A DNA stretch of 64,000 nucleotides from a bacterium A37T11 (GTDB lineage: Bacteria; Bacteroidota; Bacteroidia; Sphingobacteriales; Sphingobacteriaceae), in assembly GCA_900109895.1 (NCBI GenBank), contig FOBR01000014.1, positions 1 through 64,000 of the forward strand. Direction: 5' to 3'. Below, one piece after another: positions 1-64,000 of the stretch. The position numbers were made by a program, and so were the translations under genes. The stretch's first letter is position 1. Every line of letters starts with the position of its first letter. The notes beneath the pieces were generated by a model. That model saw only the letters and a program-made list of their open reading frames with translations. It had not been told where the DNA came from and ran no database searches.

Positions 1-215
1 GCTCTTTTAGTATTCGCATCTCTTCTGGATTTGAGTACAATTTACAAAATATTATCTTCATAAACAAATTTTTGTGACTTAAATGGGTAAGCCTATTAAA
101 TTAATTCATTTTTTTTGTTATTATTAAAAAAGCATATACCTTTACACTACTATTTCTATAGGATTTGAAATAGTTAGCATTAATTTTAGATTTTATTTAA
201 AATAAACATACATAT
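1..215. other. AT-rich leader region without a recognised gene
   Basis: I see no coding region here. The DNA is AT-rich and could hold the promoter of the gene starting at 216. No confident promoter pair or terminator was recognised. Confidence 0.4.
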
Positions 216-479
216 ATGATACTATCACCATCATACACCACAGAAAGAAAGAAGAACTTGGTCAGGCTGCACTCTTTTGTTACCATTCGCGAATTAGCGG
301 GGAGTCAAATTCTTTCATTCAGGCTGGTGAACGCAGGACCAGCCGCTCCAGCCAACGAACGCCTATCGGTGCATTCCCAATTTGGACAAGCTTTGGCGGG
401 TTTGGAGGAAGGTGATCTCTTTGAATGGGTCACTTCGCCCCTGCACGTTGGAAAATACATTATCTTATCGGTACTATAA
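216..479 (+). CDS. Small GreA/GreB C-terminal-domain-like protein
   Basis: An 87-residue protein whose second half (about residues 48-87) resembles the C-terminal FKBP-like domain of GreA/GreB elongation factors and Rnk: SVHSQFGQALAGLEEGD followed by a short strand ending the protein. In the family that domain contacts RNA polymerase near the secondary channel. The N-terminal coiled coil of GreA is absent, so it cannot be a normal cleavage factor. The last 15 codons are repeated almost exactly at 4550-4594, which shows that this gene once existed in two copies. Function is inferred from family resemblance only. Confidence 0.5.
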   Translation: MILSPSYTTERKKNLVRLHSFVTIRELAGSQILSFRLVNAGPAAPANERLSVHSQFGQALAGLEEGDLFEWVTSPLHVGKYIILSVL

Positions 480-485
480 ACAGGT

Positions 486-674
486 ATGAACAAGCTACGT
501 AAATTTTTAAAAGCAGTGGTAAGGGGCGATCGAGAAAAAACGCAATGGCCATCTAAAATTAAAGATAATTACGGGATAAGTGTTAGTAGCATGACCTTTG
601 AAGAGTTGTCTTTAGAAAAGTCTCTTTGGAAAGAGCTGCTGGAAACCTATGAGACCCATACACTACGTTCATAA
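486..674 (+). CDS. Small protein of unknown function, 62 aa
   Basis: A short ORF starting 6 bp after the GreA-like gene, rich in Lys and Glu, with no signal peptide or membrane segment. I do not recognise it. In the second copy of this neighbourhood (around 4600) the ORF is missing: the sequence there runs from the first codons directly into the sulfatase 3-prime end. Either this copy is an insertion or the other is a deletion. It could be a non-coding leftover. Confidence 0.3.
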   Translation: MNKLRKFLKAVVRGDREKTQWPSKIKDNYGISVSSMTFEELSLEKSLWKELLETYETHTLRS

Positions 675-675
675 T

Positions 676-835
676 TTTAGTGAATAACCTCATCCGGATA
701 GGGAACAGTTGCTTTTCCATATTAGGAGTATGATATCGCTTGTTAAGTGGTGCACGTTCTTAGTAAAAACAGCATGATATTAGGCCGCTTCTGCGATGTG
801 CAGCCATTGAAACTGTTAATAGCCATGCGAATAAG
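676..835 (-). pseudogene. Sulfatase remnant, internally deleted copy of the gene at 4610-6145
   Basis: Three short blocks match, in order, the 3-prime end (4606-4641), an internal part (about 5951-6002) and the 5-prime end (about 6048-6125) of the intact sulfatase downstream. About 1.3 kb between the first two blocks is missing. With the duplicated end of the GreA-like gene this shows a segmental duplication of the GreA-like/sulfatase pair, after which one sulfatase copy decayed to about 160 bp. Confidence 0.75.
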
Positions 836-858
836 ACCATATACTTAAATAGCTATTT

Positions 859-2397
859 TTAATCACGTTTCTTTCTCTCTTTTTCAAGAATATCAGCCAG
901 TGCTTTTACTATATCCGGATGCGCCTCTGCCACATTTTGTACTTCACCTTCATCAGATGACAAATTATACAGTTGAGGTTTCTTGCTATTTCCAAGTTCG
1001 GTATTGGTTAGCCGACCATATGGGCTGGCCTTGCTCGGTTCTATGTATTTCCAAGTATCTTTAATTACACCCAATGAACGTGCATGCTCAATCAAATACT
1101 CCCTTCCCCTATCATTTTTCCCCGAGAAGGATAACCATAACGATTGGCTATCGGACGCTTCCCCATTCGGTATAGCTTGTTTGAGCAGTGCAGCGAATGA
1201 AGCCAGCAGATCTATCTGGCAAACCAAAGCACCTGAAGTTTGTCCTGCAGCGATTCCAGGCCCACTAATGAGGAATGGCACCCGGGTACCCCCCTCAAAT
1301 ATACTATATTTACCTCCCCGAAGGGGCCCTGCCGCCTTATGTCCCTGCCCTAGAACAACGGCAGAATCCTGATATCCATCGTCAAGCACAGGTCCATTGT
1401 CGCTCGTGAAAATGATGATGGTTTTATTTTTGAGGCCCAGCAATTCCACCTGATCCAAGATCTGCCCTACCGTCCAGTCGAGCTGCAAAATAGCATCCCC
1501 ACGGTATCCCAAAGCACTCTTACCCTTAAACCGGGTAGCGGGCATCCGGGGCACGTGAGGTTCTGTCGTTGAAAAATACAGAAAAAACGGACTATCTTTA
1601 TGTACTTTCATATATTCAAGGGCACTCCACAGAAATGAGGTTGATACCTCTTCATCTACCCAGCGAGCCTTATGGCCTCCACTCATATAACCAATACGTC
1701 CAATACCATTCACGATGGTTTGATTGTGGCCTTGACCGGGTGATGATGTTAACTTCAAAAGTTCCGGATGATCTTTTCCCGTTGGATCAATACCCACTGG
1801 CTTTGCATAATCGACTTCGATCGGATCCGCAGAATCTAGTCCTAACACGTGATGGTTCTCTACAAATACGGTGGGAACACGGTCTGCTGTAGCTGGAAAT
1901 ATAAACGAATAATCGAAGCCTACCTCATTTGGCCCGGGCGATATTTCATGATTCCAATCTTTACTTACAGTGGTGCCAAGGCCCAAATGCCATTTACCGA
2001 TGATCGCTGTATGATAACCGGCATTTTTAAATACTTTAGGTAACGTTATCTGGTCAGTAGGAACAATCAGTTTAGCATCCCCTGGCAAAATTCCAGTACC
2101 TTCTTTACGCCAGGGGTAAACACCGGTCATCAAAGCAAAGCGGGATGGGGTACAGGTAGCGGAGCTTGCATGCGCATTGGTGAAACGAATACCTTCCCTG
2201 GCCAACCGGTCCAAGTTAGGCGTGTGGATCCTGGTAGCACCATAAGCACTAAGATCTCCATAACCCAGGTCATCTGCATAAATATAGATCACATTAGGCC
2301 TGTCAACACCCGTTTGAGCACCAACATTCAGGAATGATAAGCACAGCATTACCAATACACTATAGCTTTTGCGTAAAATATAATCTCTTTTCTTCAC
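859..2397 (-). CDS. Secreted Cys-type sulfatase (512 aa)
   Basis: Type I (formylglycine) sulfatase that removes sulfate esters from glycans in the periplasm. It has an N-terminal signal (residues about 1-28), the metal-binding start RPNVIYIYADDLGYGD, and the CTPSR core at Cys82, where C-x-P-x-R directs conversion of Cys to formylglycine. A GKWHLG motif and the downstream SDNGP metal site follow. Length is normal. Its start lies 1 bp from the stop of the upstream sulfatase gene (2399-3784), so the two form an operon. Substrate cannot be read from sequence. Confidence 0.9.
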   Translation of the reverse strand: MKKRDYILRKSYSVLVMLCLSFLNVGAQTGVDRPNVIYIYADDLGYGDLSAYGATRIHTPNLDRLAREGIRFTNAHASSATCTPSRFALMTGVYPWRKEGTGILPGDAKLIVPTDQITLPKVFKNAGYHTAIIGKWHLGLGTTVSKDWNHEISPGPNEVGFDYSFIFPATADRVPTVFVENHHVLGLDSADPIEVDYAKPVGIDPTGKDHPELLKLTSSPGQGHNQTIVNGIGRIGYMSGGHKARWVDEEVSTSFLWSALEYMKVHKDSPFFLYFSTTEPHVPRMPATRFKGKSALGYRGDAILQLDWTVGQILDQVELLGLKNKTIIIFTSDNGPVLDDGYQDSAVVLGQGHKAAGPLRGGKYSIFEGGTRVPFLISGPGIAAGQTSGALVCQIDLLASFAALLKQAIPNGEASDSQSLWLSFSGKNDRGREYLIEHARSLGVIKDTWKYIEPSKASPYGRLTNTELGNSKKPQLYNLSSDEGEVQNVAEAHPDIVKALADILEKERKKRD

Positions 2398-2398
2398 C

Positions 2399-3784
2399 TC
2401 AATTTCTCCTCACAAACGGGACATCCATTTCAATGCCTTTATCACCCTGACTTACCATCCACTTCCCTAATAACGATTTCAGATTTTCAATGGTATTGTG
2501 GTATTCCTTCTTTTCCGACAGATTATTCAATTCATAGGGATCTTTCTTTAAGTCGTATAACTCGATAGGAGGGCGTTTAGCTATGCGGTCTGTTAAAAAT
2601 TTGTTCTTCGCATCCGATTGTGCTTTTGACAACCACGATGTATACGCATTATTTTCATTAGCCGGGTTCATCATGTATTTTATATAGTAGTTACTATCGG
2701 CTTGTAGGTTCAGAATAAGCTTAAATTTGCTATCCCGGATGCTACGGATGGGATAAGGCGGACCTTCCGGAAAATTGTTGTGAATACCATAGGCAAAATC
2801 CCTATGTTTTGTCGCCTGACCTGCTATTACCTTTAAAAAACTTTGTCCATCCAACTGGTCGATAGGTTTTCCTCCAGCGATATCAATCAATGTAGGCGTT
2901 ATATCTTCATACTGGACAATCGCGTCTGTCTCCGTTCCGGCAGCCAGGTTGTGTGGCCACCTGATTAACATGGAGCTTTTCTGTCCGTTGTCCCATAAAG
3001 TCCACTTCCCACCCGGAAATTGCGGTCCTTGTTCACCAAGGAAGATAACGATGGTATTTTCAGCCTGTCCACTTTCATCCAGCATCCGCAACACATCTCC
3101 TACCTGGTCATCTAACCTTCTAACTTCGGCCAAATACTTTGTAAATTGCTTTCTGGTCAACTCTGTGTCGACCCAATGAGCCGGAAGTATTAACTTATCA
3201 GCATCAAATTCGGTAGGATCACCCACCGTCCAGGGAGCGTGAGGGTTGGTACTCATGACAAACAGGCAATACGGCGACTGGTTATTATTTATAAACGTCT
3301 TGATACTGTCAAGGAAATAATCGTCGGTTTTTGACACACAATTCTTTTCAAATCCAGGCACTATCTGAAAAGGGAAAACAGCCGTTGGCTTGGTCACATG
3401 ATCCTTCCCGGTCAATCCTACTTTATAGCCTAAATCTGTTAAATAATGGACTACACTCTTGAGATTTTTATAGACTGGTTTATGATTTTGGTAAGCTCCA
3501 TTTTTAGCCGGATACAAACCAGTAAAGAGGGACGCCCTTGTAGGTACACACATAGCTTCAGAAGCAATGATCTGATTAAACTTCAGGCTCTCTCTGGCCA
3601 GCCGGTCAATGTTGGTTGTTTGTATATTTTTCCCACCATAACAGCTCAGCTGTCTGCTGTCTAAATCATCGGCCATTATAATCACTATATTTGGCTGTAC
3701 TTTTCCCGTGCGCACGGTCTGAGCCTTTAAATGAATGGCAAAAGGAATAATTAGTAAACAAAGAAAAGTTTTCATCATGTTCAT
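2399..3784 (-). CDS. Secreted Cys-type sulfatase (about 461 aa)
   Basis: Second type I sulfatase. After a signal sequence comes NIVIIMADDLDSRQLSCYGG (metal ligands) and the core CVPTR, a valid C-x-P-x-R formylglycine site. GLTGKDH replaces the more usual GKWHLG. I chose the ATG at 3784 because the upstream in-frame codons do not look like a signal peptide; 3823 is also possible. It is the first gene of a two-sulfatase operon and is divergent from the cysteine hydrolase at 3949. Confidence 0.87.
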   Translation of the reverse strand: MNMMKTFLCLLIIPFAIHLKAQTVRTGKVQPNIVIIMADDLDSRQLSCYGGKNIQTTNIDRLARESLKFNQIIASEAMCVPTRASLFTGLYPAKNGAYQNHKPVYKNLKSVVHYLTDLGYKVGLTGKDHVTKPTAVFPFQIVPGFEKNCVSKTDDYFLDSIKTFINNNQSPYCLFVMSTNPHAPWTVGDPTEFDADKLILPAHWVDTELTRKQFTKYLAEVRRLDDQVGDVLRMLDESGQAENTIVIFLGEQGPQFPGGKWTLWDNGQKSSMLIRWPHNLAAGTETDAIVQYEDITPTLIDIAGGKPIDQLDGQSFLKVIAGQATKHRDFAYGIHNNFPEGPPYPIRSIRDSKFKLILNLQADSNYYIKYMMNPANENNAYTSWLSKAQSDAKNKFLTDRIAKRPPIELYDLKKDPYELNNLSEKKEYHNTIENLKSLLGKWMVSQGDKGIEMDVPFVRRN

Positions 3785-3932
3785 CGTGCGAAACTTCATG
3801 GGACCGGTTAAACAGTCCCACATTTAAAAAATTATATGGCCAAATATAGCTAAAATTTAAAATCTACTAATTATATGAACAATATATTATATTTGAATGC
3901 GAGCTATGGTTTTATTCTCACCAAATAATCCA

Positions 3933-3940
3933 TACATTTG
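3933..3940 (+). promoter_or_regulatory. Bacteroidota -7 element TACATTTG
   Basis: TACATTTG matches the TAnnTTTG -7 element of Bacteroidota primary sigma promoters and ends 8 bp before the ATG at 3949, implying an almost leaderless mRNA. The surrounding 110 bp (3838-3947) is duplicated at 6858-6960. Confidence 0.55.
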
Positions 3941-3948
3941 TACCCTCG

Positions 3949-4491
3949 ATGAGCAGCGCACTAATTATTATTGACATTCAACTGGATTATTTCAAAAACG
4001 GGGCAATGGAACTTGTCGGCGCTGAGGAGGCTGCCGCCAATGCTAAACTTATACTAGCAAGCTTTCGCAGTCAAAACCTCCCGGTCATCCATATCCAGCA
4101 CATTTCGACCAGACCTGAAGCCACTTTTTTTCTACCTGATACCACAGGGGTTCGTATCCACCCAGACGTCACACCCCTACCTGATGAACGGGTCATTGTC
4201 AAACATTATCCCAATAGTTTCAGAGAGACTGGGCTTTTGGCCTACTTGCAAACCCTCCCCATCCAGGATTTGGTTATTATAGGGATGATGACGCATAATT
4301 GCATCGACTCCACTACCAGGGCTGCCAAAGACTTTGGTTATGATTGCACCATTATTGCAGATGCCTGTGCGACAAAAGACTTGCAACTAAATTCCAAATT
4401 AGTACCTGCGGAATTTGTCCAGAATGCCTTTCTGGCAGGCTTAAGTTATTATTATGCAAACATCGTCACGACAGAAGCGTTTTTAAAATAA
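3949..4491 (+). CDS. Isochorismatase-like cysteine hydrolase
   Basis: A 180-residue cysteine hydrolase of the isochorismatase/nicotinamidase superfamily. The catalytic triad is visible as Asp9 (LIIIDIQLDY), Lys85 (VIVKHYPNSF) and Cys118 (GMMTHNCIDSTTRAA). Members cleave amide or vinyl-ether bonds in small metabolites; the substrate here is unknown. The gene is complete, but parts of it recur at 6858-7103 and 14613-14647, so it was duplicated at least twice. It is cytosolic, with no signal peptide. Confidence 0.88.
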   Translation: MSSALIIIDIQLDYFKNGAMELVGAEEAAANAKLILASFRSQNLPVIHIQHISTRPEATFFLPDTTGVRIHPDVTPLPDERVIVKHYPNSFRETGLLAYLQTLPIQDLVIIGMMTHNCIDSTTRAAKDFGYDCTIIADACATKDLQLNSKLVPAEFVQNAFLAGLSYYYANIVTTEAFLK

Positions 4492-4492
4492 G

Positions 4493-4527
4493 TTACTCAC
4501 TAAATAATAAGACCTGGTCCAAGATCA
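4493..4527 (-). pseudogene. GH115 gene 3-prime scrap (35 bp)
   Basis: Identical to the last 35 bp of the GH115 gene (14649-14683), directly after the cysteine hydrolase stop. At 14.6 kb the GH115 3-prime end lies in the same relation to a cysteine hydrolase tail, so this is the relic of a duplicated convergent gene pair. Confidence 0.7.
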
Positions 4528-4549
4528 TTCCGCTCTCATCCCCGCGTCC

Positions 4550-4594
4550 TCGCCCCTGCACATTGGAAAATACATTATCCTATCGGTCCTATAA
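4550..4594 (+). pseudogene. GreA-like gene 3-prime scrap (15 codons)
   Basis: Encodes SPLHIGKYIILSVL and a stop, matching the end of the protein at 216-479 with one substitution. It is a relic of the duplicated GreA-like/sulfatase segment. Confidence 0.7.
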
Positions 4595-4609
4595 ACAGCT
4601 ATGAACATT

Positions 4610-6145
4610 TTAGTGAATGACCTCATCCGGATAGGGAACAGAAAGACCTGTTGTCCTAATTATAGGCATAGGTGATTTCCACTCCTTAAGTTGCTTACCA
4701 AGCAGTAGCGCCAGTTGCCGCACCTTTTCAGGATTATGTTCAGCCAGGTTATTCTTTTCGCCTATATCTTTGTGCAGATTGTAGAGCTCAAAACTTTGAT
4801 CCCTCATATTATATAATAACTTCCACTCTCCTTTGCGGATGGCACTCTTGTAATTGATCCCAGGCCCGTCATCCTTTATCCATTTATTGGGATAATGCCA
4901 AATAAGCGCCCGAGACGAATCCACCAACGCGGGATCTTTCAGTATCGGCACGAAACTTTGGCCATCCAGACGCTGTATCATATGTTCAGGCCTGACACCA
5001 GCTATCTCAAGGATACTTGGGAAAAAGTCTTCAATGAGCATGTATTGATCAGTTTGAGTACCTACCTTGACCTTCCCTGGCCACTTGACCATCATAGGCT
5101 CACGAATACCCCCCTCATTTAGGGAACCCTTCCCGGCTTTCAACGGAAGGTTTTGCGTATGCCCCTCCCCACTTCTGGGGGGGACCAGGCTCAGCCCACC
5201 ATTATCACTCATGAAAATGATCACCGTATTATCGGCCACATGTTTAGCCTTTAAAAAATCCATCAAGTCTCCCAAACTTTTGTCCATTCCTTCCAATAAA
5301 GCCGCATATTGTGCCTCCGCGCTATCCAGACCGGCATCCACATACTTTTGGTAAAAGCGAGCGTCCTTTTTCAACGGAACATGCACCGCGTAATGCGCCA
5401 TATTTAAATAAAAGGGCTGACCGTCATGGATGGGCTTTTCAAGCGCCTTCATTGCTTCAAGCGTCAGTGCCTCCGTCAAAAAAGTATCTGTGCCATGGTA
5501 TTCTTCCAGATCGGGTACTGCCTGCCAACTAGATTTACCTGGTATGTTGCCATAATTTTCCTGACCAAGATAGCTTTGGGGGTGCCCAGCCGCATGGCCT
5601 GCTATATTAACCATAAACCCCAGGTTATAGGGGTTTGCGCCCGGAGTACCAGCAGAACCTAAGTGGGCCTTGCCAACATGGATCGTATAGTAACCAGCAT
5701 CCTTTAACAACTGAGGGTATGGCGTAGCATAGATGGTATGAGCAATACCTGGTACCGGACTAAAGCCATTGAAATTCCATGGAGCAGCAGCAAATTGATC
5801 ATCCGGCGCATCCGTGTTATTATTAGCAACCGGAGAAGTCCAATTGGTAACCCCATGATGGGCAGCATTTAATCCCGTCATGAGGCTTACCCTCGATGGG
5901 GTACATACCGATTGCGCATAGGCATTGGTAAATTTCATACCTTCCCTGGCCAACCGTTCCATATTAGGGGTATGATATCGCTTGTTAAGTGGTGTACGTT
6001 CCCTCCAAAAAGGAACTGACGTATCCTGCCAGCCCATATCATCCACTAAAAACAAGATAATATTGGGGCGCTTCTGCGCCTGTGCAACAAATGAAAACGT
6101 TAATATTAATAGGCATGCGATGAAGGCAATTTTACTTAGATTCAT
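4610..6145 (-). CDS. Secreted Cys-type sulfatase (511 aa)
   Basis: Third type I sulfatase. Signal peptide (residues 1-23, ending AQAQ), then RPNIILFLVDDMGWQD with the metal-binding aspartates, and CTPSR with Cys81 as formylglycine precursor. HVGKAHLG and FMSDNGG supply the remaining active-site residues. It is longer in the first third than the other two and only distantly like them, so a different sulfated sugar is likely. A deleted copy lies at 676-835. Upstream (6184 onward) is the end of a broken susD, which once was probably in the same operon. Confidence 0.9.
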   Translation of the reverse strand: MNLSKIAFIACLLILTFSFVAQAQKRPNIILFLVDDMGWQDTSVPFWRERTPLNKRYHTPNMERLAREGMKFTNAYAQSVCTPSRVSLMTGLNAAHHGVTNWTSPVANNNTDAPDDQFAAAPWNFNGFSPVPGIAHTIYATPYPQLLKDAGYYTIHVGKAHLGSAGTPGANPYNLGFMVNIAGHAAGHPQSYLGQENYGNIPGKSSWQAVPDLEEYHGTDTFLTEALTLEAMKALEKPIHDGQPFYLNMAHYAVHVPLKKDARFYQKYVDAGLDSAEAQYAALLEGMDKSLGDLMDFLKAKHVADNTVIIFMSDNGGLSLVPPRSGEGHTQNLPLKAGKGSLNEGGIREPMMVKWPGKVKVGTQTDQYMLIEDFFPSILEIAGVRPEHMIQRLDGQSFVPILKDPALVDSSRALIWHYPNKWIKDDGPGINYKSAIRKGEWKLLYNMRDQSFELYNLHKDIGEKNNLAEHNPEKVRQLALLLGKQLKEWKSPMPIIRTTGLSVPYPDEVIH

Positions 6146-6183
6146 GAGTGTCTTGTTGTTTTTTTCTGCATCATCTATTCGTT

Positions 6184-6654
6184 TCAGTACCCTGGGTTTT
6201 GGTCCTCGGATGTAAGTTCAGGATTGTTATCTATTTCTTGAGCAGGAATGGGGAATAAAAGAAAATAGTCGGGGATAGCAATGCCTTTGGCCTCAAGAAC
6301 GACCTGCTTTACTGTACCCGTACGGATGAGGTCAAACCATCGTTTTCCTTCAATCATAAACTCATATGCCCGCTCACGAAGAACCAGTTGTCGAAAATCG
6401 GCAGCCGAACTGGCATTAGCTGTAGTTAAATCTATTAAAGATGATTGATCCGGATCTAAACCATATGCCCGCCGACGTACTTGATTAAGCCTATCAAAAG
6501 CTAAAGCCGTTGGGCCATTATTAGCTTGACTAGCAGCTTCTGCATAAATAAGTAACGCATCCGGGTACCGAAGTACCGGATAATCATTACCATGAGAAGG
6601 TGCAAAACCTGCATCTTTAAATTTACCAAATCGAATGGGTTGTGCCGCCATCTT
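6184..6654 (-). pseudogene. SusD C-terminal fragment
   Basis: About 150 residues of the C-terminal part of a RagB/SusD glycan-binding lipoprotein: YPVLRYPDALLIYAEAASQ, then LNQVRRRAYG, LRERAYEFMIEGKRWFDLIR and the usual FPIPAQEIDNNP...NPGY ending. The first two thirds, including the lipoprotein signal, are gone; upstream it joins in another frame to the start of an ECF sigma gene. It cannot be exported or function. Confidence 0.85.
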
Positions 6655-6820
6655 GTACTATTTCCTCCGCTTTCGCTTGATCTTTCAACGCTGCATAAGC
6701 CATTCCCAACAGCGTCTTCCAATAACGATTGTAGATAGCGGTAAACGCAGCATCAGGTTGGTCTCTAAGGCTAGTTACCAGTTCCTCATCTGAAAAATGA
6801 ACTAAACTATTACCTGACAT
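6655..6820 (-). pseudogene. ECF sigma factor N-terminal fragment
   Basis: The first 57 or so residues of an ECF sigma-70 protein: FSDEELVTSLRDQPDAAFTAIYNRYWKTLL... with AEEIVQD of region 2, after which homology stops. The start codon and upstream region are present. The break coincides with the SusD fragment, so one deletion removed the rest of sigma, and presumably fecR, susC and most of susD. Confidence 0.82.
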
Positions 6821-6857
6821 CTCCCTTTTTTAAACTAACAAAGTTGATTATTTACGG

Positions 6858-7118
6858 GCCAAATATAGCTAAAATTTAAAATCTACTAAATATATGCACA
6901 ATATATTAAATTTAAATGCGAGCTATAATTTCATTCTCATCAAATAATCCATGCATTTTTCACACCCCTACCTGATGAATTGGTCATTGTCAAACATTAT
7001 CCCGCATCGAATGACAAAAGTCTTGCAAGTAAATTTCAAATTAGTGCCTGCGGAATTTGTGCAGAATGCCTTTCTGGCAGGCTTAAGTTATTACTATGCA
7101 AACCAGTGCCTTTATTTC
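6858..7118 (+). pseudogene. Decayed second copy of the cysteine hydrolase and its promoter region
   Basis: 6858-6960 matches the intergenic/promoter region 3838-3947. Short blocks then match parts of the cysteine hydrolase gene (4168-4215 and 4370-4462) with the rest deleted. The copy ends in 16 bp (7103-7118) identical to GH115 coding DNA at 14693-14708. It is non-functional: catalytic Asp and Cys are lost. Confidence 0.75.
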
Positions 7119-7136
7119 TTTTGTGGAATCATACTT

Positions 7137-7177
7137 AACAAAAACCGCCATCACGTTTGGAAGTGTGATGGCGGTTT
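7137..7177 (-). terminator. Rho-independent terminator of the first PUL
   Basis: A 13-bp perfect stem (7142-7154 with 7165-7177, core CCGCCATCAC/GTGATGGCGG) and a 10-nt loop, followed on the minus strand by a T-run. It lies just after the SusD stop at 7186. Confidence 0.8.
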
Positions 7178-7185
7178 GTCAACTT

Positions 7186-8784
7186 TTAATAGCCAGGATT
7201 TTGCTTCAGATCTGGCTCAACCCGTAAAACTGTTTGATGAATCGGCCACAAATAATTATAAGGTTGAAATGTGCGGTCCTCAATTTTCAAGGATTTTTTT
7301 TGCCCGTCAACCAATCTGGTATACCCCAAGGCTGGCTGATTTAGTACATCTTCTGCGATGTGCCACCTAATAATGTCATCGTACCGCAAGCCTTCACCTG
7401 CAAATTCTATTCGGCGTTCATTTCGCAAGAGAGCTATCCATTGATCATGAGAGTATGAACTAAACGACGGTAATGTCACATCCGCCACGGTCATATCCAG
7501 TCCAGCACGCCGCCGTATCTGATTAATACAATCTTTTGACAAATCATCAAATTCATTGAGCATCAGCTTGGCTTCAGCATAAGTAAGCAAAACTTCTGCA
7601 TAACGGATTAGCCCATAGGTAAGCGTTCCGTCCCTGAATGCATCCGCATCAGATACGAATTTCCGAAACCAATAGCCCGATTTACTAGCCCGTTGATTTT
7701 CGTAATACATGGGATTGTTGGTGTTAAAAATGTCGATTTTTTCACCGTAGAAGGTGTCTCCTTGGCCCATAATACTAGCAGCATATCGGGGGTCCCTGTT
7801 TAAAGCGGGGTTAAGCTCATACTCATCTTTCGTATGCAGCGGACAGTCGCTGATGGGCCGTCCCTGTAGGGTCCAATAAGTATCAACGAGAGACTTGGTG
7901 GGTACCGAATATGACTGTCCGTTTCCTGTGCGGAAAGGAGGGCCAAGATCCCGAAAAGAAGTGGTAGCGCTATTACCTACGCTTTCCCGTTCCATATGAA
8001 TAATAAATTCTTTGTTTGAGTTGTCTCCTTCATATTGGAATAAGTTTTTGTAACTCGCATTTAACTCATACTGCTTACTATCCATGATCTCCTTTGCCAG
8101 CCTGGCTGCTAGTTCATACCTTTCTGTAAAAAGGGCATAACGCATGATAAGGGCTTTAAAAGAGTTTTTATTAAACATATACTTATTAGTGGTGTATTCG
8201 CCTTCAGGCAGGCGTGAGATCACGTCATCAGCCATGGTAAAAAGGTTGGTAAGTACTTCTTCCTTTGGCAAGGGGGCTGATTTAGCCTCTTCAATAGTGG
8301 CTGGAACCAGCACAAACGGGATATCTCCCCAACGGATCACTGCTTCAAAATAATGCCATATGCGTAAACCTTCAAGGATCGCTTTGTAACGTTGACGAAC
8401 AGATTCATCTTCCACATAGGGTACATCAATATTGGCAATATAAGTATTTAAACGGCCGATATGTTTGAAGTGGATGGTCCAATAGTATTCAAAGGCCCGC
8501 GTATTGCTATTAATGGTACCGTTGGCAATACGTTGATGATGGTCATCTTCAGAACGGCTATAAGCGTTATCAGAACGCGCGTCTTGCATATAAAAAAGCA
8601 ACTTCCGATCATTACGATTGGTGAATACATCGGTATAGGTGCTGTAAACAACGCGGCGCAGATCATCCTCATCTACAAAAAACTCTTGAAAGGTGGTGGC
8701 GGTAGGGTCTGTTTTGTCTAAGAATTTATCACACCCAATCAACGCCTGGCATCCTATCAATAAAATACCAAATATCTTTTTCAT
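7186..8784 (-). CDS. RagB/SusD family outer-membrane lipoprotein
   Basis: SusD-like glycan-binding lipoprotein (about 532 aa) that sits on the outer membrane over its SusC partner. Lipobox-type signal ending LIGCDKFLDKTDPT, then TPR-like helices (SVRQRYKAILEGLRIWHYFE) and the C-terminal YAEVLLTYAEAKLMLNE...INQIRRRAGLD, LRNERRIEFAGEGLRYDDIIRW, ending NPGY. I prefer the ATG at 8784, which follows AAAGAGA; 8802 is possible. It is the last gene of the sigma-FecR-SusC-SusD operon and is followed by a strong terminator. Confidence 0.92.
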   Translation of the reverse strand: MKKIFGILLIGCQALIGCDKFLDKTDPTATTFQEFFVDEDDLRRVVYSTYTDVFTNRNDRKLLFYMQDARSDNAYSRSEDDHHQRIANGTINSNTRAFEYYWTIHFKHIGRLNTYIANIDVPYVEDESVRQRYKAILEGLRIWHYFEAVIRWGDIPFVLVPATIEEAKSAPLPKEEVLTNLFTMADDVISRLPEGEYTTNKYMFNKNSFKALIMRYALFTERYELAARLAKEIMDSKQYELNASYKNLFQYEGDNSNKEFIIHMERESVGNSATTSFRDLGPPFRTGNGQSYSVPTKSLVDTYWTLQGRPISDCPLHTKDEYELNPALNRDPRYAASIMGQGDTFYGEKIDIFNTNNPMYYENQRASKSGYWFRKFVSDADAFRDGTLTYGLIRYAEVLLTYAEAKLMLNEFDDLSKDCINQIRRRAGLDMTVADVTLPSFSSYSHDQWIALLRNERRIEFAGEGLRYDDIIRWHIAEDVLNQPALGYTRLVDGQKKSLKIEDRTFQPYNYLWPIHQTVLRVEPDLKQNPGY

Positions 8785-8802
8785 ATATCTCTTTCTTTTC
8801 AA

Positions 8803-11800
8803 TTATAAAATAGTAGCACGCAGGCCAATACTGTAAATAGCCATTCGTGGATAATACCCATTACCCCCGTTTCTTTCGGGTTCAAGCCCTTCCCACTTGG
8901 TAAAAGTAAAAGCATCCTGTGCATTTAGATAAATACGAAGTTGTTGGATCCCGCTGGTTACTTTGGGAATGGTATAGCCCAGTTGAATGGTTTTTATACG
9001 AAAGAATGCGGCATTACTGAGCCATACATCGCTTAGGACCGCGTTTGAACTGGCACCTGTCCATACCCTTGGAAACCGACTGTTTGGAGTTTGTGGCGTC
9101 CAGCGGTTATCCATATAATCCTGGCGGGGCGTGCCGAGGCTGTTGTTATTGCCATCCATTAATACGGGGTAGCCTTCTAGCCCGTTTATCCAGCCTGTTC
9201 GCCGTCCTACCCCCTGCCCCAGCAGGCTAAAATCAAAGCGTTTATAATTGAGATCTATGGTAATAGCGTAATTCATATGCGGAAAAGGGTCTCCAAGGTC
9301 CACCCTGTCCATGTCATTGATAACCCCATCTCCATTTTGGTCTACATAACGTATATCGCCAGGCAGCGTATTGGGAAGCTTGGCGGTAGTACCATTCACC
9401 TCATCCGGGTTTTGAAAATAGCCGTTACTTTTGTACCCGTAATAGTTGTCAAGGGCTATACCCCGGTACCAGATTTTATTCTCATTGTCTTTAAAGATCA
9501 GCGTATCATTACTGCCGTATCCTGCTTTCAATACTTTATTTCGATTGTCAAAAAGCATTCCGCTAACAGCGTATTGAAAGTCACCTACTTTATCAGTCCA
9601 TTTGGCGCTGATCTCCCATCCGTTGTTTTCTACTTCCCCAATATTAACGGCCGACTCCAAGCTGTTAGACCCTGTTAAGGGCGGCACTGGAAAACGTCCA
9701 TAAATTAAGTCGTAAGAAAATTTATGGTATACTTCGGCGGTAAGACTAAGTTTGTCGTTCAATGCGCCGAGGTCTATGCCGACGTTCCATTGCCGTTGCT
9801 TCTCCCAGGAGAATTCGGGGTTAGGCACACGCTCGCTCCATCCCCAATTATTCACATCTTCCTGCCAAAGGTAGGGATCAACGTTTTCATTACCAATAAG
9901 ACCATAAGATACGCGGAGTTTCAGATTGGTGATGGCTCCTGATTCCCGCAACGATCTAAAAAAAGCTTCGTTTTGGGCGTTCCATGCAACCGCCGCCGAC
10001 GGGAAGAAACCCCAACGATGTCCCGGGGCAAATTTGCTGCTGCCATCTGCCCTGGCGGTCACCTCTAACAGGTAACGGTTGTCAAATGAATAGTTGGCTT
10101 TTCCAAAAAAAGATGCTTTGCCTACTTCACGGTAATCTGTGTAGTTATAGTTCATGATTTCTGAACCGGCTATAAAATATAGTTTATCTTTCTTATCACG
10201 AAACTCTTGTTCATAATTCACGTTGGCACGCGCCGTTAATTGGCTTACACTTACTCCTTGCTTAGAACCTACATAATTGTCCCAGGTGGCAGCTGGTTTT
10301 CCGTTTCCGTCATAAAACATATAGGTAGAACGTTTTATTTTACTGGCCGATTTTTCAAGGGTATATGAAATGTTGCCTTCTAAGTACAAATTGCGTTTGA
10401 TAAAATATTTTGGCCGCAGGTTAATGGTACTTACATCATATATATTGTTTCTTCTACCCCCATGAGATATGGACGCCAGCGGATTAAGGTTGTCATACAG
10501 CTCGTAGTGATCTTCCCTGTCTGAGTCGTAAAAAACAGGCTGGGTTGGGTTCATTTTCCAAAGATCCCGGTATAGCCAGTTTTCGTCTGGATCATCATCA
10601 ATATTACTAAGCTGCAAACGGTCTACTTGTAAGCGGTGCACGTAGAAATCGGCTAACAGTACAAATTTGTCGGCAACGTTTATATTGGTATTGAACCGGG
10701 CACTGAATTTTTCGGTGCCTTCAAATTCATTTAAGCCACCCTCTTTGATATAACCTAGCATCAGGTTAAAGGTACCAACCCCTCCACCCCCTGAAATGCT
10801 GGCGGTGGTATTCTGCGATTTTGCGCGCTTTTGCATGGCCTCGCCGATCCAGTCTGTTTGGGTAGACTTTCCCTGGTCGGCCTGGCCGATCTGGTCGCTG
10901 GTAAACAAAGGCGTTTGCCCTTGAATGGTACGTGCCTCATTATTTAGCCGCATATAGTCGGCTGAATTGACCAGGTCGGGCAGTTGGATAGGTTCATCAA
11001 ACGCCATCCATGAGTGGATATCGACTTTAAATTGCCCGGTTGAGCCCCGCTTGGTTTCTATAATAACGACGCCATTAGCCCCCCTTGACCCATACAGCGA
11101 AGCAGATGCGGCATCTTTCAGCACGCTGATGCTCTTTATTTGATTCGGGTCAAGATCGTTAAGGCTCTGCTCCATACCATCTACAATAACCAGCGGTTCT
11201 GAATTTTGCAGGGTACTGACACCACGAATGGAGATGGTGCCGGGCACACTTCCGGGAAGATTGGTGCCTTGCTGCATAGTAACCCCGGGCAAGGTACCGC
11301 TAAAGGCTTCCTGCAATTTAAAAATGGGCCTGTTAGTAGCCCTATCCATGTTCATCTGCACAACGGATGAAGCTAAGTGTCGTTTTTCAATAGTACTATA
11401 CCCCGTAACCACTACTTCACTTATTTCCGTACTTTCCTGACTAAGCGCAACGTCTATCTTTGTGCGGTTGCCTACACCAATCTCTGTCGATTTATACCCC
11501 ATAAAGGTATAAATAAGCGTACCGCCGCCGTTTACGTCAACCTTGTAAGTACCGTCATCGTTGGTCTGGACCCCTATATTGGTACCTTTCACCAATACAG
11601 ATACCCCTCCCAGAGGAACGCCTTTCTCATCGGTCACCTTACCGGTAATTGGCTTTTGTTGGGGGGATTTCCAGTTATTGGATTTTAATTCTTCTTCTGC
11701 CATCGGACTAAGTACAATGGATCGCTCCATTATTTTATAGTTTAAGCGAAGTGGTAAAAAAACTTGTTTCAAAAATGTTTCCAATGGCATTTTATCCGCC

Positions 11801-12060
11801 CGCACAGATACTTTCTTTTCGGGATCAACAAGGTGGTTAAAATAGATAACCCGATAATTGGCTTGAATTTCAATAGCCTCAAAAACATCAGCCAACGAAG
11901 CTTTGTTTGTTTTTAATGTAATGGTTTGTGATAAGGATGAAGCACTGAGGTGCAGGCAACTCAGGAATAGCATCACAGCAGTTATTTTCATAACTAAAAA
12001 TAGTTTATTTATGCGTTCCGGCTTTAAAAAAGGCGGATAATATTTAATATTGGTTATCAT
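8803..12060 (-). CDS. SusC/RagA TonB-dependent transporter with STN domain
   Basis: Outer-membrane TonB-dependent importer, about 1085 aa. Order: signal, STN (secretin/TonB N-terminal) signalling domain (about residues 50-120, with ADVFEAIEIQANYRVIYF), carboxypeptidase-like repeat (ITGKVTDEKGVPLGGVSVLV), TonB box/plug (EVVVTGYSTIEKRHLASSV; IRGVSTLQNSEPLVIVDGME; LKDAASASLYGSRGANGVV), then the beta-barrel. The STN domain is what a FecR anti-sigma reads, fitting the adjacent fecR/sigma genes. The start at 12060 is chosen because AAGGAGA lies 6 nt upstream. Confidence 0.93.
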   Translation of the reverse strand: MITNIKYYPPFLKPERINKLFLVMKITAVMLFLSCLHLSASSLSQTITLKTNKASLADVFEAIEIQANYRVIYFNHLVDPEKKVSVRADKMPLETFLKQVFLPLRLNYKIMERSIVLSPMAEEELKSNNWKSPQQKPITGKVTDEKGVPLGGVSVLVKGTNIGVQTNDDGTYKVDVNGGGTLIYTFMGYKSTEIGVGNRTKIDVALSQESTEISEVVVTGYSTIEKRHLASSVVQMNMDRATNRPIFKLQEAFSGTLPGVTMQQGTNLPGSVPGTISIRGVSTLQNSEPLVIVDGMEQSLNDLDPNQIKSISVLKDAASASLYGSRGANGVVIIETKRGSTGQFKVDIHSWMAFDEPIQLPDLVNSADYMRLNNEARTIQGQTPLFTSDQIGQADQGKSTQTDWIGEAMQKRAKSQNTTASISGGGGVGTFNLMLGYIKEGGLNEFEGTEKFSARFNTNINVADKFVLLADFYVHRLQVDRLQLSNIDDDPDENWLYRDLWKMNPTQPVFYDSDREDHYELYDNLNPLASISHGGRRNNIYDVSTINLRPKYFIKRNLYLEGNISYTLEKSASKIKRSTYMFYDGNGKPAATWDNYVGSKQGVSVSQLTARANVNYEQEFRDKKDKLYFIAGSEIMNYNYTDYREVGKASFFGKANYSFDNRYLLEVTARADGSSKFAPGHRWGFFPSAAVAWNAQNEAFFRSLRESGAITNLKLRVSYGLIGNENVDPYLWQEDVNNWGWSERVPNPEFSWEKQRQWNVGIDLGALNDKLSLTAEVYHKFSYDLIYGRFPVPPLTGSNSLESAVNIGEVENNGWEISAKWTDKVGDFQYAVSGMLFDNRNKVLKAGYGSNDTLIFKDNENKIWYRGIALDNYYGYKSNGYFQNPDEVNGTTAKLPNTLPGDIRYVDQNGDGVINDMDRVDLGDPFPHMNYAITIDLNYKRFDFSLLGQGVGRRTGWINGLEGYPVLMDGNNNSLGTPRQDYMDNRWTPQTPNSRFPRVWTGASSNAVLSDVWLSNAAFFRIKTIQLGYTIPKVTSGIQQLRIYLNAQDAFTFTKWEGLEPERNGGNGYYPRMAIYSIGLRATIL

Positions 12061-12251
12061 TAATTCTCCTTTTTTCACCATACAGGCTCTAATGTTTTTA
12101 GTAGCTTTGTATGCTTGGATATTTTACAATTTGGTTTTTAATCCCCTAGGCTTATTAACTAGCTGTATCCAGACATCACAGGGGGGTGGTAGCACACTTC
12201 CCTGTTTGTTGTTCTATCAAGTCTTCTCAATTACTTCATCAGTATTTCATC

Positions 12252-13457
12252 CTATTTTCTTTTAGTTAATGAATAGTTATTTCCCTTTTTATTACTTACG
12301 ATCATTTTTTTACCTTCAAGTCGTATCTCATTTCCAGATTCGCCCAATAATTGTAATAGCGTCTTCAAGCTGACACTTTTATCAATTTTCCCACTTATTG
12401 AATCACTGGGGATATCGCCCCGATACACGATTTCTACATCATACCAACGGGCTATTTGCCGCATCATGTCCTGAAAAGGCGTATTTCTAAAAAAGAATAC
12501 CCCATTTCTCCATCCGATTTCAGTCTCCATATCAGCTTTTTGTTTCTTAAGTGTACCAGCATGGGATAGCACAGATTGTTCACCTGGCTTCAATATAAAC
12601 GCTGTCCCTAACTGATTGCTGAAAAGATTATTGATAGTAGATACACGCACCGAGCCTTTTATCAGGGTTGTTTTGATGTGATTTTCTTCTGCATAAGCAC
12701 AAACGTTGAACGTTGTACCCATTACAGTAATCGATTGTCCTTTGTTCCGAACCACAAATGGAATGGTTGACCTCCTGTTTTGCGGTACATTAAAACACGC
12801 TTCACCCGTTAATTCAACAGTGCGCTCGTTATTTGTGAATTTGCTGGGATAGGTTAATGTAGATGCCGCATTGAGCCATACTTTGGTACCATCGCTTAAA
12901 ATAACTTGATATTGACCACCATTAGGAGTTGATAGTTTCATTACAACTTCAGACGCAGTATCAGGCAACCTAACCGATGGAATGGAGCTACCGTCATTAT
13001 AAACAAAGCCTTTTTCGCTCATCTGAATGCCGACTTTAGCGCTGTCAAGATTTATTTGCCGCCCATTGGACAATGTCAATGTGGCGCGGTTGCTACCGGG
13101 AGTTATATCAACAACCTGCTTTCCGTCGTTTTTTGTTAGCGTTCGGCTATGATAAAAGAAAAAGACGGAGCCCAATAAAACTATAGAAACGGCAGCCGCG
13201 TAAAATGCCCATGGAATAGGTTTTATAACTACATTTTGACGATTAAACAGGCGATTCTCGATCCGTTGGAAAGCGGCGCTGACTTCCGGATTATCTTGAA
13301 TTGATATATCCTCTCTGCTACTTAGCTGCGCTTCGATCATTTCACGCAAAGGGCTTTCATTGCCCGCAAGGTTGAAATGCAGCAACAGCAGCCGAACTTC
13401 TTCGGGACTGCTATCTTTGTTTAAATAGCGTTCGTATAATATCTTCCAATCTATCAT
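12252..13457 (-). CDS. FecR-family anti-sigma factor
   Basis: A 401-residue inner-membrane regulator. A short cytosolic N-terminal part, one membrane segment at about residues 83-103 (WAFYAAAVSIVLLGSVFFFY), then the periplasmic FecR domain (TPNGGQYQVILSDGTKVWLNAAS; FNVCAYAEENHIKTTLIKGSV) and a C-terminal STN-like DUF4974 domain (RNTPFQDMMRQIARWYDVEI). Such proteins release their ECF sigma when the partner SusC binds substrate. It lies between sigma and susC, the classical order. Confidence 0.92.
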   Translation of the reverse strand: MIDWKILYERYLNKDSSPEEVRLLLLHFNLAGNESPLREMIEAQLSSREDISIQDNPEVSAAFQRIENRLFNRQNVVIKPIPWAFYAAAVSIVLLGSVFFFYHSRTLTKNDGKQVVDITPGSNRATLTLSNGRQINLDSAKVGIQMSEKGFVYNDGSSIPSVRLPDTASEVVMKLSTPNGGQYQVILSDGTKVWLNAASTLTYPSKFTNNERTVELTGEACFNVPQNRRSTIPFVVRNKGQSITVMGTTFNVCAYAEENHIKTTLIKGSVRVSTINNLFSNQLGTAFILKPGEQSVLSHAGTLKKQKADMETEIGWRNGVFFFRNTPFQDMMRQIARWYDVEIVYRGDIPSDSISGKIDKSVSLKTLLQLLGESGNEIRLEGKKMIVSNKKGNNYSLTKRK

Positions 13458-13552
13458 GAATTATTTTTCGATATCTATAAAAGGAAGATACGTACGAGAT
13501 TGGAATTACATATGCTCGGTTCGGATTTTTTTTGATTTTTTTTTTGAGGCCT

Positions 13553-14149
13553 TTAAAACGAAAAAACAAATAGGATAATAAGCAGGTAAATCTCCAGGTT
13601 CTGGCGCAGCAATTCCTCCCGAAGAAACTTGCTGGCCTTTACCACATGGTCGTTTACTGTACCTGTACTGATTCCGAGTTGTTCTGCGGCTTCCGTATAG
13701 GTTTTGCCTTCAAGCTTGCAAAGAATAAACACCTTTTTTCGCTTGGTCGATAATTTATTCAAGGCTTTATAAAGGGCTTCTTTGTTTTCAGTGGCATCCA
13801 TAGTGGAACTGATCGGATCATATAGCTCAGTTGCAAAATGGATAAGATGCTCTTCTAGTTTTTTGTGCTGGGCAGCCCGTCGATAAAAATCGATTGTGAG
13901 GTTGGCAGCTATCCGGTGCAGAAATGCCGGAAATGATCGTTCTGGAGTAATTTTGCTATGTTGCTCCCACACCTTCATAAACACGTCCTGCGTTAATTCT
14001 TCTGCTACTTCGGGCAAGTGAACCAGTTTTAAAATATTGTAATAAATGGGCCGTTTATAGTGATGATACAATTGCTCGAATGCACGACTATTACCTTGCT
14101 GAAGGTCTAACAACAGGGATTTTTCGTCAAAGGTTATTGGTGAAGCCAC
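13553..14149 (-). CDS. ECF RNA polymerase sigma factor
   Basis: A 198-residue sigma-70 family protein. Region 2 at residues about 20-90 (FEQLYHHYKRPIYYNILKL, ELTQDVFMKVWEQ) and region 4 at about 125-180 (LSTKRKKVFILCKLEGKTYTEAAEQLGIS). The hydrophobic C-terminal tail (IYLLIILFVFSF) is odd but seen in some Bacteroidota ECFs. It heads the operon with fecR and the STN-containing susC, so it most likely drives transcription of that PUL. Confidence 0.92.
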   Translation of the reverse strand: MASPITFDEKSLLLDLQQGNSRAFEQLYHHYKRPIYYNILKLVHLPEVAEELTQDVFMKVWEQHSKITPERSFPAFLHRIAANLTIDFYRRAAQHKKLEEHLIHFATELYDPISSTMDATENKEALYKALNKLSTKRKKVFILCKLEGKTYTEAAEQLGISTGTVNDHVVKASKFLREELLRQNLEIYLLIILFVFSF

Positions 14150-14575
14150 GTAAATCAGATTTATCCGGGGTAAATATAATCCTTTTTTATAAAAAGAAGA
14201 AATGGGACGGCAGATTTAACTTCGTTTGGTATTTATCGGTTTTATAAAAGTTGTCTATTCCTGAAATAACACTTTTCCCAAACATAAATGGTGATTTCAT
14301 AGGACAAATATACAGTTTAAATTAAATAAACTAGTATTTTATGAAACCAAGTGGTTAACAACCGACTGGTTTCATTGAAAAACAGTTTTGCCAATTATGA
14401 TGGAATAAATTAATAAAAATTGATTGAAACTCATTCTCCGAACATATTTTCGATTTTATTCGGATGTGATAAATTTTTATTCTTAAAAGTTGATATTTTA
14501 AAATGAAATCTTTAACTGGTGAGCAGGCAATAAAATCTCCTGTGTTTTACCTAGCTTTATCCCAGAATGTGAAAC
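14150..14575. other. AT-rich intergenic region upstream of the sigma gene
   Basis: Between the sigma gene start and the cysteine hydrolase relic. It must contain the sigma-operon promoter (minus strand) but I could not pick a convincing -33/-7 pair. No gene or strong hairpin seen. Confidence 0.4.
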
Positions 14576-14647
14576 ATGGAACCTGCCAAAGTTCTTATCG
14601 AAGAAAAAGCACTAAACATCGTCACGACAGAAGCGTTTTTAAAATAA
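14576..14647 (+). pseudogene. Cysteine hydrolase C-terminal tail relic
   Basis: A 23-codon ORF whose last 11 codons (NIVTTEAFLK and stop) are identical to the end of the cysteine hydrolase at 3949-4491; the preceding codons are unrelated. It sits convergent to the GH115 gene, the arrangement from which the scraps at 4493-4527 and 7103-7118 derive. Confidence 0.65.
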
Positions 14648-14648
14648 G

Positions 14649-17057
14649 TTACTCACTAAATAATAAGACCTGGTCCAAGATCACCCCTTCGTCCAGTGCC
14701 TTTATTTCCAAACGATGCTTGGGCAAGTTTTTTAACCGCATATTCACCACACGTATCGCCTGATTGCGCAACACATTTTCTTTCCATTCTTCAGAGAATT
14801 CTTTGGTTTCATAATCAAACACCTTTGGAACACCCCCATCAAGGGAAAGCGAAAACCTTAACTGTTTTCCACGAATGGAATGACTTGGCAATAGTCTAAT
14901 TTCAAATTGAACAGCATCAACTTTTAAATGATCGAAGGAAAAGGTGAGACTAGTACCCTTTGAAATTCCAGCAGCATTTCCTTGATAACCCAAACCATCA
15001 TAAACAATTGGACTGCCGTCAGCACAATCCGCACCATTCCACACATGTACTGGAGCCCGTTCCACTACCATTGGCACACCCATTGATTCCCTCTGCACAC
15101 GCTCAAACACCGGAAGTTTGCGTGGTTGAAAATCCATCATACGATTCCATTTCCCATTATTAAGTTCATTATACCGATTCGTCAAAACTCCGATGCTATC
15201 AAAAGCCTGGTCACTAAGCTGCCAAGAAGCTTTGCTATGCCTGGCAAGTTGCGCCCATAGCATTTTCCGGTTCATTTGGGTTGCCGCTTGTATTGGATAT
15301 TGTATAAGTTCAAAAAAAGCATCCATCTTATCAGCCGGGACGTAAGCAGCTAGCCTTTCCACCCTATCAGAAAGCCTACCATATTCCATTAAGCGATCAC
15401 TGATCTCTCGCTCACTCCATGGCAAGTCGGTCACCGCAGCCCGACCATCATCATAAACCCTGGAATGTCCTAAAAACTCTGGTTTACATTTATACGCCAG
15501 TTGATAGTGCTTCTGTATTAAAGGCACCAGTTGATTTCCTAATGTCTCTCCAAATTCACGTATCAAAAAATGCTTTAAATGGTCTGTCACATTTGTGACC
15601 GACGTGATATTCCAAGCCATATCCAAAAACAGTTCCATTTGGTATTCAGCAGGTTTTATGTCACCCACATTTACCATCCATATTTTTTGAATGCCTGACT
15701 TATATGCTTCACTTAATTGCTGGTAGATCAGAGCAGGACTAGTTGTACCTAGCCAAAGATAATCATGTGGACTTCCCCAATAGGAAATGTGATAGTAAAT
15801 CCCATTTCCACCACTCCTTTTCTTTTCAGTATTATTTGGAAAATGGCGTATATACCCAAAATTATCATCAGGCCAAACTAATGTTACGTCATCTGGCACC
15901 TTTAAGCCAGCATCATAAACTTCAAGAACTTCTTTATACGGAATAAATACCTGAGGCACTTTCGTCACATCTCCATTCACATACGTTTTTATCAGTGTCC
16001 GCTCGTCTTTCAACACCTGTGACAAAACCTCCATATGTTGCCTAGTTGTTTTCACACCTTGCATCATACCATCATGCTTACCCCGCAAGCCAATGGTATA
16101 TATGTTTTCTGAACCTTTTAATTCTTTGAGCCGCTCAGACCAATAAGAAAGTAAATTGTCTTTATTCGTAACGTAGTTGTAATCACCCTTACCAGCCACA
16201 TCCCACTCCGTCACACTATTACGCATGAGCGGTTCACAATGAGAGGTTCCCACAATTATGCCATATTTATTAGCCATTTCACGCGTTCCTTCAACAAAAT
16301 AAAAAGGGAGAGTTACTTCATGCATAGCCGGCCAAATAGTGTTTGCACGCAACCTTAGCAATAGCTCAAAGATACGGGCATAGGTCTTTGGGCCAATCAC
16401 TTTTTTCTCAGCCAATTTTTTTGGGTCAATACCTACTTTCACCTGGCTAGTTGGTTCAAAGGTCTGGCTACTCCAAGGCGACAGGCCCCAGTCTTCATCA
16501 TTCAGAAAAATACCCCGATATTTAATAGTTGGTGATTGGACCAACAATTCCTCAGGAAATAAAAAATTAGTTGACTTAGCAGGATGTACATCTGCCCACC
16601 ATTCCCAAGGCGATACCCCAATAAGCCGTGACAATTCCAATAAACCATACGCTGTACCCCGCGTATCACTGCCAATGATCACTAATTTCTTATGCCCATC
16701 CGTTTCAACGGTTTTCAACAAAAATGCTTCCCATTTTCCGTTAATTACAGAAATATCTATCTTATCTTTCCTCACCAACCGGTTAATTGCACTATCCAAA
16801 CCCCACGTCCCAACCACGATTTGTGCCTTAACTGAAAAATTTGTTATCGCTAGCGAAGCATCAAAAACAGCATGTACATCCCGCTGAAGCAGCGACAAAG
16901 CAGTTAGTACCGGATCCTTTTCGGAATGACCTATATAAATATTGACCTTACTTCCCCTTTCAAAAAGGATTGCATGATCAAGCGGTTTTCCCCCTAATAA
17001 ACAAATAGGCATTGAGATACCTAACAACCCGATAAATATGTGTAGAATCCGGTTCAT
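14649..17057 (-). CDS. Glycoside hydrolase family 115 (alpha-glucuronidase-like)
   Basis: An 802-residue secreted enzyme of GH115, a family that removes (4-O-methyl-)glucuronic acid from xylan side chains and related glycans. Seen: signal peptide (1-22), N-terminal domain with GSDTRGTAYGLLELSRLIGVSPWEWW, then the catalytic barrel with FLNDEDWGLSPWS, LRANTIWPAMHEV, IVGTSHCEPLMRN, YTIGLRGKHDGMM and LVWPDDNFGYIR, and a C-terminal beta-sandwich. Operon with the GH43-like gene 12 bp upstream. Scraps of its 3-prime end occur at 4493 and 7103. Substrate specificity is inferred. Confidence 0.88.
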   Translation of the reverse strand: MNRILHIFIGLLGISMPICLLGGKPLDHAILFERGSKVNIYIGHSEKDPVLTALSLLQRDVHAVFDASLAITNFSVKAQIVVGTWGLDSAINRLVRKDKIDISVINGKWEAFLLKTVETDGHKKLVIIGSDTRGTAYGLLELSRLIGVSPWEWWADVHPAKSTNFLFPEELLVQSPTIKYRGIFLNDEDWGLSPWSSQTFEPTSQVKVGIDPKKLAEKKVIGPKTYARIFELLLRLRANTIWPAMHEVTLPFYFVEGTREMANKYGIIVGTSHCEPLMRNSVTEWDVAGKGDYNYVTNKDNLLSYWSERLKELKGSENIYTIGLRGKHDGMMQGVKTTRQHMEVLSQVLKDERTLIKTYVNGDVTKVPQVFIPYKEVLEVYDAGLKVPDDVTLVWPDDNFGYIRHFPNNTEKKRSGGNGIYYHISYWGSPHDYLWLGTTSPALIYQQLSEAYKSGIQKIWMVNVGDIKPAEYQMELFLDMAWNITSVTNVTDHLKHFLIREFGETLGNQLVPLIQKHYQLAYKCKPEFLGHSRVYDDGRAAVTDLPWSEREISDRLMEYGRLSDRVERLAAYVPADKMDAFFELIQYPIQAATQMNRKMLWAQLARHSKASWQLSDQAFDSIGVLTNRYNELNNGKWNRMMDFQPRKLPVFERVQRESMGVPMVVERAPVHVWNGADCADGSPIVYDGLGYQGNAAGISKGTSLTFSFDHLKVDAVQFEIRLLPSHSIRGKQLRFSLSLDGGVPKVFDYETKEFSEEWKENVLRNQAIRVVNMRLKNLPKHRLEIKALDEGVILDQVLLFSE

Positions 17058-17069
17058 ATGTATCCATTA

Positions 17070-18422
17070 TTAAAAAACAAGCACGCTATCAACCGTTACA
17101 AAACAATCATCACTTCCATAAAAAATAGTTTTTGCTTTGTTTGACCACACCGGTTTTTCACCCGTCACCTCCACGGTTAAAGAATAAGTGGCATTCGGTA
17201 GTTTAGGGCTTAAATAGCGTATACCTTTTCCCGGCACCTTACTATAAAAATCTATCCAGGTGCTCCCATAAATTTTGCCGCGCTTATCCAATATCTGAAC
17301 CCGTCCATAACCCCCATGCGGTCCGTAATCACCCACGATCCCAACACCACTTCCTGTAAAACTACAGGTCATACGCTGGCCTTTTTTATGAGAAACGAAT
17401 GGCTTTTTAAACCCTTTCACCAGCATCTTAAACGAATCAAGATTTAGTTGACCATATGACTTAACATCCCAACCATTACCCACTGTTGGGATTGACAATT
17501 TTGTCCCTTCGGTTTTCATAGGCAACCATACATACGTAGCAGCAGAAGCCTGATGCGGGAATGACCAACGGTCTCCCATATACAGTGGTATCGTATCATT
17601 ATCCCGAACCAAAGGAAACACAAAAGTGGTTTGTGAATTATGGGTTAGGCTTCCTGCCGGGGCAAAAATACCCTGATACAACCAGGGGCCTTTTATATTC
17701 GTAGCGGTATAATAAAAATTATCATTACGCTCCCAGCTTGTCAAGTGCGAAAACAAGTAATAATAAATTCCGTTTTTCTTAAACATAGCTGGCGATTCGC
17801 TCGCACCCAAAATATCATTCGCTATTTTTTCTACCGCCGCGTGATAAGTATTATTCAGCCTATAAATATCACCCCCATGCGTTAGTAAATAACCGCTCCC
17901 GTCCATATCCTGAAACGTGCCCATATCCCAACGTGCAATAGGCTGCCCATTATAAAGTAAAGGCCCTTTAAATTCATATTCTCCAGCAATAGTCTTAGAA
18001 GTCGCATAGCCAATGTGCGGATCGACATATCCCTTATTATCGGTATGCATAAACATCACATACTCTCCAGTTTCAGGACACTTCATCACCTTTACCCGTT
18101 CTCCAATACGACCAGGCCCCAATAATCCTTCTTTTTGAACAGGTAATACTAAGCGTTCAAATTTCCAGTTTACCAAATCAGTGGAAGAATAACAACTAAA
18201 TCCATTAAACTGATTTACACTATCCGTTTTATACTCGCCAAAAAGGTAATAACGATCGCCATCCTTAACCATACAAGCCCCATGTGCATTCACAATACGG
18301 TCCTGATCATCAAACCAAGGAATGCCATTAAACAGGAATTCGTCTTTCATTTGGGCCGAACACCTCCCTAAAACAATCTCAATAACGAAAGCCAAAAATA
18401 ATACCGCTCTTTTTATCATCAC
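17070..18422 (-). CDS. GH43-like glycoside hydrolase
   Basis: A 450-residue secreted five-bladed-propeller enzyme. Signal peptide (1-23), then NAHGACMVKDGDRYYLFGEY, STDLVNWKFERLVLP, RVKVMKCPETGEYVMFMH, ESPAMFKKNGIYYYLFSHLT. The NAHG start with no Asp-Pro is like GH43 subfamilies that include exo-beta-1,3-galactanases, where the usual catalytic base is absent; I cannot fix the subfamily. A C-terminal beta-sandwich (about 335-450) may bind carbohydrate. Together with GH115 it suggests a glucuronic-acid-bearing plant glycan such as arabinogalactan or xylan. Confidence 0.8.
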   Translation of the reverse strand: MMIKRAVLFLAFVIEIVLGRCSAQMKDEFLFNGIPWFDDQDRIVNAHGACMVKDGDRYYLFGEYKTDSVNQFNGFSCYSSTDLVNWKFERLVLPVQKEGLLGPGRIGERVKVMKCPETGEYVMFMHTDNKGYVDPHIGYATSKTIAGEYEFKGPLLYNGQPIARWDMGTFQDMDGSGYLLTHGGDIYRLNNTYHAAVEKIANDILGASESPAMFKKNGIYYYLFSHLTSWERNDNFYYTATNIKGPWLYQGIFAPAGSLTHNSQTTFVFPLVRDNDTIPLYMGDRWSFPHQASAATYVWLPMKTEGTKLSIPTVGNGWDVKSYGQLNLDSFKMLVKGFKKPFVSHKKGQRMTCSFTGSGVGIVGDYGPHGGYGRVQILDKRGKIYGSTWIDFYSKVPGKGIRYLSPKLPNATYSLTVEVTGEKPVWSNKAKTIFYGSDDCFVTVDSVLVF

Positions 18423-18447
18423 ACAAATAGACCTTTAGTAACCCACC

Positions 18448-20127
18448 TTAGTAACCACTATTTTGAGGATATCCTCCGGAGTCGCGATCAATAACAGACT
18501 GCGGAATGGGCCTTAGGTAATATTTTTCAATCACACCATTTGGATTAGCCGCCTCCGTCAATATATTATGTTTAAATGCCCTATCCAACTTATGGGTACG
18601 TTTTAAGTCGAGCCATCTTTTATATTCTCCAGCTTGTTCCCTAGCTTTTTCGTCCAAAATAAAATCAATGGACACATCTGCGGCAGTGATATCCAAATTT
18701 TGACCCGCTTTAACAGCACGTCTTCGAACTACATTCAGCTTTTCAGCAGCTTTATCAGACTGCCCCAATTTAAAATAAGCTTCAGCAGCAATCAGGTAGG
18801 TTTCTGACAATCTAAATAAAAATACATCCTTGGTTCCAGCATATGCATATTCCGTATTATAGGGAAGCCCTGCGGCAGGATCATAAAACTTATTAATCAT
18901 AGGAAATTTTTCTACCCCACCCACCTTATTAAAGGCCTGTTTCCACTTATCATACCGTATAATCTCTACATTTGGATTTTCTTTTTTCAGCGCAATGGAA
19001 TCAGCCGTTGTAAAAGTTTGGTCCGGGTACGGAAAATAAAACCTAAGATCACCTTTCTTAATAGTTCCATCATCCATTGTAGCATAAAGTTTGCTTAAAA
19101 AAGTAGCGTCATAACGCGCGTCTTTTTTAGTATTATACAGTGAATATAAGAACTGCGTAGGCATAACATCCGATATTCGCCTATTATAAGTAGTCGTACC
19201 ACTTGTCACATCAAATCCAGATTCACGCCAGTACCTCCACCCAAATAAAATATTCTGACCATTACCATTATAGCCTGACTGCGCTCCGTATTGCACTGCA
19301 AAAATAATCTCCTTATTTGTTTCATTCCCCACAGCAAAAACATCTTTAAAATTAGGAAGTAAGGTATAATAGTTACTATTAATTAAATCCTCAGCAATCT
19401 TCGCAGCCTGCTCAAAATCAGTACTACTTCCAAAAGATTTATAGCCACGTGTCAAATATAAAAGCGATAGCAAATGATTGGCAGCACCTTGCGTAACCCT
19501 TCCAGCATCTACCGCACCTGGATCAACGGGCAAATTTGGCAAAGCACTATTCAATTCAGAAATCATGAAGTCATAAACCTGCTGCTCCGTGCTGGGTTCA
19601 AAATGTGTAATTGCCGAATTAATCTCATCCGTAACAATGGGAATATTCCCAAAATTCTCTACCAGCAGGTAATACATATACGTCCGTATAAAACGAGCCT
19701 CAGCCACGCGCGAGTTTTTCGTAGCTTCGCTAAGGTCCGGAATGCCATCCGCCCTGTTAATGGCCGTATTACAACGCTGAATACCCGCATAAGCTGCAGA
19801 AAAGAAAGAATCTACCGGAACATTATCAGCCGTCAATGTTTTGTATTCATCCAGCTGTATAGCCGGTACTTCATTGGACTGCCCACTCACCAGCTCCATC
19901 TCACCTCTTGTGCTCACATCCGTTCCCCATTCAAATAAACTGGGATTAGGACTATATATTTTCCTTAAGGAAGAATAGCATGAAACAATAAGTGATTCAT
20001 ATCCTGTTGCATCCTTATAGTAATTTTCGGCTGTTATGGCACTTAAATTTTCCTCCGTCAAAAATTTCTGACAGGAAACTGTTGCTATAACGATAATAAT
20101 TGAAATTATACTGAAACTCTTTTTCAT
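18448..20127 (-). CDS. RagB/SusD family lipoprotein
   Basis: A 559-residue SusD-like protein with lipoprotein signal (VSCQKFL, Cys19). Helical repeats with VAEARFIRTYMYYLLVENFG and TRGYKSFG, and the C-terminal FRLSETYLIAAEAYFKLGQ, LNVVRRRAVKAG, LDEKAREQAGEYKRWLDLKR, ending NSGY. It pairs with the SusC encoded 15 bp upstream and should bind the oligosaccharide at the cell surface. Third-last gene of the GH115 PUL. Confidence 0.92.
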   Translation of the reverse strand: MKKSFSIISIIIVIATVSCQKFLTEENLSAITAENYYKDATGYESLIVSCYSSLRKIYSPNPSLFEWGTDVSTRGEMELVSGQSNEVPAIQLDEYKTLTADNVPVDSFFSAAYAGIQRCNTAINRADGIPDLSEATKNSRVAEARFIRTYMYYLLVENFGNIPIVTDEINSAITHFEPSTEQQVYDFMISELNSALPNLPVDPGAVDAGRVTQGAANHLLSLLYLTRGYKSFGSSTDFEQAAKIAEDLINSNYYTLLPNFKDVFAVGNETNKEIIFAVQYGAQSGYNGNGQNILFGWRYWRESGFDVTSGTTTYNRRISDVMPTQFLYSLYNTKKDARYDATFLSKLYATMDDGTIKKGDLRFYFPYPDQTFTTADSIALKKENPNVEIIRYDKWKQAFNKVGGVEKFPMINKFYDPAAGLPYNTEYAYAGTKDVFLFRLSETYLIAAEAYFKLGQSDKAAEKLNVVRRRAVKAGQNLDITAADVSIDFILDEKAREQAGEYKRWLDLKRTHKLDRAFKHNILTEAANPNGVIEKYYLRPIPQSVIDRDSGGYPQNSGY

Positions 20128-20142
20128 GACTATAAGCTGATG

Positions 20143-23100
20143 TTAAAACGAAAGATTTACTCCAAAAAGATAGGTAGAACTACCGACTGCCGTTCCATAT
20201 GTATTCTGACTGATCCATTCCGGATCAAACCCTTTATACGATGTGAACAAAAACGGATTATTAGCAGTAGCATAGATACGCAAACTATTAATTTTAACTT
20301 TCTGCAAGAAACTATCCGAAAATGTATAGCCCAATGTAATGTTGCTTATTCTTACAAAATTTGCCTTTTGATAATATGCCGCATTTACATAAGACCCCGG
20401 ATTACCCGGCTGAAAATTGGTTTGTGAAGGATTAGTTGCTGTCCAATAATTAACATTAACCTGATTATAAATGGTGTTATAATTCATAAAAGAAGCATTG
20501 AATACGCTATTGAATTGTGCCCCTTGACGGGTATAGGCCATTACATACAGATCCACGTTACCATAACGAAACGTATTTGCCACTGATCCGGTCCAAGAGG
20601 GCACCTGTTTACCAATTATCTGGCGATCTTCTGCATTAATCACATGATCGTTATTTAAATCTTTTACACGGACTTGTCCAGGAGTTTGGTTGTAAACAGC
20701 AGCCTCTTCCGCCTCATCAGTTTGCCAAATGCCGTCAAAAACATACGAATAATTTACTTGGACAGGTTGCCCTATAAATAATAAATTACCCACATCATCT
20801 TTTTTACCATTGGCCGTCTCTAAAATTTCATTTTTATTGGCGTCAAATACGAAATCAGTTTTCCAGGAAAACTTTCCAGATTTGACATTCACTGTTGTTA
20901 ATCCAAGTTCAATCCCTTTGTTTCTTAATTTACCCAGATTGTCTTTCACTGAGCTCCACCCTGAAGGAGCAGGTAGGTTGCGATCCAGCAAAATATTATC
21001 AATTTTTCGATTATATAGGTCAACAGTTCCGTAAATACGGTTGCTGAGCACTCCAAAATCCAATCCCAAATTGATCTCATGGGTAGTTTCCCAAGTTAAT
21101 AATTTATTAGACAATCTATTTGGCGAATAGCCTTGTACTAGCGCATCCCCAAAAAAATAAGTAGATGAACCAAGTGTAGCTTGCGTAGAATAAGCATCAA
21201 CCCGGTCATTTCCTGAAGCACCATAACTTAACCTAATCTTCAGATCATTTACAGCATCCGTACCTTTCAAGAAGTTTTCATCCGATAGCCTCCAGGCAAG
21301 CGATACAGAAGGGAAAAAGCCCCATTGATTTCCTTCAGCTAGTCTCGACGATCCATCCCATGTACCTGAAGCGGTTAGCAGGTATCGATCTTTAAAACTG
21401 TAATTAATCCTGGCCCTGGCAGAAGCCAAGGTATATTTAACATAGTTTGAACTAACAGTGGGGCCTTTATATGTCCCATTGGCATCCGTATTTGTAGCAG
21501 ATCCCAAATTGTACCACAAAGATTTATAAGGCAAATTATATACACTTATGCCACTTGTTTCCGTCCGGTCTTTTTGCATACTTTGTATAAGCGTACCAGT
21601 TATTTTATGTACACCCCCAAACTCTCGCTCGTAAATTGCCTGATTATCCCAAAGCCAGGTAAACTGTTCACTGGTATTGTAGGTACCTTTATTATAACCG
21701 CCAACACCTGCTCCCTCTTTAGATAAAGCCCCAACATACCAAGCAGTCCGACCATTATCTATACTTGGTGAAAAAGTAGACTTCAATGTTAAATGAGGAA
21801 TGGGTTGCAATTGAACATATAGTTGACCAAAACCTTTCAGTGACCGGTTTTCACGTATATCATTTTCCTGATCAAATAACGGATTTGTTACCCCATCACT
21901 ACCCAGCACTCGAAATAAATTAGACCCATCGCTTGCATAGGGCAAAACGGTAGGTGGTAAGCGATAAGCAGATCTCAGGGTTTCATAACTACCTTCATTT
22001 TGCAAGTTCTGCCCAGCGTAAAAACTAATACCAGCTTTCCACTTAGCGTTAATTTGCCTGTCTACAGCCCCTCGAAAGGAATACCGCTTAAAATCTTCGG
22101 GGTTGACATTTCCCCCTTCCCGAAGCATACCAGCGCCAAATGAGAATAATGTTTTATCATCCCCGCCACTCACAGACAGGTTATGATTCATTTGCAACCC
22201 ATTTTTCAACAGCAGATCGGGCCAATTGGTAAAATTTTGCTGATCAATATTTGACCATTGTTCAGCGGGGAAAAAAGCGGTATTTTGCCTGGATGTATCC
22301 CTGCCTTGAGCAATAAATAACTGTGTACGATAAGCTATGTATTCGGATCCATCCATCATATCCGGCAAATTTGAAGGTTTTTTAGAACCTACATAGCCAT
22401 CATAAGAAATGGTTGTTTTTCCCATTTTCCCTCTTTTTGTCGTTACAATCACAACACCCTTTGCACCCCTGGAACCATAAATAGCCGTAGCTGAAGCATC
22501 CTTTAAAATATCAATTTTATCTATATCAGCCGGATTTAGGTCATTTAGTCCGGATGTTGTTGGAATTCCATCTATGACAAACAAAGGCGAGTTTGACCCT
22601 CCAAACGAACTAATACCCCGAATATTTATATTATAGCCTGAACCTGGTTTTCCAACATTTTTAACCACTACTGCGCCTGGTGTTTGTCCTTGAAGAGCGC
22701 CGGTTGCATCCGAAGTTGCCGATCTGGCAATAGCTGCTGATCCAACAGAGGCAATAGCGCCAGTCACGTCTGCTTTCTTTTGTGTACCATATCCAACCAC
22801 CACTACCTCATTTAACTGTTGATTATCCTCAGTTAACACGATATTCATAACTTTATCAGTTGTTATGGGCGACTCTTTAGTACCGAATCCTACATACGTA
22901 AATACTAAACTATCAGTAGGCAAAACCGCTTTTACGGTAAATTGACCTTTATCATCCGTTTTAGCAGATACAGTTTTACCCTTAATGGCAACTGAAACTC
23001 CAGTTAATACGTTACCTTTTTGGTCTTTCACAACACCGGAGACAGCATTTTGGGCATAGGCCTCTTGTGCCCTTACCGTAATACACATCAAGAAAAAGGT

Positions 23101-23196
23101 GATTGAAAAATAGGAAAATAATTTTTTTGACCAGCCTACGCATTTTCCATAAGAAACTGGCTTTTTTAAGAATGGAAAATTACTAATTGTTATCAT
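20143..23196 (-). CDS. SusC/RagA TonB-dependent transporter
   Basis: A 1017-residue outer-membrane importer. Signal ending AYAQN, carboxypeptidase-like domain (SGVVKDQKGNVLTGVSVAIK), TonB box (LNEVVVVGYGTQKKADVTGA), plug (IRGISSFGGSNSPLFVIDGI; DILKDASATAIYGSRGAKGV) and beta-barrel. Unlike the SusC at 8803 it has no STN domain, which fits its control by the divergent LacI-type regulator rather than a sigma/anti-sigma pair. First gene of the four-gene PUL operon. Confidence 0.93.
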   Translation of the reverse strand: MITISNFPFLKKPVSYGKCVGWSKKLFSYFSITFFLMCITVRAQEAYAQNAVSGVVKDQKGNVLTGVSVAIKGKTVSAKTDDKGQFTVKAVLPTDSLVFTYVGFGTKESPITTDKVMNIVLTEDNQQLNEVVVVGYGTQKKADVTGAIASVGSAAIARSATSDATGALQGQTPGAVVVKNVGKPGSGYNINIRGISSFGGSNSPLFVIDGIPTTSGLNDLNPADIDKIDILKDASATAIYGSRGAKGVVIVTTKRGKMGKTTISYDGYVGSKKPSNLPDMMDGSEYIAYRTQLFIAQGRDTSRQNTAFFPAEQWSNIDQQNFTNWPDLLLKNGLQMNHNLSVSGGDDKTLFSFGAGMLREGGNVNPEDFKRYSFRGAVDRQINAKWKAGISFYAGQNLQNEGSYETLRSAYRLPPTVLPYASDGSNLFRVLGSDGVTNPLFDQENDIRENRSLKGFGQLYVQLQPIPHLTLKSTFSPSIDNGRTAWYVGALSKEGAGVGGYNKGTYNTSEQFTWLWDNQAIYEREFGGVHKITGTLIQSMQKDRTETSGISVYNLPYKSLWYNLGSATNTDANGTYKGPTVSSNYVKYTLASARARINYSFKDRYLLTASGTWDGSSRLAEGNQWGFFPSVSLAWRLSDENFLKGTDAVNDLKIRLSYGASGNDRVDAYSTQATLGSSTYFFGDALVQGYSPNRLSNKLLTWETTHEINLGLDFGVLSNRIYGTVDLYNRKIDNILLDRNLPAPSGWSSVKDNLGKLRNKGIELGLTTVNVKSGKFSWKTDFVFDANKNEILETANGKKDDVGNLLFIGQPVQVNYSYVFDGIWQTDEAEEAAVYNQTPGQVRVKDLNNDHVINAEDRQIIGKQVPSWTGSVANTFRYGNVDLYVMAYTRQGAQFNSVFNASFMNYNTIYNQVNVNYWTATNPSQTNFQPGNPGSYVNAAYYQKANFVRISNITLGYTFSDSFLQKVKINSLRIYATANNPFLFTSYKGFDPEWISQNTYGTAVGSSTYLFGVNLSF

Positions 23197-23290
23197 ATAT
23201 CCGATTTTTTTAGGTTCATAAATGCTAACAACCTGCTACAGCTGTCGACAATTTATGTGGCAAATGTATAAAAAAAATTAACAAAAAAAA

Positions 23291-23300
23291 CAATCGGTTG
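23291..23300. promoter_or_regulatory. Candidate LacI-family operator
   Basis: CAATCGGTTG is a near-palindrome (CAAnCGnTTG) centred on CG as in LacI-family operators. It lies in the AT-rich gap between the divergent susC (start 23196) and lacI (start 23494). Inference only. Confidence 0.4.
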
Positions 23301-23493
23301 CTTTTTTTATTTTTTTAAAAAAAAGCTTTATTTGATTAAAATCGTAATTTATACAATTTGCCTAATAAAAAAAATAAAAATATGTACCACTAAATTCAAT
23401 ATTATAACAATTGATTGCTTTTTATTAAACAAAAAAAATCTATTTTTGACCCACCATATTTATAAATTCGACAAATCTCATTATATACGGCAT

Positions 23494-24522
23494 ATGATAA
23501 TTAAAGATATTACCATCTATGACATTGCTAAAAAACTGAATATAGCTCCTTCAACAGTCAGCAGAGGACTTAAGGGCTATTCAACGGTGAGTAAAAAAAC
23601 CCAAAAAAAAATTCTTTCTACCGCCAAGGCCATGGGTTACCAATCCAATACATTTGCTGCGAACCTTCGTAAACAGCGTAGCAACACCATTGGGGTAGTT
23701 ATACCAAAATTCAACAGCTATTTTATGTCTGACGTTATTGCAGGTATAGAAATGGTAACTAACGAAGCTGGTTTTAACCTGATTATTAGTCAATCTTTGG
23801 AAAATGTCGAAAAAGAAATTCGAAACTTACAAACCATGTTTAGCAGCCGTGTTGATGGATTATTAGTTTCCCTGGCAGAAAATACCGAAAATATAGACCA
23901 CTTTAACATTTTCTTTAATAAAGGACTTCCTGTATTATTTTTTGACCGGGTACCTGCTGAAAATTCTGTGCCTGCTATCGTGATTAATAATGAGGAGGCA
24001 GGATATCAAGCTACGCAACATCTCCTTGCTAGCGGTGCTAAACGCATTTTCCATATTTCCGGAAATCAAATTAGCAGCGTTTATAGCGAGCGTTTTAAAG
24101 GTTACTTGAGGGCACTAAATGAGGCTGGGATCCAATTTGACGAATCACTACTTCTCATCGGCGATCTGAACGAAGCTACTGGCATTAAGGCCGCAGCCAA
24201 TATTATACAAGCTCATGCTGATGGGGTTTTTTCTTCCAATGATTTTTGCGCAGCGAGCTGTATGACTGAATTAAAAAAGCGTGGTTTACGCATACCCGAG
24301 GATATTAAGATTGTTGGTTTTAATAATGATATGATTTCGCGAAATGTAGAACCAAGCTTAACCACCATTGATTATCCTGGCATTTCAATGGGCGAGATCG
24401 CCGCCCGAAATCTTGTCAGTCACTTAAGTGGACAACAGGACCTCCAGATGATGACCAAAATAGTCTTGCGCTCTGAGTTAATTATTCGCAATTCTTCGCA
24501 TATTACTGCCCAGCATTCTTAA
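23494..24522 (+). CDS. LacI-family transcriptional regulator
   Basis: A 342-residue repressor/activator. The HTH is at the N-terminus (ITIYDIAKKLNIAPSTVSRGL, residues about 4-24), the hinge follows, and then a periplasmic-binding-protein fold with NTIGVVIPKFNSYFMSDVIAGIE, VDGLLVSLAENT and GFNNDMISRNVEPSLTTIDYP. The ATG at 23494 puts the HTH in its normal position; 54 extra in-frame upstream codons are AT-rich and not protein-like. Divergent from susC, so most likely the regulator of the GH115 PUL; inducer unknown. Confidence 0.92.
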   Translation: MIIKDITIYDIAKKLNIAPSTVSRGLKGYSTVSKKTQKKILSTAKAMGYQSNTFAANLRKQRSNTIGVVIPKFNSYFMSDVIAGIEMVTNEAGFNLIISQSLENVEKEIRNLQTMFSSRVDGLLVSLAENTENIDHFNIFFNKGLPVLFFDRVPAENSVPAIVINNEEAGYQATQHLLASGAKRIFHISGNQISSVYSERFKGYLRALNEAGIQFDESLLLIGDLNEATGIKAAANIIQAHADGVFSSNDFCAASCMTELKKRGLRIPEDIKIVGFNNDMISRNVEPSLTTIDYPGISMGEIAARNLVSHLSGQQDLQMMTKIVLRSELIIRNSSHITAQHS

Positions 24523-24530
24523 TTCGGAAA

Positions 24531-24716
24531 TTAATCCACCTTTTTATCCCTAGACCAGTTGCCCAAATGCCCATCCCATTGAATGCTGACGGACTTGGTT
24601 GTTACGTGTAGTTGCCGTGTTTCTTTTTGTGTTAATTGTTGCTGCTGGTGTTTTTGGGAAGCGCAGCTGGTTAGTGTCAGGACTATGATGGGTATGTAGT
24701 GTTTGAATTTTTTCAT
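24531..24716 (-). CDS. Small lipoprotein, 61 aa
   Basis: MKKFKHYIPIIVLTLTSCAS is a typical lipoprotein signal (Cys18), followed by about 40 polar residues with a run of glutamines and ending GHLGNWSRDKKVD. No known family recognised. The ATG at 24716 is chosen because the longer in-frame ORF adds non-signal-like residues encoded by the structured repeats upstream. Convergent with lacI. It may be co-transcribed with the FnIII gene through the two hairpin elements. Confidence 0.55.
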   Translation of the reverse strand: MKKFKHYIPIIVLTLTSCASQKHQQQQLTQKETRQLHVTTKSVSIQWDGHLGNWSRDKKVD

Positions 24717-24737
24717 GTTGATTGAATTTTTATGGTT

Positions 24738-24903
24738 ATTTAAAAAGTCCAATTGGTCTGGGGTCGAGCCTGCTTCGCAGCCAAGGCCCCCATCCCAACA
24801 GGACCTTTTAATTATCTCCTTATTATAAAATGGTGCTTTGGTCCGGGGCCGAGGCTGCTTCACAGCCAAGGTCCCCGTCCTCAAAGCCCCATTTTAATTA
24901 TCG
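24738..24903 (-). repeat. Two tandem structured elements with compensating outer stems
   Basis: Copies at about 24738-24817 and 24825-24903 share a core read on the minus strand as a GGGG/CCCC stem with GGCTG-loop-CAGnC inside. Each is closed by an outer stem whose sequence differs between copies yet still pairs: AAAAGGTCC/GGACTTTTT in one, AAAATGG..GCTTTG/CAAAGC..CCATTTT in the other. They could be tandem terminators or a structured RNA between the FnIII gene and the small lipoprotein gene. Confidence 0.65.
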
Positions 24904-25530
24904 GGCCAATAATGAGACCGTGTGCGACCAGTCTGCCAGCCCCATTCCATTACGGGCCCGCACACGTACCCAGTAGGTCACGCCGGCCATGACCGGAGCT
25001 ATGACGTTGCCCCGTGATACCCGCGTGGTCCTGATTTCACCCCAGATCACCTGGCCCGTGCTATCCAGCTCTGAGCTTATCTGGTACTCGTACTCCCATG
25101 CCCCTTTTATGGGCTCGAAGTCAAGCCTAAACTGACCCTTTTGCCGTCCATCCGTCAGGCTAACCCACAGCAGCACATCGGGAACGGCTAAGGATTTCAT
25201 CGGTGCAGCCAATACAAAGCCTGAGCTGGCAAGCGCATTGGCATCACCATTGGCGGTTACATTGACATAAAAGGCCATTTGTTTCATGGCCAGCACCAAG
25301 GCCGCTTTGCTGTTATTGCGCGCTGTTATTTCCAGCTTCCCTCCCGTTTCCTTTGCAGCTTCGTTCTTTATCCTGAACTCATCTGCCAATGCAGTATAAT
25401 CGGCAATGGGTATAGGCAGGTTTGGAAAGCTGTCATTGGCTGTCAGCGACTTGGCTGACTTGCCGCTTACGGTAGCCAGCAAATCTTCGCTGTACCGTGA
25501 ATAGTCTGTTAATACGCGTTGTTTTCGCAT
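24898..25530 (-). CDS. FnIII-domain protein, 210 aa
   Basis: N-terminal half is helical (LTDYSRYSEDLLATVSGKSAK; LADEFRIKNEAAKETGGKLE), and the C-terminal 85 residues form a fibronectin type III fold (FRLDFEPIKGAWEYEYQIS; VMAGVTYWVRVRARNGMGLA). No signal peptide. I recognise the architecture as common in Bacteroidota but know no assigned function. Downstream of the CHAP hydrolase on the same strand with a 41-bp gap, so probably one operon. Confidence 0.7.
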   Translation of the reverse strand: MRKQRVLTDYSRYSEDLLATVSGKSAKSLTANDSFPNLPIPIADYTALADEFRIKNEAAKETGGKLEITARNNSKAALVLAMKQMAFYVNVTANGDANALASSGFVLAAPMKSLAVPDVLLWVSLTDGRQKGQFRLDFEPIKGAWEYEYQISSELDSTGQVIWGEIRTTRVSRGNVIAPVMAGVTYWVRVRARNGMGLADWSHTVSLLAR

Positions 25531-25571
25531 GTTGTTTTTTCTCTATTTTTTAGTTAAATTATTGACTACTT

Positions 25572-26189
25572 TTATTTGTTTGAAACCCAGCCTGCTACTT
25601 TGTAAATTGTTTTGACCAGTCTCTTTTTCCGGTATACGCCTTCCCCAGGACCTGCACGGATCGGATTGCCAAAGCCATCCGCAGCTACGATGGAGCCGGT
25701 ATCGGAAGTATTGGCTTCTACCGTTATACACCACCTCTCGTTCCACGAATCGACAAACCCACAGTGGCCAATGCGTTTGAGCTCCTGGAAATAAATTCCA
25801 AACACATCTCCGGTTTGGGGGGTATGCCCACCCACGGCCCGAGCCCATATTACGCGCTTATCCGGAAACATGGTCGGGCTCCAGGCGGTCCTTGGCTCCG
25901 CCATTCCTGCCTTTGAAAAAACCCATGAAACGAAGGCACTGCAATAGGAATAGTTTCCTCTACGGCCCACCATGTGCAGGTATTGTTGCACCCTTGGCCC
26001 ATCGTTCTTTCCCGTCGCCTCCCTAACCCCCACCTCTGCGGAGTAAATACGGCGCAAAACTTCCCTACGTGCGGATTTTTCGCCTCTTTGGCCTTCAGGA
26101 TCTTTTACGACAACAAAACCCAAAACCCAAAAAAGCTCAATAAAACCAATCCCCAAAATGTACCTGAAATGATTTTTGCCTTCAAACAT
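25572..26189 (-). CDS. CHAP-like cysteine amidohydrolase with membrane anchor
   Basis: A 205-residue protein. An N-terminal hydrophobic segment (FRYILGIGFIELFWVLGFVVV) is followed by a CHAP/NlpC-like domain: YSYCSAFVSWVFSKAG has the nucleophile Cys, and IGHCGFVDSW the His. Such enzymes cut peptidoglycan cross-links or amide bonds. The ATG at 26189 starts inside the upstream gene, an 85-bp overlap in another frame; a later start would remove the membrane segment. Together with the membrane protein it resembles a lysis pair, but no phage genes are nearby. Confidence 0.65.
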   Translation of the reverse strand: MFEGKNHFRYILGIGFIELFWVLGFVVVKDPEGQRGEKSARREVLRRIYSAEVGVREATGKNDGPRVQQYLHMVGRRGNYSYCSAFVSWVFSKAGMAEPRTAWSPTMFPDKRVIWARAVGGHTPQTGDVFGIYFQELKRIGHCGFVDSWNERWCITVEANTSDTGSIVAADGFGNPIRAGPGEGVYRKKRLVKTIYKVAGWVSNK

Positions 26190-26527
26190 GATGAAATTCC
26201 TTTCGTTAATTCTCCTTGTACCAACCTGAGCAGCAACCACGCAGAAACTACCATTGCATCCATTACCAAAATCGACAATACACAAACGCTCAATATGCCC
26301 GTATCCAAAACTCCAGCTGTTGGATCAAACCATCTGATCAGTGGCCCACAAATCAGATATACGCCTGACAGGCCCAAGACCTGTCCTATCGCAATCAGGT
26401 ATTGCCATCCAGACCAGTACCAAAACGTCAACCAACGTATTCGTCTTACCGGATACCCGTCTATCCCTAAAACAGGAATACTTTGTTCACTTTTTCCACC
26501 CCAGGTGGAACCCAATTCTTTTTGCAT
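26105..26527 (-). CDS. Small multi-spanning membrane protein, 140 aa
   Basis: Soluble N-terminal 45 residues, then three or so hydrophobic segments (YLIAIGQVLGLSGVYLICG; TGILSVCVLSILVMDAMVVS; SGTFWGLVLLSFFGFWVLLS). No family recognised. It overlaps the start of the CHAP gene by 85 bp, which suggests coupled translation. Holin-like function would fit the neighbour but cannot be shown. Confidence 0.6.
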   Translation of the reverse strand: MQKELGSTWGGKSEQSIPVLGIDGYPVRRIRWLTFWYWSGWQYLIAIGQVLGLSGVYLICGPLIRWFDPTAGVLDTGILSVCVLSILVMDAMVVSAWLLLRLVQGELTKGISSCLKAKIISGTFWGLVLLSFFGFWVLLS

Positions 26528-26649
26528 TTTTTCTCCTTTCTTTTTTTAATATGATGAATCATGACACAAGGATAAGGAGGTCTTAATCGGTTTTATAAAC
26601 GTGCAACGAACTGCTACAAACTACCACCAAGTACCACACTTTCTGTTGC

Positions 26650-27225
26650 ACTTTGTCGTTTTTGCAGTACTGCATGAGGCGTTGGCATTCCCTCATGAGG
26701 CGTTTATATTACTGCATGTGGGCTATGTCATAAAATATAGCCCACATACAGTAAGGCATTTTAAAAAAACAGTACTAATTTTTTAAAATACCTTACTATA
26801 AAAACAATAAATATCAATACCAGTGCTATTTGATGAAATACAATGGGTACATGTTGTCCTGTATGTGCTGCATGTATTAAAACATATGCTGCATGTTCTA
26901 TTGATTTTAAAAAATGCAATACTTCAAAATTGACCTGTTTTACTACCAATGCCCCATGTATCCCTGTTAATGATGATGGCAGTTATCCATTCAGAAAATG
27001 GTGTAACACACTACCCTCTTGGTGTATAACAAGGATCAGATACATTACACCATAAGCCATTTGTATTACTGCATGGGCTACATGGTTTAAACCAAACAGC
27101 CCATGGTTCAAACCATTCGTCATATGGTCTGCACCATTCCGTGCATGTCTTACATCATCACGGACATGTCGTATGGCAACCTGCTCCTGCTGTTTTACAA
27201 ACCCATCAAACAGTACTGCAAAAAG
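26650..27225. repeat. Degenerate tandem array with 21-bp period
   Basis: ATG (or a one-mismatch form) recurs at exact 21-bp steps: 26851, 26872, 26893, 26914, 26956, 26998, 27082, 27103, 27124, 27145, 27166. A second phase holds 26674, 26695, 26716. Three consecutive units (27082, 27103, 27124) are 14-bp dyads of form ATGGTnnnnACCAT. Other inverted repeats include TGTGGGCTAT/ATAGCCCACA. Read on the minus strand in one frame with one stop, the array gives heptad-like peptides rich in His. It could be an operator/iteron array or a decayed heptad-repeat gene. Confidence 0.7.
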
Positions 27226-27227
27226 CC

Positions 27228-27605
27228 CTATTTCTTTTTAGCTTTTCCAAAACGGTGGGTACCTTTCCCCTGATCCGGGTATTCATCCATCAGTTTTATG
27301 ACATCTGTTTTTTTGAAGTAAGACGTGTTTCCTATCTTTTTACACGGCTTTAATAGGGTGGGTATCACATTACGATATAAGGAACTGCGTTCCCTTCCCA
27401 AGTAGTTGGCTACTTCCTGGACGGTCATCAACTCAGGGAGATCTTGCTGTGCCTTCCGTTTTTCACGCAGGTATTCACGCAGTTCATGGATAAAGGGACG
27501 CAAATCATCATCCAGTAAGATCGTGGCCAAACTGACCAGTTTTAGGAGAAGTTCAATGATTTTTAACAATAATGGGGTGATCATGATGCTGTAGATTAGC
27601 ACCAT
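27228..27605 (-). CDS. HTH (excisionase/MerR-like) DNA-binding protein, 125 aa
   Basis: The first third is hydrophobic/helical (LLLKIIELLLKLVSLATILL), then a charged helix (REYLREKRKAQQDL), then a winged-HTH of the excisionase type: LMTVQEVANYLGRERSSLYR...IGNTSYFKKTDVIKLMDEY. Such domains bind DNA or act as directionality factors. Start could also be 27584. The 21-bp array begins right at its stop codon, downstream, so the protein is a natural candidate to bind it; that is inference. Confidence 0.65.
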   Translation of the reverse strand: MVLIYSIMITPLLLKIIELLLKLVSLATILLDDDLRPFIHELREYLREKRKAQQDLPELMTVQEVANYLGRERSSLYRNVIPTLLKPCKKIGNTSYFKKTDVIKLMDEYPDQGKGTHRFGKAKKK

Positions 27606-27747
27606 CGCCTAAACAGGAAACCCGGCAATGCGAAAATAGCAAACACAACACCTTGACTAGCCGACAGACCGATTTGCCCTAAACACCACAAGTGCGCAGT
27701 CAGTAGATGGTTTTTGTAAAAAAATTAGTTAATTAATACCTACAAAA

Positions 27748-28044
27748 CTACCGCAAACGTTTTATCTTTCGACCATACCACCATTTTTTGAATAGAAAAA
27801 TTAAATGGCCAAGTAGTGAGTTCTGGCCGGATACCGCTAAGGTAATATCCTTTGGCAGTAATTTATGCGGATTTACATCCAATACTTTGGCGATCTTAAT
27901 GATATGAATCAAAGTAATGGTTGTTTCCCCCGATTCTATTAAGCTATAGGCAGGCTGGCTCATTCCCAAAGCTTCTGCGATCTGGTCTTGTTTTATGTCC
28001 AGTTCTCTTCTTTTTTTCCGGATTATTTCAGGCACTCTGCGCAT
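27748..28044 (-). CDS. XRE-family transcriptional regulator, 98 aa
   Basis: An HTH_3 domain fills the first 65 residues (IIRKKRRELDIKQDQIAEALGMSQPAYSLIESGETTITL), followed by a basic tail with a hydrophobic stretch (LLGHLIFLFKKWWYGRKIKR). Probable DNA-binding repressor. It is divergent from the double-glycine peptide gene at 28184, with a 15-bp palindrome in the gap, so control of the peptide is plausible. Confidence 0.8.
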   Translation of the reverse strand: MRRVPEIIRKKRRELDIKQDQIAEALGMSQPAYSLIESGETTITLIHIIKIAKVLDVNPHKLLPKDITLAVSGQNSLLGHLIFLFKKWWYGRKIKRLR

Positions 28045-28078
28045 AAAATATAACTTAAAGTGTTAAAAATAGGTTTTT

Positions 28079-28093
28079 ATAAGCGTAGCTTAT
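28079..28093. promoter_or_regulatory. Palindromic candidate operator
   Basis: ATAAGCGTAGCTTAT: 6-bp arms around GTA, with a second half-like word (TGTAGCTTG) about 20 bp on. It lies between the XRE gene and the peptide gene. Candidate XRE binding site by position. Confidence 0.45.
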
Positions 28094-28183
28094 ATTATAT
28101 AAATGTAGCTTGTTTACTATATACCAGCATCTTACGATCTTTGTTTTTGTCTTTAATGCAGAAGACGAACACATAAAAAAATC

Positions 28184-28366
28184 ATGAAAAAAGCATTTAA
28201 ACATCACCCGGAAAATGTAAAACTGATCATTCCGGCAGAAATGACCGAAATGACTGCAGAAGCACAGGAGCTCATCACAGGTGGAACGCGGAAACCAAAT
28301 AGCAAGGTTTTTTTGGTAGCCCAGGCCATGATCTTCTACTTTACTTTTGGTATCCCGCTGTTTTAA
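28184..28366 (+). CDS. Double-glycine leader peptide (bacteriocin/RiPP-like precursor candidate)
   Basis: A 60-residue peptide. Residues 1-34 look like a C39-peptidase leader ending MTAEAQELITGG, with hydrophobic residues at -12 and -4 and Gly-Gly at -2/-1. The 26-residue remainder starts TRKPNSK and ends in a hydrophobic segment (VFLVAQAMIFYFTFGIPLF) with no Cys. The C39 exporter encoded 0.8 kb away on the same strand is the obvious processing enzyme. The rhomboid gene converges on it. I cannot name a family; reality rests on the leader motif and context. Confidence 0.55.
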   Translation: MKKAFKHHPENVKLIIPAEMTEMTAEAQELITGGTRKPNSKVFLVAQAMIFYFTFGIPLF

Positions 28367-28382
28367 CATCTCCTGCACCATG

Positions 28383-29041
28383 TCAATGTTCATTTTGATG
28401 GATGATTTCAAGTACCAACGATGGATGCAGGAGCAATGCGTACACCAAGCCGATAAAACGCCGGTCAAATGAGGTCCGGCGGCTCTACCGGTCTTGAGCG
28501 TTGCCAACACTATCAATATACCCAAGAAAGTCAAAGAGAGTTGGTACCCACATATAAATGGTGTCTTGCTCCCCGGTTTCATCGGTCCCTCCATGGGATA
28601 ATAGAGGCATGCAAACACAACCAATGCACACGTAAATGCAGACATTCCATAAATCGATACACCAGCATGCCTTCGGTATTTCAAACTGGTCAACCCATTA
28701 ACGATTACCACTACACCCACCCAAAACAGCAGAAACAAGCAGATGCCGCCATATGGTCCAAAATCACTTTTCAAAAAATATTCAATATCATCCATGAGGT
28801 AAAAAGCAAAACCTATATTCATCAGCAAATGCTTCCATCCCGCATGGATAAGTCCTGCCGTAAACAAGGTATACCTGTGCTTCTCATGGAGTACATCTTC
28901 TGGCCTGCATACCAGGTTTGCAAATAACGGAGGATGATAGAAAGCAATAATACTGGTCATACATACTAACAGCGTTACTCCATAAGTCAGTGGCGATTCA
29001 TTAAGTGAAGGCAATACAGAAAGGATAGATAGGGCTTTCAT
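28383..29041 (-). CDS. Rhomboid-family membrane protein with probable frameshift
   Basis: Rhomboid-like intramembrane protease. HAGWKHLLMN (residues 66-75) is the family TM2 signature; the Ser motif reads GVSIYGMS instead of GxSGA; His191 is in HLTGV. Directly after that the frame leaves the family: restoring one T in a T-run near 28463 gives VFIGLVYALLLHPS and a stop at 28383-28385, a normal 219 residues. As it stands the frame runs to 28055 with unrelated residues. Either a recent mutation or a homopolymer error. Confidence 0.65.
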
Positions 29042-29149
29042 CTTATTTCATACCATAGTATAATTTATGGTTAAATTTAAGAATATTTCAGATAGCTAAC
29101 AATTTTTTTGTCATAATTATCATCCATTTATGAAAATACTAACAAATTC

Positions 29150-31339
29150 ATGAAAAAGCACCGGCAACATGATCTGAAAGATTGCGGGGCCGCCTGCCTT
29201 GCCGCTGTGGCCGATCACTATGGCAAGTACGTTCCATTGGCATCGATCCGCTTGCTGACGGGCACCGACCGAAATGGGAGTAGTCTGGCCGGATTGCGGT
29301 ATGCAGCAAAAAAACTTGGTTTTCAAGCTCAGGCCGTACAGGGGAGTTATACCGGTCTTCAAAAAGCCATTTTGCCCGCTATTGTTCATTTAAAATTATC
29401 TGAAATGGATCATTTTGCGCTCGTTTTCCAAGCGGGCGCAAAAAATCTCCGTCTGATGGATCCAGTCAACGGGAAGCTAAAAACGGTAAAAACAAGTGCT
29501 TTTTTTCAACAGTGGGGCGGACATGCGTTGTTACTTCAACCCGGACCCACTTTTTGCAGCCAGGGTAAAGCACCTTCCCTATTCAGCCGCTTTACCCTGC
29601 TGCTCAGACCCCACCGGCATACCTGGCTTAAAGCACTTGCCGCTACCGCCTGTTGCAGCCTGCTCTCCTTTGGAAATGCCATTTTTGTCCAACTATTGGC
29701 AGACCGTGTCCTTGCCAAAGGCAATAGCGCTCTTTTAATGCCGCTCGTTTGTTTGTTTAGTGCGTTGCTTATTATCCAAACCGTACTTAGCGTCCTAAAA
29801 AACCTGGCCGTTTTAAAGACTGGCCGCGCTATTGACCACCAACTCATACACGGTTATTGCCGCCATTTACTCCAATTACCTCAACGGTTTTTCGACCAAA
29901 TGCAGACCGGGGAGATCATCTCACGAATCAATGACGCTTTTAAAGTGCGTTACTTTGTCAATGATGTACTGGTGAACTTAAGCGTGCCGCTATTTGTCAT
30001 ACTTATCTCGCTCACGTTGCTTATGGGTGTCCATTGGCGCCTGGGCGTTGTCATCCTCGCCGCTCTACCCATATATATGATCGTTTATCGTATCAGTTAT
30101 TTTATCCATGGCAAAGTGCAGCGTCGTATCATGGAACAAGATGCCGAGCTGGATGCTCAATTGACCGAGAGCCTGCGTGCTATCCGCACAGTAAAACAAT
30201 TGGGACTAGCGCTCCCTATCTCGCTCAAAACAGAAAGCCTGCTTTCCAACCTGCTCCACACCTCCTCTATTTCTGGCAAAAATACCATCTTTACAGATGC
30301 CAGTACCGAATTTCTGGCACAAGCCATCAGCCTTGGCCTGTTATGGCTGGGCAGCCATCTGGTTTTGGAAGGGGGGCTCAGCCTGGGCGAACTGCTCTCC
30401 TGCTATGCGATACACGGCTACTTCAGCCGATCGGCCAGCCAGCTTATCGGGTTAAATAAAAGCTTACAGGACGCACGCATAGCTATGGAAAGGCTCTATA
30501 GCATTCTGGAACTTCCTCCAGACGAAGACCCCACGGCTACGCTATGTCAACCGGATCACCTGGCCGGTATCTGGTTTGAAAAGGTGACCTTTGGCTATAA
30601 CCCGCGTCAACCCTTGTTATCTGAGGTCAATCTGCATATTCCCGCCGGGCAGATCACCTTGATCACAGGCCCATCCGGATCCGGAAAAAGTACCCTTTTC
30701 TCCCTCCTTCTCCAACAATATGTACCAGATGGCGGACAGATTCGATTTGGCATTTACGCCAGTTCGCTCATCAGCCATGAAGGTTTATTACGGCATATAG
30801 CCGTAGTACCACAACATACAGCGCTTTTTTCGGGGACCATTGCCGATAATATGACTAACGGAATTGGAGAGCCTGATGCAGATCGTATCCTTCAATTATG
30901 TAACCAGTTGGGCCTGCTGCCCTTTATAGAAAGCCTGCCTCTCGGCTTAGACAGTCCCGTAGGAGAAAATGGCCAGTTGTTCTCCGGCGGCCAGCGACAA
31001 CGCCTGTCCATTGCCCGGGCGTTATACCGGCAACCGCAAGTTTTACTCCTGGATGAACCGACGGCAGCACTGGATGAGGATGCCGAGCAAGACGTACTAC
31101 GATGCTTAACTGAAGCTTGCCGCCAAGGAATGACTATCGTCATCATCAGCCACCGCAATGCCTGCCTGACCATCGCTGACCATATACTCGAGGTCAGCCA
31201 AGGTCACATCCTACCCCGCACACCACAGACCGAATATAACAACATCATTCATTCACCCCTCAGCCCGCCCACCCCTGCCGATGAAACCCGCGGCCAGGCC
31301 GGCGGGCTGATACAAAAAAGAAAGGAAAAGCCCTATTAA
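29150..31339 (+). CDS. C39-peptidase ABC exporter (PCAT type)
   Basis: A 729-residue peptidase-containing ABC transporter that cuts a double-glycine leader and exports the peptide. Peptidase C39: Gln6, Cys12 (DCGAAC), His88 (MDHFALVF), Asp104. Membrane domain from about 160 to 440. ATPase: Walker A GPSGSGKST, signature FSGGQRQR, Walker B VLLLDEPTAALD, H-loop ISHR. All catalytic residues are present. No HlyD or TolC partner is encoded nearby, unlike many such loci in this phylum. The likely substrate is the peptide at 28184. Confidence 0.93.
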   Translation: MKKHRQHDLKDCGAACLAAVADHYGKYVPLASIRLLTGTDRNGSSLAGLRYAAKKLGFQAQAVQGSYTGLQKAILPAIVHLKLSEMDHFALVFQAGAKNLRLMDPVNGKLKTVKTSAFFQQWGGHALLLQPGPTFCSQGKAPSLFSRFTLLLRPHRHTWLKALAATACCSLLSFGNAIFVQLLADRVLAKGNSALLMPLVCLFSALLIIQTVLSVLKNLAVLKTGRAIDHQLIHGYCRHLLQLPQRFFDQMQTGEIISRINDAFKVRYFVNDVLVNLSVPLFVILISLTLLMGVHWRLGVVILAALPIYMIVYRISYFIHGKVQRRIMEQDAELDAQLTESLRAIRTVKQLGLALPISLKTESLLSNLLHTSSISGKNTIFTDASTEFLAQAISLGLLWLGSHLVLEGGLSLGELLSCYAIHGYFSRSASQLIGLNKSLQDARIAMERLYSILELPPDEDPTATLCQPDHLAGIWFEKVTFGYNPRQPLLSEVNLHIPAGQITLITGPSGSGKSTLFSLLLQQYVPDGGQIRFGIYASSLISHEGLLRHIAVVPQHTALFSGTIADNMTNGIGEPDADRILQLCNQLGLLPFIESLPLGLDSPVGENGQLFSGGQRQRLSIARALYRQPQVLLLDEPTAALDEDAEQDVLRCLTEACRQGMTIVIISHRNACLTIADHILEVSQGHILPRTPQTEYNNIIHSPLSPPTPADETRGQAGGLIQKRKEKPY

Positions 31340-31445
31340 ACCCCGATTTATCCCTACCCAACAAGATTTTAGCTGGCGGCGTTTTAAAAAAATTGACAAG
31401 CCACCTGCAGATTGTGACCATCCCATCCCAGCTGCCAAACAGGCC

Positions 31446-32312
31446 GTGTTGGAAGACGATACAGCCCAGGTCCTTTGCCAACGCATTACGGGCGAAAATT
31501 TCAGCATGCGCCAGTTTTCCATAAAACCGGTCAGTGGCGCTATATCGTTTCCATTTAACTGCCTGCACCGAAGCCTAATACTCGTCTATGCCCTGAAAGG
31601 CCCGTTGATAGCTCGTTTTGTGCCCGATACAGAACCGGTCATCCTTCCCTCCCGCTTTTATTTGGGAACCTTGCTGGTGCCCGGCAGCTATCAGCTGGAG
31701 TTGCCCGCTACAGACAGTTCCTATCTATATGTCCAGATCCGCTACCGCTACCTGCGGTTTCTCAGTAAAAAGAATAAGGCACTCCGTCCCTTATGCCGGG
31801 CTTTTGAAGAAAGCCCCAGCCAACCCATTTACTTCCAGATGGCCTACATTGACCAGGAGGTATTAAAACTGTTTTCGCGCATCAAAGCCCTCGGTCTATC
31901 AGACAACCATTTGCCCATCGCTATTAAACACTACCTCGTTGACCTCTTGCAACACTATGGACAGCAACTCTTACGGTCAGACCCCATCGCCTATTTAAGA
32001 AGCGAAGAAAAAGTCCTGCTATTGATGCAGCATCTGCAGCTGCACTATACCGCACATGGTATAGAGAAACTGGACACCTTAAAAGCGCAGTTTTACTTAT
32101 CGCGAAGTACACTCACCCGGGTATTTGAGGATATGTATGGTTGCTCCATAGGCTATATGGTCACCTACTTGCGCATGCACCAGGCCAAAAGACACATTCG
32201 GGATGGGCTCACGATAAAAAAGTCCGCCCAGCTCGTCGGATTTGAAAATGAATTTGCATTTAGCCGGGCTTATCATTCCTTCTTCGGCCATTCCCCACGC
32301 CAAAAAGATTAA
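31446..32312 (+). CDS. AraC-family regulator (N-terminus uncertain)
   Basis: C-terminal AraC HTH pair: LDTLKAQFYLSRSTLTRVFEDMYGCSIGYMVTYLRMHQAKRHI, then KKSAQLVGFENEFAFSRAYHSFFGHSPRQ. The N-terminal 200 residues may be a sensor domain. The first usable start is GTG at 31446, but the frame stays open to about 31310, just inside the end of the ABC gene, with protein-like sequence and an ATT where an ATG would be expected, so the true start may be non-canonical or mutated. It follows the exporter and may regulate it. Confidence 0.8.
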   Translation: MLEDDTAQVLCQRITGENFSMRQFSIKPVSGAISFPFNCLHRSLILVYALKGPLIARFVPDTEPVILPSRFYLGTLLVPGSYQLELPATDSSYLYVQIRYRYLRFLSKKNKALRPLCRAFEESPSQPIYFQMAYIDQEVLKLFSRIKALGLSDNHLPIAIKHYLVDLLQHYGQQLLRSDPIAYLRSEEKVLLLMQHLQLHYTAHGIEKLDTLKAQFYLSRSTLTRVFEDMYGCSIGYMVTYLRMHQAKRHIRDGLTIKKSAQLVGFENEFAFSRAYHSFFGHSPRQKD

Positions 32313-32483
32313 AAATTGCCCAACGGGTTACTTTCTTGCCTAATGCCTTGAAATTATGAGCCAATCCGCCATGTTTTCAGGTCAAAATTGTGTGTTCCTT
32401 TGTAGTGTTAAGTCTGCCCAATGAAAGGATAGTTTTGACGACAAAAAATGAGAGATATATATAAGGCATAAAATAATAAAAAT

Positions 32484-33869
32484 ATGAACGCATCGGCAGA
32501 CATCGGGATTACCACCAGCAACTATCGGGATTACCTAAAGAAAAGATGTGCGGCCTGTAAGGCGGATGACAAACTGCTTTACATTATGGAGCCAGTAGTA
32601 AAACCTGGATGGATGCTGTTCATTAGTTTGACCCTACTTGATTGGGAGACATTGATCGATCCGATCCTGGATATTTTAGTAGCCGAGCATGTGTCTTTTA
32701 TCTTACCTAAAAACCGGGAGGTCCATAATCAGATTAACAGTGATGGATTGGGTGGGCAATTTACTGGGAAGGTCATCACCATATTTCCCAACAGCGAGTT
32801 GCAGCTTACGTATTTATTGGAACGGTTAGTATCTGTGACCCGGACGGCCAAGGGTATCCGCATACCCAAAACTTATTATCTCGGTGGCCAGGTATATGGT
32901 GGCTACGCCACTTCCCCTTCTGGCTTATATAAGGAAGCGATCTTTTCATTGCCAAAAATCCATCCGTTTGGTGAGAAGATCCACCACCTATCAGCCGGAA
33001 AACGACTGATTGCGGGTTCGTTTATTCCTGTACAATACATCCGCAGCGGTGCAAAAAGCGATATTTATAAAGGGGTATCCATCCGCAAGCCATTTATGCA
33101 ATGGTGTTTTATTAAAAAGGGTAAGATTAACTCCGCCGCTGATGAAACCGGTAGGGATATCTATGATCGGCTGCGGTGGGAACACGAAGTACTGCTAAAA
33201 TTGAAAGGATTTCCATTTGTTCCAAAAGTCTATGGAATGAGCAGTGATGCGGAGCATATGTACCTGATCACTGAGTTTATTGATGGAGTTACCCTTTCTG
33301 ATAAACTGAAGGATTTGCTGGAAGGAAAAACCTATAAAGAGGCTGACCTTGCCATTAAAATAGAAGTATTGGATATTTTTAGTGACCTTCTCTATTCCAT
33401 GCAACAGTTACACGACCTAGGAGTGGTTCATCGGGACCTCACCGACAGCAATGTGCTCTTTAGCAAAAAAGGTGGTATTCATCTGGTGGATTTTGAATTG
33501 GCTTATGACCTCCAAAATGACCGGCCTGATCCTGCTTTTGTATTTGGCACATTGGGCTATGTGTCTCCTGAACAGATGTCATATGCCAGACCCACTATCC
33601 AGGAGGATCTGTATTCTCTGGGCGCATTGTTGTATGCCGGCCTGACTGGCCATCAACCCAAAAACACATTACTTAAATCTAAAACCCACGCGCTCCAAAG
33701 GCTGACAGACCAAACCGGTTCATCCGGACTCTCGGCCATCATTCGGAAATTATTGAATGATACACCTGATGAACGGTTACCGTTATCTCAGGTAAAAACA
33801 GTTCTCGTAACTGAAAAACTGGCCATTTTAGCTGCTATTGTCGCAGGAAAGGAGGTCTATCATGCCTAA
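32484..33869 (+). CDS. LanKC-like lyase/kinase protein without cyclase domain
   Basis: A 461-residue protein resembling the first two domains of class III lanthipeptide synthetases. The N-terminal lyase-like part has [18 protein letters not shown] and [12 protein letters not shown]. The kinase part has Lys in the WCFIKKGK strand, HRDLTDSN (316-323), DFE (336-338) in place of DFG as in LanKC enzymes, and [10 protein letters not shown]. The LanC-like cyclase that normally follows is missing: the next gene starts within its last codons. It may phosphorylate and dehydrate Ser/Thr of a peptide, or act as a plain kinase. Confidence 0.75.
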
Positions 33870-34350
33870 GCGCTGGGTTTTGGAAATTGTGGTAGCCTTT
33901 GTATTCTTATACCTGGTCATCACCGGCGGGGCCAAGCTTTTTGACTTTAAACAGTTCGGCTTTGACATGAATGCACAGCCAGTAGCCGAGTGGATCAAAC
34001 CCTGTTTGAAATATTCTATCCCATTTATACAAATTATTTTGGCGTTTCTTCTGGAAATTGATAAGACCAGGTTGGCTGCTTTGGTGGGAAGTACCGTCTT
34101 GATCGCTAGTTACATTGTTTATATTTTAGCTATCAACCACGATTTCTTTCCATTTCAGCCTTGTTCCTGCACATGGATCAACAAACATTTGGCCTATACC
34201 CATACCCTGCACCTAAATGTTATTGCCATTAGCTGGACTGCTTATGGTTTATTAATAGTGCTTATAGCAGGCTTGATAAAGCGCAGGAAACATCGTAAAA
34301 CTCAGAAATTACATTCATTTAATATTCATAAGGAGGAACTGGTATCATGA
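33862..34350 (+). CDS. MauE/DoxX-like redox membrane protein
   Basis: About 162 residues with four hydrophobic segments ([62 protein letters not shown]) and a PCSC motif between helices 3 and 4, as in MauE-type membrane redox proteins that help form disulfides. Start at 33862, 8 bp inside the LanKC-like gene, with AAAGGAGG at the right distance. Followed by another AAGGAGG and the 13-codon ORF. Fits the downstream TlpA-like protein and two-Cys secreted protein. Confidence 0.8.
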
Positions 34351-34388
34351 AAAAGGTGTATCATTTTAATACGGGCCATCCGCCCTAG
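34347..34388 (+). CDS. Coupled 13-codon ORF
   Basis: ATGA overlap with the MauE-like stop and a perfect AAGGAGG at 34330-34336, 10 nt upstream. The product would be [13 protein letters not shown]. If its TAG were read through, the frame would continue for about 19 more codons. It has no Ser or Cys, so it is not an obvious lanthipeptide. Could be a tiny peptide, a leader peptide, or the start of a broken gene. Confidence 0.35.
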   Translation: MKKVYHFNTGHPP

Positions 34389-34466
34389 GCACTTCGGCGA
34401 ACACATTGGGGTGATCTGTCACTTAAAAAACAGCCCAAATTTTTATAAAAATAAATAACTCACAAA

Positions 34467-34748
34467 ATGAAAACTTTAAGAATAGTAATGCTTGCAGTAT
34501 TAGGACTTGCAGGCTATGTTGGAGCTGGCGCCGCTGCAGGCGCAAATCGGCAAAGTGGTACGTTGTACCACAAAATTGGGTCAAATAATTATGAGGTTGT
34601 GCTTGCTTCCAATATGGGAAGTGCTCCTGGAAAATGGAGTTGTACAACAAATCCGGACGCAACTTGCACTTATAATAGGAACAGCGCCGCTCCCATCAGT
34701 GATTCCAATGCAGTCCAGGCATCAGCCGGTAATTTTGTTCAACATTAA
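34467..34748 (+). CDS. Small secreted two-cysteine protein (DUF6520-like)
   Basis: A 93-residue protein: signal peptide (MKTLRIVMLAVLGLAGYVGA), then a mature part with a conserved-looking LYHKIGSNNYEVVL and two Cys (59 and 67) in KWSCTTNPDATCTYN. It resembles small Bacteroidota proteins found near MauE and TlpA-like genes, which I know as DUF6520; the assignment is from memory of pattern. The two Cys probably form a disulfide made by the neighbouring redox proteins. Followed by a bidirectional terminator. Confidence 0.65.
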   Translation: MKTLRIVMLAVLGLAGYVGAGAAAGANRQSGTLYHKIGSNNYEVVLASNMGSAPGKWSCTTNPDATCTYNRNSAAPISDSNAVQASAGNFVQH

Positions 34749-34788
34749 CAATGCCTATCCGTTTTTGGTAGAAATTGCCAGTTAACTT

Positions 34789-34818
34789 AAGGGATAGGCT
34801 CAGCGGCCTATCCCTTTT
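34789..34818. terminator. Bidirectional terminator
   Basis: AAGGGATAGGC/GCCTATCCCTT 11-bp perfect stem with a 6-nt loop and T-rich flanks, between the convergent two-Cys protein and TlpA-like genes. Its loop overlaps the TlpA stop codon. Confidence 0.8.
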
Positions 34819-36287
34819 AGGTTTTTATCAATGAGTTCCATAAGTATTTTGGAATCCGGGTGGATACCTCCACCTAAATCGTAAATATTCCGGCTGATGA
34901 TATGCCCATTTTTGCCAATCAAAAAGGGAGCCGGTGCCCCATTTACCCCATAGGCCTTACAAACAGAATGATCAAAACCTTCCCCTTCGGTATATAAATT
35001 AATGGCGTGCTCACTGGTATATTTATTTTCTCTGATGGCGTTAATCCATGTTAATTTGTTTATATCCAATGAGATAGAAACAAATACAATGTCGGGATTG
35101 TCTTTATAACGATTTTCTATAGCTGCCAATGTATTGCTAAATAGCATCGCACATGGGATGCAACCTTTAAACCAAAAATGGAGGTATACCAACTTACCCT
35201 GAAATTTATCAAGCGCTATTTTTTGACCATGTTCATTCTCCAAGTTAAAGTTGTAAGCAACCGACCCATCCCCGAATTTTTTAGATATTTCGCTCAATAG
35301 TTTTCTATAAGGCTGGAATTGGATATGCCGAGTTTCCGCTTTCATCAAACTATCCAGGTTACTAACCTGATCAATGCTTAAAAGAAGATTATGGGTGATC
35401 AATTTGTCTTTCATGAAACCTACGTATTGTTGATTGGCCACATCATAATAATTCAGCTTTCCCTTCGTCAAAAAAGACTCAAGAGATAGTTCCTCAAAAG
35501 CAAATTCCATGTAGCTTGGTGAAAAACTATAGGTATCCTGAAGATCTTTATTAGTTAGTTTATTATACTTTTGCAGCAGGATTAAGGTTTTGTCAAAATT
35601 CTTTTTGCTGCTTTTTAGGTTTCCATTGGTGTAGTAGAACAAGGCAGCCGAAGCGGCTGCCTTAAGGGATTTACCGATCATTTCAGCAGCAAGCAGATCG
35701 TAACAAACCGGTGAAACCTGTTTTCTGAAACGATCCAGTGCATCTACTAATTTCCCTGACAACTCGTTGCCATTTCTAAAATAGATCTCCTGCGTTCTGA
35801 TGACGGCGCTGTCGCCTTTATTTTTTAAAGACAATACTTCGCCGATCGTGGAGTTACTAAGTGAATCGCTTACGGTTTTTAAACGACGGGACAAATCTTC
35901 CATCAATGTATATTTTATGGAATTCCTTCCGGAAAATTCATTCCCTTTACTTTTACACCAGATCATGATGGAATCCCCGGCTTCCGCTACAAAGCGGTCC
36001 AGGAGGATTCCTCCGCTGTATCGCAATGAGAATACACAAGCCGGATCAGGAAGGACAAGATCAAAGGTATATTTCCCGTTTTTAAGTTGTGCATCCATTT
36101 TTTTAACCGGCAGCATACTTTCCAGATACGGCAGGTAGGATTTGTCGTAAATGAGCAAAGTCAACGATCGGTCGCTTGCCGCACTATCTGCAAAATGGAC
36201 AGTGAAATGATACCGGTTTTCCGCAAACAACGACTCGGATCCCGTTAATGCGATAAAAAAAATTAAACTAAGAGCTCTTAAGTTCAT
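34800..36287 (-). CDS. TlpA-like thioredoxin-fold protein (495 aa)
   Basis: Signal peptide, a DUF4369-like N-terminal beta domain, a helical middle, and a C-terminal TlpA/thioredoxin domain (from about residue 355) with the redox motif CIPC in LHFWFKGCIPCAMLF and a cis-Pro in NGAPAPFLIG. It acts in the periplasm in disulfide reduction or oxidation. It ends in the shared terminator and is the last gene of a SusC-SusD-TlpA operon. The context with MauE and a two-Cys secreted protein supports a disulfide role. Confidence 0.88.
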   Translation of the reverse strand: MNLRALSLIFFIALTGSESLFAENRYHFTVHFADSAASDRSLTLLIYDKSYLPYLESMLPVKKMDAQLKNGKYTFDLVLPDPACVFSLRYSGGILLDRFVAEAGDSIMIWCKSKGNEFSGRNSIKYTLMEDLSRRLKTVSDSLSNSTIGEVLSLKNKGDSAVIRTQEIYFRNGNELSGKLVDALDRFRKQVSPVCYDLLAAEMIGKSLKAAASAALFYYTNGNLKSSKKNFDKTLILLQKYNKLTNKDLQDTYSFSPSYMEFAFEELSLESFLTKGKLNYYDVANQQYVGFMKDKLITHNLLLSIDQVSNLDSLMKAETRHIQFQPYRKLLSEISKKFGDGSVAYNFNLENEHGQKIALDKFQGKLVYLHFWFKGCIPCAMLFSNTLAAIENRYKDNPDIVFVSISLDINKLTWINAIRENKYTSEHAINLYTEGEGFDHSVCKAYGVNGAPAPFLIGKNGHIISRNIYDLGGGIHPDSKILMELIDKNLKGIGR

Positions 36288-36298
36288 GTGCTGATTAT

Positions 36299-37696
36299 TT
36301 AGGGCCTTGGATTCTGAACGAGGTGATTTAGCCTGATCTCCTCGCCCGGGATGGGCAATGTATATAAATTGCTATTCGGAGGCAGTTGATAAACGGTGCC
36401 GTCCAGTTGCCGGCTGACGGTGATATGAAACCCTTCTTTGTTTAATCTCCGGAGGTCCTGCCATCGAAGACCTCGAAAAGCCAGTTCTTTTCTTCTTTCT
36501 GCCAGCACAGTGTTTAAAGCACTACTTTGGTCAGTAATTTGATAGGGCATGTATTTACCGGTCCTAAACCGGGTGATGAGGAGTTTGTTCAGCAGGCCTA
36601 TCCCTTCTTCAACCTGATTATTCCGAATCAGGCATTCCGACCTGATGAGGTATAGTTCATCCATAGCGAAACCACCAAAATTATCGTACCCTCCATAGCT
36701 CAGATTGTTATTCGCTTTTCCAGGATAGGCGTAAGAGGGGGTATAATAAAAATCCTTTCTTAAATCATCAGGTAAATATGAATCGTATAGCGTTGAATCA
36801 ATCAGGGTATTGGGACTTCCCCCGGCCGCATAGAATATAGGGTCATTAATGCCCAAAGCGCTTTGGCAGATCGTTTCCGGATTGTTATAGTCAATATAAA
36901 ACGGCGTGGATTGTGTCGCCAGATCATTGTAATTGAGAAGCTGATCGGTTAAAGCCAGGCTTTTTTCTGCATAGGTACCTGCATACCCGTAGTCTCTCAT
37001 GGCAAGATAAACTCTGGATAAGGCTGCATATGCGGCCTCTTTACAGGGACGCCCCCTCAATTTGGAGGGCAGGCCTGCCGGGAGCAAATCCGCAGACAGC
37101 GCGAAGTCTTTTATCAATTGGGTATAGGTCAATTTCAGTGTTGCCCGGCCGTAGGATTGGTCCACGTTCGGCGAAAGCCGGAGGGGAATGCCTAAATCCG
37201 TTTCGGCAGAAGAAGGATCGTATACCGGGGCAAACAGCTGTGCTAAATTAAAAAAGGCATACGAGCGGCAAAATAAAGCCCATCCTTTCACAAAATCCCA
37301 CTGAAAGGCATTGATGTCGTTTCTTTGGACCCCATTTAAACCGTCTAACACAACATTTGCGATAAAAACCTGCTGATAGGCACTGGACCAATCCAATATT
37401 CCATAGGAACTTTCCTCAAAATCGGGTTTGAAAAGATAGGCGCTTCGTTGATACACCAGGACCAATGCTTCCAGTGCGCTCCGGTTTGCCAGGTAAAAAT
37501 TGTCAGAAGAGATCTCCCCCAGGTTGGAGGTTGAATTCATGAGCTCATAATTGTCCAAAAGCCGGGTATAATCGTCCAGGGTTTTAGGTATAATCAGCGC
37601 AGTATACGGCTTTTTATCCAAATATTTTTGGCAAGAAGTGGTCAATACGGCCATCAGGCAGCAAATACATGCAGTTATTTTTTTAATTAATTTCAT
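36299..37696 (-). CDS. RagB/SusD family lipoprotein (465 aa)
   Basis: Lipoprotein signal (LTTSCQKYLDKKP, Cys22), a short SusD-like fold with FVKGWALFCRSYAFFNLAQLF, RPCKEAAYAALSRVYLAMRDY, and a C-terminal LYLIRSECLIRNNQVEEGI and LAERRKELAFRGLRWQDLRRL ending NPRP. The smaller size and the TlpA neighbour are typical of SusD proteins tied to protein or peptide uptake rather than glycans; that link is inference. Confidence 0.9.
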   Translation of the reverse strand: MKLIKKITACICCLMAVLTTSCQKYLDKKPYTALIIPKTLDDYTRLLDNYELMNSTSNLGEISSDNFYLANRSALEALVLVYQRSAYLFKPDFEESSYGILDWSSAYQQVFIANVVLDGLNGVQRNDINAFQWDFVKGWALFCRSYAFFNLAQLFAPVYDPSSAETDLGIPLRLSPNVDQSYGRATLKLTYTQLIKDFALSADLLPAGLPSKLRGRPCKEAAYAALSRVYLAMRDYGYAGTYAEKSLALTDQLLNYNDLATQSTPFYIDYNNPETICQSALGINDPIFYAAGGSPNTLIDSTLYDSYLPDDLRKDFYYTPSYAYPGKANNNLSYGGYDNFGGFAMDELYLIRSECLIRNNQVEEGIGLLNKLLITRFRTGKYMPYQITDQSSALNTVLAERRKELAFRGLRWQDLRRLNKEGFHITVSRQLDGTVYQLPPNSNLYTLPIPGEEIRLNHLVQNPRP

Positions 37697-37706
37697 CTTC
37701 TGATCT

Positions 37707-40700
37707 TTAAAACGTGGCTTTCATCCCAAGTGCAATGCTTTTTTGTTGGGGTAGGTCAGTAAACTCTGGGTCGATGTCTGCTTTCTTCCAGATCTGGCCC
37801 AAATCGGATAAGTACAGATTGCAACTTAAGTCGGAAAACGGGAAACCGGAAATCCTGCTTTTGCTCCATTGATAAGAGAGCTGGATGTCCTGCAGCCGGA
37901 TATGGTCTCCTCTGGCAACAAGTACTTCCGAATTGCTGTAAAATTGGTCCCTGCTACTGCTCCTTGGATAGGTCATCGAAGGTACATCTGTGGTCGCCTC
38001 ATCCCCCGGTTGTTGCCATCGCTTGCTGTAATCGCTTTTGCCGGGTGTATCCAACGTGAAAAGCCCGCTGTAATTAATGGAAAGTTGCCGGAAATAATAA
38101 CCCAGCTTGTACAGCACATTAAAAGACAAGGTCAGTTGCTTGTACTGAAAGGTGTTCCGTAAACTACCAAACAATTGCGGGCTGGAAGTGCCGTTATAAA
38201 TCACGCTTTCTTCGTTGTCAGCTGTATTAATACTACTCCATGCCTTACTTGGCTCGCCGTTCAGATAACCTATGGGATCGCCAGTCGCCGGATCAAGCCC
38301 TGCCCACCTGTAGCTGTAAAGGGCGCTATATGGTTTTCCTTCGTGGAGCCCCAAGGCGGTCGTTGACGCCATATAATGGGTGATTTTGTCGGCACTATAG
38401 CTAAGCAAGAACTGTGTGGACCATGTAATATCAGGGCTTACTAAATTGTTGGAAGATACGTTGACATCAAGCCCATTTCCGGTCATATCGGCAGCATTCC
38501 CTTTGAATTGCGTAAAACCTGTGGACGCTGCCAGAGGACTAAAACCGATCAGATCTTTCGCGTTCCTGGTATAGTATTCTATACTCCCGAAAAGCCTGTT
38601 TTGCGTTATGGAAAAATCCAGGCCGTAATTCCTGACCGCGATCTTTTCCCAGCGCAGGGAAGGATTAGGCGGGTTAACGATCGTGGCGGCATTGGTAGCA
38701 AAGGTATAACTGTATTGAGCCTGTGCTGTTGTAAAAGCCGAAACGGTTTTGTCGACATTGCCATTGTATCCATGGGTGACGCGCAGGCGCAAATAAGGCA
38801 ACCAATCCAGTTGGTAAAAGGATTCCTTGCTCAGTATCCAGCTCCCTCCCACAGACCACAGCGGGACGGTTTTTTGATTGGCTTTTACACCGAATAGATT
38901 GGAGGCGTCTTTGCGGCCGCTTAAGGTAAGGGTATACTTGCTGTCATAGGTATATGCTGCGTTTGCATAGTACGAGTAAGATCGGTCTGTCGTACCGCCT
39001 GTGGAAGCCACAAGGGGAATGGGCCGCTTTGCGCCTGTTATAATCGTTGGGTACGGGTTGACGTAATCCATGGCACTAAAAGCTCCGATATCTCCATCAT
39101 AACCATACAACCTGTTTTTGTCAAAGGAGCTTTCGTAGTCCTTTAGTTCTGCACCGGCAATGGAGGTGACCTGGTGTTTTTCAAACGACCAATCAAAGTT
39201 TAGTTGCCCGCGCACATTGTGCGAGTAAAAACCGGAGCGGTATCGATCCAGGATATCCCCTTCCGGAATGATTTTGTTTAACGCACCAGTAGCCCGATTT
39301 ACTTGCGTATACTGATTGACCAGATCACGTACAAAATACGTGTCCGCACCTTGCAGGTTGTCTTCTTCATTATTGCCGCTCGTATATTGGTAGAGTACAC
39401 TGAGGGAAAACAGTTTGTTTATTTTGTATTTCAGGCTGCTGTTTATGGTGTAAGTGGTGATTTTGCGATGGTCATCATATTGGTTAAATTCATCCATGGG
39501 TTTCCTTGACCAATCTAACAAGGCTCCGCCTCCGATCGTGTCTATCCAGGATTTACGGTAAGGATAGTCTGTAGTTGGATTTCCGGCATCGTCTACCAAA
39601 GGAATATAGATGCGGATTGGGCGAATATTGGCGCTGTTGGAACTGTAGCTGATCTTGTTGACAACATAGTTCACCCCGATGTTCATTTCTAACCGGTCTT
39701 TTAATAGATAATAGGTATTCGCCGCATTCAGTGTAATTCGGCTGTCGCCGGCTTTTTGCATCTCTCCAATGTTGTCATCATACCCTGCAGAGAATAGATA
39801 TTTGTTATGGGCACCCCCACCATTGATACTAACTGCGTTCTGTTGGTTGACGGCATTCCGGTAGAAGTATTTTTCCTGGTCTCGTCGGTAGTCATATTGC
39901 GATAGTTGAGCGATCTGAGCGCTGGCTTCATCTGCTGTGATACCCCCATCTCGTTGTTTGAACAGAATATCCTGTAAGGGGGAGATCGCCTGATAGGCTA
40001 CAGCGGAGTACCAATCGAATACGTTTTTGTCAAACAGGAATTTTTCCACTTCGATCATATCAGCGGTAGACATTTGGTGCCTGCCCATCATATCGGCCTT
40101 CTCCCGGATAGTCACATTGGAACTGATAGTCACTTTTGCGGCCTGGTTCAACTGGCCTTTTTTGGTGGTGATCACAATGACGCCATTGCCTGCCCGCACA
40201 CCCCAAATGGAGGCTGCGGCGGCATCTTTCAAAATGGTGACCGAGGAAACATCATTCGGATTTATAGTAGAGAGGTCTCCATCATAGGGAAAATTATCTA
40301 CTACAATCAATGGATCGGCATTGGCCAATATGGTACTGCGGCCCCGGATGCTAAACCCGAGGGTATTGGTTCCGTTGTTTGGCCCGACACCAAATAGCAC
40401 ACTACTGGACACGCCTTTGAGGCGATCAAGTATATTTGTTGAAAAGCTCCGGTTTAGCAGGGTACTGTCAATAACGGTAAAACTTCCGGTGCTGCGCTCG
40501 GGTGAAAGTTTTTGATACCCCGTACTTACCTCCACTTCCTCCAGCTCATTTCCCTCTGATGCCAATTTTATGATGAGTGGCATCTTGGTATCCGGGCCGA
40601 AAGGGATTTCTTGGGCTTGGTAGCCAAGGAAGGTGACGAAGATGGTGCCTTTAATAACAGGCGTCGTTAACCTAAAGCTGCCGTCCTTATCGGTCATTAC

Positions 40701-40880
40701 CCCTAAACCACCGGATTTGAGTTTGACGGTGGCACCTTCAAGGGGCTTGTTGTCGCTGGCGGAGATCACGGTGCCGGTAATGCTGCGCGGCTGGGTTTGT
40801 GCCTGGACAGAACCCGTTATTAAGCTGACTATGCATAGGAATGGCACGTACCATCCCCCTAAGCGTAAAATTTGCTTCAC
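37707..40880 (-). CDS. SusC/RagA TonB-dependent transporter (1057 aa)
   Basis: Signal ending VQAQTQP, carboxypeptidase-like domain (ITGTVISASDNKPLEGATVK), TonB box (EEVEVSTGYQKLSPERSTGS), plug with IRGRSTILANADPLIVVDNF and LKDAAAASIWGVRAGNGVIV, then the barrel. No STN domain. The plug variant IWGVRAGNGVIVI differs from the two glycan-type SusCs in the window (LYGSRGANGVV/IYGSRGAKGVV) and marks a different SusC clade. First gene of the SusC-SusD-TlpA operon; a hairpin cluster lies upstream. Confidence 0.92.
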   Translation of the reverse strand: MKQILRLGGWYVPFLCIVSLITGSVQAQTQPRSITGTVISASDNKPLEGATVKLKSGGLGVMTDKDGSFRLTTPVIKGTIFVTFLGYQAQEIPFGPDTKMPLIIKLASEGNELEEVEVSTGYQKLSPERSTGSFTVIDSTLLNRSFSTNILDRLKGVSSSVLFGVGPNNGTNTLGFSIRGRSTILANADPLIVVDNFPYDGDLSTINPNDVSSVTILKDAAAASIWGVRAGNGVIVITTKKGQLNQAAKVTISSNVTIREKADMMGRHQMSTADMIEVEKFLFDKNVFDWYSAVAYQAISPLQDILFKQRDGGITADEASAQIAQLSQYDYRRDQEKYFYRNAVNQQNAVSINGGGAHNKYLFSAGYDDNIGEMQKAGDSRITLNAANTYYLLKDRLEMNIGVNYVVNKISYSSNSANIRPIRIYIPLVDDAGNPTTDYPYRKSWIDTIGGGALLDWSRKPMDEFNQYDDHRKITTYTINSSLKYKINKLFSLSVLYQYTSGNNEEDNLQGADTYFVRDLVNQYTQVNRATGALNKIIPEGDILDRYRSGFYSHNVRGQLNFDWSFEKHQVTSIAGAELKDYESSFDKNRLYGYDGDIGAFSAMDYVNPYPTIITGAKRPIPLVASTGGTTDRSYSYYANAAYTYDSKYTLTLSGRKDASNLFGVKANQKTVPLWSVGGSWILSKESFYQLDWLPYLRLRVTHGYNGNVDKTVSAFTTAQAQYSYTFATNAATIVNPPNPSLRWEKIAVRNYGLDFSITQNRLFGSIEYYTRNAKDLIGFSPLAASTGFTQFKGNAADMTGNGLDVNVSSNNLVSPDITWSTQFLLSYSADKITHYMASTTALGLHEGKPYSALYSYRWAGLDPATGDPIGYLNGEPSKAWSSINTADNEESVIYNGTSSPQLFGSLRNTFQYKQLTLSFNVLYKLGYYFRQLSINYSGLFTLDTPGKSDYSKRWQQPGDEATTDVPSMTYPRSSSRDQFYSNSEVLVARGDHIRLQDIQLSYQWSKSRISGFPFSDLSCNLYLSDLGQIWKKADIDPEFTDLPQQKSIALGMKATF

Positions 40881-41027
40881 GTTATTTCATTTTAAGTTAA
40901 AAATTTAATAATTAAGAAATCGGATCACCACAGAGATGGGCAATTCGGGAAAGTGAAACAAATGTCAATCGGGGCGTTTAATAATGTTTTTGAAGCGGTT
41001 TTTTAAAGATGGGTTAGTTTTAGGGAA

Positions 41028-41325
41028 AACAAAACCAGCCTCTCTCCTGCTCTTGTGAGGGGTACTTGAGGCAACGGAAATGGTTTTGTTTTTTAGTTTC
41101 ATTGCTCGCTTTATTAGCGAGCCTCTTTCAAAAACCTAAAAAAGCCATTAGGCCGGGTTTACTGATGCCCGCGCTCCTGGTGGTAACAGGGAGTGGCTTC
41201 CCACTCTGGACGCATCAATAAGTGCCCCGGCCTAATGGCTAAATGCCTTAGAACCGGGTGCTCACTTATTTCTCGCGTCCATATCAATTACCACATTGCG
41301 CGGACGAGGCTCTAAAGTGAACACC
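41028..41325. other. Cluster of four strong inverted repeats (structured RNA or regulator sites)
   Basis: Four stems: AACAAAACCA (41028) with 41081-41090; GCTCGCT/AGCGAGC around 41104-41122; a 15-bp perfect stem AGCCATTAGGCCGGG (41143-41157) with 41226-41240 enclosing smaller hairpins; and GGTGCTCACTT (41257) with 41315-41325. On the minus strand the 15-bp stem is followed by six Ts, so a transcript of about 200 nt ending near 41140 is possible. No coding frame seen. Confidence 0.55.
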
Positions 41326-41454
41326 TCTTAAAATACAGAAAGTGTTCTAATGTATTTTATAATTACTATTTTTTATAATACATTTAATTATTCTCAGTTA
41401 TTACTAAGGACAAATATAAAGCAAAAATATTCTATTGCAAATAAATATACATTT

Positions 41455-41462
41455 TATTTTTG
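41455..41462 (+). promoter_or_regulatory. -7 element TATTTTTG with near-leaderless start
   Basis: TATTTTTG fits TAnnTTTG and ends 2 bp before the ATG at 41465, with TTG 17 bp upstream. Implies a leaderless mRNA. Confidence 0.5.
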
Positions 41463-41464
41463 CA

Positions 41465-41962
41465 ATGGATAAAAAATCCAAATTTGAGTTAGAAATAGTG
41501 ACTAGTTCAATAACTATCCGTGTTAAGCACGGCAAGTCCCAGGCATATATAGCAATGATCCTGAATGTATCTGAAGGATATATTGGACAAGTTGAAAGCC
41601 CAAATTTTCCATCAATGTATACACATGATCAGCTAAATGCCATTGCCATAGATTTAGGTATTTCACCTCAAGAATTTTATCCTAATCATGCGATTAAGCA
41701 AGAATTACCAAAAAAAGACCTATTCGCGAAACTTGCGAAACATAAACTGGTTGAAAGTGGCATAGCCAAATTGATAAAGAAAGGATATTTTAAAAATGAG
41801 AGATATGTCAAAGATATTATAACAACGCTTGGCTCGCTGGCCGAATTTAAAGATTTGATATTGATCAACAAAGATATAACCGATGTTTTAAGACCATTAA
41901 CAAAAGGTGAGATTTTGGAAAGCAAAACGATTGGGGGCAAAAATGTTTATTGGAAGGGGTAG
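41465..41962 (+). CDS. XRE-like HTH protein, 165 aa
   Basis: N-terminal HTH (ITIRVKHGKSQAYIAMILNVSEGYIGQVE) and a C-terminal helical part ending in ESKTIGGKNVYWKG. Probable regulator. The start is taken at 41465 because the -7 element sits 2 bp upstream. First gene of the defence island; proteins like this often control neighbouring toxins or phage-defence genes. Confidence 0.7.
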   Translation: MDKKSKFELEIVTSSITIRVKHGKSQAYIAMILNVSEGYIGQVESPNFPSMYTHDQLNAIAIDLGISPQEFYPNHAIKQELPKKDLFAKLAKHKLVESGIAKLIKKGYFKNERYVKDIITTLGSLAEFKDLILINKDITDVLRPLTKGEILESKTIGGKNVYWKG

Positions 41963-42059
41963 TTTCTTAGTCTAGCTTATGGAACTTGACCATTGGCAAT
42001 AAAAAGAGTTAATTGAATTGAAATTAATAAAATGATCACGTTATAATAAAATAGATGCT

Positions 42060-42245
42060 ATGGCTAGAAAAATCAGAAAAGATATTAAGGTAGGAAGTTT
42101 AGAAAAAAAATTAATTTTAGCTTCCGGATCAATAAAGAATCTTGATGGACGTGATGCCCGTAGCGACAAAAAATTGGGGGCTCTTCAAAAAGATGCAGAA
42201 AAAGTATTGAAAAAGCCTATTACTAATTTCGAGATACCAAAGTGA
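42060..42245 (+). CDS. Small basic protein of unknown function, 61 aa
   Basis: Lys/Arg-rich (MARKIRKDIKVGSLEKKL...) with no membrane segment. I do not recognise it. It ends just before the DUF262 fragment. It may be a small defence-island gene or chance ORF. Confidence 0.35.
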   Translation: MARKIRKDIKVGSLEKKLILASGSIKNLDGRDARSDKKLGALQKDAEKVLKKPITNFEIPK

Positions 42246-42270
42246 GTATTCTTAGGAAAAAACAGAACTA

Positions 42271-42507
42271 TATGAATCTTGGAAAGATATCCTTGAACAA
42301 ATTAAATTAATAGGTGCAAAATTAGTAGCCTCCGATTATTTTATCGGATCATTAGTACTTGTTGGTGATGACTTAAAAGACTCTTCATTTCTTGTGGATG
42401 ATGGCCAACAAAGATTAGCAACCATAACAATACTATTATCAGCATTAACCGAAATATCAAAGAAGCATGATCGTAATTTTTCACAAAGTTGTTATTCATA
42501 TGTCTAA
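42271..42507 (+). pseudogene. DUF262 (GmrS-like) fragment
   Basis: A 78-codon frame without a good start that reads SDYFIGSLVLV and DDGQQRLATITILLSALTEI. DGQQRL is the signature of DUF262, the domain of GmrSD-type modification-dependent restriction enzymes. The C-terminal 400 or more residues are missing, so this is a relic of a restriction gene. Confidence 0.75.
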
Positions 42508-42626
42508 GGGAAGGACAGAGATTAAGATTGGCAAAAATGAGATGGGGAGGTGGGTTTATGGGAATGTCATATAAAAATCAATTAATTTAACAAGTTGTAA
42601 CTGTACTTCCATACAACCTAATATAG

Positions 42627-43769
42627 ATGAATAAACTAATCATTATCGGAAATGGCTTCGATTTACACCACGGTCTTCCAACAAGCTATGGTTCATTTAT
42701 AAAATGGCTGGTAAAGCAAAACTTAGAAAAGGTATTTACTAATGAACAAGGTGACGATGAATTGTTCGTGATTAAAAAGGAAAGCCTGTACGGTACTGAC
42801 ATATCACCATATAATCTCCAAACGCTGGACGAAATAATTGAACTTTTACTTCAAAATCAAACGGAAAAGGAAGGGACCGTTGTTAATTCCAATTTCCAGC
42901 TGTTTAAGTGCGGGTTACATCCCCACGGAAAATTCGCTACCGAAATCATTGAAAATATGAGAACGCATAATTGGGTGGACATTGAGATGGAATATTTCAG
43001 GCAATTGACTGTAATACTCAAAAGCTATAACCAAGAGAATACGATAAGGGATAAGGCAATAAATGAATTGGATACTTTAAATCGAAATTTAACTTATTTA
43101 ATACAAAAACTCAGGGACTATCTGACCGAAGTTGTTGGAAATAAAAAGGCAAACGAGCACTTTGGAAATATAGCAGGTGACCCAATTCAATCCAATATAA
43201 TACAAGACCAACACCATTTAAAACGTTTACAAAACGATGATTACGATGATCCCGAAAACAAACGATTTATCAAGCCAGGAGAAGTGTTGTTTTTGAATTT
43301 TAACTATACAACGCTTCCCAATAAGCTATTCGACAGGAATAAGAACTTCAATTACATTAACATCCATGGAACCATTGATAATAAAAATACCCCTCCAACA
43401 TTTGGATTTGGTGACGAAGTAGGCGAAGAATACGCTGATATGGAAAAAACCAACGACAACAGATTTCTAATGTTTGCAAAATCGTTTGCGTATTCCCAGA
43501 ACGGAAACTATTCTGAATTGGTAAAATTTATCGAATCTGATTCTTTTTGTGTTTATATATGGGGCCATTCTTGCGGCCTATCAGACAGGACACTGCTCAA
43601 CATGATCTTCGAACATAATAATTGTGCTGCGATTCAACCTTTCTATTGGAAGCGGGCAGACGGCACAGATAATTTCACTGAAATAATTCAAAACTTATCC
43701 AGGCACTTCAAAAACAAGCAGAAATTCAGAAACCGGCTCGTACATAAAAAAGAATGTATACCTTTATAG
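42627..43769 (+). CDS. AbiH-family abortive infection protein
   Basis: A 380-residue protein starting MNKLIIIGNGFDLHHGLPTSYGSF: G-N-G-F-D-L-x-H-x-L-P-T-x-Y-x-x-F is the AbiH signature. Central NFNYTTLPNKLF and NIHGTID, and late VYIWGHSCGLSDRTLL also fit. AbiH proteins protect against phage by an unknown mechanism. The gene is intact and adjacent to other defence genes; an IS481 element follows 72 bp downstream. Confidence 0.88.
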   Translation: MNKLIIIGNGFDLHHGLPTSYGSFIKWLVKQNLEKVFTNEQGDDELFVIKKESLYGTDISPYNLQTLDEIIELLLQNQTEKEGTVVNSNFQLFKCGLHPHGKFATEIIENMRTHNWVDIEMEYFRQLTVILKSYNQENTIRDKAINELDTLNRNLTYLIQKLRDYLTEVVGNKKANEHFGNIAGDPIQSNIIQDQHHLKRLQNDDYDDPENKRFIKPGEVLFLNFNYTTLPNKLFDRNKNFNYINIHGTIDNKNTPPTFGFGDEVGEEYADMEKTNDNRFLMFAKSFAYSQNGNYSELVKFIESDSFCVYIWGHSCGLSDRTLLNMIFEHNNCAAIQPFYWKRADGTDNFTEIIQNLSRHFKNKQKFRNRLVHKKECIPL

Positions 43770-43840
43770 AATAATCATGAACCGATTAAGTTTAACCATT
43801 TTTTGAACTTATACCAGATTTGACTTGTAATAGCCACTAC

Positions 43841-45068
43841 TTGATCTGACAGTCACTGGTTTTAAAAAACTGTCAGTTGGTCCCTGCTAATATACATCAT
43901 TTTCTTCAAACTCGACAGACACATTTTGGCCGACGCCCTCTCTCTGTGTGGAGGAGGGCTTTGGCACAAAATGGTCTTCGGCCAGTACTTCCAACAACTT
44001 TTCGTGCGCTAACGATTCGCTCTGCATAAATGTCTGCATTGGGGTCTTTCCATAACAGTACCTGCCCGTATGTGTGCGCTCCTCATTATAGTATGTGAGC
44101 CATTTATCCAGGTCTGTCTGCAAATCAACTATACTCCGGTATACTTTTTTCCGGAAGGCTACTGCATAAAACTCCTCTTGGATGGTCCGGTGGAACCGTT
44201 CACATATTCCGTTTGTTTGTGGGCTCTTAGCCTTCGTCTTGCTATGATCGATGTCTTCCAGGGCCAGATAGAGCTGATATTCGTGATGCTCCCTTGCCCC
44301 GCAGTATTCCGTGCCTCTGTCGGTTAGTACACGCAACAACCGCAGGTCATGTTCTTCAAAGAAAGGAACCACCCGGTCATTCAGCATGTCGGCTGCCACC
44401 AGTGCGTTCTTACGGTCATATAGTTTGGCAAAGGCAACTTTTGAATAGGTGTCAATGAAGGTTTGTTGGTAGATATGGCCAACACCTTTAATATTGCCTA
44501 CATAATAGGTGTCTTGCGATCCCAGGTAGCACGGGTGATGGGTTTCGATTTCACCTATGGCCTTCTTCTCTTCCTTGGCCCGCTCAAGAGCGGCTAGCTG
44601 GGACTCTGTCAACAAAATGCCCTCCTGGGCCGATTTAGCCTCCAAGGCTTTCAAGCGTAGTTTAAAGGTGTGTAGATCGTGACGTAACCAAATACTCCTT
44701 ACTCCTCCAGGGGATATGATGATGCCTTTTTTCTTAAGTTCGTTACTGGCTCTAAGCTGTCCAAAAGCCGGATGGGAAATGGCTATTTCAACTGCCGCTT
44801 TCTCCACATGCTCCTCCACCCGGTTTTTAAGAATAGGCTTTCTTCTGGATATCTCCTGAAGCGCTAGTTCTCCGCCCTGCTCATAAAGCTCCTTGAATCT
44901 GTAGAAGCTGTCCCGGGAATAACCCATTACTTTACATGCCTTCGATACATTGTTTAAATGCTGCGCAAGCTCCAGTACGCCTAACTTGTTTTTGATGATT
45001 TTTTGTTGTGTTGTCATATTACTTATTCTGTTTTAAAGTTACTAATTTATAGGTAACTGTCAGATTAA
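43841..45068. mobile_element. IS481-type insertion sequence, 1.23 kb
   Basis: One transposase ORF between imperfect ends TTGATCTGACAGTCAC (43841) and, inverted, TTAATCTGACAGTTAC (ending 45068). The second end recurs at 51921 and 60167, which fixes the boundary. No target duplication was evident. A truncated copy is at 51921-52522. Confidence 0.8.
43887..45017 (-). CDS. IS481-family DDE transposase
   Basis: A 376-residue transposase. Two N-terminal HTHs ([32 protein letters not shown]), then the DDE core: [46 protein letters not shown] and [23 protein letters not shown] intact, so the element may be active. It sits between AbiH and the WYL gene, whose stop is 13 bp from the IS end. Confidence 0.92.
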
Positions 45069-45080
45069 GTCTTGACTATT

Positions 45081-46349
45081 TCATTTGACTCTACGCCTTC
45101 TTGTGACTGAGGTTTTGAATTGTAAAGAAAGAACTTTGACACTCTGTATTCCATCTATACGAAAAGTTCGAATTTCTCTTTTGGCACAACAGTAGCCATG
45201 TAAATAGTCCTTTCCATTTTTTTCTGATTTAGGAACTATAAAATACCCTCTTAAAACTCTATTAGATAATTTATCATTGCTATTTTTGTATTGAATCAAT
45301 ATATATCTATTCTCAGCCGCAGCTTTATCAACTAATGCAATGAAATCCTCACGCATATCAGCTACCTTTGGTGCTTTTGCTCCTGGCGAGAAATTAAAGT
45401 TTGGATGCTTGTCTTTTGTAAACACATGTTTTTCGACAATTTCAATTAGATTTTCCAACATCTTCTGAGACAATGGGATATCTATTATCCTCTCGTGAAT
45501 TATGTCATGGGCGGCAAGAAAATATGTTCCGTTTAGATAGTTCAGTGCCTTCGGTTTTAATATTATTGTAGGTTCAGCTCTAGGAATAGACTTCGGTAAA
45601 TCGCAACTTTCCAATTGATAATATCCCCCACTTTCTATCATTTCACTTATATCATAAAGCTTTTGAAGATCTAATACCTCAATTAAACTCACTGCTTCTA
45701 CAGGCAAAACGTTTTCAGACCATTTTTCAGCAATTTGGTTGTACCACCTACATTTGATCAGGCCAACAGAAATGTAGCGTTTGCGGGTGCCTGTTTTGGG
45801 ATCGTAGTTGTCAAAATTGGTCTTGTTGTTCTCTGGAATTTTAACTTCAATTATCTCTACGGTCGGTGAAACATTATTCTGAGGGAACGTTGTTTTCGTT
45901 GTCCTGTATTCCGAATAACCAATTTCTGAAGATGAAATTTTTTTCTTACTCGTTTCTATCTCCGCTGTCTTTAATATCACTAATCTATTAAGATAGAGCT
46001 TTCTTAGTTCCTGCAATTTTTTTTCGCTTCCTTCCGGAATATTAGCCCATACTTCATTTTCAGAGATCTTTTTAAAGGTTTTTAAGCTTTTCGAAGAAAA
46101 CCAGGCCTCCATAAAACCATGTTGTCTCGCTGCAAACCACACACATTTACATTGTGCGCTCCCTCTTTCGGCTATTTGCACACCTGTTTTTTCGTCAAAT
46201 CTGTCTTTAATTTCTGACAGAATTTCAACGATTACCATTAGTGGGGATATTAATTGAGAATCACCAGCAATATTTACATTAGAATTTTCTTGCCAATAGG
46301 GATGAGAGTTTGCAACTACAATATCTCCAAGTTTAGGATCTGTTAACAT
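45081..46349 (-). CDS. WYL-domain-like protein (422 aa)
   Basis: The C-terminal 80 residues (AAENRYILIQYKNSNDKLSNRVLRGYFIV, then DYLHGYCCAKREIRTFRIDGI) fit the WYL nucleic-acid or ligand-sensing domain common in defence regulators. The long N-terminal part has GDIVVANSHPYW and no domain I can name. No HTH was recognised. The position in a defence island between IS481 and the reverse transcriptase suggests a regulator of that island. Confidence 0.6.
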   Translation of the reverse strand: MLTDPKLGDIVVANSHPYWQENSNVNIAGDSQLISPLMVIVEILSEIKDRFDEKTGVQIAERGSAQCKCVWFAARQHGFMEAWFSSKSLKTFKKISENEVWANIPEGSEKKLQELRKLYLNRLVILKTAEIETSKKKISSSEIGYSEYRTTKTTFPQNNVSPTVEIIEVKIPENNKTNFDNYDPKTGTRKRYISVGLIKCRWYNQIAEKWSENVLPVEAVSLIEVLDLQKLYDISEMIESGGYYQLESCDLPKSIPRAEPTIILKPKALNYLNGTYFLAAHDIIHERIIDIPLSQKMLENLIEIVEKHVFTKDKHPNFNFSPGAKAPKVADMREDFIALVDKAAAENRYILIQYKNSNDKLSNRVLRGYFIVPKSEKNGKDYLHGYCCAKREIRTFRIDGIQSVKVLSLQFKTSVTRRRRVK

Positions 46350-46449
46350 AATTTAATTTTTTGCAATATACTTTTTTTTGTATATTTGGACAAACCCTGC
46401 AGAAATTATGAGGAGAGAGACAATTAGAATAGGCTGAAAATTAATTAAA

Positions 46450-46632
46450 TTACTTTCTGCATAAATTAATATGGCAGAAAGGTATGTTATCAGAGATTTT
46501 GGCCTCTTTCAACCAAACCTTCAGCATAGCCCACGTGGCTACGGTGATTAACCCAACTACTGGGGAGGTGGATGCTAAGAGCAAACCAATTACTCCGTCA
46601 AGCAAATCTATTACAAAGGTACACATTCTCAT
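46450..46632 (-). CDS. Small hydrophobic protein, 60 aa
   Basis: Two hydrophobic stretches (LLDGVIGLLLASTSPVVGLI; VATWAMLKVWL) and a Cys-containing tail. It lies in the 420-bp gap between the divergent WYL and reverse transcriptase genes. Could be a membrane effector or a chance ORF; I recognise no family. Confidence 0.35.
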   Translation of the reverse strand: MRMCTFVIDLLDGVIGLLLASTSPVVGLITVATWAMLKVWLKEAKISDNIPFCHINLCRK

Positions 46633-46779
46633 TGAATTTATCTTATAATGGTGAAGCTTATTTTCTTTATCAAATAATAGTGCGACTCAGAATATCTGGG
46701 TAATGGCCTTAACCATATAGGTGGTATGTCTCCAATGATTCCGTAGCACCGTAATCTGCAGGGTTTATTTATTTTGAAT

Positions 46780-48375
46780 ATGAAACAACACAAGCATGAA
46801 TTTGAATATTCTTGGTTAAAAAACAGAGGGTACTTACATCTAACCAATCAGCTTGATCTAAAACACGATAAAAGCAAGATAATTTCAATGGTTCGAAACA
46901 AAGATTTCGTAGCTAGGTATGCATTTTATCCCCTCATTCATGCTGTTATTAAAGAGCGTAGGTTTAAGTTAAACCAAGTTCATCCTGAACGGGGAAAATG
47001 TCACTCTTTCAAAAAACCTGATGGCTCTGTCAAGCATAATTCGAAAAAGCGGCCATTACATTATGCAACACACCTAGATGCAATCATATTTGGTTATTAT
47101 TCCGAAATAATCATCGAGAAGTATGAAGAATATCTCAAAACTGTTCCTGGTTTATCTGAATGTATTACTGCATATCGACAAATTCCTACAGGAGTAGATG
47201 GAAAGAATAAAAGTACTATTCATTTCGCGCATGAATCAATTGAAGAAATAAAATCTCTGACAGCCGAAATGGAATGTGTCGTCTTAAAATTTGACATAAA
47301 GAGCTTTTTCAATGAGATTGACCATGATATGTTGAAGCGACAATGGGCTGATATTTTGGGAGAGTCTAGACTACCAGATGATCACTATAACGTTTTTAAG
47401 GGAGTGACTCGCTTCTCATACGTAATGCGGGATGATTTTCGAATTGATAAGAAATCACATGGAAGACGAGCCGGTTTTGATGAGCAAAAGCTATCGAAGC
47501 TCCGCAAGAAAAGAATCCACGCCTTTTTCGAATCACCCAAAGAATTCCGCGATGCTGTTAAATCGGGCGAATTAAAATTGCACAAGTTTCCATTTTGGAA
47601 AGATGGAAAGCCTGTAGGGTTTCCACAAGGGCTTCCTATCAGTGCAACTTTGGCAAATCTATACCTACTTAAATTTGATGAAGACATCTTTCAAAATATT
47701 GTCAAAATTCATGGAGGATTTTACCGACGGTATTCCGATGATATTATTGTATTATGCCGACCAGATGTTGCCGATTTTGTAGAAGATTATATTCGTAATG
47801 CTATACAAAAATGCAAAGTTGTAATTAGCGACGAAAAAACTGAGAGGTTCCTATTTAGATATGGAATATTGGCAAAAGGCGAACGAGTACTCCAATCGAT
47901 TAAGATCAAAAGTGACGGCACGCACCATATAGGCTATCCTTTTACTTATCTTGGTTTTGAATTTTACGGCGATAAAACGTTAATCAAGTCTGCGAATCTT
48001 GCGAAATTTTACCGGCGCATGATCCGCTCTACAAAGACCAAAGCAAAGCGCGCAGTTCAAGCTGCCAAGAAAATTCCAGGTCGACCATTGAAAATATATA
48101 GGAACCAATTGTACAGGTTATATGCGCGCTATCCACTTTCCGCAGGCCAACTTAGTACAAGAATAAAATTTTGGGCGAAAAATGCAAAAGGAGAGTATTT
48201 TTTCAAAACCAAGAGTCGATCAGCAAAGCATAACAGTAATTATTTGTCTTATGCACATCGCGCCAGCCAAACGATGAACGAACCTGCTATTCAAAAACAA
48301 ATAAACAAACATAAAAAGATACTTTTTTTCGCTATGAGTAAGCACATTAAGAGAGAGATTAATCGGAATTTGTAA
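46780..48375 (+). CDS. Reverse transcriptase of probable defence (DRT/UG) type
   Basis: About 531 residues. RT motifs: LKFDIKSFFNEIDHDML (catalytic Asp), GFPQGLPISATLANLYL, and FYRRYSDDIIVLC with YSDD in place of YADD, then FTYLGFEFYG. N-terminal YPLIHAVIKERR and RPLHYATHLDAIIFGYY. There is no group II intron maturase domain and no adjacent retron msr-msd that I can see, so a stand-alone defence RT (unknown group/DRT) is most likely. Start at ATG 46780; TTG at 46774 is possible. Surrounded by AbiH, WYL and TIR genes. Confidence 0.75.
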   Translation: MKQHKHEFEYSWLKNRGYLHLTNQLDLKHDKSKIISMVRNKDFVARYAFYPLIHAVIKERRFKLNQVHPERGKCHSFKKPDGSVKHNSKKRPLHYATHLDAIIFGYYSEIIIEKYEEYLKTVPGLSECITAYRQIPTGVDGKNKSTIHFAHESIEEIKSLTAEMECVVLKFDIKSFFNEIDHDMLKRQWADILGESRLPDDHYNVFKGVTRFSYVMRDDFRIDKKSHGRRAGFDEQKLSKLRKKRIHAFFESPKEFRDAVKSGELKLHKFPFWKDGKPVGFPQGLPISATLANLYLLKFDEDIFQNIVKIHGGFYRRYSDDIIVLCRPDVADFVEDYIRNAIQKCKVVISDEKTERFLFRYGILAKGERVLQSIKIKSDGTHHIGYPFTYLGFEFYGDKTLIKSANLAKFYRRMIRSTKTKAKRAVQAAKKIPGRPLKIYRNQLYRLYARYPLSAGQLSTRIKFWAKNAKGEYFFKTKSRSAKHNSNYLSYAHRASQTMNEPAIQKQINKHKKILFFAMSKHIKREINRNL

Positions 48376-48446
48376 GCGATTCCAATTAATTAATTTGATT
48401 CTCCTCTTGCGAAATGGATTGGCCATTAGAAAATGTTGATGCCCCT

Positions 48447-49142
48447 TTATAATGGATTTACCAACTCCGCTAACTTAGCAGCAACGTCTACCATTGATTC
48501 CTCTATAGTACTTAAACCACTTCTTGAGCCAAGTAAAGGACTTACCTCACGTAAATCTTCAAAAGTTGTGTTGTGAACGATTGGAACAAGCAAATCACGA
48601 GCCAGGAGAGCAGAAAGTTCTTTGTCAGCGATACCTTCACCTTTAATGCGTTTAAGAAAAGAAGGTGTTACCAATACGATACCCACGCGAGACTTGGCTA
48701 AGCCTTTATCTATTTCACGTAGTAAAGATGATCCCAGCAAAACATCTTTTTCACTAAACCAAACCGTGATACCCTTTGATTCAAGTAAATCGTGTAGCTC
48801 TTTGGCAGAATCCTTCCGATCATCCCAAGCATGGCAAAGAAAAACATCCCGAAGTTCAGGTAATGAGGATCGCTTCTCTACATTCTCGCGGACGGGTGTT
48901 AAGGTTCTAATTTCTGCTGGTGTGTAAAGAATTGATGAACCTGCTGAAGACCAACGTGCTTTGGTTCTAGTTTGTCCGCCACTGCTGCTAAGACTTCCCG
49001 AACTGTTTGAGAATGGAGAATAAGATGTGGAATAAGGAGAAAACGGACTGTAACTGCGATTATAACGACTACCACATGCAGGGCAGTTTGCCGCTGCACT
49101 TGCTGTTCGATGACCATTAATTGGCGCTGTACATCTTGCCAT
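48447..49142 (-). CDS. TIR-domain effector with N-terminal zinc ribbon
   Basis: A 231-residue protein. N-terminal C..P..GH...CPACG zinc-ribbon-like motif, a Ser/Tyr-rich linker (about 28-60), then a TIR domain from about residue 97: DVFLCHAWDDRKDSAKELHD, VWFSEKDVLLGSSLLREID, SRVGIVLVTPSF and ADKELSALL with the probable catalytic Glu. TIR domains cut NAD+ or make signal nucleotides in phage defence. Convergent with the reverse transcriptase. Confidence 0.8.
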   Translation of the reverse strand: MARCTAPINGHRTASAAANCPACGSRYNRSYSPFSPYSTSYSPFSNSSGSLSSSGGQTRTKARWSSAGSSILYTPAEIRTLTPVRENVEKRSSLPELRDVFLCHAWDDRKDSAKELHDLLESKGITVWFSEKDVLLGSSLLREIDKGLAKSRVGIVLVTPSFLKRIKGEGIADKELSALLARDLLVPIVHNTTFEDLREVSPLLGSRSGLSTIEESMVDVAAKLAELVNPL

Positions 49143-49405
49143 ATTTTTATATTTTATTTGGAATGATAATTTTAATGAATTCTTTATGTTGATAATTATT
49201 GTGAATAGCTATATCTCAATAATGTGTCCCAGCTCGATGCTTTTACCGAGCTTGTAAGCAACAACAAGCTAATCCCTACAAACAACAGCAATGATCTAAT
49301 CATGGATAAGGTATTTGTTTATATCGGTTAATCTTAACGTAAATTTATATCAATCCAAATGCTTTTTATTTTCAGCTTATTATCTGCGTTTAAAGGTAAA
49401 AATAC

Positions 49406-49453
49406 AAATGCTTATTTGCAAAAAAAATTTTCATTTTTTGCAAATAAGCATTT
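49406..49453. repeat. Perfect 20-bp inverted repeat
   Basis: AAATGCTTATTTGCAAAAAA and its exact complement at 49434-49453 around an 8-nt spacer. It may be a terminator for the TIR operon upstream region or a mobile-element relic. Confidence 0.6.
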
Positions 49454-49520
49454 TTTGGTGGTGAACAGGCCAATTTCTGTGGCGAAATGAAAAAATGCTT
49501 GTGACAAGCGCGGATATACG

Positions 49521-49583
49521 GGTTTTACTTCTTCCATGAAGCAAATGTATAGATCGGGTGTGTGGATACCTTACGGGAAACCG
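49521..49583 (+). repeat. 63-bp direct repeat, copy 1
   Basis: Matches 54025-54087 at the same length with a few substitutions; both share CCATGAAGCAAATGTATAGA. The pair brackets 4.5 kb of RHS, TA and IS relics. Confidence 0.7.
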
Positions 49584-49714
49584 GAAAGAAAAACGCATTG
49601 CTGCCGCTGTCAATAGGGAGATTTATTTATAGAGTAAGGGCGAAATGACTTTGGTGATATCTTTAAAGGTGTATATTTGAGATCTGGATTCATTATAAAG
49701 ATTCAATACGATAG

Positions 49715-50136
49715 ATGACTTACCGCATAAAATTTTTATATAGGCTTACCGTAGTGTTAGGTATCTTCTTAAGTCCGAATGCCATGGGTCAGACTACAGA
49801 CACGCTGATCTGGTCACCTACGGTCGGGAAGGATTTGGAAAAAGCGGAATAGATACCACTCACATCAGCATTACCAGTGAAGTGACCGATTTGCAAACGG
49901 GTCTCAAACAGTTAAATTTTGACGGCGACTATTTCCTTGTGGCCCATTCATTGGGAGGAAATTATGCCATGAAATTTATTTCGAATGCTCCGGATAAGGT
50001 TAAGGGTGCTGTTTTTATTGACATCGTCAGTCCGTATTTCATGACTGCGCAACGCGCAACGCAGACTAAACAAAGTTTTATGGATAGCTTAGCATCGATT
50101 AAAAAGGAAAGTATTGGGTTTTACTGCCCGGCATAG
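49715..50136 (+). pseudogene. Broken alpha/beta-hydrolase gene
   Basis: A signal peptide start (MTYRIKFLYRL...NAMGQ) ends at a stop near 49850. In another frame VTYGREGFGKSGID and then LVAHSLGGNYAMKFI (nucleophile elbow G-x-S-x-G type, HSLGG) and GAVFIDIV are alpha/beta-hydrolase. The N-terminal third is deleted or frameshifted and the C-terminus with the catalytic His is missing. Confidence 0.7.
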
Positions 50137-50176
50137 GTTTTTCATAACCAGTAACCTTTTAAAGGCACTTTTATTG

Positions 50177-50377
50177 CTATATCAACTTCTTAAGCTCGTT
50201 AATTACTATTAATATCCCAAACAATGCTAAAACTGCAGAACCAAGAAAAACTCTCAGTTTAGTAACAAATAGCATATCACTAGTTTTATATTTATAAAAC
50301 TTATGCTTTATCATCATAATCACACCTACAAATAAGGAGACAACTCCTATAACGAAAAATGTAATATTCTTAATCAA
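50177..50377 (-). CDS. Small two-TM protein, possible immunity protein
   Basis: 66 residues with two hydrophobic segments (ITFFVIGVVSLFVGVIMMI; VFLGSAVLALFGILIVI). It starts at TTG overlapping the TGA of the RHS tail at 50374 (TTGA), the usual coupling of a polymorphic toxin with its immunity gene. Function is inferred from position. Confidence 0.5.
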   Translation of the reverse strand: MIKNITFFVIGVVSLFVGVIMMIKHKFYKYKTSDMLFVTKLRVFLGSAVLALFGILIVINELKKLI

Positions 50378-51075
50378 TTTTTCTTTTTCATAAGATCCTG
50401 AGATAATTTTTCTGCTACTTTACCTCCTATTACAGTTGTACCTTGAATAATAGACTCAGAAACAATATTCGCACCCGATGCAACAGCTGTATTCTCCGCC
50501 ATCGGATCCACGCATTCCACCTCCCAATCACCAGATCATATGACCTTGCACCGTAGTCATAAAGATTACTGCCATCTTGCAGTTCTTTACCAACGCCTGT
50601 ACGCCTCAGGCGGATAAAAGTAGCGGTTCTTGGGCGTAGTTACAACACCCTGGCCGTAACTTAAGCCAAATGGATAATAATTGCTTACAAACTTGGACGT
50701 AGTTTGGCTGTTAGCTGCAAATCCAGATCTTGTGTTGCCCAAGTGATCTTTCAGGAAGTATTCATAGGCATAGCCGTTACTGGTGGTATTGACCGCCCTT
50801 CCTTCCTCTGTCTGAATAATGTTCAGTTTGGTGTCTTCCCACTCAATGCCGTCAATGTAATCGGTGGCTGTTGTACCAAACACCGTTCTTAGCTTCCTGC
50901 CAGAGGCATCATAGGTATAGGTCAGCTAGCTGCCCTGCCGGGGTTTTGACAATCCGTGGTAGGTTGATGGCATTGTAGGTAATCGTATCCAGGTTATTGC
51001 CGTCATAGGTATAGTTCACCGTACCTGGGGGGTGATAGCCCGCCATTTCCCGGTAGCTGCTACCACTGAGACATC
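50374..51075 (-). pseudogene. RHS repeat-associated core, tail 1 (frameshifted)
   Basis: Pieces in several frames: TVNYTYDGNNLDTITYNA, then FLKDHLGNTRSGF and YYPFGLSYGQGV, then LYDYGARSYDLVIGRWN and, after a 1-nt slip, VDPMAEN followed by a short C-terminal tail. This is the conserved end of an RHS polymorphic-toxin protein with at least two frameshifts and a small insertion around 50595. The tail is too short for a known toxin domain. A second such tail lies at 52523-53130. Confidence 0.75.
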
Positions 51076-51201
51076 AATATCCCGGAACCCGGATAGGCAA
51101 AGAGCTCTTTATAATGAAAGAACAGGTTTAACCTTAAAAACGAAATAAAGGTTAAAGAAATAAAGCCTCGGCGAGGGTATTGTTTTGTAAAACTATTTAT
51201 G

Positions 51202-51209
51202 TACATTTG
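51202..51209 (+). promoter_or_regulatory. -7 element of the PIN toxin-antitoxin operon
   Basis: TACATTTG, 5 bp before the ATG at 51215, with TTG 19 bp upstream. The whole 33 bp resembles the promoter at 55297-55328 of the RelE cassette. Confidence 0.6.
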
Positions 51210-51214
51210 TATTT

Positions 51215-51445
51215 ATGGCAACTGTAAAAATATCAAATTCATTGAATGAGCAACAATTGTTGATGCTTAAGTTGTTCAAAAAACCCCTTCCTGAAGAAGA
51301 TTTTCAGCAATTAAGGCGCCTTGCCGTCAAATTGCTCGGCCAGCAACTGGACAAAACCACCGAAGCTTGGGAAAATCAGCAACAAATCACTGCTGAACAT
51401 TACGAAACACTTAGTAAAGGCCATTTCCGCAGAAGTAGCAAGTAG
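51215..51445 (+). CDS. Antitoxin-like protein, 76 aa
   Basis: A small charged helical protein (LNEQQLLMLKLFKKPLPEEDFQQLRRLAVKLLGQQLDK) directly upstream of a PIN-domain gene, 5 bp apart. This is the usual antitoxin position and size. No known DNA-binding fold is obvious. The near-leaderless promoter lies immediately upstream. Confidence 0.7.
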   Translation: MATVKISNSLNEQQLLMLKLFKKPLPEEDFQQLRRLAVKLLGQQLDKTTEAWENQQQITAEHYETLSKGHFRRSSK

Positions 51446-51450
51446 CTATT

Positions 51451-51867
51451 ATGAAAATAGTCATGGACTCTAATGTCCTGGTATCTATTATAGGAAAAAA
51501 AAGCAGGCTGCGGCCAATCTGGGATGCTTTTATAGCGGGGCATTATTCTATCGCCGTTTCTGAAGACATCCTCAAAGAATATGAAGAGATTTTGCAAGAG
51601 CACTCCGCTCCCGGAGCGCATGAATATGTAATGGAAATCTTCACAGAAAGCCCCGATGTTTTTTTTCAAAACGTCTATTATAATTGGAACATCATACCTG
51701 CAGATGCTGATGACAATAAATTTTTTGATGTGGCAGTCGCTGCCAATGCCGATCTGATCGTGACCAATGACCGGCATTTTGATGCAGTCAAAAATCTAAC
51801 GTTCCCAAAGGTCAACATCGCCAGTGCTGACGATTTTTTAAGATACACACAAGGCCTGAATCTCTAA
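51451..51867 (+). CDS. PIN-domain toxin
   Basis: 138 residues of the PIN ribonuclease family often annotated as toxin component, PIN family. Acidic residues: Asp6 in KIVMDSNVLVS, Glu in the ILKEYEEIL helix, Asp-Asp in PADADDNKFFDVAVAA and Asp in IVTNDRHF, the metal site. Probably cleaves RNA when freed from the antitoxin encoded upstream. Complete. Confidence 0.88.
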   Translation: MKIVMDSNVLVSIIGKKSRLRPIWDAFIAGHYSIAVSEDILKEYEEILQEHSAPGAHEYVMEIFTESPDVFFQNVYYNWNIIPADADDNKFFDVAVAANADLIVTNDRHFDAVKNLTFPKVNIASADDFLRYTQGLNL

Positions 51868-51920
51868 TTATAGGCGCCAGACAGAGCTTTTCCGGCAGTT
51901 TTACCTGAAATAATCAAGAC

Positions 51921-52522
51921 TTAATCTGACAGTTACCTATAAATTAGTAACTTTAAGACAGATAAGTAATGTGACCACACAACAAAAAATCAATAAAAAC
52001 AAGTTTGGCGTACTGGAACTTGCGCAGCATTTAAAGAATGTATCGAAGGAATGTAAAGTAATGGGTTATTCCCGGGATAGTTTCTACAGATTAAGGGAGC
52101 TTTATGATCAGGATGGAGAATTCGCCTTACATGAGATATCCAGCAGAAACCCCATTCTTAAAAACCGGGTGGAGGAGCATGTTGAGAAAGCACAGTGGAA
52201 ATAGCAATTTTCCATCCGGCATTTGGACAGCTAAGAGCCAGTAAAGAACTTAAGAAAAAAGCAGCGGCCCAAGGAAGGAAAGAAGGCTGTAACCTTTGCC
52301 AAACTATATAACCGTAAGAACGCACTGGCAGCCGACATGCTGAATGACCGGGTGGTTCCTTTCTTTGGAAAAAAATGACCTGCGGTTGTTGCGTGTACTA
52401 ACCGACAGAGGCACGGAATACTGCGGAGCAAGGGAGCATCACGAATACCAGCTCTATCTGGCCATAGAAGACATCGATCATAGCAAGAAGAAGGCTAAGA
52501 GTACACAAACCAACGGAATATG
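51921..52522 (+). pseudogene. Truncated IS481 copy
   Basis: The right-hand IS end (TTAATCTGACAGTTACC...) and a transposase reading in fragments: [32 protein letters not shown], then [20 protein letters not shown] and AKSTQTNGIC, with stop codons and a large internal deletion. It stops at the IS-RHS junction near 52522; the left end is gone. A decayed relative of the intact element at 43841-45068. Confidence 0.85.
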
Positions 52523-53130
52523 CTGTATTTGTTATTTTTCCATCTTTATCCATTCTAAAAGTTGAATGATCACCCCCAGCTTCCGTATCTGGTTTTAAAT
52601 GATTGTCTCCTCGTCCTTCCACCATCGCTGGCGCCTTCGGAGTAGTTGTAGGGGTCTTGGTCACCGTTAAAGGATCAACAATATTAAGCTGGACCCTAGT
52701 ATTGTCCTGTGCGGCAATATTACTATTCTTATCATAATTATTAATCCCATTTTTTATCACCAAAGCTGTTGCGGTGGCAGTTACTGCTGTCACAACAACC
52801 CGCCTTGCTGTGATTGCTTCAAGTACTTCCAAAATAAGGTAACATACAGGGCAATTGCCATCCGGATCGGTCAGTTTAACTGGATTTTATTCCAAGTATA
52901 TGCATATGGGGATTTATTAACCTGATTTGGATGATCTGCTAGCTTATCAATAACTCCCCACCTCCCTATCACAGGGTTCCCGGGTCAAAGCCCGGGACAA
53001 GCTATACGATCTTGCACCGTAGTCATAAAGATTACTGCCATCCTGCAGTTCTTTACCGTTATAAAGGTAGCGGTTCTTGGGCGTAGTTACAACACCCTGG
53101 CCGAAACTTAAGCCAAATGGATAATAAAAC
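52523..53130 (-). pseudogene. RHS tail 2 with toxin-like C-terminus, cut by the IS relic
   Basis: Minus-strand pieces: NRYLYNGKELQDGSNLYDYGARSYS, VIGRWGVIDKLADHPNQVNKSPYAY, TDPDGNCPVC and finally EGRGDNHLKPDTEAGGDHSTF. GDHSTF with a following KDGKIT is found at the end of several RHS-type toxins. Frameshifts and the IS junction at 52522 inactivate it. The 5-prime part overlaps in content with tail 1. Confidence 0.7.
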
Positions 53131-53162
53131 CGGGAGATTATTTATAGGCTTACCGTAGTGCC

Positions 53163-53390
53163 ATTTACACCAAAGAAGAAAAGATAAGGCTGATGCAGCA
53201 ACTTCCTTTGCTCGCTGATCGACAAGGGACAGTAGAAATTTTGGAGCAGTTTTGGCCCGAAGAACTACAGGAAGTGCTTTCTGAACAGAAAGCGGTACCC
53301 CCACTCATTGCCTATGCAAAACTGATGACGAGTCTGGATAGCCGTAACCGGGAAACCGCTGAACGTATTAAAGCGCAATACCTGAACTAA
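53163..53390 (+). pseudogene. 5-prime-truncated small gene beside the AbiEii relic
   Basis: Reads YTKEEKIRLMQQLPLLADRQ... up to RNRETAERIKAQYLN. It is immediately upstream of a nucleotidyltransferase relic and is probably the partner gene. The start is missing in the repeat-scrambled DNA before it; an internal ATG at 53193 could still give 65 residues. Confidence 0.45.
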
Positions 53391-53391
53391 T

Positions 53392-53908
53392 ATGAACTTA
53401 CAATCTTCTTTTCTTTCTGTCCTTAATGATATAGAACCAGTATTGGTTCAATTTGGTATTGAGTACTTCCTGGTAGGAGCGGTGGCCCGCGATCTTCAAC
53501 TGGGTATGGGAGCGGAGTCTCCCCGGCGGACCCTGGACGTGGATATGGCTGTTCTGATCGACGAAGAAGCTAAGTATTATGCCCTTAAAGATGCGTTAAT
53601 TGCGACCTCAAAATTTCGCGCACACCCCAAGGAAGCGATAAAGCTATAATCAGTATGCCCGGGTGTTGGGCTGCGTGCCTGCCGATTTGGTATTTTCCTC
53701 ATCCATACCGGAAGACGATATCCGCATCCTGGCTACCAAAACGGCATATCCCCACAAAATTGTTTACCGCGGGCAGCGGCTGTTGGATGACGGTAGCAGG
53801 GTAAAGCTGTAACCCTACTCCATTTCCCTGAAAGAACCTATCGTTACCCCTGCGGACGCTATACGCATGGAAGCCCTGCTGGATGAGCTACTAGGTACGG
53901 GTTATTAA
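53392..53908 (+). pseudogene. AbiEii-like nucleotidyltransferase relic
   Basis: First 85 codons intact: VLVQFGIEYFLVGAVARDLQ and RRTLDVDMAVLI are the nucleotidyltransferase motif (G-x-x-A-R-D and D-x-D). After a frameshift at about 53640 the reading continues as VFSSIPEDDIRILATKTAYP and a last part ending in a stop at 53906-53908. A type IV toxin of the AbiEii family, now broken. Confidence 0.6.
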
Positions 53909-54024
53909 CGCAGTAAACACACTTTCTTCGCGCCGCAAGCGCCCCAAACTCCTACCCATGCGCCATGCACCGAAAACCGCGGAAAAATGGGTGGTGTATA
54001 AGGAGGATAGGTGAGTATTTTGAC

Positions 54025-54087
54025 GGTTTTACTGCTTCCATGAAGCAAATGTATAGATTGGGTTTGTGGATACCTTCATGGAAACCG
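54025..54087 (+). repeat. 63-bp direct repeat, copy 2
   Basis: See 49521-49583. This copy follows the AbiEii relic. Confidence 0.7.
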
Positions 54088-54171
54088 TAAGTCAGGAAAA
54101 AAAGAAGGTATATTGTCGATTAAGCCGTTAAAATCTTAATAAAGCTTTAATAGCTGTAAGTACCCTTTGGG

Positions 54172-54384
54172 TTAGTCTTTTTCGAAGGTATTATCTTTAG
54201 GCAGCGTTTTAAGCAGTTCATTAGCTGGTACATCTTTGATTTCACCATCAATCTTCACAATGAGACTGCCACCGTTTGCGGCTGTTTCTTCAGCAAGTTT
54301 TCTTAGGGCCTTTTGCACGCCATAAATCAACTTATCCGAAAAGGACGTTCCAAGAGGGAAGGATGTGGAGTTATTCATTGCCAT
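54172..54384 (-). CDS. Small partner of the zeta-type toxin, 70 aa
   Basis: A short protein (DKLIYGVQKALRKLAEETAANGGSLIVKIDGEI) whose start overlaps the end of the zeta-like gene by 14 bp. This places it as second gene of a two-gene TA operon, an order seen in some zeta loci. No family known to me. Confidence 0.6.
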   Translation of the reverse strand: MAMNNSTSFPLGTSFSDKLIYGVQKALRKLAEETAANGGSLIVKIDGEIKDVPANELLKTLPKDNTFEKD

Positions 54385-55066
54385 CGTTTTGTTGCTGTAT
54401 TATAGACCAAATTTCGTTATTAATTATCATTTCTCCAAATTCGTCGTTTTTAGCGATAATTTCAGGCTTTAAATCCATGTTGTCTAATACAAACCACTTG
54501 TCACAGTAAGAAATATACAAATGTATCAAATTTTGTAAGCCTCGATAATAGCGTCTGATAACAACTTCATCCGGGATATGATGCCCGCCATGCGATACAC
54601 GTTTAGCTACCAATGTTACCTCATATCCTCTTTCCCTGGCTTCCTTAATCAAAGATACATAGCTGCGCGTAGCCAACGTAGTTTCAAATGCAAAATCAGC
54701 TTTTTCTTCCATTAGCTCACGGATACGTTTGAGCATGATCCGGCCGGCTTCTAAGGCAACACTTTCAGCATTAAAAGGAGAAATTCCTGCCGCGATGTTA
54801 TCCGCATTCACAAACTCCTTGCAATACCAAATTTCCGGCAAGACAGTATAACTGGCTGTGGTCTTCCCCGCGCCGTTGGGAAAGATCATACTTAACGAGC
54901 TTCTTTCTGTAAAAGTACAATATTTTAGGAACAGTTCAATTTTTTGATTGTTCGTGCGGATGGATATGGTGGAAAGGACTGGATCAGGTATGCCCCCGCC
55001 TGAATTCTCATTGGAAGGTATGTTTGTTGCTTCAGTGAAAAGACCGGCACAACGGAAAGTTGTCAT
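54371..55066 (-). CDS. Zeta-toxin-like kinase with altered N-terminus
   Basis: P-loop FPNGAGKTT (62-70; normally GPNGAGKTT), NADNIAAGISPF, FAFETTLATRSYVSLI and VSHGGHHIPDEVVIRRYYRGL fit zeta kinases, which phosphorylate UDP-GlcNAc. The first 60 residues do not look like the family. Between VTL and RVSHGGHH about 15 residues usual in the family seem absent, so it may be inactive. ORF intact, 231 codons; homologous sequence starts near residue 58. Confidence 0.7.
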   Translation of the reverse strand: MTTFRCAGLFTEATNIPSNENSGGGIPDPVLSTISIRTNNQKIELFLKYCTFTERSSLSMIFPNGAGKTTASYTVLPEIWYCKEFVNADNIAAGISPFNAESVALEAGRIMLKRIRELMEEKADFAFETTLATRSYVSLIKEARERGYEVTLVAKRVSHGGHHIPDEVVIRRYYRGLQNLIHLYISYCDKWFVLDNMDLKPEIIAKNDEFGEMIINNEIWSIIQQQNDGNE

Positions 55067-55320
55067 TGATGAGGGAGTAAATGGCAGAGTAAATGAGTTA
55101 TTGGCCTTAATAAGGGCCTATCCGTGAAAGGTTGGGTAAACAAACAACTGGGGCCATCCTCAAATGAAAAATAGCAGATGATAAATTTGCTTTTGTCCAA
55201 GTGGCGGCGAAAAAACAGCCTGGGTAGTACTTTGAACAGCTATTTAAGGGGGTTGGGTTGAAAAGGAGAGAAAAAATAAAACATCGACGTATGCGCATTG
55301 TTTTTGTGAAACTCTTTATT

Positions 55321-55328
55321 TATATTTG
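55321..55328 (+). promoter_or_regulatory. -7 element of the RelE-type operon
   Basis: TATATTTG, 4 bp before the ATG at 55333; TTG 20 bp upstream. Nearly the same 33 bp as at 51178-51209. Confidence 0.6.
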
Positions 55329-55332
55329 CATC

Positions 55333-55557
55333 ATGACATTGCTGACGATCAAAGTGCCGGATAATGCTAAAACCCGCTTAGCCAAGTTTGTAAAAGAACT
55401 GGGTGGCGAGGTTATGTCCGATAGTGCGAAAGAGGCGAAAGCCACGAAAAAGGAAGCTGTGTTAAATGAGATCAGACAGGGTTTGGCAGAAGTCAAACAG
55501 ATACGTGAAGGGAAACTCAAGTCTTTCACCATGGCTGGTTTATTAAGTGAAAAATAG
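55333..55557 (+). CDS. Antitoxin-like protein, 74 aa
   Basis: MTLLTIKVPDNAKTRLAKFVKELGGEV at the N-terminus resembles ribbon-helix-helix-type antitoxins; the rest is Lys/Glu-rich. Start at 55333 is chosen because it follows the -7 element; the longer frame from 55258 has no support. Overlaps the toxin gene by 11 bp. Probably represses its own promoter. Confidence 0.72.
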   Translation: MTLLTIKVPDNAKTRLAKFVKELGGEVMSDSAKEAKATKKEAVLNEIRQGLAEVKQIREGKLKSFTMAGLLSEK

Positions 55558-55885
55558 AATCCACCTTACTCCCTTCTTTTATAAGAAAGCCAAAAGGCTT
55601 TTAAAAAAGTACAAAACACTTCAGGCAAGCCTGAGCGCATTGGAGCAGGATTTACTGGCCGATCCGAAGCAGGGTGCGAATTACGGGGCTAATATCTATA
55701 AGGTACGGCTGACCGATGAATCGAAAGGCAAGGGAAAAAGCGGAGGCTTCCGGGTAATTACTTTTCTTGTGGAGGAACATCAGGACGGTACTGACATTTA
55801 CCTGATCACTATTTTTGATAAATCAGAAGAATCGTCCATTACGAAGGATGATGTAAAGAAGATTATAAATTCTCTCGGGTTGTAG
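55547..55885 (+). CDS. RelE/ParE-like toxin, 112 aa
   Basis: Helical N-terminus (PFFYKKAKRLLKKYKTLQASL), then the toxin strands: GANIYKVRLTDESKGKGKSGGFRVITFLVEE and DIYLITIFDKSEESSITKDDVKK. This fits type II RelE/ParE (HigB-type) mRNA interferases. Overlap with the antitoxin indicates translational coupling. Complete. Confidence 0.82.
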   Translation: MKNRIHLTPFFYKKAKRLLKKYKTLQASLSALEQDLLADPKQGANYGANIYKVRLTDESKGKGKSGGFRVITFLVEEHQDGTDIYLITIFDKSEESSITKDDVKKIINSLGL

Positions 55886-55965
55886 TCCAAGTTAGGCCGT
55901 AAATTACTTTTCCCAATCCTTTATGTAAATTTATCAATAATAAAGGAGGTACACATGGAGTGCCA

Positions 55966-56245
55966 TCAATGTCGTGCTGGACGAGGCTATTATTATTATT
56001 GAGATCAACGAAAATCTCGCAGATACCTATGCCGAAATTGACGCATTTCCTAGCGGAGGAACCCGGCATAAGCCGATTATCCTTTTGTGACACCCCGGAA
56101 TATGGGTAAGAATGACCTCTGGATCGCTTCCACCGTGGCATTGCTCGGATTAAAACTGATCACCAACGATGCTGACTTCGACCATCTGAACCGGGCTTTT
56201 ATTGAAGTACGCAAATTGGGGCCGAGGGAATTGAGGGGGTCATAA
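55966..56245 (+). pseudogene. VapC-type PIN toxin relic
   Basis: Reads INENLADTYAEIDAF, then a stop and slip, then NMGKNDLWIASTVALLGLKLITNDADFDHLN to a stop at 56245. MGKNDLWIA is the classic third part of VapC PIN domains. The N-terminal aspartate region is gone. Preceded by AAAGGAGG about 30 bp upstream, possibly the old RBS. Confidence 0.7.
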
Positions 56246-56387
56246 AAAAGGGGTTCATGCAAACCCCAGTTTCTTCTACTTAGTTACATTTCTACAGAGA
56301 GAAAGAGGCTTTACCAAGTCTATATGATGCATATATAAAACAATTTTTTTAATTTAAAGCAAGAAAATAATTTTACGTAACCAATAC

Positions 56388-56849
56388 CTCTCCCGACCAA
56401 GATACAACCGCTACTTAAGCGCAACTGCCAATGATACCGATAGGGCAAAACGACTGTACAATGGCAACATACGGCTGGCGCAGGCGTTTCATCCGCTATT
56501 TACGCAATTTGAAGTAGTGATAAGAAATTGTATCAACCTAAAGCTAACTGCCTTTCTCGGCGACTCCGATTGGATTATTAATCAGAAAAACGGATTTATG
56601 CATCACCCGTCATTAAAGCATTCACATTTTTTCTTGCGAACCAACGTGCTGAAAGCCGAAAACACGTTAATAAGGAAAAGCATCCCGGTAACCAGCGGCA
56701 AGATCAACTCCGATCAGACCTTTGGGTTCTGGCTAGCATTCTTTCTTGGTCACCATTATGCGCTGATACGTGGTCAGCCTATCCATATTTTCCGTTTACT
56801 CACATTCCCTCACCACAACAATAATAACAAGGTTATGATTTGTTCTTAA
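56388..56849 (+). pseudogene. Abi-like (Abi_2/AbiD-type) gene fragment
   Basis: Frame YLSRPRYNRYLSATANDTDRAKRLYNGNIRLAQAF and FTQFEVVIRNCINLKL match Abi family proteins (S-x-x-R-Y, LEVALRN region), then WIINQKNGFMH and FGFWLAFFLGHHY. No start codon precedes the conserved region and the end (FPHHNNNNK) slips out of frame, so both ends look broken. Confidence 0.6.
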
Positions 56850-57051
56850 AAAAGACGGTATTTTGTCCTAAGGATAAGGAGTACTTTTGATATTGTTTAA
56901 ACTTATTTCAGGGAAATTGATTACATAACTTTTCTATGGTTTTTTTCTCTTTCATTAACCATTAGGAGAAAAATTTAGAATTTTCAGCAAATGTCCTGTA
57001 AATATCTCTTAGTGTCGTTTCTAATTTGAATCCATACATGCTGTCTAAGAT

Positions 57052-57318
57052 TTGATACGCCCTTTTTTTTTGCCAAAAAAAGGAAATACAGCTGACTTGC
57101 TTCAGCGCGAACTGGATTTTGCCGTCATTGAATGGACACATGAATGGCAGAAACGTACCGATAAAAAGGAATTTGATTCTGTTCGTGGTGTATTCTGGGA
57201 AGGCAACCCGCTATACCCGACTGCCGGTTTTCCGGAAAAAGACCACATTCAGATCTGCGTACGTAACCTTGACTGTATAAAAGGATACTTTTTGCCGTTG
57301 AACAAGATTTCGGCGTAA
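57052..57318 (+). CDS. Unrecognised small ORF, possible gene fragment
   Basis: Reads ELDFAVIEWTHEWQKRTDKKEF, FWEGNPLYPTAGFPEKDHIQICVRNLDCIKGYFLP. Composition is protein-like and compact but I cannot name a family. The start region has a T-run that may hide a frameshift. Might be the remains of a longer gene. Confidence 0.35.
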   Translation: MIRPFFLPKKGNTADLLQRELDFAVIEWTHEWQKRTDKKEFDSVRGVFWEGNPLYPTAGFPEKDHIQICVRNLDCIKGYFLPLNKISA

Positions 57319-57949
57319 TAGCATATAATCTAGTGTTCGTTTTCTGCATTTTAAATTACTTGTATATGTTATATGCTTTGTGAATTGTGTCAGCAACGTA
57401 TACATAATTGTCAGTGTGCTGTCACAACAATTAAGGGAACCAAAACGATTAATTTTGATTATGAGAAAACACCGGGGATCGCGCCGATATTATAAGAATA
57501 AATGTCAAAATAATACAACCATAGCGTATGGCGCACTCATGGCCAGGCCGCTCACAATAGTTATGGAATAAAATGGGTATCCCCTCCCTACTTTCGGGGA
57601 GCCTCCCAAGCCTACGGCATTTCTTCCCCATATCCCTTTTGTAAGCATTTATAGAATCGCCCATATAAGAATAACTATATTTTTAAAAATCACAGTAAAA
57701 AAAATAATTATTTTTGCAGTAGATAAGCCTCTTTGCAGAAATGGCGGGTTTGGCTTTGAAAGGCAGAATTTGGCGTAAATTATTAATTTAAGCAGGAAAT
57801 AATTATATTAAAGCCAAGAGACCTTATTGTCTACCCCAAAAAATAATCTGATTACAACTAATACCAATTCGGATACATTTCATCGCACGACAATTAAGAA
57901 TTTTGTACTTGAGATTTATTCGGTTTTAGAAACAATCAAAAAAAATATT
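57319..57949. other. No gene recognised
   Basis: About 630 bp with only short ORFs in all frames. It has TAATTATTTTTG near 57706, a promoter-like word without a gene behind it, and an AT-rich run before the aldo/keto reductase start. Confidence 0.4.
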
Positions 57950-58328
57950 ATGCAAAAAAGAAAATTAGGGAATAGCGGATTAGAAGTTTCCGCATTAGGT
58001 TTTGGCTGTATGGGTTTAAACTTTTTGGATGGCAAAGGTCTTGATAAAAAAGATAATAGATTAAAAACAGATTACATCGACAAGTGTTACAACTATTCGA
58101 AGAAATGTTACGACCGGCCAATTATCATTGGCTTGGCTCTTAGCTCAAAAGCCTTGGATAACACCAATACCGGGGACTACAAAATTGCATCGTTTAGCCG
58201 AAAATATGGACAGTACAAATATAGTATTAACATCCGATGAACTTGCAAAAATCAACACAACAGTAAATGGGATTACACTTGTGGGCGAGCGTTATCCCGA
58301 ATTTTTAAAAAAACAAATAGACAAATAA
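57950..58328 (+). pseudogene. Aldo/keto reductase relic
   Basis: Starts MQKRKLGNSGLEVSALGFGCMG, a perfect aldo/keto reductase N-terminus. About 70 codons later, in another frame, it has the C-terminus: LAWLLAQKPWITPIPGTTKLHRL and NTTVNGITLVGERYPEF. The barrel between (about 200 residues) is deleted. It precedes an SDR and an AraC gene, a familiar trio. Confidence 0.82.
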
Positions 58329-58340
58329 AAACGAACAGCA

Positions 58341-59078
58341 ATGCAAAATATTAAAGGGAAAGTTGTAGTCATTACAGGTGCAAGCAGCGGAATGGGCAAA
58401 GCCACTGCAATAGAATTAGCAAAAAATGGTGCAAAGGTTGTTTTGGGTGCAAGGCGAATAGAACAATTACAACAAATTGTCGACGGAATTATAAGCAAAG
58501 GTGGTGAAGCCTCCTTTGCTCAAATTGATGTAAAGGATAAAGACGATCTAATTAGGTTGGTCAATACAGCAGTTGAGCAATACGGAAAATTAGATGTCAT
58601 CATAAACAACGCAGGTGTCAGTCAATTAAGCCGCATTGACGAATTGGATATTGACGGTTGGGAAGAAATGATTGACATTAACCTCAAAGGTGTTTTATAT
58701 GGGATGGCGGCTGCAATTCCCGTTTTCAAACAACAACAATCGGGACACATCGTCAATATCATTTCTACTTCAGGAATAAAGATTGTACCGATGCAGGGTA
58801 TTTATGCAGGTACAAAAAATGCGGTAAGAACTATCGCGGAAGCATTTAGACAAGAATCAGACGGAACGATAAGGATTACGGGAATTTCGCCGGGTGTTGT
58901 AAAAACCGATTTTGCTGAAAATATAAAAAACCAGGAAATGAAAACCATCATCACGAAGAATATGGAAAATTTGGCCATTAGCCCAGATGCCATTGCCAAT
59001 GCGGTTGTCTATGCCATTAGTCAACCCAAAGATGTAGAAGTTGGAGATATAGTTATTCGTCCGTCAAAACAAAATTGA
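58341..59078 (+). CDS. Short-chain dehydrogenase/reductase
   Basis: 245 residues, classical SDR: NAD(P)-binding TGASSGMG (12-19), NNAG, Ser in ISTSGIK and the Tyr-x-x-x-Lys-type site YAGTKNA. Oxidises or reduces a small carbonyl; substrate unknown. It lies 12 bp after the broken aldo/keto reductase and 19 bp before the AraC regulator. Confidence 0.9.
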   Translation: MQNIKGKVVVITGASSGMGKATAIELAKNGAKVVLGARRIEQLQQIVDGIISKGGEASFAQIDVKDKDDLIRLVNTAVEQYGKLDVIINNAGVSQLSRIDELDIDGWEEMIDINLKGVLYGMAAAIPVFKQQQSGHIVNIISTSGIKIVPMQGIYAGTKNAVRTIAEAFRQESDGTIRITGISPGVVKTDFAENIKNQEMKTIITKNMENLAISPDAIANAVVYAISQPKDVEVGDIVIRPSKQN

Positions 59079-59097
59079 TTAAATTAGTTAACGAAAA

Positions 59098-60012
59098 ATG
59101 CAACAACAAACTAACATCAATCACATTAAAAGTATATCGCAATTGGTGCGGGTATTGGGATTTCCTGCGCCATTGCACCCACTGATTGCATTGGTTGACT
59201 ATAATAATGTTTCCGTTGAAATGTTTCCAAAAGGGCAAAAAGTAAGTCTTGACTTCTACAAGATTTCCTTTAAGCCTACATTCACAGGACACATAAAATA
59301 CGGGCAGGGATATTACGATTTTGAAGAAGGCGGATTAGCATTTCTGAAACCTAAACAAATTGTCTTTTCACCGGAAGACATAGAAAGTTATGAGGGAATT
59401 GCTTTGTATTTTCATCCCGACTTTATCCGGAATTATTCATTAGGAAAAATAATAAATCAATACGGCTTTTTCTCTTACGATGTTTCAGAGGCCTTATTCC
59501 TATCGGCAAAAGAAAAAGAAATCATAGCCAATTTATTTGCCACAATAGCCAATGAATTAGACAACAATATTGACAGTTTCAGCCAGGATGTTTTGGTGTC
59601 GCAAATAGAATTGTTATTGAATTACAGCAATCGTTTTTACAACAGGCAATTTATCACGAGGAAAGCAATCAATCACAACATCATAACTTCTTTGGACAAA
59701 CTGTTAAATAACTATTTTGAAGAAGAAAACAGATTGAAAAACGGTTTGCCTTCCGTGAAATACATCAGTACAGAATTAAAGCTATCGCAACGCTATTTGA
59801 GTGACATGTTGCGTTCATTGACCGGACTAAATACACAACAATACATTCAGAACGCAATCATAGAAAAAGCCAAAGAAAAATTATCAACTACAAATCTTTC
59901 CGTTTCAGAAATTGCTTACGAATTGGGCTTTGAACATTCACAATCGTTCAGCAAACTTTTCAAGACAAAGACAAACGTTTCGCCTTTGGAGTTCAGACAG
60001 TCATTTAACTAA
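59098..60012 (+). CDS. AraC-family regulator
   Basis: 304 residues. N-terminal ligand-sensing half; C-terminal HTH pair at about 210-300: YISTELKLSQRYLSDMLRSLTGLNTQQYI, then LSVSEIAYELGFEHSQSFSKLFKTKTNVSPLEFR. Likely regulates the adjacent SDR/reductase genes. Confidence 0.9.
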   Translation: MQQQTNINHIKSISQLVRVLGFPAPLHPLIALVDYNNVSVEMFPKGQKVSLDFYKISFKPTFTGHIKYGQGYYDFEEGGLAFLKPKQIVFSPEDIESYEGIALYFHPDFIRNYSLGKIINQYGFFSYDVSEALFLSAKEKEIIANLFATIANELDNNIDSFSQDVLVSQIELLLNYSNRFYNRQFITRKAINHNIITSLDKLLNNYFEEENRLKNGLPSVKYISTELKLSQRYLSDMLRSLTGLNTQQYIQNAIIEKAKEKLSTTNLSVSEIAYELGFEHSQSFSKLFKTKTNVSPLEFRQSFN

Positions 60013-60166
60013 CACTTTTAGAGGAATTTTAAAAGTTCTTTAAAACATCAAAAACCTTTAATTTTAACAGGTTATATAGGACGTTTAAGATTTGAAGCAT
60101 TCTACCAACCTCAATATCCATTCTCGAAAAGGCAAACCATTTTTTGCCCAAGTCTTTTAACGATGC

Positions 60167-60200
60167 TTAATCTGACAGTTACCTATAAATTAGTAACTTT
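60167..60200 (+). mobile_element. Solitary IS481 end
   Basis: 34 bp (TTAATCTGACAGTTACCTAT... ) identical to the right end of the IS at 45035-45068 and to 51921. The rest of the element is missing. Confidence 0.75.
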
Positions 60201-60219
60201 CATAAATAGACGTTCTGGG

Positions 60220-60543
60220 ATGATTGGGAAAATTACATCCTGCATAAATCTGCCGGCTGTGTTTGGCAAATATGCGGACTGTACAATCATCTTAAAAAAT
60301 GAAAATACGTGGTTTCATGGCATAGATGCCCTAATGATTAGTAAAACTGGGGAAACAGTTAGCTGCTTATCTTATCATATTAAAATTAGGGATGTAACAA
60401 AGTCAGTGGCCTATTTGCCTGCAGCATTAAAAAATATTTACTATTCAAATGCCTATAGCGAGTATGACAAAGGGATAGGGTTCAATACCTATTTACGTGT
60501 GCTGTTTATACACTCTTTTATTTATAGGTATAGGTATCAATAG
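60220..60543 (+). CDS. Hypothetical ORF downstream of an IS end
   Basis: A 107-codon frame (MIGKITSCINLPAVFGKYADCTIILKNE...; LSYHIKIRDVTKSVAYLP) of unknown family. The open frame runs into the IS end, so it may be a 5-prime-truncated gene. Its 3-prime end overlaps the lipoprotein gene on the other strand by 26 bp. Confidence 0.3.
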   Translation: MIGKITSCINLPAVFGKYADCTIILKNENTWFHGIDALMISKTGETVSCLSYHIKIRDVTKSVAYLPAALKNIYYSNAYSEYDKGIGFNTYLRVLFIHSFIYRYRYQ

Positions 60544-61429
60544 TAGTAAAACTGCTGCCAGCTCCAACATAATATGTTAAGTTTTCTGTGATCTTTGTAG
60601 GATATCCGTACTCGTTATATTCATAATCGAAATGTTGTCTCGAGTAAATTTTAAAAGCGCTTTTACTTTTGTCCCAATCCTCGGTAACCACATCTATCGG
60701 ATTGTTTGCACTTAATGCAAGGTGATTATCAAATTGATTATAAGTGGCTGCCCAAATTCCTGCCACGTTGACAAAAGGGGAGAACTTGTCATCATAGGTT
60801 TGATAGATAGTGCGTCTTCCTACTATGCCAGTATGTTCAAGCACCTCTATTTTTTTCAAGTTGAGGCTATCATTATAGGTAAAAAATGCACTGTTACCAC
60901 CAGATACATTTTCACTTTTTGGTTTGCCATTTAGTGTATTATTTAAAAATATGGCCGAAAAGCCAACTTTGCTTTCGGAGGTATTTAAATATACGTAATT
61001 AAACACATCATAAGTGTCAACCTTAGTTGGCATACCGTTATATATGTCCACAGAACCACTACCTGATGTTCTGTCGGCAAGGGTAAAAGAGTACGTTGTA
61101 ATGTATTGCATTTTTAAATATTTGTATGACTGATTGCCCGAATACTTATAATCATATTCATTGGTTATGTTTTGCACTTGGTGAGCTGTGATATTGCGCA
61201 CTGAAGTTTCGCCCGTCGAATATTGGATAAGGTGGTTTTTTTCATCATAGTCAAATTTTTGAACAGAAGTCCCTCCATTTTGTTGAAGTCTAGTTTGCGT
61301 AATGGGATACATCACCTTTATAGGTGTTGGTGGGGTAGAGTCATCTCCGTCATCATCCTGACAGTTACTCAGCATTAAAACAGTACTAGCTATAAAGAAA
61401 TAAAAGATTGTTTTGATGAAATTTTTCAT
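60518..61429 (-). CDS. Lipoprotein of unknown function, 303 aa
   Basis: Lipoprotein signal (LMLSNCQDDDGDD, Cys23), then beta-rich sequence with repeated YDEKNHLIQYSTG, YNEYGYPTKITENLTYY-like units that recall YD repeats. Surface or periplasmic. A 36-bp direct-repeat site lies 57 bp upstream of its start (61486-61521), shared with the lipoprotein operon at 62547. Confidence 0.7.
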   Translation of the reverse strand: MKNFIKTIFYFFIASTVLMLSNCQDDDGDDSTPPTPIKVMYPITQTRLQQNGGTSVQKFDYDEKNHLIQYSTGETSVRNITAHQVQNITNEYDYKYSGNQSYKYLKMQYITTYSFTLADRTSGSGSVDIYNGMPTKVDTYDVFNYVYLNTSESKVGFSAIFLNNTLNGKPKSENVSGGNSAFFTYNDSLNLKKIEVLEHTGIVGRRTIYQTYDDKFSPFVNVAGIWAATYNQFDNHLALSANNPIDVVTEDWDKSKSAFKIYSRQHFDYEYNEYGYPTKITENLTYYVGAGSSFTTIDTYTYK

Positions 61430-61485
61430 AACATGTGATTAGTTAAATATTTATACAAAAATCTCTATTTGATATTCAATGCGTT

Positions 61486-61521
61486 TACGATTTTGTTGCA
61501 AATCCGTACGATTTTGTTGCA
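61486..61521. promoter_or_regulatory. Two direct repeats TACGATTTTGTTGCA, 21 bp apart
   Basis: Exact 15-bp repeats at 61486 and 61507. Two-turn spacing fits a response-regulator dimer site. A near copy is at 62620-62655. Confidence 0.6.
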
Positions 61522-61641
61522 TTTTCATTGAAAAGTTAATAAGACATTGGGTTAGTAGATAATGAATTTACACCCTGAAGGTGAGGTTATGGATATGCAG
61601 CCAATAGACGATGGTTGATAGGTTATGACGATCTATTTGCT

Positions 61642-62085
61642 TTATTTTACTTTGACATATGTTACGTCAATAAACACTTTATTGGGCTTTCCGTTTATCA
61701 TATAGTCACGGACGACCTCTAGAAATAATTGTTTTTTAGTTAAGCTGATAATGTCAAATGCCTGATCGTCGTCATTATTCTTACCCAAATGAAGGACAAG
61801 TTGGCTATCTTCCAAGTTGTATTTTAATGGATCAGAACCATTCAAAACAAATGTACCATCTTTATTAAACGTATAATCTTCTGCCTGGTCCTCGCTTATG
61901 GATTTAGTCTCTGAAGTTGTTTTTACGCCATCTACATAGGTGGTTTCGGTATAAATTGTTTCATTCCAATGGCCAATGATAAACGTTTTGTAATCTTCAG
62001 GCCCTGTTTTATCGTCTTTTTTACTGCAAGAGAACGTGATTCCTATTATAAAAATGATCACTAGTATTGCTTTTGTCTTTATCAT
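61642..62085 (-). CDS. Lipocalin-like lipoprotein, 147 aa
   Basis: Lipoprotein signal (IGITFSCSKKDDK), then GHWNETIYTETTYVDGVKTTSE, FNKDGTFVLNGSDPLKYNLE and FDIISLTKKQLFLEV. It resembles small Bacteroidota lipocalin-like proteins. Tandem paralogue of the gene 18 bp upstream (62104-62547), with which it forms an operon. Confidence 0.8.
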   Translation of the reverse strand: MIKTKAILVIIFIIGITFSCSKKDDKTGPEDYKTFIIGHWNETIYTETTYVDGVKTTSETKSISEDQAEDYTFNKDGTFVLNGSDPLKYNLEDSQLVLHLGKNNDDDQAFDIISLTKKQLFLEVVRDYMINGKPNKVFIDVTYVKVK

Positions 62086-62103
62086 ATTGAATGTGTTCGG
62101 ATG

Positions 62104-62547
62104 CTATTTTATTTTGGTGAAAGTCTGTTGTACCACGTTTTTGTTAGCCTTATGGTCAACCGTGAATTCAGTAATTATTTGAATGTCAAATTGTGTCTTT
62201 GAAAGGCTAACAATATCAAATACTTCCGAGACAGGATCTTCTCCACCTTCATTTATGGTTAATTTATTTTCTTCAATACTATAGGTAGAGGATCCATCGG
62301 TAGAAGGGTCAACAGAGCCATCTTTATGAAATGTAATAACACCTTCTCCAACTTCATCAGGTCCTTTTATGTCTTCCTTGGTCTTAACACCATCTATATA
62401 AGTGGTCTGAATAATCCGGGTTATTTTCCAGGTACCAATAATCAAGGTTTTGTAATCGTCTGGCGATTTGTTTTCGTTCTTTTTGCTGCATGATCCCATC
62501 ATCGCAGCAATAAATAGTAGGGTCAGTAATGTTTTTGTCTTTGTCAT
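62104..62547 (-). CDS. Lipocalin-like lipoprotein, 147 aa
   Basis: Signal ending MMGSCSKKNENK, GTWKITRIIQTTYIDGVKTKED, FHKDGSVDPSTDGSSTYSIEENKL and FDIVSLSKTQFDIQI. Same layout as the downstream paralogue: a duplicated gene. Start at 62547 matches the signal peptide; a longer frame to 62592 is unlikely. The repeat site 62620-62655 lies upstream. Confidence 0.8.
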   Translation of the reverse strand: MTKTKTLLTLLFIAAMMGSCSKKNENKSPDDYKTLIIGTWKITRIIQTTYIDGVKTKEDIKGPDEVGEGVITFHKDGSVDPSTDGSSTYSIEENKLTINEGGEDPVSEVFDIVSLSKTQFDIQIITEFTVDHKANKNVVQQTFTKIK

Positions 62548-62619
62548 CAATTTTATTGTTTTGTTTTGAAATGTTCTTTGGTAACCCTGCAAAGTTCCTT
62601 AATTCATCAAAAATGCACT

Positions 62620-62655
62620 TTCGAATTTGTTGCAAATCCGTACGATTATGTTGCA
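62620..62655. promoter_or_regulatory. Second copy of the 21-bp-spaced direct-repeat site
   Basis: TTCGAATTTGTTGCA at 62620 and TACGATTATGTTGCA at 62641, again 21 bp apart, with the same AATCCG spacer bases as at 61501. Upstream of both the lipoprotein operon and the HD gene. Confidence 0.6.
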
Positions 62656-62748
62656 TATTGTATTAATGCACCCCAAAAATTGTCTGAATGGCTTGGTTAA
62701 AAACTACAAATTTTCTACAGAATTCTCTTTTAAGTTTGTTTTTAATAT

Positions 62749-63357
62749 ATGGATATGGACACGAATGAATGGCTTACGAATCTTTCCAGGTTTGTAGTAA
62801 AAATGTTTACTGAACAAAGTCGTCCAGAACTAGTATACCACAACCTGGAACATACAAAAGGCGTTGTTATACATGTGCAACAACTAGCAAATCATTACCA
62901 TTTGTCTCCAAAAGATTATTTTATCTTATCTGCTGCCGCCTGGTTTCACGATATTGGACATCTGTTTGGTGTGATCGCAGGCCATGAAGAACGTAGTGTT
63001 GAAATTATGAAACATTATTTTTCAGAGCAGGCAATAGATAAAGAATGTATGGAACGGGTACAAGAATGCATTTTGGCAACCCGCATGCCCACTAATCCAA
63101 CAACCCTTTTACAACAAATCATTTGCGATGCGGATACTTTCCATTTGGGCACGGATGAATTTTTTTCTACAGATCCGTTAATTTATCGTGAACTGGAGTT
63201 AAGATTGGGCTGTTGCATAGGAGGGCAGACACAAAAATCTATTGATTTTCTTGAAATGCACCAATTTTATACCGACTATTGTAAAGAGAGGCTTACGGAG
63301 GGAAAACGAAAAAATATGATTTATTTGGCTTCATTAATTCAAAAAGCTCAACCATGA
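62749..63357 (+). CDS. HD-domain protein (predicted phosphohydrolase)
   Basis: 202 residues with the HD pattern: HNLEHT (31-36), FHDIGHLFG (67-68 His-Asp), GHEERS (His79) and ICDADTFHLG. Such proteins hydrolyse phosphate esters of nucleotides. It overlaps the response regulator start by 4 bp (ATGA), so the two are co-translated and probably functionally linked. Confidence 0.85.
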   Translation: MDMDTNEWLTNLSRFVVKMFTEQSRPELVYHNLEHTKGVVIHVQQLANHYHLSPKDYFILSAAAWFHDIGHLFGVIAGHEERSVEIMKHYFSEQAIDKECMERVQECILATRMPTNPTTLLQQIICDADTFHLGTDEFFSTDPLIYRELELRLGCCIGGQTQKSIDFLEMHQFYTDYCKERLTEGKRKNMIYLASLIQKAQP

Positions 63358-64000
63358 AAATCCTGATTATTGAAGATGAAGAAGAATTGGCTCAAAGTAT
63401 GGTAAAGTACCTTTCATCCCAACTTTACATGTGTGAGGTTGCTGCATCTTATGCTGATAGCCTGGATAAGATACATCAGTTTTCCTATGACTGCATCTTG
63501 TTAGATTTGATGCTACCCGATGGTAATGGATTAAATCTTTTAAAGGTGATTCACGAAGAGAAAAAACAAGAAGGGGTGATTATTATATCGGCTAAAAATT
63601 CACTTGAAGATAAATTATATGGCCTAAATACAGGCGCTGACGATTATTTAGCTAAACCTTTTCACCTTTCCGAACTCGCAGCAAGAGTATTTGCGGTAAT
63701 TAGAAGAAGAGCTTTTGGCAATAGCAATATTATACGTCATCAGGAAATAAAGATTGATGTACTGGCAAAAACGGTTTTTGTTCATGAACGGGAGGTCATT
63801 TTTACCAAAAGAGAATTTGACCTTCTGTTGTACCTAGTGGTGAATAAGAACAAAGTAGTATCTAAAAATGCCCTTGCTGAACATTTGACAGGCGATTTTT
63901 CTGACATGATGGATGATTTTAATTTTCTGTATGCACACATAAAAAATATTAAGCATAAACTGACTGAGGCTGGTTCAAAAAACTACCTGAAAACAATTTA
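63354..64000 (+). CDS. OmpR-family response regulator (partial at window end)
   Basis: Receiver domain at residues 1-115: LIIEDEEEL, Asp51 in CILLDLMLPDGNG, ADDYLAKPF; then a winged-helix OmpR domain (VIFTKREFDLLLYLVVNKNKVVS). No stop before base 64000, so the end is outside the window. A sensor kinase probably follows. It could bind the direct-repeat sites upstream. Confidence 0.9.
   Translation, partial: MKILIIEDEEELAQSMVKYLSSQLYMCEVAASYADSLDKIHQFSYDCILLDLMLPDGNGLNLLKVIHEEKKQEGVIIISAKNSLEDKLYGLNTGADDYLAKPFHLSELAARVFAVIRRRAFGNSNIIRHQEIKIDVLAKTVFVHEREVIFTKREFDLLLYLVVNKNKVVSKNALAEHLTGDFSDMMDDFNFLYAHIKNIKHKLTEAGSKNYLKTI

What the first reader, a model, noticed from the sequence alone, without database searches (positions are those of the whole stretch)
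26650..27225. About 580 bp of degenerate 21-bp periodic DNA beside an HTH gene
ATG falls at the same 21-bp phase in 11 of 16 consecutive units from 26851 to 27166, with three further units in a second phase shifted by 9 bp. Three adjacent units are 14-bp dyads exactly two helical turns apart, as expected for cooperative protein binding or iterons. Alternatively it is a decayed gene of heptad repeats, since the minus strand is nearly open in one frame with His at a fixed heptad position.
Basis: seen in the sequence. Interest (0 to 1): 0.75.

Follow-up and report, generated by a model that had tools for sequence, protein, structure and literature searches.

The report
Two-helical-turn DNA array beside Fn3 gene
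The odd repetitive stretch is real: it is a non-coding run of 27 half-decayed, mirror-symmetric 21-letter units, exactly two turns of the DNA helix each, and similar runs with quite different letters sit in front of the same gene family in many related bacteria, which points to an unrecognised kind of long protein-docking platform on DNA.

Summary
The element is 566 bp (26659-27224; 27 units less one base) of exact 21-bp phasing (lag-21 z 11.3, 0 of 1000 shuffles) with dyad-symmetric units. It lies between an excisionase-like HTH_17 gene and a small operon (membrane protein, CHAP, Fn3-like "F0", lipoprotein). Two further 566-bp copies and other 21-bp arrays of unrelated sequence occur in the same genome; all 7 non-coding periodic arrays in 0.84 Mb have period 21. 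Among 60 F0 loci chosen by protein alone (own genome, Sphingobacterium, Olivibacter, further genera) 41 have a period-21 array upstream. Sequence differs from array to array; pitch and, in 30 of 38 arrays, dyad symmetry persist. Orthologous arrays (93% identical, 769 bp) have no indel, or only whole-unit 21-bp indels, whereas DNA beyond F0 has 12. Stops are as frequent as column-shuffles predict, and GU/AC counts and unit covariation give no RNA signal: not a heptad gene, not RNA hairpins. Best explanation: a long, helically phased operator on which a dimeric DNA-binding protein polymerises to control the F0 operon. Binding by the neighbouring HTH protein is inferred; HTH-array co-variation was not significant.

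The parts
26659..27224 (.). 21-bp phased dyad array, 26 full units + 20 bp, non-coding
26659..26672 (+). left terminus TTTTTGCAGTACTG, inverted copy of the right terminus
27211..27224 (-). right terminus (CAGTACTGCAAAAA on +), 3 bp from the HTH stop codon
27228..27605 (-). HTH_17 / excisionase-like winged-helix gene (family F5): long N-terminal helix + wHTH
   Evidence: low-confidence model, pLDDT 67.5
26528..26658 (-). spacer between array and operon; such spacers show 10-bp-spaced direct repeats as a group
26105..26527 (-). small membrane protein, about 3 hydrophobic segments by eye (family F3, holin-like)
25572..26285 (-). CHAP-domain protein (family F1), PHROG endolysin match; true start probably downstream of the listed TTG
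24898..25530 (-). F0: helical N-half + fibronectin type III domain, the conserved companion of the arrays
24531..24884 (-). short lipoprotein-like ORF after F0 (internal Met, lipobox by eye)

Best explanation
The stretch is a non-coding DNA platform: about 27 dyad-symmetric protein-binding sites spaced exactly two helical turns (21 bp) apart, so that all sites face the same side of the helix. A homodimeric DNA-binding protein, most likely the excisionase/BldC-like winged-helix protein encoded immediately upstream, is proposed to bind cooperatively and coat the array as a filament, switching the downstream F3-CHAP-Fn3(F0)-lipoprotein operon. Each F0 locus has its own unit sequence, hence its own specificity; only pitch and dyad symmetry are held constant. 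SHOWN: phasing, dyads, lack of coding and RNA signals, conservation of pitch with divergence of sequence, and association with F0 in many genera. INFERRED: protein binding, identity of the binder, cooperativity, and the direction of regulation.
For: Phasing z 11.3. Unbiased scan of periods 10-39: 7 of 7 non-coding periodic arrays in 0.84 Mb of the own genome are period 21. Period-21 array upstream of F0 at protein-selected loci: 10 of 20 in the own genome plus 1 downstream, 12 of 14 in named Sphingobacterium/Olivibacter loci, 19 of 26 further non-duplicate loci in 8 genus labels (strand taken). Background: 4 non-coding arrays (5 with one under an ORF) in 820 kb outside F0 neighbourhoods. Dyad symmetry p<0.05 against column permutation in 30 of 38 arrays. 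31 arrays, 13.6 kb: 4 phase jumps, all near array edges, at mean unit identity 0.31-0.61. Orthologous arrays: 769 bp at 93.1% identity with 0 gaps, against 12 gaps in 789 bp beyond F0; the S. pedocola / S. alkalisoli pair differs by exactly 21 + 21 bp. Stops 39 against 43.2 expected and 310 against 324.1; within-unit covariation z 0.9, GU 380 against AC 363. Arrays away from F0 resemble a module array of the same genome (C17a, C8a to C34a r 0.81-0.88; C17b to the C52 array r 0.77; median 0.31), as a trans-acting specific binder would predict. HTH_17-type gene upstream at most array-bearing loci.
Against: No binding data. HTH gene not found next to 2 of 12 own-genome upstream arrays (L266, C17c) and 4 of 12 named-genome arrays (L285, L286, L291, and L289, whose HTH-like ORF has no Pfam match). 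Regulator-array Mantel r 0.13, p 0.10 with one member per group (0.23, p 0.0075, with a homologous pair left in). F0 loci without an array exist: L278 and L290 with an intact HTH gene, and 9 of 20 in the own genome with none within 1.7 kb on either side (counting L276, whose nearest lies at 3.1 kb, as one without). Dyad symmetry not significant in 8 of 38 arrays. Array borders were drawn by lag-21 identity, which favours slip-free stretches. The three 566-bp copies fold better than column-shuffles on both strands (z -4.7 to -8.0), which leaves room for a cruciform or inverted-duplication role. Sensor/response-regulator genes (His_kinase, REC-LytTR, REC-HTH_17) also sit at some loci, so the binder could be another protein.
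Confidence: 0.5

Rival explanations
1. Architectural element: phased, flexible DNA that wraps around or is bridged by a general nucleoid protein or gyrase, acting as a topological insulator or silencer without a cognate regulator.
For: Pitch is conserved while sequence is free; several non-module arrays lie between convergent genes (C17a, C8a, C17b, C15b by reading); arrays also occur without F0 in another genus.
Against: Strong array-specific dyad consensus; module and satellite arrays of one genome share sequence; tie to one gene family.
Confidence: 0.17
2. LytTR-type regulation: the LytTR/response-regulator genes seen at some loci bind repeats of 21-bp pitch; the array multiplies such sites.
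For: LytTR next to C17a, REC-LytTR + His_kinase upstream of the L287 array; LytTR sites are read as 9-bp repeats with a 12-bp spacer = 21 bp (PMC6193735 passages).
Against: LytTR sites are paired direct repeats, not long dyad arrays; LytTR was matched at 2 of the 18 neighbour proteins scanned with Pfam (one of the 18 scanned in both); unit sequences differ at every locus.
Confidence: 0.1
3. Expansion-contraction element: a fast-evolving minisatellite that arises by unit duplication, without a function of its own or as a length-tuned rheostat of the operon.
For: Near-identical units in genus g14 arrays; whole-unit indels between orthologues; arrays diverge fast (L285/L286: F0 92.5%, array about 65-71%).
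Against: Units are 31-61% identical yet keep phase over hundreds of bp; only period 21 appears among non-coding arrays, not a spread of periods; dyads persist.
Confidence: 0.12
4. RNA element: a transcribed chain of hairpins in the leader of the operon.
For: Array lies on the same transcript strand between HTH and operon; MFE below dinucleotide shuffles (z -6.3 and -10.2).
Against: No within-unit covariation and GU 380 against AC 363; folding excess is on both strands; no Rfam match; an RNA has no need for a 21-nt pitch.
Confidence: 0.06
5. Decayed or recoded gene of heptad repeats.
For: One frame has few stops in some arrays; 21 bp = 7 codons.
Against: Stops in all six frames of the three 566-bp copies; not fewer than column-shuffles; a long antisense frame over L289 (0 stops) has 4 stops in its relative L291; a decayed gene would not keep phase.
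Confidence: 0.05

Closest known systems
BldC (MerR-like wHTH) operators, Streptomyces
   Same: small winged-helix protein, cooperative head-to-tail filament on repeats, sites of variable number (PMC5859096 and PMC11963761, passages)
   Different: BldC repeats are about one turn apart and direct, few per site; here 7-37 dyad units two turns apart, each locus with its own sequence. The 10-bp-spaced repeats just 3' of the arrays are closer to BldC sites.
Excisionase/RDF filaments (lambda Xis, RdfS)
   Same: HTH_17/excisionase-like protein that polymerises on DNA (PMC7145599, PMC11963761, passages; family match)
   Different: no integrase or attachment site noticed at these loci; array far longer than the three Xis sites
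LytTR direct repeats
   Same: 21-bp pitch (9 + 12), same face of helix (PMC6193735, passages); LytTR genes at some loci
   Different: two direct repeats upstream of -35, not a dyad array
REP/BIME and prokaryotic satellites
   Same: intergenic, repeated, palindromic DNA (PMC3733652, search listing only; PMC6749651, passages)
   Different: those families are defined by sequence; here the pitch is constant and the sequence is not
Iterons and plasmid centromeres
   Same: tandem sites spaced by whole helical turns (recalled)
   Different: no replication or partition gene seen here; about two dozen F0 loci per chromosome

Membership tests
Heptad-repeat protein gene | open reading frame through the repeats | tested here: not met
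   stops in all six frames of three copies
Heptad-repeat protein gene | selection against stop codons | tested here: not met
   39 vs 43.2 expected; 310 vs 324.1
Structured non-coding RNA | compensatory changes / wobble bias on one strand | tested here: not met
   covariation z 0.9; GU 380, AC 363; Rfam 0 matches
Phased operator array | sites at whole-turn spacing held by selection | tested here: met
Phased operator array | dyad-symmetric sites | tested here: met
   30 of 38 arrays at p<0.05; window copy p 0.002
Phased operator array | binding by a specific protein | not testable with these tools
   needs EMSA/footprint
BldC/Xis-type filament site | wHTH protein of that fold encoded nearby | tested here: inconclusive
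   HTH_17/excisionase match; missing at some loci; model of low confidence
LytTR repeat site | LytTR protein and paired direct repeats | tested here: inconclusive
   LytTR protein found at only some loci; units are dyads; the LytTR consensus itself was not scanned
Transposon/MITE | terminal inverted repeats with target duplication | tested here: inconclusive
   inverted termini shared by three copies; no target duplication by eye; unit sequences of other arrays unrelated
Iteron origin / plasmid centromere | replication or partition gene beside the repeats | tested here: not met
   neighbours are HTH, membrane, CHAP, Fn3

The most novel reading that the evidence does not exclude
A class of regulatory DNA defined by pitch rather than by sequence: long arrays of dyads exactly two helical turns apart, each with a private recognition sequence, paired with an Fn3 gene family and a cognate polymerising regulator, so that one bacterium carries more than ten mutually orthogonal operator arrays, some of which also act in trans on satellite arrays elsewhere in the chromosome.
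Probability: 0.35. Interest if true: 0.9.

Novelty: new variant of a known kind. Interest (0 to 1): 0.78.

Why it matters
A repeat family whose period is conserved while its sequence is not would escape every sequence-based repeat search. If bound as proposed, it gives a natural set of orthogonal, long cooperative operators in Sphingobacteriaceae, and a direct way to ask how protein filaments on DNA read helical phase. It also draws attention to a multi-copy, lysis-like gene module (membrane protein, CHAP hydrolase, Fn3 protein, lipoprotein) of unknown role.

Tried and rejected
Heptad gene, RNA hairpins, iterons: rejected as above. Mobile element: three own-genome copies share exact length (566 bp) and inverted termini, but no target duplication is visible and other arrays are unrelated in sequence; set aside, not excluded. 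A universal TA centre: true for several own-genome arrays but not in general. Regulator-array co-evolution: positive only while homologous loci are included, not significant after thinning. DNA search of relatives with the raw element found nothing (0 of 59 other genomes); a sequence-only profile found period-21 relatives, which are selected for period 21 by construction and therefore not used as evidence for the period. Orthologue pairs L289/L291, L285/L286 and L283/L288 had diverged too far for a meaningful indel count. Literature: the searches gave no paper that by its listing treats 21-bp arrays of this kind or this module; most subscription journals are not held. Rows dropped: one search left out 6 of 40 spacers (L261, L276, L270, L272, L283, L299); one search left out 6 of 40 arrays (L261, L276, L299, L270, L272, L266) and added four non-module arrays; one search did not include L293 and L294. 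In one search L271, L275, C15a, L281, L282 and L288 were left out of the 20 pairs.

Full report
WHAT IS THERE. The region 26650-27225 has a lag-21 identity of 0.477 against 0.265 in shuffles (z 11.3, 0 of 1000), with strong multiples, and nothing else in the window comes near it. The element runs from 26659 to 27224: 566 bp, 26 full 21-bp units plus 20 bp, starting TTTTTGCAGTACTG and ending CAGTACTGCAAAAA. The same genome (unnamed, 5.09 Mb) holds two more copies of this unit type (C17:49744-50309, C8:2775-3340), each also exactly 566 bp. Pooling 81 units gives CATATGCAGTACTGCATATG+G, a perfect 20-bp palindrome plus one base; dyad centres lie at 10.5 and 21.0 of the unit, one helical turn apart.

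NOT CODING, NOT RNA. All six frames of the three copies contain stops. In 12 module arrays the least-stop sense frame holds 39 stops against 43.2 expected when letters are shuffled within each of the 21 columns (z -0.8); in the 12 Sphingobacterium/Olivibacter arrays 310 against 324.1 over the three sense frames (z -1.3). The other seven arrays had fewer stops than expected over all frames on both strands together (z -4.4 and -4.7), which I read as a sign of super-periods rather than of one frame. Within-unit complementarity does not exceed column composition (total z 0.9) and wobble-type mismatches are balanced (GU 380, AC 363), so the dyads behave as DNA sites and not as hairpins. The 566-bp copies do fold better than shuffles, but on both strands. 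Rfam gives nothing.

THE PERIOD IS THE CONSERVED THING. An unbiased scan of periods 10-39 over 0.84 Mb of the own genome (part of it chosen because it holds the two sister copies) found seven non-coding periodic arrays, all of period 21; apart from the three 566-bp copies their unit sequences differ widely. Other periods appeared only inside ORFs (one further period-21 array lies under an ORF). In 31 delimited arrays (13.6 kb) a phase model sees four phase jumps, all near array edges, although units are only 31-61% identical to each other; borders were drawn by period, so this is not free of selection. Orthologues are a cleaner test: S. olei and S. alkalisoli arrays align over 769 bp at 93.1% without a gap, while 789 bp beyond F0 at 89.7% carry 12 gaps; S. 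pedocola differs from S. alkalisoli by exactly one unit lost and one gained (gaps 21 and 21). More distant pairs could not be aligned well enough.

THE COMPANION GENE. Beside the array lie an HTH_17/excisionase-like gene (27228-27605) and, on the other side, a membrane protein gene, a CHAP gene, an Fn3-like gene called F0 here (24898-25530) and a short lipoprotein ORF. F0 has 28 matches in the own genome. Of 23 F0 loci examined, F3 (membrane) occurs in 14, CHAP in 16, F5 (HTH) in 11 and a lipoprotein with a C-terminal hydrophobic segment in 13; the last looks like a unimolecular spanin and the set like a lysis cassette, by eye and by PHROG endolysin matches. F0 itself models well (pLDDT 91) as a helical half plus an Fn3 domain.

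PROTEIN-SELECTED TEST. Loci were chosen by F0 protein only. Own genome: 20 loci, period-21 array upstream in 10 and downstream in one more; in one of the ten, L272, the array is overlapped by an ORF. Named genomes (genome contigs): 14 loci in Sphingobacterium and Olivibacter, array upstream in 12. Family search: 28 loci, of which two repeat named ones; array upstream in 19 of the 26 others and downstream in one. In sum 41 of 60 have one upstream, and each of these has period 21. Background in the own genome is 4 non-coding arrays (5 with one under an ORF) in 820 kb. A genome of the same family without an F0 match (G016) showed no non-coding array in 200 kb. F0 is in 23 of 151 family genomes, 9 of 25 genera.

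DYADS IN GENERAL. Dyad symmetry exceeds column permutation at p<0.05 in 30 of 38 arrays, with different sequences in each. Arrays without F0 in the own genome match module arrays: C17a and C8a the window's array (r 0.81, 0.88), C17b the C52 module array (0.77), against a median of 0.31; C15b and C8b have no such partner among those compared. This is what a specific trans-acting binder would give.

WHO BINDS. An HTH gene precedes most arrays, but not all. Regulator and array similarity correlate only while homologous loci are kept (r 0.58, n 20; 0.23, n 18) and not after thinning (r 0.13, p 0.10, n 14). Some loci carry LytS-type kinases, a REC-LytTR or a REC-HTH_17 protein. LytTR repeats are read as 9 bp plus 12 bp spacer, a 21-bp pitch (PMC6193735, passages); BldC and Xis/RdfS wHTH proteins polymerise on DNA (PMC5859096, PMC11963761, PMC7145599, passages). 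The spacers 3' of the arrays show 10-bp repeats (0.335 against 0.270, 0 of 300 shuffles; upstream control 0.258), which may be the sites of the wHTH protein itself. I therefore hold cooperative binding by a cognate dimer as the best reading at about 0.5, with the binder's identity open.

LIMITS. No expression or binding data. Membrane segments and lipoboxes were judged by eye.

Noticed in passing
window 26528-26658 and 34 spacers 3' of arrays: 10-bp-spaced direct repeats (lag-10 autocorrelation 0.335 vs 0.270 in shuffles), e.g. L312 TTTGTACCGT repeats; a possible second binding element.
   Followed up: partly
L067, L071-L075, L171, L186-L189 (genus g14): Near-identical 21-bp arrays TTTATATTAYYGYACCCGYGA at several intergenic loci of several genomes, not near F0 as far as seen and mostly not dyad-symmetric.
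   Followed up: partly
own genome, 28 F0 matches: A lysis-cassette-like module (membrane protein, CHAP, Fn3, lipoprotein with C-terminal hydrophobic segment) in about two dozen chromosomal copies without phage structural genes in sight.
   Followed up: partly
L225 (G388 contig 6), positions 19 and 927: Two non-coding period-21 peaks in an unselected contig of another family of the class.
   Followed up: no
window 28055-33869: Rhomboid ORF (Pfam), a large ABC-transporter-like ORF at 29150-31339, AraC-like 31446-32312 and kinase-like 32484-33869 next door (the last three named by eye); possibly a peptide export locus.
   Followed up: no
L005 6347-7159: Membrane-bound LytTR protein beside the C17 copy of the array.
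   Followed up: partly

Follow-up and report, generated by a model that had tools for sequence, protein, structure and literature searches.

Organization of the locus

The window is a stretch of 64,000 nucleotides from the genome of the bacterium A37T11 (Sphingobacteriaceae; contig FOBR01000014.1). At positions 27748-34748 it contains all eight genes that an earlier note on this DNA had listed, in the order noted (Table 1). Six of these were identified by Pfam matches that exceed the curated cut-offs, and the other two, which encode the peptide and the two-Cys protein, have no Pfam family. The list left out the TlpA, SusD and SusC genes (34800-40880), which are part of the picture: they lie on the opposite strand and are convergent with the two-Cys gene. 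Two gene sets can be distinguished. Module A consists of the XRE gene (-), the GG-leader peptide gene (+), the rhomboid gene (-) and the gene for the C39 peptidase-ABC exporter (+). Module B consists of a MauE gene and the gene for a small secreted two-Cys protein, in some cases headed by a kinase gene, and usually faces TlpA/SusD/SusC. The kinase gene of the window encodes the cyclase-less LanKC-like protein that we refer to as LANK. Gene content, synteny, separability, residue loss, the predicted fold and the clade were computed directly, and from these we infer every activity as well as the role of the kinase.

Table 1. Features of the locus, with coordinates in the window.
Feature	Position	Strand	Evidence and remarks
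XRE-family regulator, 98 aa	27748..28044	-	HTH_3, 4.6e-15; 32% identical to the XRE protein of L190; transcribed away from the peptide gene
GG-leader precursor peptide, 60 aa	28184..28366	+	leader ...MTEMTAEAQELITGG; 26-aa core TRKPNSKVFLVAQAMIFYFTFGIPLF
Rhomboid-family intramembrane protease	28415..29041	-	Rhomboid (PF01694), 9.4e-07; 28% identical to the rhomboid of L190
C39 peptidase-containing ABC exporter, 729 aa	29150..31339	+	Peptidase_C39, 6.3e-29; ABC_membrane, 5.2e-33; ABC_tran, 1.6e-30
AraC-family regulator	31446..32312	+	HTH_18, 2.8e-15; alternative ATG start at 31506
Promoter-like element TATATATAAGGYATAAAA	32456..32473	+	upstream of the LanKC-like operon
Cyclase-less LanKC-like protein (LANK), 461 aa	32484..33869	+	RamC_N (PF25816), 6.9e-11; Pkinase, 1.3e-29
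MauE-like membrane redox protein	33862..34350	+	MauE, 1.7e-17; start codon overlaps the 3' end of the LANK gene
Small secreted two-Cys protein, 93 aa	34467..34748	+	DUF6520-like relatives; no Pfam match itself
TlpA-like thioredoxin-fold protein	34800..36287	-	Thioredoxin_8, 4.9e-11; position kept in relatives
SusD homologue	36299..37696	-	named by sequence recognition; syntenic and similar in relatives
SusC homologue, TonB-dependent outer membrane transporter	37707..40880	-	named by sequence recognition; syntenic and similar in relatives

The GG-leader peptide and its exporter

Pfam places the C39 peptidase, membrane and ATPase domains of the exporter within one protein. The core of the rhomboid spans positions 28415-29026 in the rhomboid profile search, and the Ser (GVS) and His (HLTG) residues are visible in the alignment. 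The 26-residue core of the peptide has a basic start and a hydrophobic tail and contains no Cys; the peptide matched none of the Pfam and NCBIfam models. Its ORF lies wholly antisense within an over-long rhomboid ORF (28055-29041) and is weak on ORF evidence alone. The search of the A37T11 genome for C39 genes returned only one further gene, at the locus L190. This locus carries XRE(-), a GG peptide(+), a rhomboid(-), the C39-ABC exporter(+) and AraC(+); next come the gene for a Cys-rich protein that is secreted and the convergent genes for TlpA, SusD and SusC. The two exporters are 51% identical, and the two peptides align with an E-value of 0.002 (35% over 37 aa) in a small local search.

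Module A recurs in this arrangement, strands included, at L190 and at least 16 other loci. When 301 genomes of the family were ranked with the rhomboid profile, 16 genomes, that of the window among them, formed a top group of their own, set off by a gap from the generic rhomboids. We scanned 17 loci for the peptide, namely those of 15 top-group rhomboid genomes plus L069 and L074, and in 16 of these loci, all with rhomboids of the same clade, a conserved GG peptide occupies exactly the space that separates the XRE and rhomboid genes. In these 16 the peptide takes the form M-(K/E)-x-L-x-D...(G/A)G...C..........GGLFGG.GA..GA..AATGP(S/A)CL..W, and the window carries a divergent version of this conserved arrangement. 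The peptide ORF is supported because the L190 peptide aligns with it from the same position and orientation and because 16 of the 17 loci carry a conserved GG peptide; on the strength of the synteny and the L190 paralog, we rejected a chance antisense ORF. An RteC gene is present in many module A loci, which suggests mobile elements.

It is a known mechanism of C39 exporters that they cut and export GG peptides. The earlier note had paired the exporter with a GG-leader peptide, and this pairing is borne out by the Pfam domains and by the peptides at 28184-28366 and L190. The exporter is predicted to cleave after GG and to export the 26-residue product, which may be bacteriocin-like or a signal. 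The XRE protein is the likely regulator of module A, and the rhomboid may serve it as a maturation or immunity protease. Among the titles and abstracts listed, our literature search for a rhomboid with a double-glycine, C39 or bacteriocin system showed no such described system.

The MauE/two-Cys cassette

MauE is found in 120 of 121 genomes of the family and has 22 copies in the A37T11 genome. At least 9 of these 22 copies have as neighbour the gene for a small Cys-containing protein that is secreted, and a SusD or TlpA gene is often convergent there; the copy in the window is the only one with a LanKC-like gene beside it. The promoter-like element TATATATAAGGYATAAAA has exact matches only in the window and at a paralogous locus (C52), and a sequence that differs from it at one position precedes another MauE gene (C28); within the window alone, a match this short is near chance. 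In the two-Cys protein, which has a signal-peptide-like start, residues C59 and C67 are invariant in 41 aligned sequences. DUF6520 gave a weak match in two relatives of this protein (L058, L049) and nothing above the cut-off in the A37T11 genome, and the structure prediction was poor (pLDDT 57). The literature search found no papers on DUF6520 or NVEALA and, among the titles and abstracts listed, nothing relevant on MauE with SusD or TlpA.

MauE and MauD are a membrane redox protein and its thioredoxin-fold partner. The MauE of the window has a CSC motif, with the TlpA-like neighbour as the thioredoxin-fold partner. By analogy, MauE with TlpA may plausibly act on the two-Cys protein, as a MauE/MauD-like (or DoxX/thioredoxin-like) pair that would work on its cysteines, and SusCD may deal with this product, or with a ligand, at the outer membrane.

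LANK retains the mapped kinase residues and has lost most mapped lyase residues

The AlphaFold (AF2) model of LANK has a pLDDT of 89.9, and its best fold matches in the PDB are CuvL, ThurKC, SalKC and PneKC, with TM-scores of about 0.6-0.7 by query length. Pfam detects no LanC or LANC_like domain, in agreement with the earlier description of a LanKC-like protein lacking a cyclase. Seven lyase residues were mapped from ThurKC (K65, H67, K94, K108, K117, D152 and R163); the corresponding residues in the window are M44, F46, I73, G88, K96, T130 and G140, so that only K117 is kept. This mapping, made at about 18% identity, may slip in loops, and the K108 column, which lies in a loop, is the least sure. 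Among 37 sequences, K65 is kept in 2, H67 in 8 and R163 in 2; ThurKC and CuvL keep K65, H67, K94, D152 and R163 in the profile alignment. In ThurKC, the K65A and R163A variants showed no turnover, K94A left the peptide unmodified, K108A gave no Dha or Dhb, H67A stalled, D152A was strongly impaired, and K117A reached up to 11 dehydrations with stalling (PMC10604976). The sole mapped lyase residue that LANK retains is the one of which the loss is best tolerated by ThurKC.

None of the 37 sequences varies at the kinase residues K211, HRD 316-318, N323, D336 and E338, which correspond to K257, HRD, Asn and DxE of ThurKC. At the helix-C Glu position, 36 of the 37 have Gln, and the window has Glu. 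Because the lyase residues are lost and the kinase residues are invariant in the 37 sequences, we infer that LANK is probably a kinase without lyase activity. Judged by its residues, the protein does not merit the earlier label 'lyase/kinase', the lyase active site being largely gone. LANK appears to have lost the chemistry typical of lanthipeptide synthetases, and neither dehydro-amino acids nor lanthionines would be expected from it. A lanthionine RiPP from this locus is unlikely because the lyase residues are lost, the cyclase is absent and the peptide core has no Cys.

Relatives of LANK

RamC_N is present in 17 of 301 family genomes and in 4 of 395 genomes of a class-wide sample, with the genome of the window in both counts. 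A direct search with the window kinase among 60 relatives yielded only weak kinase matches outside the window. A profile search with a 5-sequence alignment identified named relatives in Mucilaginibacter, Chitinophaga and uncultured Chitinophagaceae, besides two distant matches in Actinomadura and one in Akkermansia. The C-terminus of these proteins takes three forms: none, LanC-like (PF05147 in L057), or an apparent membrane segment plus an extra domain. The last form is fused to the kinase in five members, complete in four of them and cut short in L050; its extra domain has no Pfam match and resembles separate genes near MauE. By eye only, this domain looks propeller-like. That one clade joins the kinase to a membrane segment and a further domain is a hint of signalling.

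In a tree of 37 rows, a branch with 100/100 support splits the LanC-bearing rows from the others, with L052 as the one exception, and 19 of the 20 cyclase-less rows lie on the far side of that branch from the LanC-bearing ones. The row for the window forms a long branch, and where exactly it belongs is unsure. We considered a recent truncation as the cause of the missing cyclase and rejected it, given the position of the 19 cyclase-less rows beyond the 100/100 branch, with the caveat that the window row itself is on a long branch. More lyase residues are kept in the cyclase-bearing members L084, L055 and L081, and parts of the LANK lineage may, judging from these residues, still dehydrate. In many loci LANK lies between a regulator (Crp-like, AraC or a small HTH) and MauE; L053, L055 and L056 have no MauE beside LANK. 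What looks new is a family of pseudo-lyase kinases with alternative C-termini.

Two modules side by side

Most loci with a LanKC-like gene have no C39 gene (for example L049, L051, L070, L072, L073 and L076-L080); both occur together in the window, L047, L048 and L069/L074. Conversely, the module A loci L177-L185, L187-L189 and L190 have no LanKC-like gene. At L222, which belongs to another genus, XRE, peptide, rhomboid, a 163-aa gene and C39-ABC are present, MauE and LANK are absent, and module B is wholly missing. Nearly all module A loci examined adjoin MauE, two-Cys and SusD/SusC genes, in a raw count that ignores kinship; L222 and L186 are exceptions, the latter having a lone rhomboid. 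Both C39 loci of the A37T11 genome precede TlpA-SusD-SusC.

The locus thus consists of two separable modules side by side and not of a single RiPP pathway. Both are movable gene sets, module A for the production and export of a small peptide and module B for a secreted two-Cys protein. We favour, with moderate confidence, a reading in which the two modules are docked and LANK is a lyase-inactive Ser/Thr kinase added to module B, likely for signalling or regulation. Regulation of the cassette or signalling is the likeliest role of LANK; its position in the operon does not by itself prove this. The kinase would phosphorylate Ser/Thr on a cytosolic target and use the old lyase fold for recognition, and its putative substrates could include the GG peptide or the two-Cys precursor.

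The second of these substrates leads to an alternative that we regard as unlikely, in which LANK would act on the two-Cys precursor in the cytosol, phosphorylating it ahead of secretion, and module B would yield this small protein in phosphorylated or otherwise tagged form. It would fit the kinase gene directly preceding the MauE and two-Cys genes and overlapping the former, the multiplied two-Cys genes at the LanKC-like loci L076, L077, L081 and L084, and the lyase-kinase arrangement retained in the LANK fold, where class III leaders bind. However, two-Cys genes of the same type lie beside MauE without a kinase at L096 and in cassettes of the A37T11 genome, which indicates that the kinase is unnecessary for the core chemistry.

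The earlier note had proposed a candidate peptide-maturation and export locus of no described RiPP class. Read as a single pathway, this would have the LanKC-like enzyme modify the GG peptide by phosphorylation or dehydration and MauE set its redox state, with cleavage and export left to the C39 exporter. Parts of its basis are confirmed. The peptide module is linked to MauE and two-Cys genes, and sometimes to a cyclase-less LanKC-like gene, in the window, L047, L048 and L069/L074. The note had also envisaged that LanKC-like genes might never occur with C39 exporters or that the peptide might be unconserved; neither was found, given these co-occurrences and the peptides at 16 of 17 loci. The presence of a cyclase-less LANK with module A in distant loci could reflect a working link, and class III synthetases bind leader helices as well (PMC10604976). 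Nevertheless, a single pathway is improbable: LanKC-like genes mostly lack C39 partners, syntenic peptides lack a LanKC-like gene in most loci and at L190, L222 has no MauE cassette, the lyase residues and the cyclase are missing, and the core has no Cys. We give equally little credence to chance neighbours, that is, a functionally unrelated bacteriocin-type cassette that landed beside one of the numerous MauE/SusCD cassettes: each module is also found apart and RteC genes suggest mobility, but docking recurs beside MauE, two-Cys and SusD/SusC genes in nearly all module A loci examined, in the window and also at L190, where the Cys-rich protein is a different one.

A broader proposal is more tentative and, in our view, rather doubtful. 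MauE-(TlpA)-two-Cys-SusCD may be an undescribed secreted-protein system heavily amplified in Sphingobacteriaceae and Chitinophagaceae, of which the copies would be controlled by interchangeable front ends (Crp; AraC; XRE together with a GG peptide that is exported; or a LanKC-derived pseudo-lyase kinase, which in some cases is anchored in the membrane and has an additional C-terminal domain), lanthipeptide synthetases having become signalling kinases. The repeated MauE/two-Cys/SusCD cassette indicates an uncharacterised use of SusCD systems. If the kinases have shed dehydratase chemistry, natural-product enzymes have been redirected, and it would be wrong to count these kinases among the RiPP synthetases; LanC-based mining as in PMC7268733 would overlook the cyclase-less members.

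Comparison with known systems

Like the class III LanKC enzymes ThurKC, SalKC and PneKC and like CuvL, LANK has a lyase-like N-terminal domain followed by a DxE Ser/Thr kinase. Unlike LanKC enzymes, it has no cyclase and only K117 of the seven lyase residues, and its locus has no Cys-containing core. Module B resembles SviE/SviF of sviceucin-type lasso clusters (PMC9266682) in that a small product with cysteines is accompanied by a membrane redox protein paired with one of thioredoxin fold, although disulfide formation by DoxX/thioredoxin in those clusters is itself speculative (PMC9266682). It differs in the many MauE copies per genome and in its protein product, which is about 90 aa long, secreted and linked to SusCD. 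Module A resembles double-glycine (class II bacteriocin-type) systems in its GG leader and in the C39-ABC exporter encoded near the peptide gene, and clusters of this kind, with C39 and GG-peptide genes, are common across the family. Unlike these common clusters, the window is without their accompanying gene of about 390 aa and has a rhomboid and an XRE gene in fixed order beside the exporter.

Surroundings of the locus and shared elements

The locus is preceded by a gene set that encodes a CHAP peptidase together with a protein of weak fn3 resemblance. Homologues in the same order precede its paralogue in this genome, L190, and similar-looking pieces lie ahead of another MauE cassette, L133. 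Upstream regions of three cassettes in the genome have a promoter-like element in common, TATATATAAGGYATAAA(A/T). Within the locus, the rhomboid frame lacks a stop at its usual end and continues antisense over the entire peptide gene; at L047, which has the XRE/peptide/rhomboid/C39 module, the ends of these two genes are about 35 bases apart. A 13-codon open frame overlaps the MauE end, ahead of the gene for the small secreted two-cysteine (two-Cys) protein. Four two-Cys genes and a MauE fragment were observed at one LanC-bearing locus, L081, together with a separate gene resembling the C-terminal domain of the fused LanKC-like kinases.

Positions of the features
Feature	Position
CHAP/fn3-like gene set	window 24531-26527
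Rhomboid frame over peptide gene	window 28055-28420
13-codon frame	window 34348-34389
Promoter-like element	window 32456-32473
Promoter-like element	G000:C52:105945-105962
Promoter-like element	G000:C28:164491-164508
Two-Cys genes, MauE fragment, kinase C-terminal-like gene	L081 13222-15645

C39 proteins at related loci

The C39 protein is about 450-505 aa long at L047, L048, L069, L177-L185 and L187-L189, which are among the loci with this module. Its neighbours there are an RteC-like gene and the gene for a conserved, uncharacterised protein of 213 aa, a setting that suggests mobile elements. Pfam assigned the L047 C39 protein a peptidase and a partial membrane domain, and found no ATPase domain in it. 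Sister genera (L194-L221) have many C39-ABC exporters with a neighbour of about 390 aa and conserved GG peptides; these share the pattern MK.LEL.NLGV.EM...VEGGG and possibly represent an undescribed peptide family.

Follow-up and report, generated by a model that had tools for sequence, protein, structure and literature searches.

A putative Ser/Thr kinase derived from a lanthipeptide synthetase and linked to a MauE/exported-peptide/SusCD module in Bacteroidota

Introduction

The closest described systems to the protein reported here are the class IV lanthipeptide synthetases LanL, represented by CuvL (PDB 8cav and 8car), and the class III synthetases LanKC, represented by ThurKC (8sam and 8sap), PneKC, and SalKC. 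The lyase residues of ThurKC are Lys65, His67, Lys94, Lys108, Lys117, Asp152, Arg163, and Arg191; K65A and R163A abolished turnover, K94A left the peptide unmodified, and H67A stalled (PMC10604976). The leader peptide of ThurKC sits in a groove formed by the lyase and kinase domains (PMC10604976). The class V proteins CaoK (LanK; APH-type) and CaoY (LanY; HopA1-type) demonstrate that the kinase and lyase are separable from the cyclase, and CaoY is a working lyase without the equivalents of K104 and H106 in SpvC (PMC9486802). The OspF/SpvC/HopAI1 phosphothreonine lyases are regarded in the literature as distant kin of the N-terminal fold via LanKC and LanL.

Here, we report on an open reading frame (ORF) in a DNA stretch of 64,000 nucleotides (hereafter the window; positions 1 to 64,000 of contig FOBR01000014.1, assembly GCA_900109895.1) from the bacterium A37T11, a member of Sphingobacteriaceae. 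An earlier note on this DNA took the ORF for a LanKC-like protein devoid of the LanC cyclase domain and suggested either a dehydratase leaving Dha/Dhb uncyclised or a kinase with a new target. In the open-access literature, where the absence of a report carries little weight, we found no paper on a lyase-dead, LanC-less LanL/LanKC family and none on the MauE/peptide/TlpA/SusCD module described below.

Results

Domain composition and predicted fold of the 461-aa protein

The ORF at positions 32484-33869 on the forward strand was translated without interruption into 461 amino acids (aa). A RamC_N (lyase-like) domain was recognized by Pfam and the alignment at residues 38-128 (positions 32595-32867, +; 42.4 bits against the Pfam cut-off of 27), followed by a kinase domain at residues 189-437 (positions 33048-33794, +; Pkinase, 103.8 bits). 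The latter carries the motifs HRDxxxxN (H316-R317-D318...N323) and DFE (D336-F337-E338), and all of the residues of Hanks-type Ser/Thr kinases, K211 (the VAIK Lys), D318, N323, and D336, were present together with E338. The 461-aa protein gave no LanC-like match and has neither a transmembrane (TM) segment nor a propeller. The top NCBIfam models were LanL (187 bits) and LanKC (135.5 bits), both below the equivalog thresholds of 650 and 575 bits, respectively, and PASTA kinases scored lower (87 bits); the kinase domain taken alone also matched PknB-type kinases. The separate LanC gene that the earlier note had proposed to look for elsewhere was not found, as the search of the own genome (5.09 Mb, 97.5% complete) with PF05147 returned zero matches.

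An AlphaFold2 model of the full protein, built from a 12-sequence alignment, had a mean pLDDT of 80 and a pTM of 0.62. In the Foldseek search of this model against PDB, the first twelve rows were all lanthipeptide synthetases (CuvL, ThurKC, SalKC, and PneKC), and ordinary kinases came after. VIA-align matched CuvL (8cav) with a Z of 28.5 over 410 residues, covering model residues 9-444 and thus both the lyase and kinase domains. The N-terminal 180 residues folded alone, without relatives, reached a pLDDT of 48, which was too low for a structure search; the evidence for the lyase-like fold thus comes from the full-length model and Pfam. Kinases filled the VIA list, and the lack of OspF or SpvC rows in it is therefore uninformative on the lyase domain. 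Altogether, a lyase-like fold is present in the 461-aa protein as modeled. The length, lyase-like N-terminus, both kinase motifs, and overlap by the next gene given in the earlier note were all confirmed, and its reading as a LanKC-like protein without LanC was borne out by the two Pfam domains, the missing LanC-like match, and the fold match to CuvL. The structure prediction and LanKC comparison that the note had called for recovered a lyase-like fold with a match to LanL/LanKC across both domains; a missing lyase fold and ordinary Ser/Thr kinases as the nearest relatives, the two outcomes it had set against its reading, were not seen, and the nearest structures were lanthipeptide synthetases.

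Loss of the lyase residues and conservation of the kinase residues

We aligned the 461-aa protein with the fragments of ThurKC and CuvL obtained from the PDB search, six LanKC/LanL-type proteins encoded on plasmids of other phyla, and 38 Bacteroidota relatives. K65, H67, K94, K117, D152, and R163 (ThurKC numbering) were kept in all eight reference synthetases (ThurKC, CuvL, and the six plasmid-borne proteins). At the positions of K65, H67, K94, K108, K117, D152, R163, and R191, the 461-aa protein has M44, F46, I73, D87, K96, T130, G140, and a gap, respectively, albeit the alignment at R163 and R191, which lie in a variable stretch, is less certain than that at K65, H67, and K94. Thus, the lyase catalytic residues that the earlier note had asked to be checked are mostly gone, with only one of the eight retained (K117 as K96). 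The trio of K65, H67, and K94 was complete in none of the 38 Bacteroidota members, the nearest being L109 (K, H, R) and L035 (I, H, K), and no replacement set of lyase residues was conserved across the 38 relatives. The residues of OspF-type lyases are absent as well: I73 occupies the position of K136 in SpvC (equivalent to K94 in ThurKC) and F46 that of H106 (equivalent to H67). Since CaoY works without K104 and H106, the loss of those two alone is no proof of lost lyase activity; the K94 equivalent, in contrast, is kept in CaoY and missing in the 461-aa protein. The kinase residues K211, D318, N323, D336, and E338 were invariant in every aligned row, comprising the references and the 38 divergent relatives. 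A kept kinase combined with a lost lyase would show the pattern of a recruited kinase, unlike that of a decaying gene.

Distribution, architectures, and phylogeny of the family

Relatives were searched for among 200 relatives, 399 genomes of the family, and 395 genomes of the class, plus a collection of genome contigs; the scan of these contigs with the single protein found no relative, while the search with the alignment of a closer set did find relatives. The kinase family is distributed in Sphingobacteriaceae (Mucilaginibacter and others) and Chitinophagaceae (Chitinophaga and Flavihumibacter). Elsewhere in the class it is rare: beyond the window, a clear full match was found in the 395 genomes only once (G487), next to a single truncated one (G320), and the weaker matches covered the kinase portion only.

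Four architectures were recognized. The full-length form with a LanC-like domain spans 863-899 aa, and the short, cyclase-less form, to which the protein in the window belongs, spans 434-482 aa. Kinase-TM-propeller fusions of 814-828 aa were found at L034, L078, L079, and L080, and a fifth locus (L032) encodes the propeller in a second frame; in these five loci a receptor-kinase layout has arisen from a lanthipeptide synthetase. Mycobacterial PknD is a receptor-type kinase with an extracytoplasmic propeller, and the layout of the fused relatives is akin to that of PknD-like receptor kinases, from which the 461-aa protein differs in having no TM segment or propeller. The kinase-only form (L084, 293 aa, and L106) occurs in the same operon type, indicating that the lyase-like domain is dispensable. 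A different kind of protein is encoded at positions 6992-8158 (+) of L041, where a RamC_N-type domain was matched at 30.7 bits and a kinase is lacking; this 388-aa protein, surrounded by unrelated neighbours, is possibly a free-standing lyase-like protein.

In the kinase-domain tree, the 40 Bacteroidota rows formed one group with a support of 81/76, which is not strong, and this group was joined at 99/96 with the alphaproteobacterial protein of a Haematobacter plasmid (L110). The L110 protein (positions 2965-5703) is LanL-like with full sets of lyase and zinc residues, and no MauE gene was annotated within the 8.5 kb read. The relatives with a full LanC domain branched inside the same clade as the short forms, which appeared in several places (the trio L081-L083 was nested in the full-length group), suggesting repeated loss of the cyclase or, as a less simple scenario, its gain. 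The protein in the window formed a deep, long branch. The Cys-Cys-His zinc ligands of LanC were missing in the full-length Bacteroidota forms and kept in the LanL L114 and the sister L110. Class III enzymes likewise have no LanC zinc ligands, so that ligand loss alone is no proof of a dead cyclase. The full-length forms at L085-L096, L107, and L109 have neither the lyase K/H/K trio nor the zinc ligands, and their neighbours are MauE and an exported peptide with two Cys.

A conserved gene module around the kinase

In the window, an AraC-type regulator (31446-32312, +; HTH_18, 56.8 bits) lies directly upstream of the kinase; the ORF lists of other loci have Crp-like or XRE regulators at the equivalent position. 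Downstream is a membrane protein of the MauE family that bears a PCSC motif (33862-34350, +; MauE, 64.3 bits). Its likely start is the ATG at 33862, preceded by AAAGGAGG, and the kinase stop TAA is at 33867-33869, giving the 8-nt overlap; the ORF is also open from a TTG at 33838. Next comes a predicted small exported peptide of 93 aa (34467-34748, +) with a signal-peptide-like N-terminus and the Cys pair SC-TTNPDAT-C. It had no Pfam match and did not reach the cut-off of DUF6520 (PF20130; 25.4 bits), below which the peptides of some relatives also remained (19.5-19.7 bits). A terminator-like hairpin (34789-34816, +) with a 12-pair stem and a T-rich tail, identified by pattern match only, follows, and the kinase-MauE-peptide transcript unit appears to end there. 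Convergent to this unit are the genes for a TlpA-like thioredoxin-fold protein (34800-36287, -; Thioredoxin_8, 43.3 bits), a SusD-like protein (36299-37696, -; read from the ORF at the sequence level), and a SusC-like TonB-dependent transporter (37707-40880, -; ORF and SusC profile).

Two further features lie upstream. A complete bacteriocin-type C39 peptidase ABC exporter is encoded at 29150-31339 (+), with no evident double-glycine precursor identified alongside; we rejected it as a partner of the module, as a C39-domain ABC gene was nearby only in L075 and was weakly similar. An XRE-type regulator and a rhomboid-like gene occupy 27748-28044 and 28055-29041 (-), and rhomboid-like/XRE pairs with weak similarity to them immediately precede the kinase in the Mucilaginibacter loci L075, L076, L098, and L101.

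The order of genes in the window fits that of the related loci, which we compared by the labels of MauE, kinase, SusC, and propeller only, as several SusD genes had been labelled TlpA. MauE was downstream of the kinase in 38 of the 41 distinct loci, and directly adjacent except in L079, where it was ~1.2 kb further; in the other three (L033, L035, and L040), an EpsG-like membrane protein took its place. The linkage to MauE includes the full-length forms, and both an EpsG-like protein and MauE were found in L107 and L109. On the 3' side of MauE in the related loci is an ORF of 73-130 aa whose N-terminus resembles a signal peptide and in which a Cys-x6-8-Cys pair is nearly always present; one locus has a one-Cys candidate, and four Cys occur in four Chitinophaga-type peptides. 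TlpA, SusD, and SusC usually come after the peptide in convergent orientation, with TlpA at the same position in most loci. The Ser plus Thr content of the peptides was 0.25 beside the full-length forms, 0.19 beside the short kinases, and 0.17 in the kinase-less loci, with no clear difference between the latter two.

The own genome has 22 MauE matches. Among the eleven MauE regions examined, at least nine comprised MauE and the small exported peptide (L136, L137, L139-L141, and L143-L146), mostly with TlpA-SusD, and none had the kinase. The module thus occurs generally, with the kinase as an optional or accessory part. Separate genes for membrane-anchored propellers were found in the kinase-bearing loci L081 and L083 as well as in the kinase-less L136 of the own genome. 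The propellers, whether separate or fused to the kinase, tie the kinase to the membrane side of the module.

Discussion

By the tests made here on the lyase residues and LanC, the 461-aa protein is not a lanthipeptide synthetase, yet its descent from such an enzyme is clear, and it has the same fold. It resembles class IV LanL in the order of the lyase-like fold and kinase, and CuvL and LanL gave the best structural and NCBIfam matches, respectively; it differs in having no LanC, in the loss of the lyase K/H/K/D/R residues, in an NCBIfam score far below the LanL equivalog cut-off, and in a conserved neighbourhood without a lanthipeptide exporter. With class III LanKC it shares RamC_N plus kinase, DFE, and the kinase insertion before helix C, but it retains a single lyase residue of ThurKC, has no LanC, and is accompanied by a peptide with a Sec-type signal in place of a typical LanA leader. 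The catalytic Lys and His of the OspF/SpvC/HopAI1 lyases are missing, and unlike CaoY, of which the catalytic Lys is present, the protein has lost that residue; CaoK is also of a different (APH) type. Judging from its residues and its place in a conserved gene set with a small exported two-Cys peptide, the protein probably acts as a protein kinase in a new role rather than in the production of an antibiotic. We favor, with fair confidence, the view that it is a Ser/Thr protein kinase that came from a LanL/LanKC-type synthetase, is without the cyclase, has its lyase catalytically emptied, and serves the module.

The dehydratase that would yield an uncyclised Dha/Dhb peptide by lyase activity through unusual residues is improbable. 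The predicted lyase fold, the retained K117 equivalent, and class V LanY lyases that function with a different residue set (PMC9486802) can be raised in its favor, but the equivalents of the catalytic base (K94), the acid (H67), K65, D152, and R163 are lost, no substitute set is conserved in the 38 relatives, and the lyase-like domain is missing altogether in L084 and L106. The loss of the lyase residues next to intact kinase residues thus makes a dehydratase unlikely and an active kinase likely; the former proposal of the earlier note is unsupported by what occupies the ThurKC positions, and its alternative, the kinase with a new target, appears to fit better. We find it still less probable that the protein is a lanthipeptide synthetase that has decayed and no longer functions: the cyclase and lyase functions are lost and most modules of the own genome do without the kinase, but the kinase catalytic residues are invariant in the 38 divergent relatives, and the conserved open frame, gene order, and MauE overlap are not expected of a remnant. 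An ordinary Hanks-type housekeeping kinase with an unrelated, acquired N-terminal domain is hardly credible. Although the kinase domain alone matches PknB-type kinases too, the NCBIfam scores favor LanL over PASTA kinases by 187 to 87 bits, the top fold match covers both domains of CuvL, the DFE motif is present, and relatives with a full LanC domain belong to the same clade.

Under the favored view of a recruited kinase, the protein would be co-expressed with MauE and the small two-Cys peptide, probably with translational coupling, and TlpA-SusD-SusC would be the other half of the module, a component of which would most likely be the substrate. Given the lost lyase residues, a phosphate placed on Ser/Thr would stay and not be eliminated to Dha/Dhb. 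The pseudo-lyase has been retained and may help to dock a peptide, and for this reason the small peptide, prior to its export, is the first candidate; by analogy to ThurKC, the domain may have been kept for its peptide-docking groove. We put this candidate forward tentatively and only slightly ahead of a regulatory target; the Ser plus Thr content of the peptides favors neither. The at least nine modules that work without a kinase in the own genome also mean that the target may lie outside the module. A fuller version, which we regard as unlikely although worth stating, is a peptide-phosphorylating lineage, in which the kinase docks on the N-terminus of the Sec-exported disulfide peptide and leaves phospho-Ser/Thr, MauE and TlpA handle the cysteines, SusCD moves or receives the peptide, and an exported phosphopeptide replaces the lanthipeptide. 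Alternatively, a signalling, receptor-type kinase may sense the periplasmic state (the peptide, the propeller, or the redox state of MauE) and phosphorylate either a regulator in the cytoplasm or the MauE tail on that side of the membrane, leaving the peptide unmodified. The five propeller fusions and the kinase-only forms that dropped the lyase-like domain argue for a signalling role, as do the separate membrane-anchored propellers in two kinase-bearing loci and one kinase-less locus of the own genome; on the other hand, the module in the window has no propeller, the 461-aa protein has no TM segment, the family descends from peptide-modifying kinases, and full-length forms bearing a LanC-like domain occupy the same operon. 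We consider this signalling reading possible but somewhat doubtful.

Taken as a whole, the family looks like the stepwise dismantling of a lanthipeptide synthetase in one neighbourhood, with full-length forms that have a dead lyase and no zinc ligands, cyclase-less forms, kinase-only forms, and forms rewired to a propeller. It offers a manageable example in which an enzyme of antibiotic production took on another use, and a caution for genome mining, since 'LanKC' genes of Bacteroidota may be miscounted as lanthipeptide clusters. It also links a kinase to the abundant and uncharacterised MauE/exported-peptide/SusCD module.
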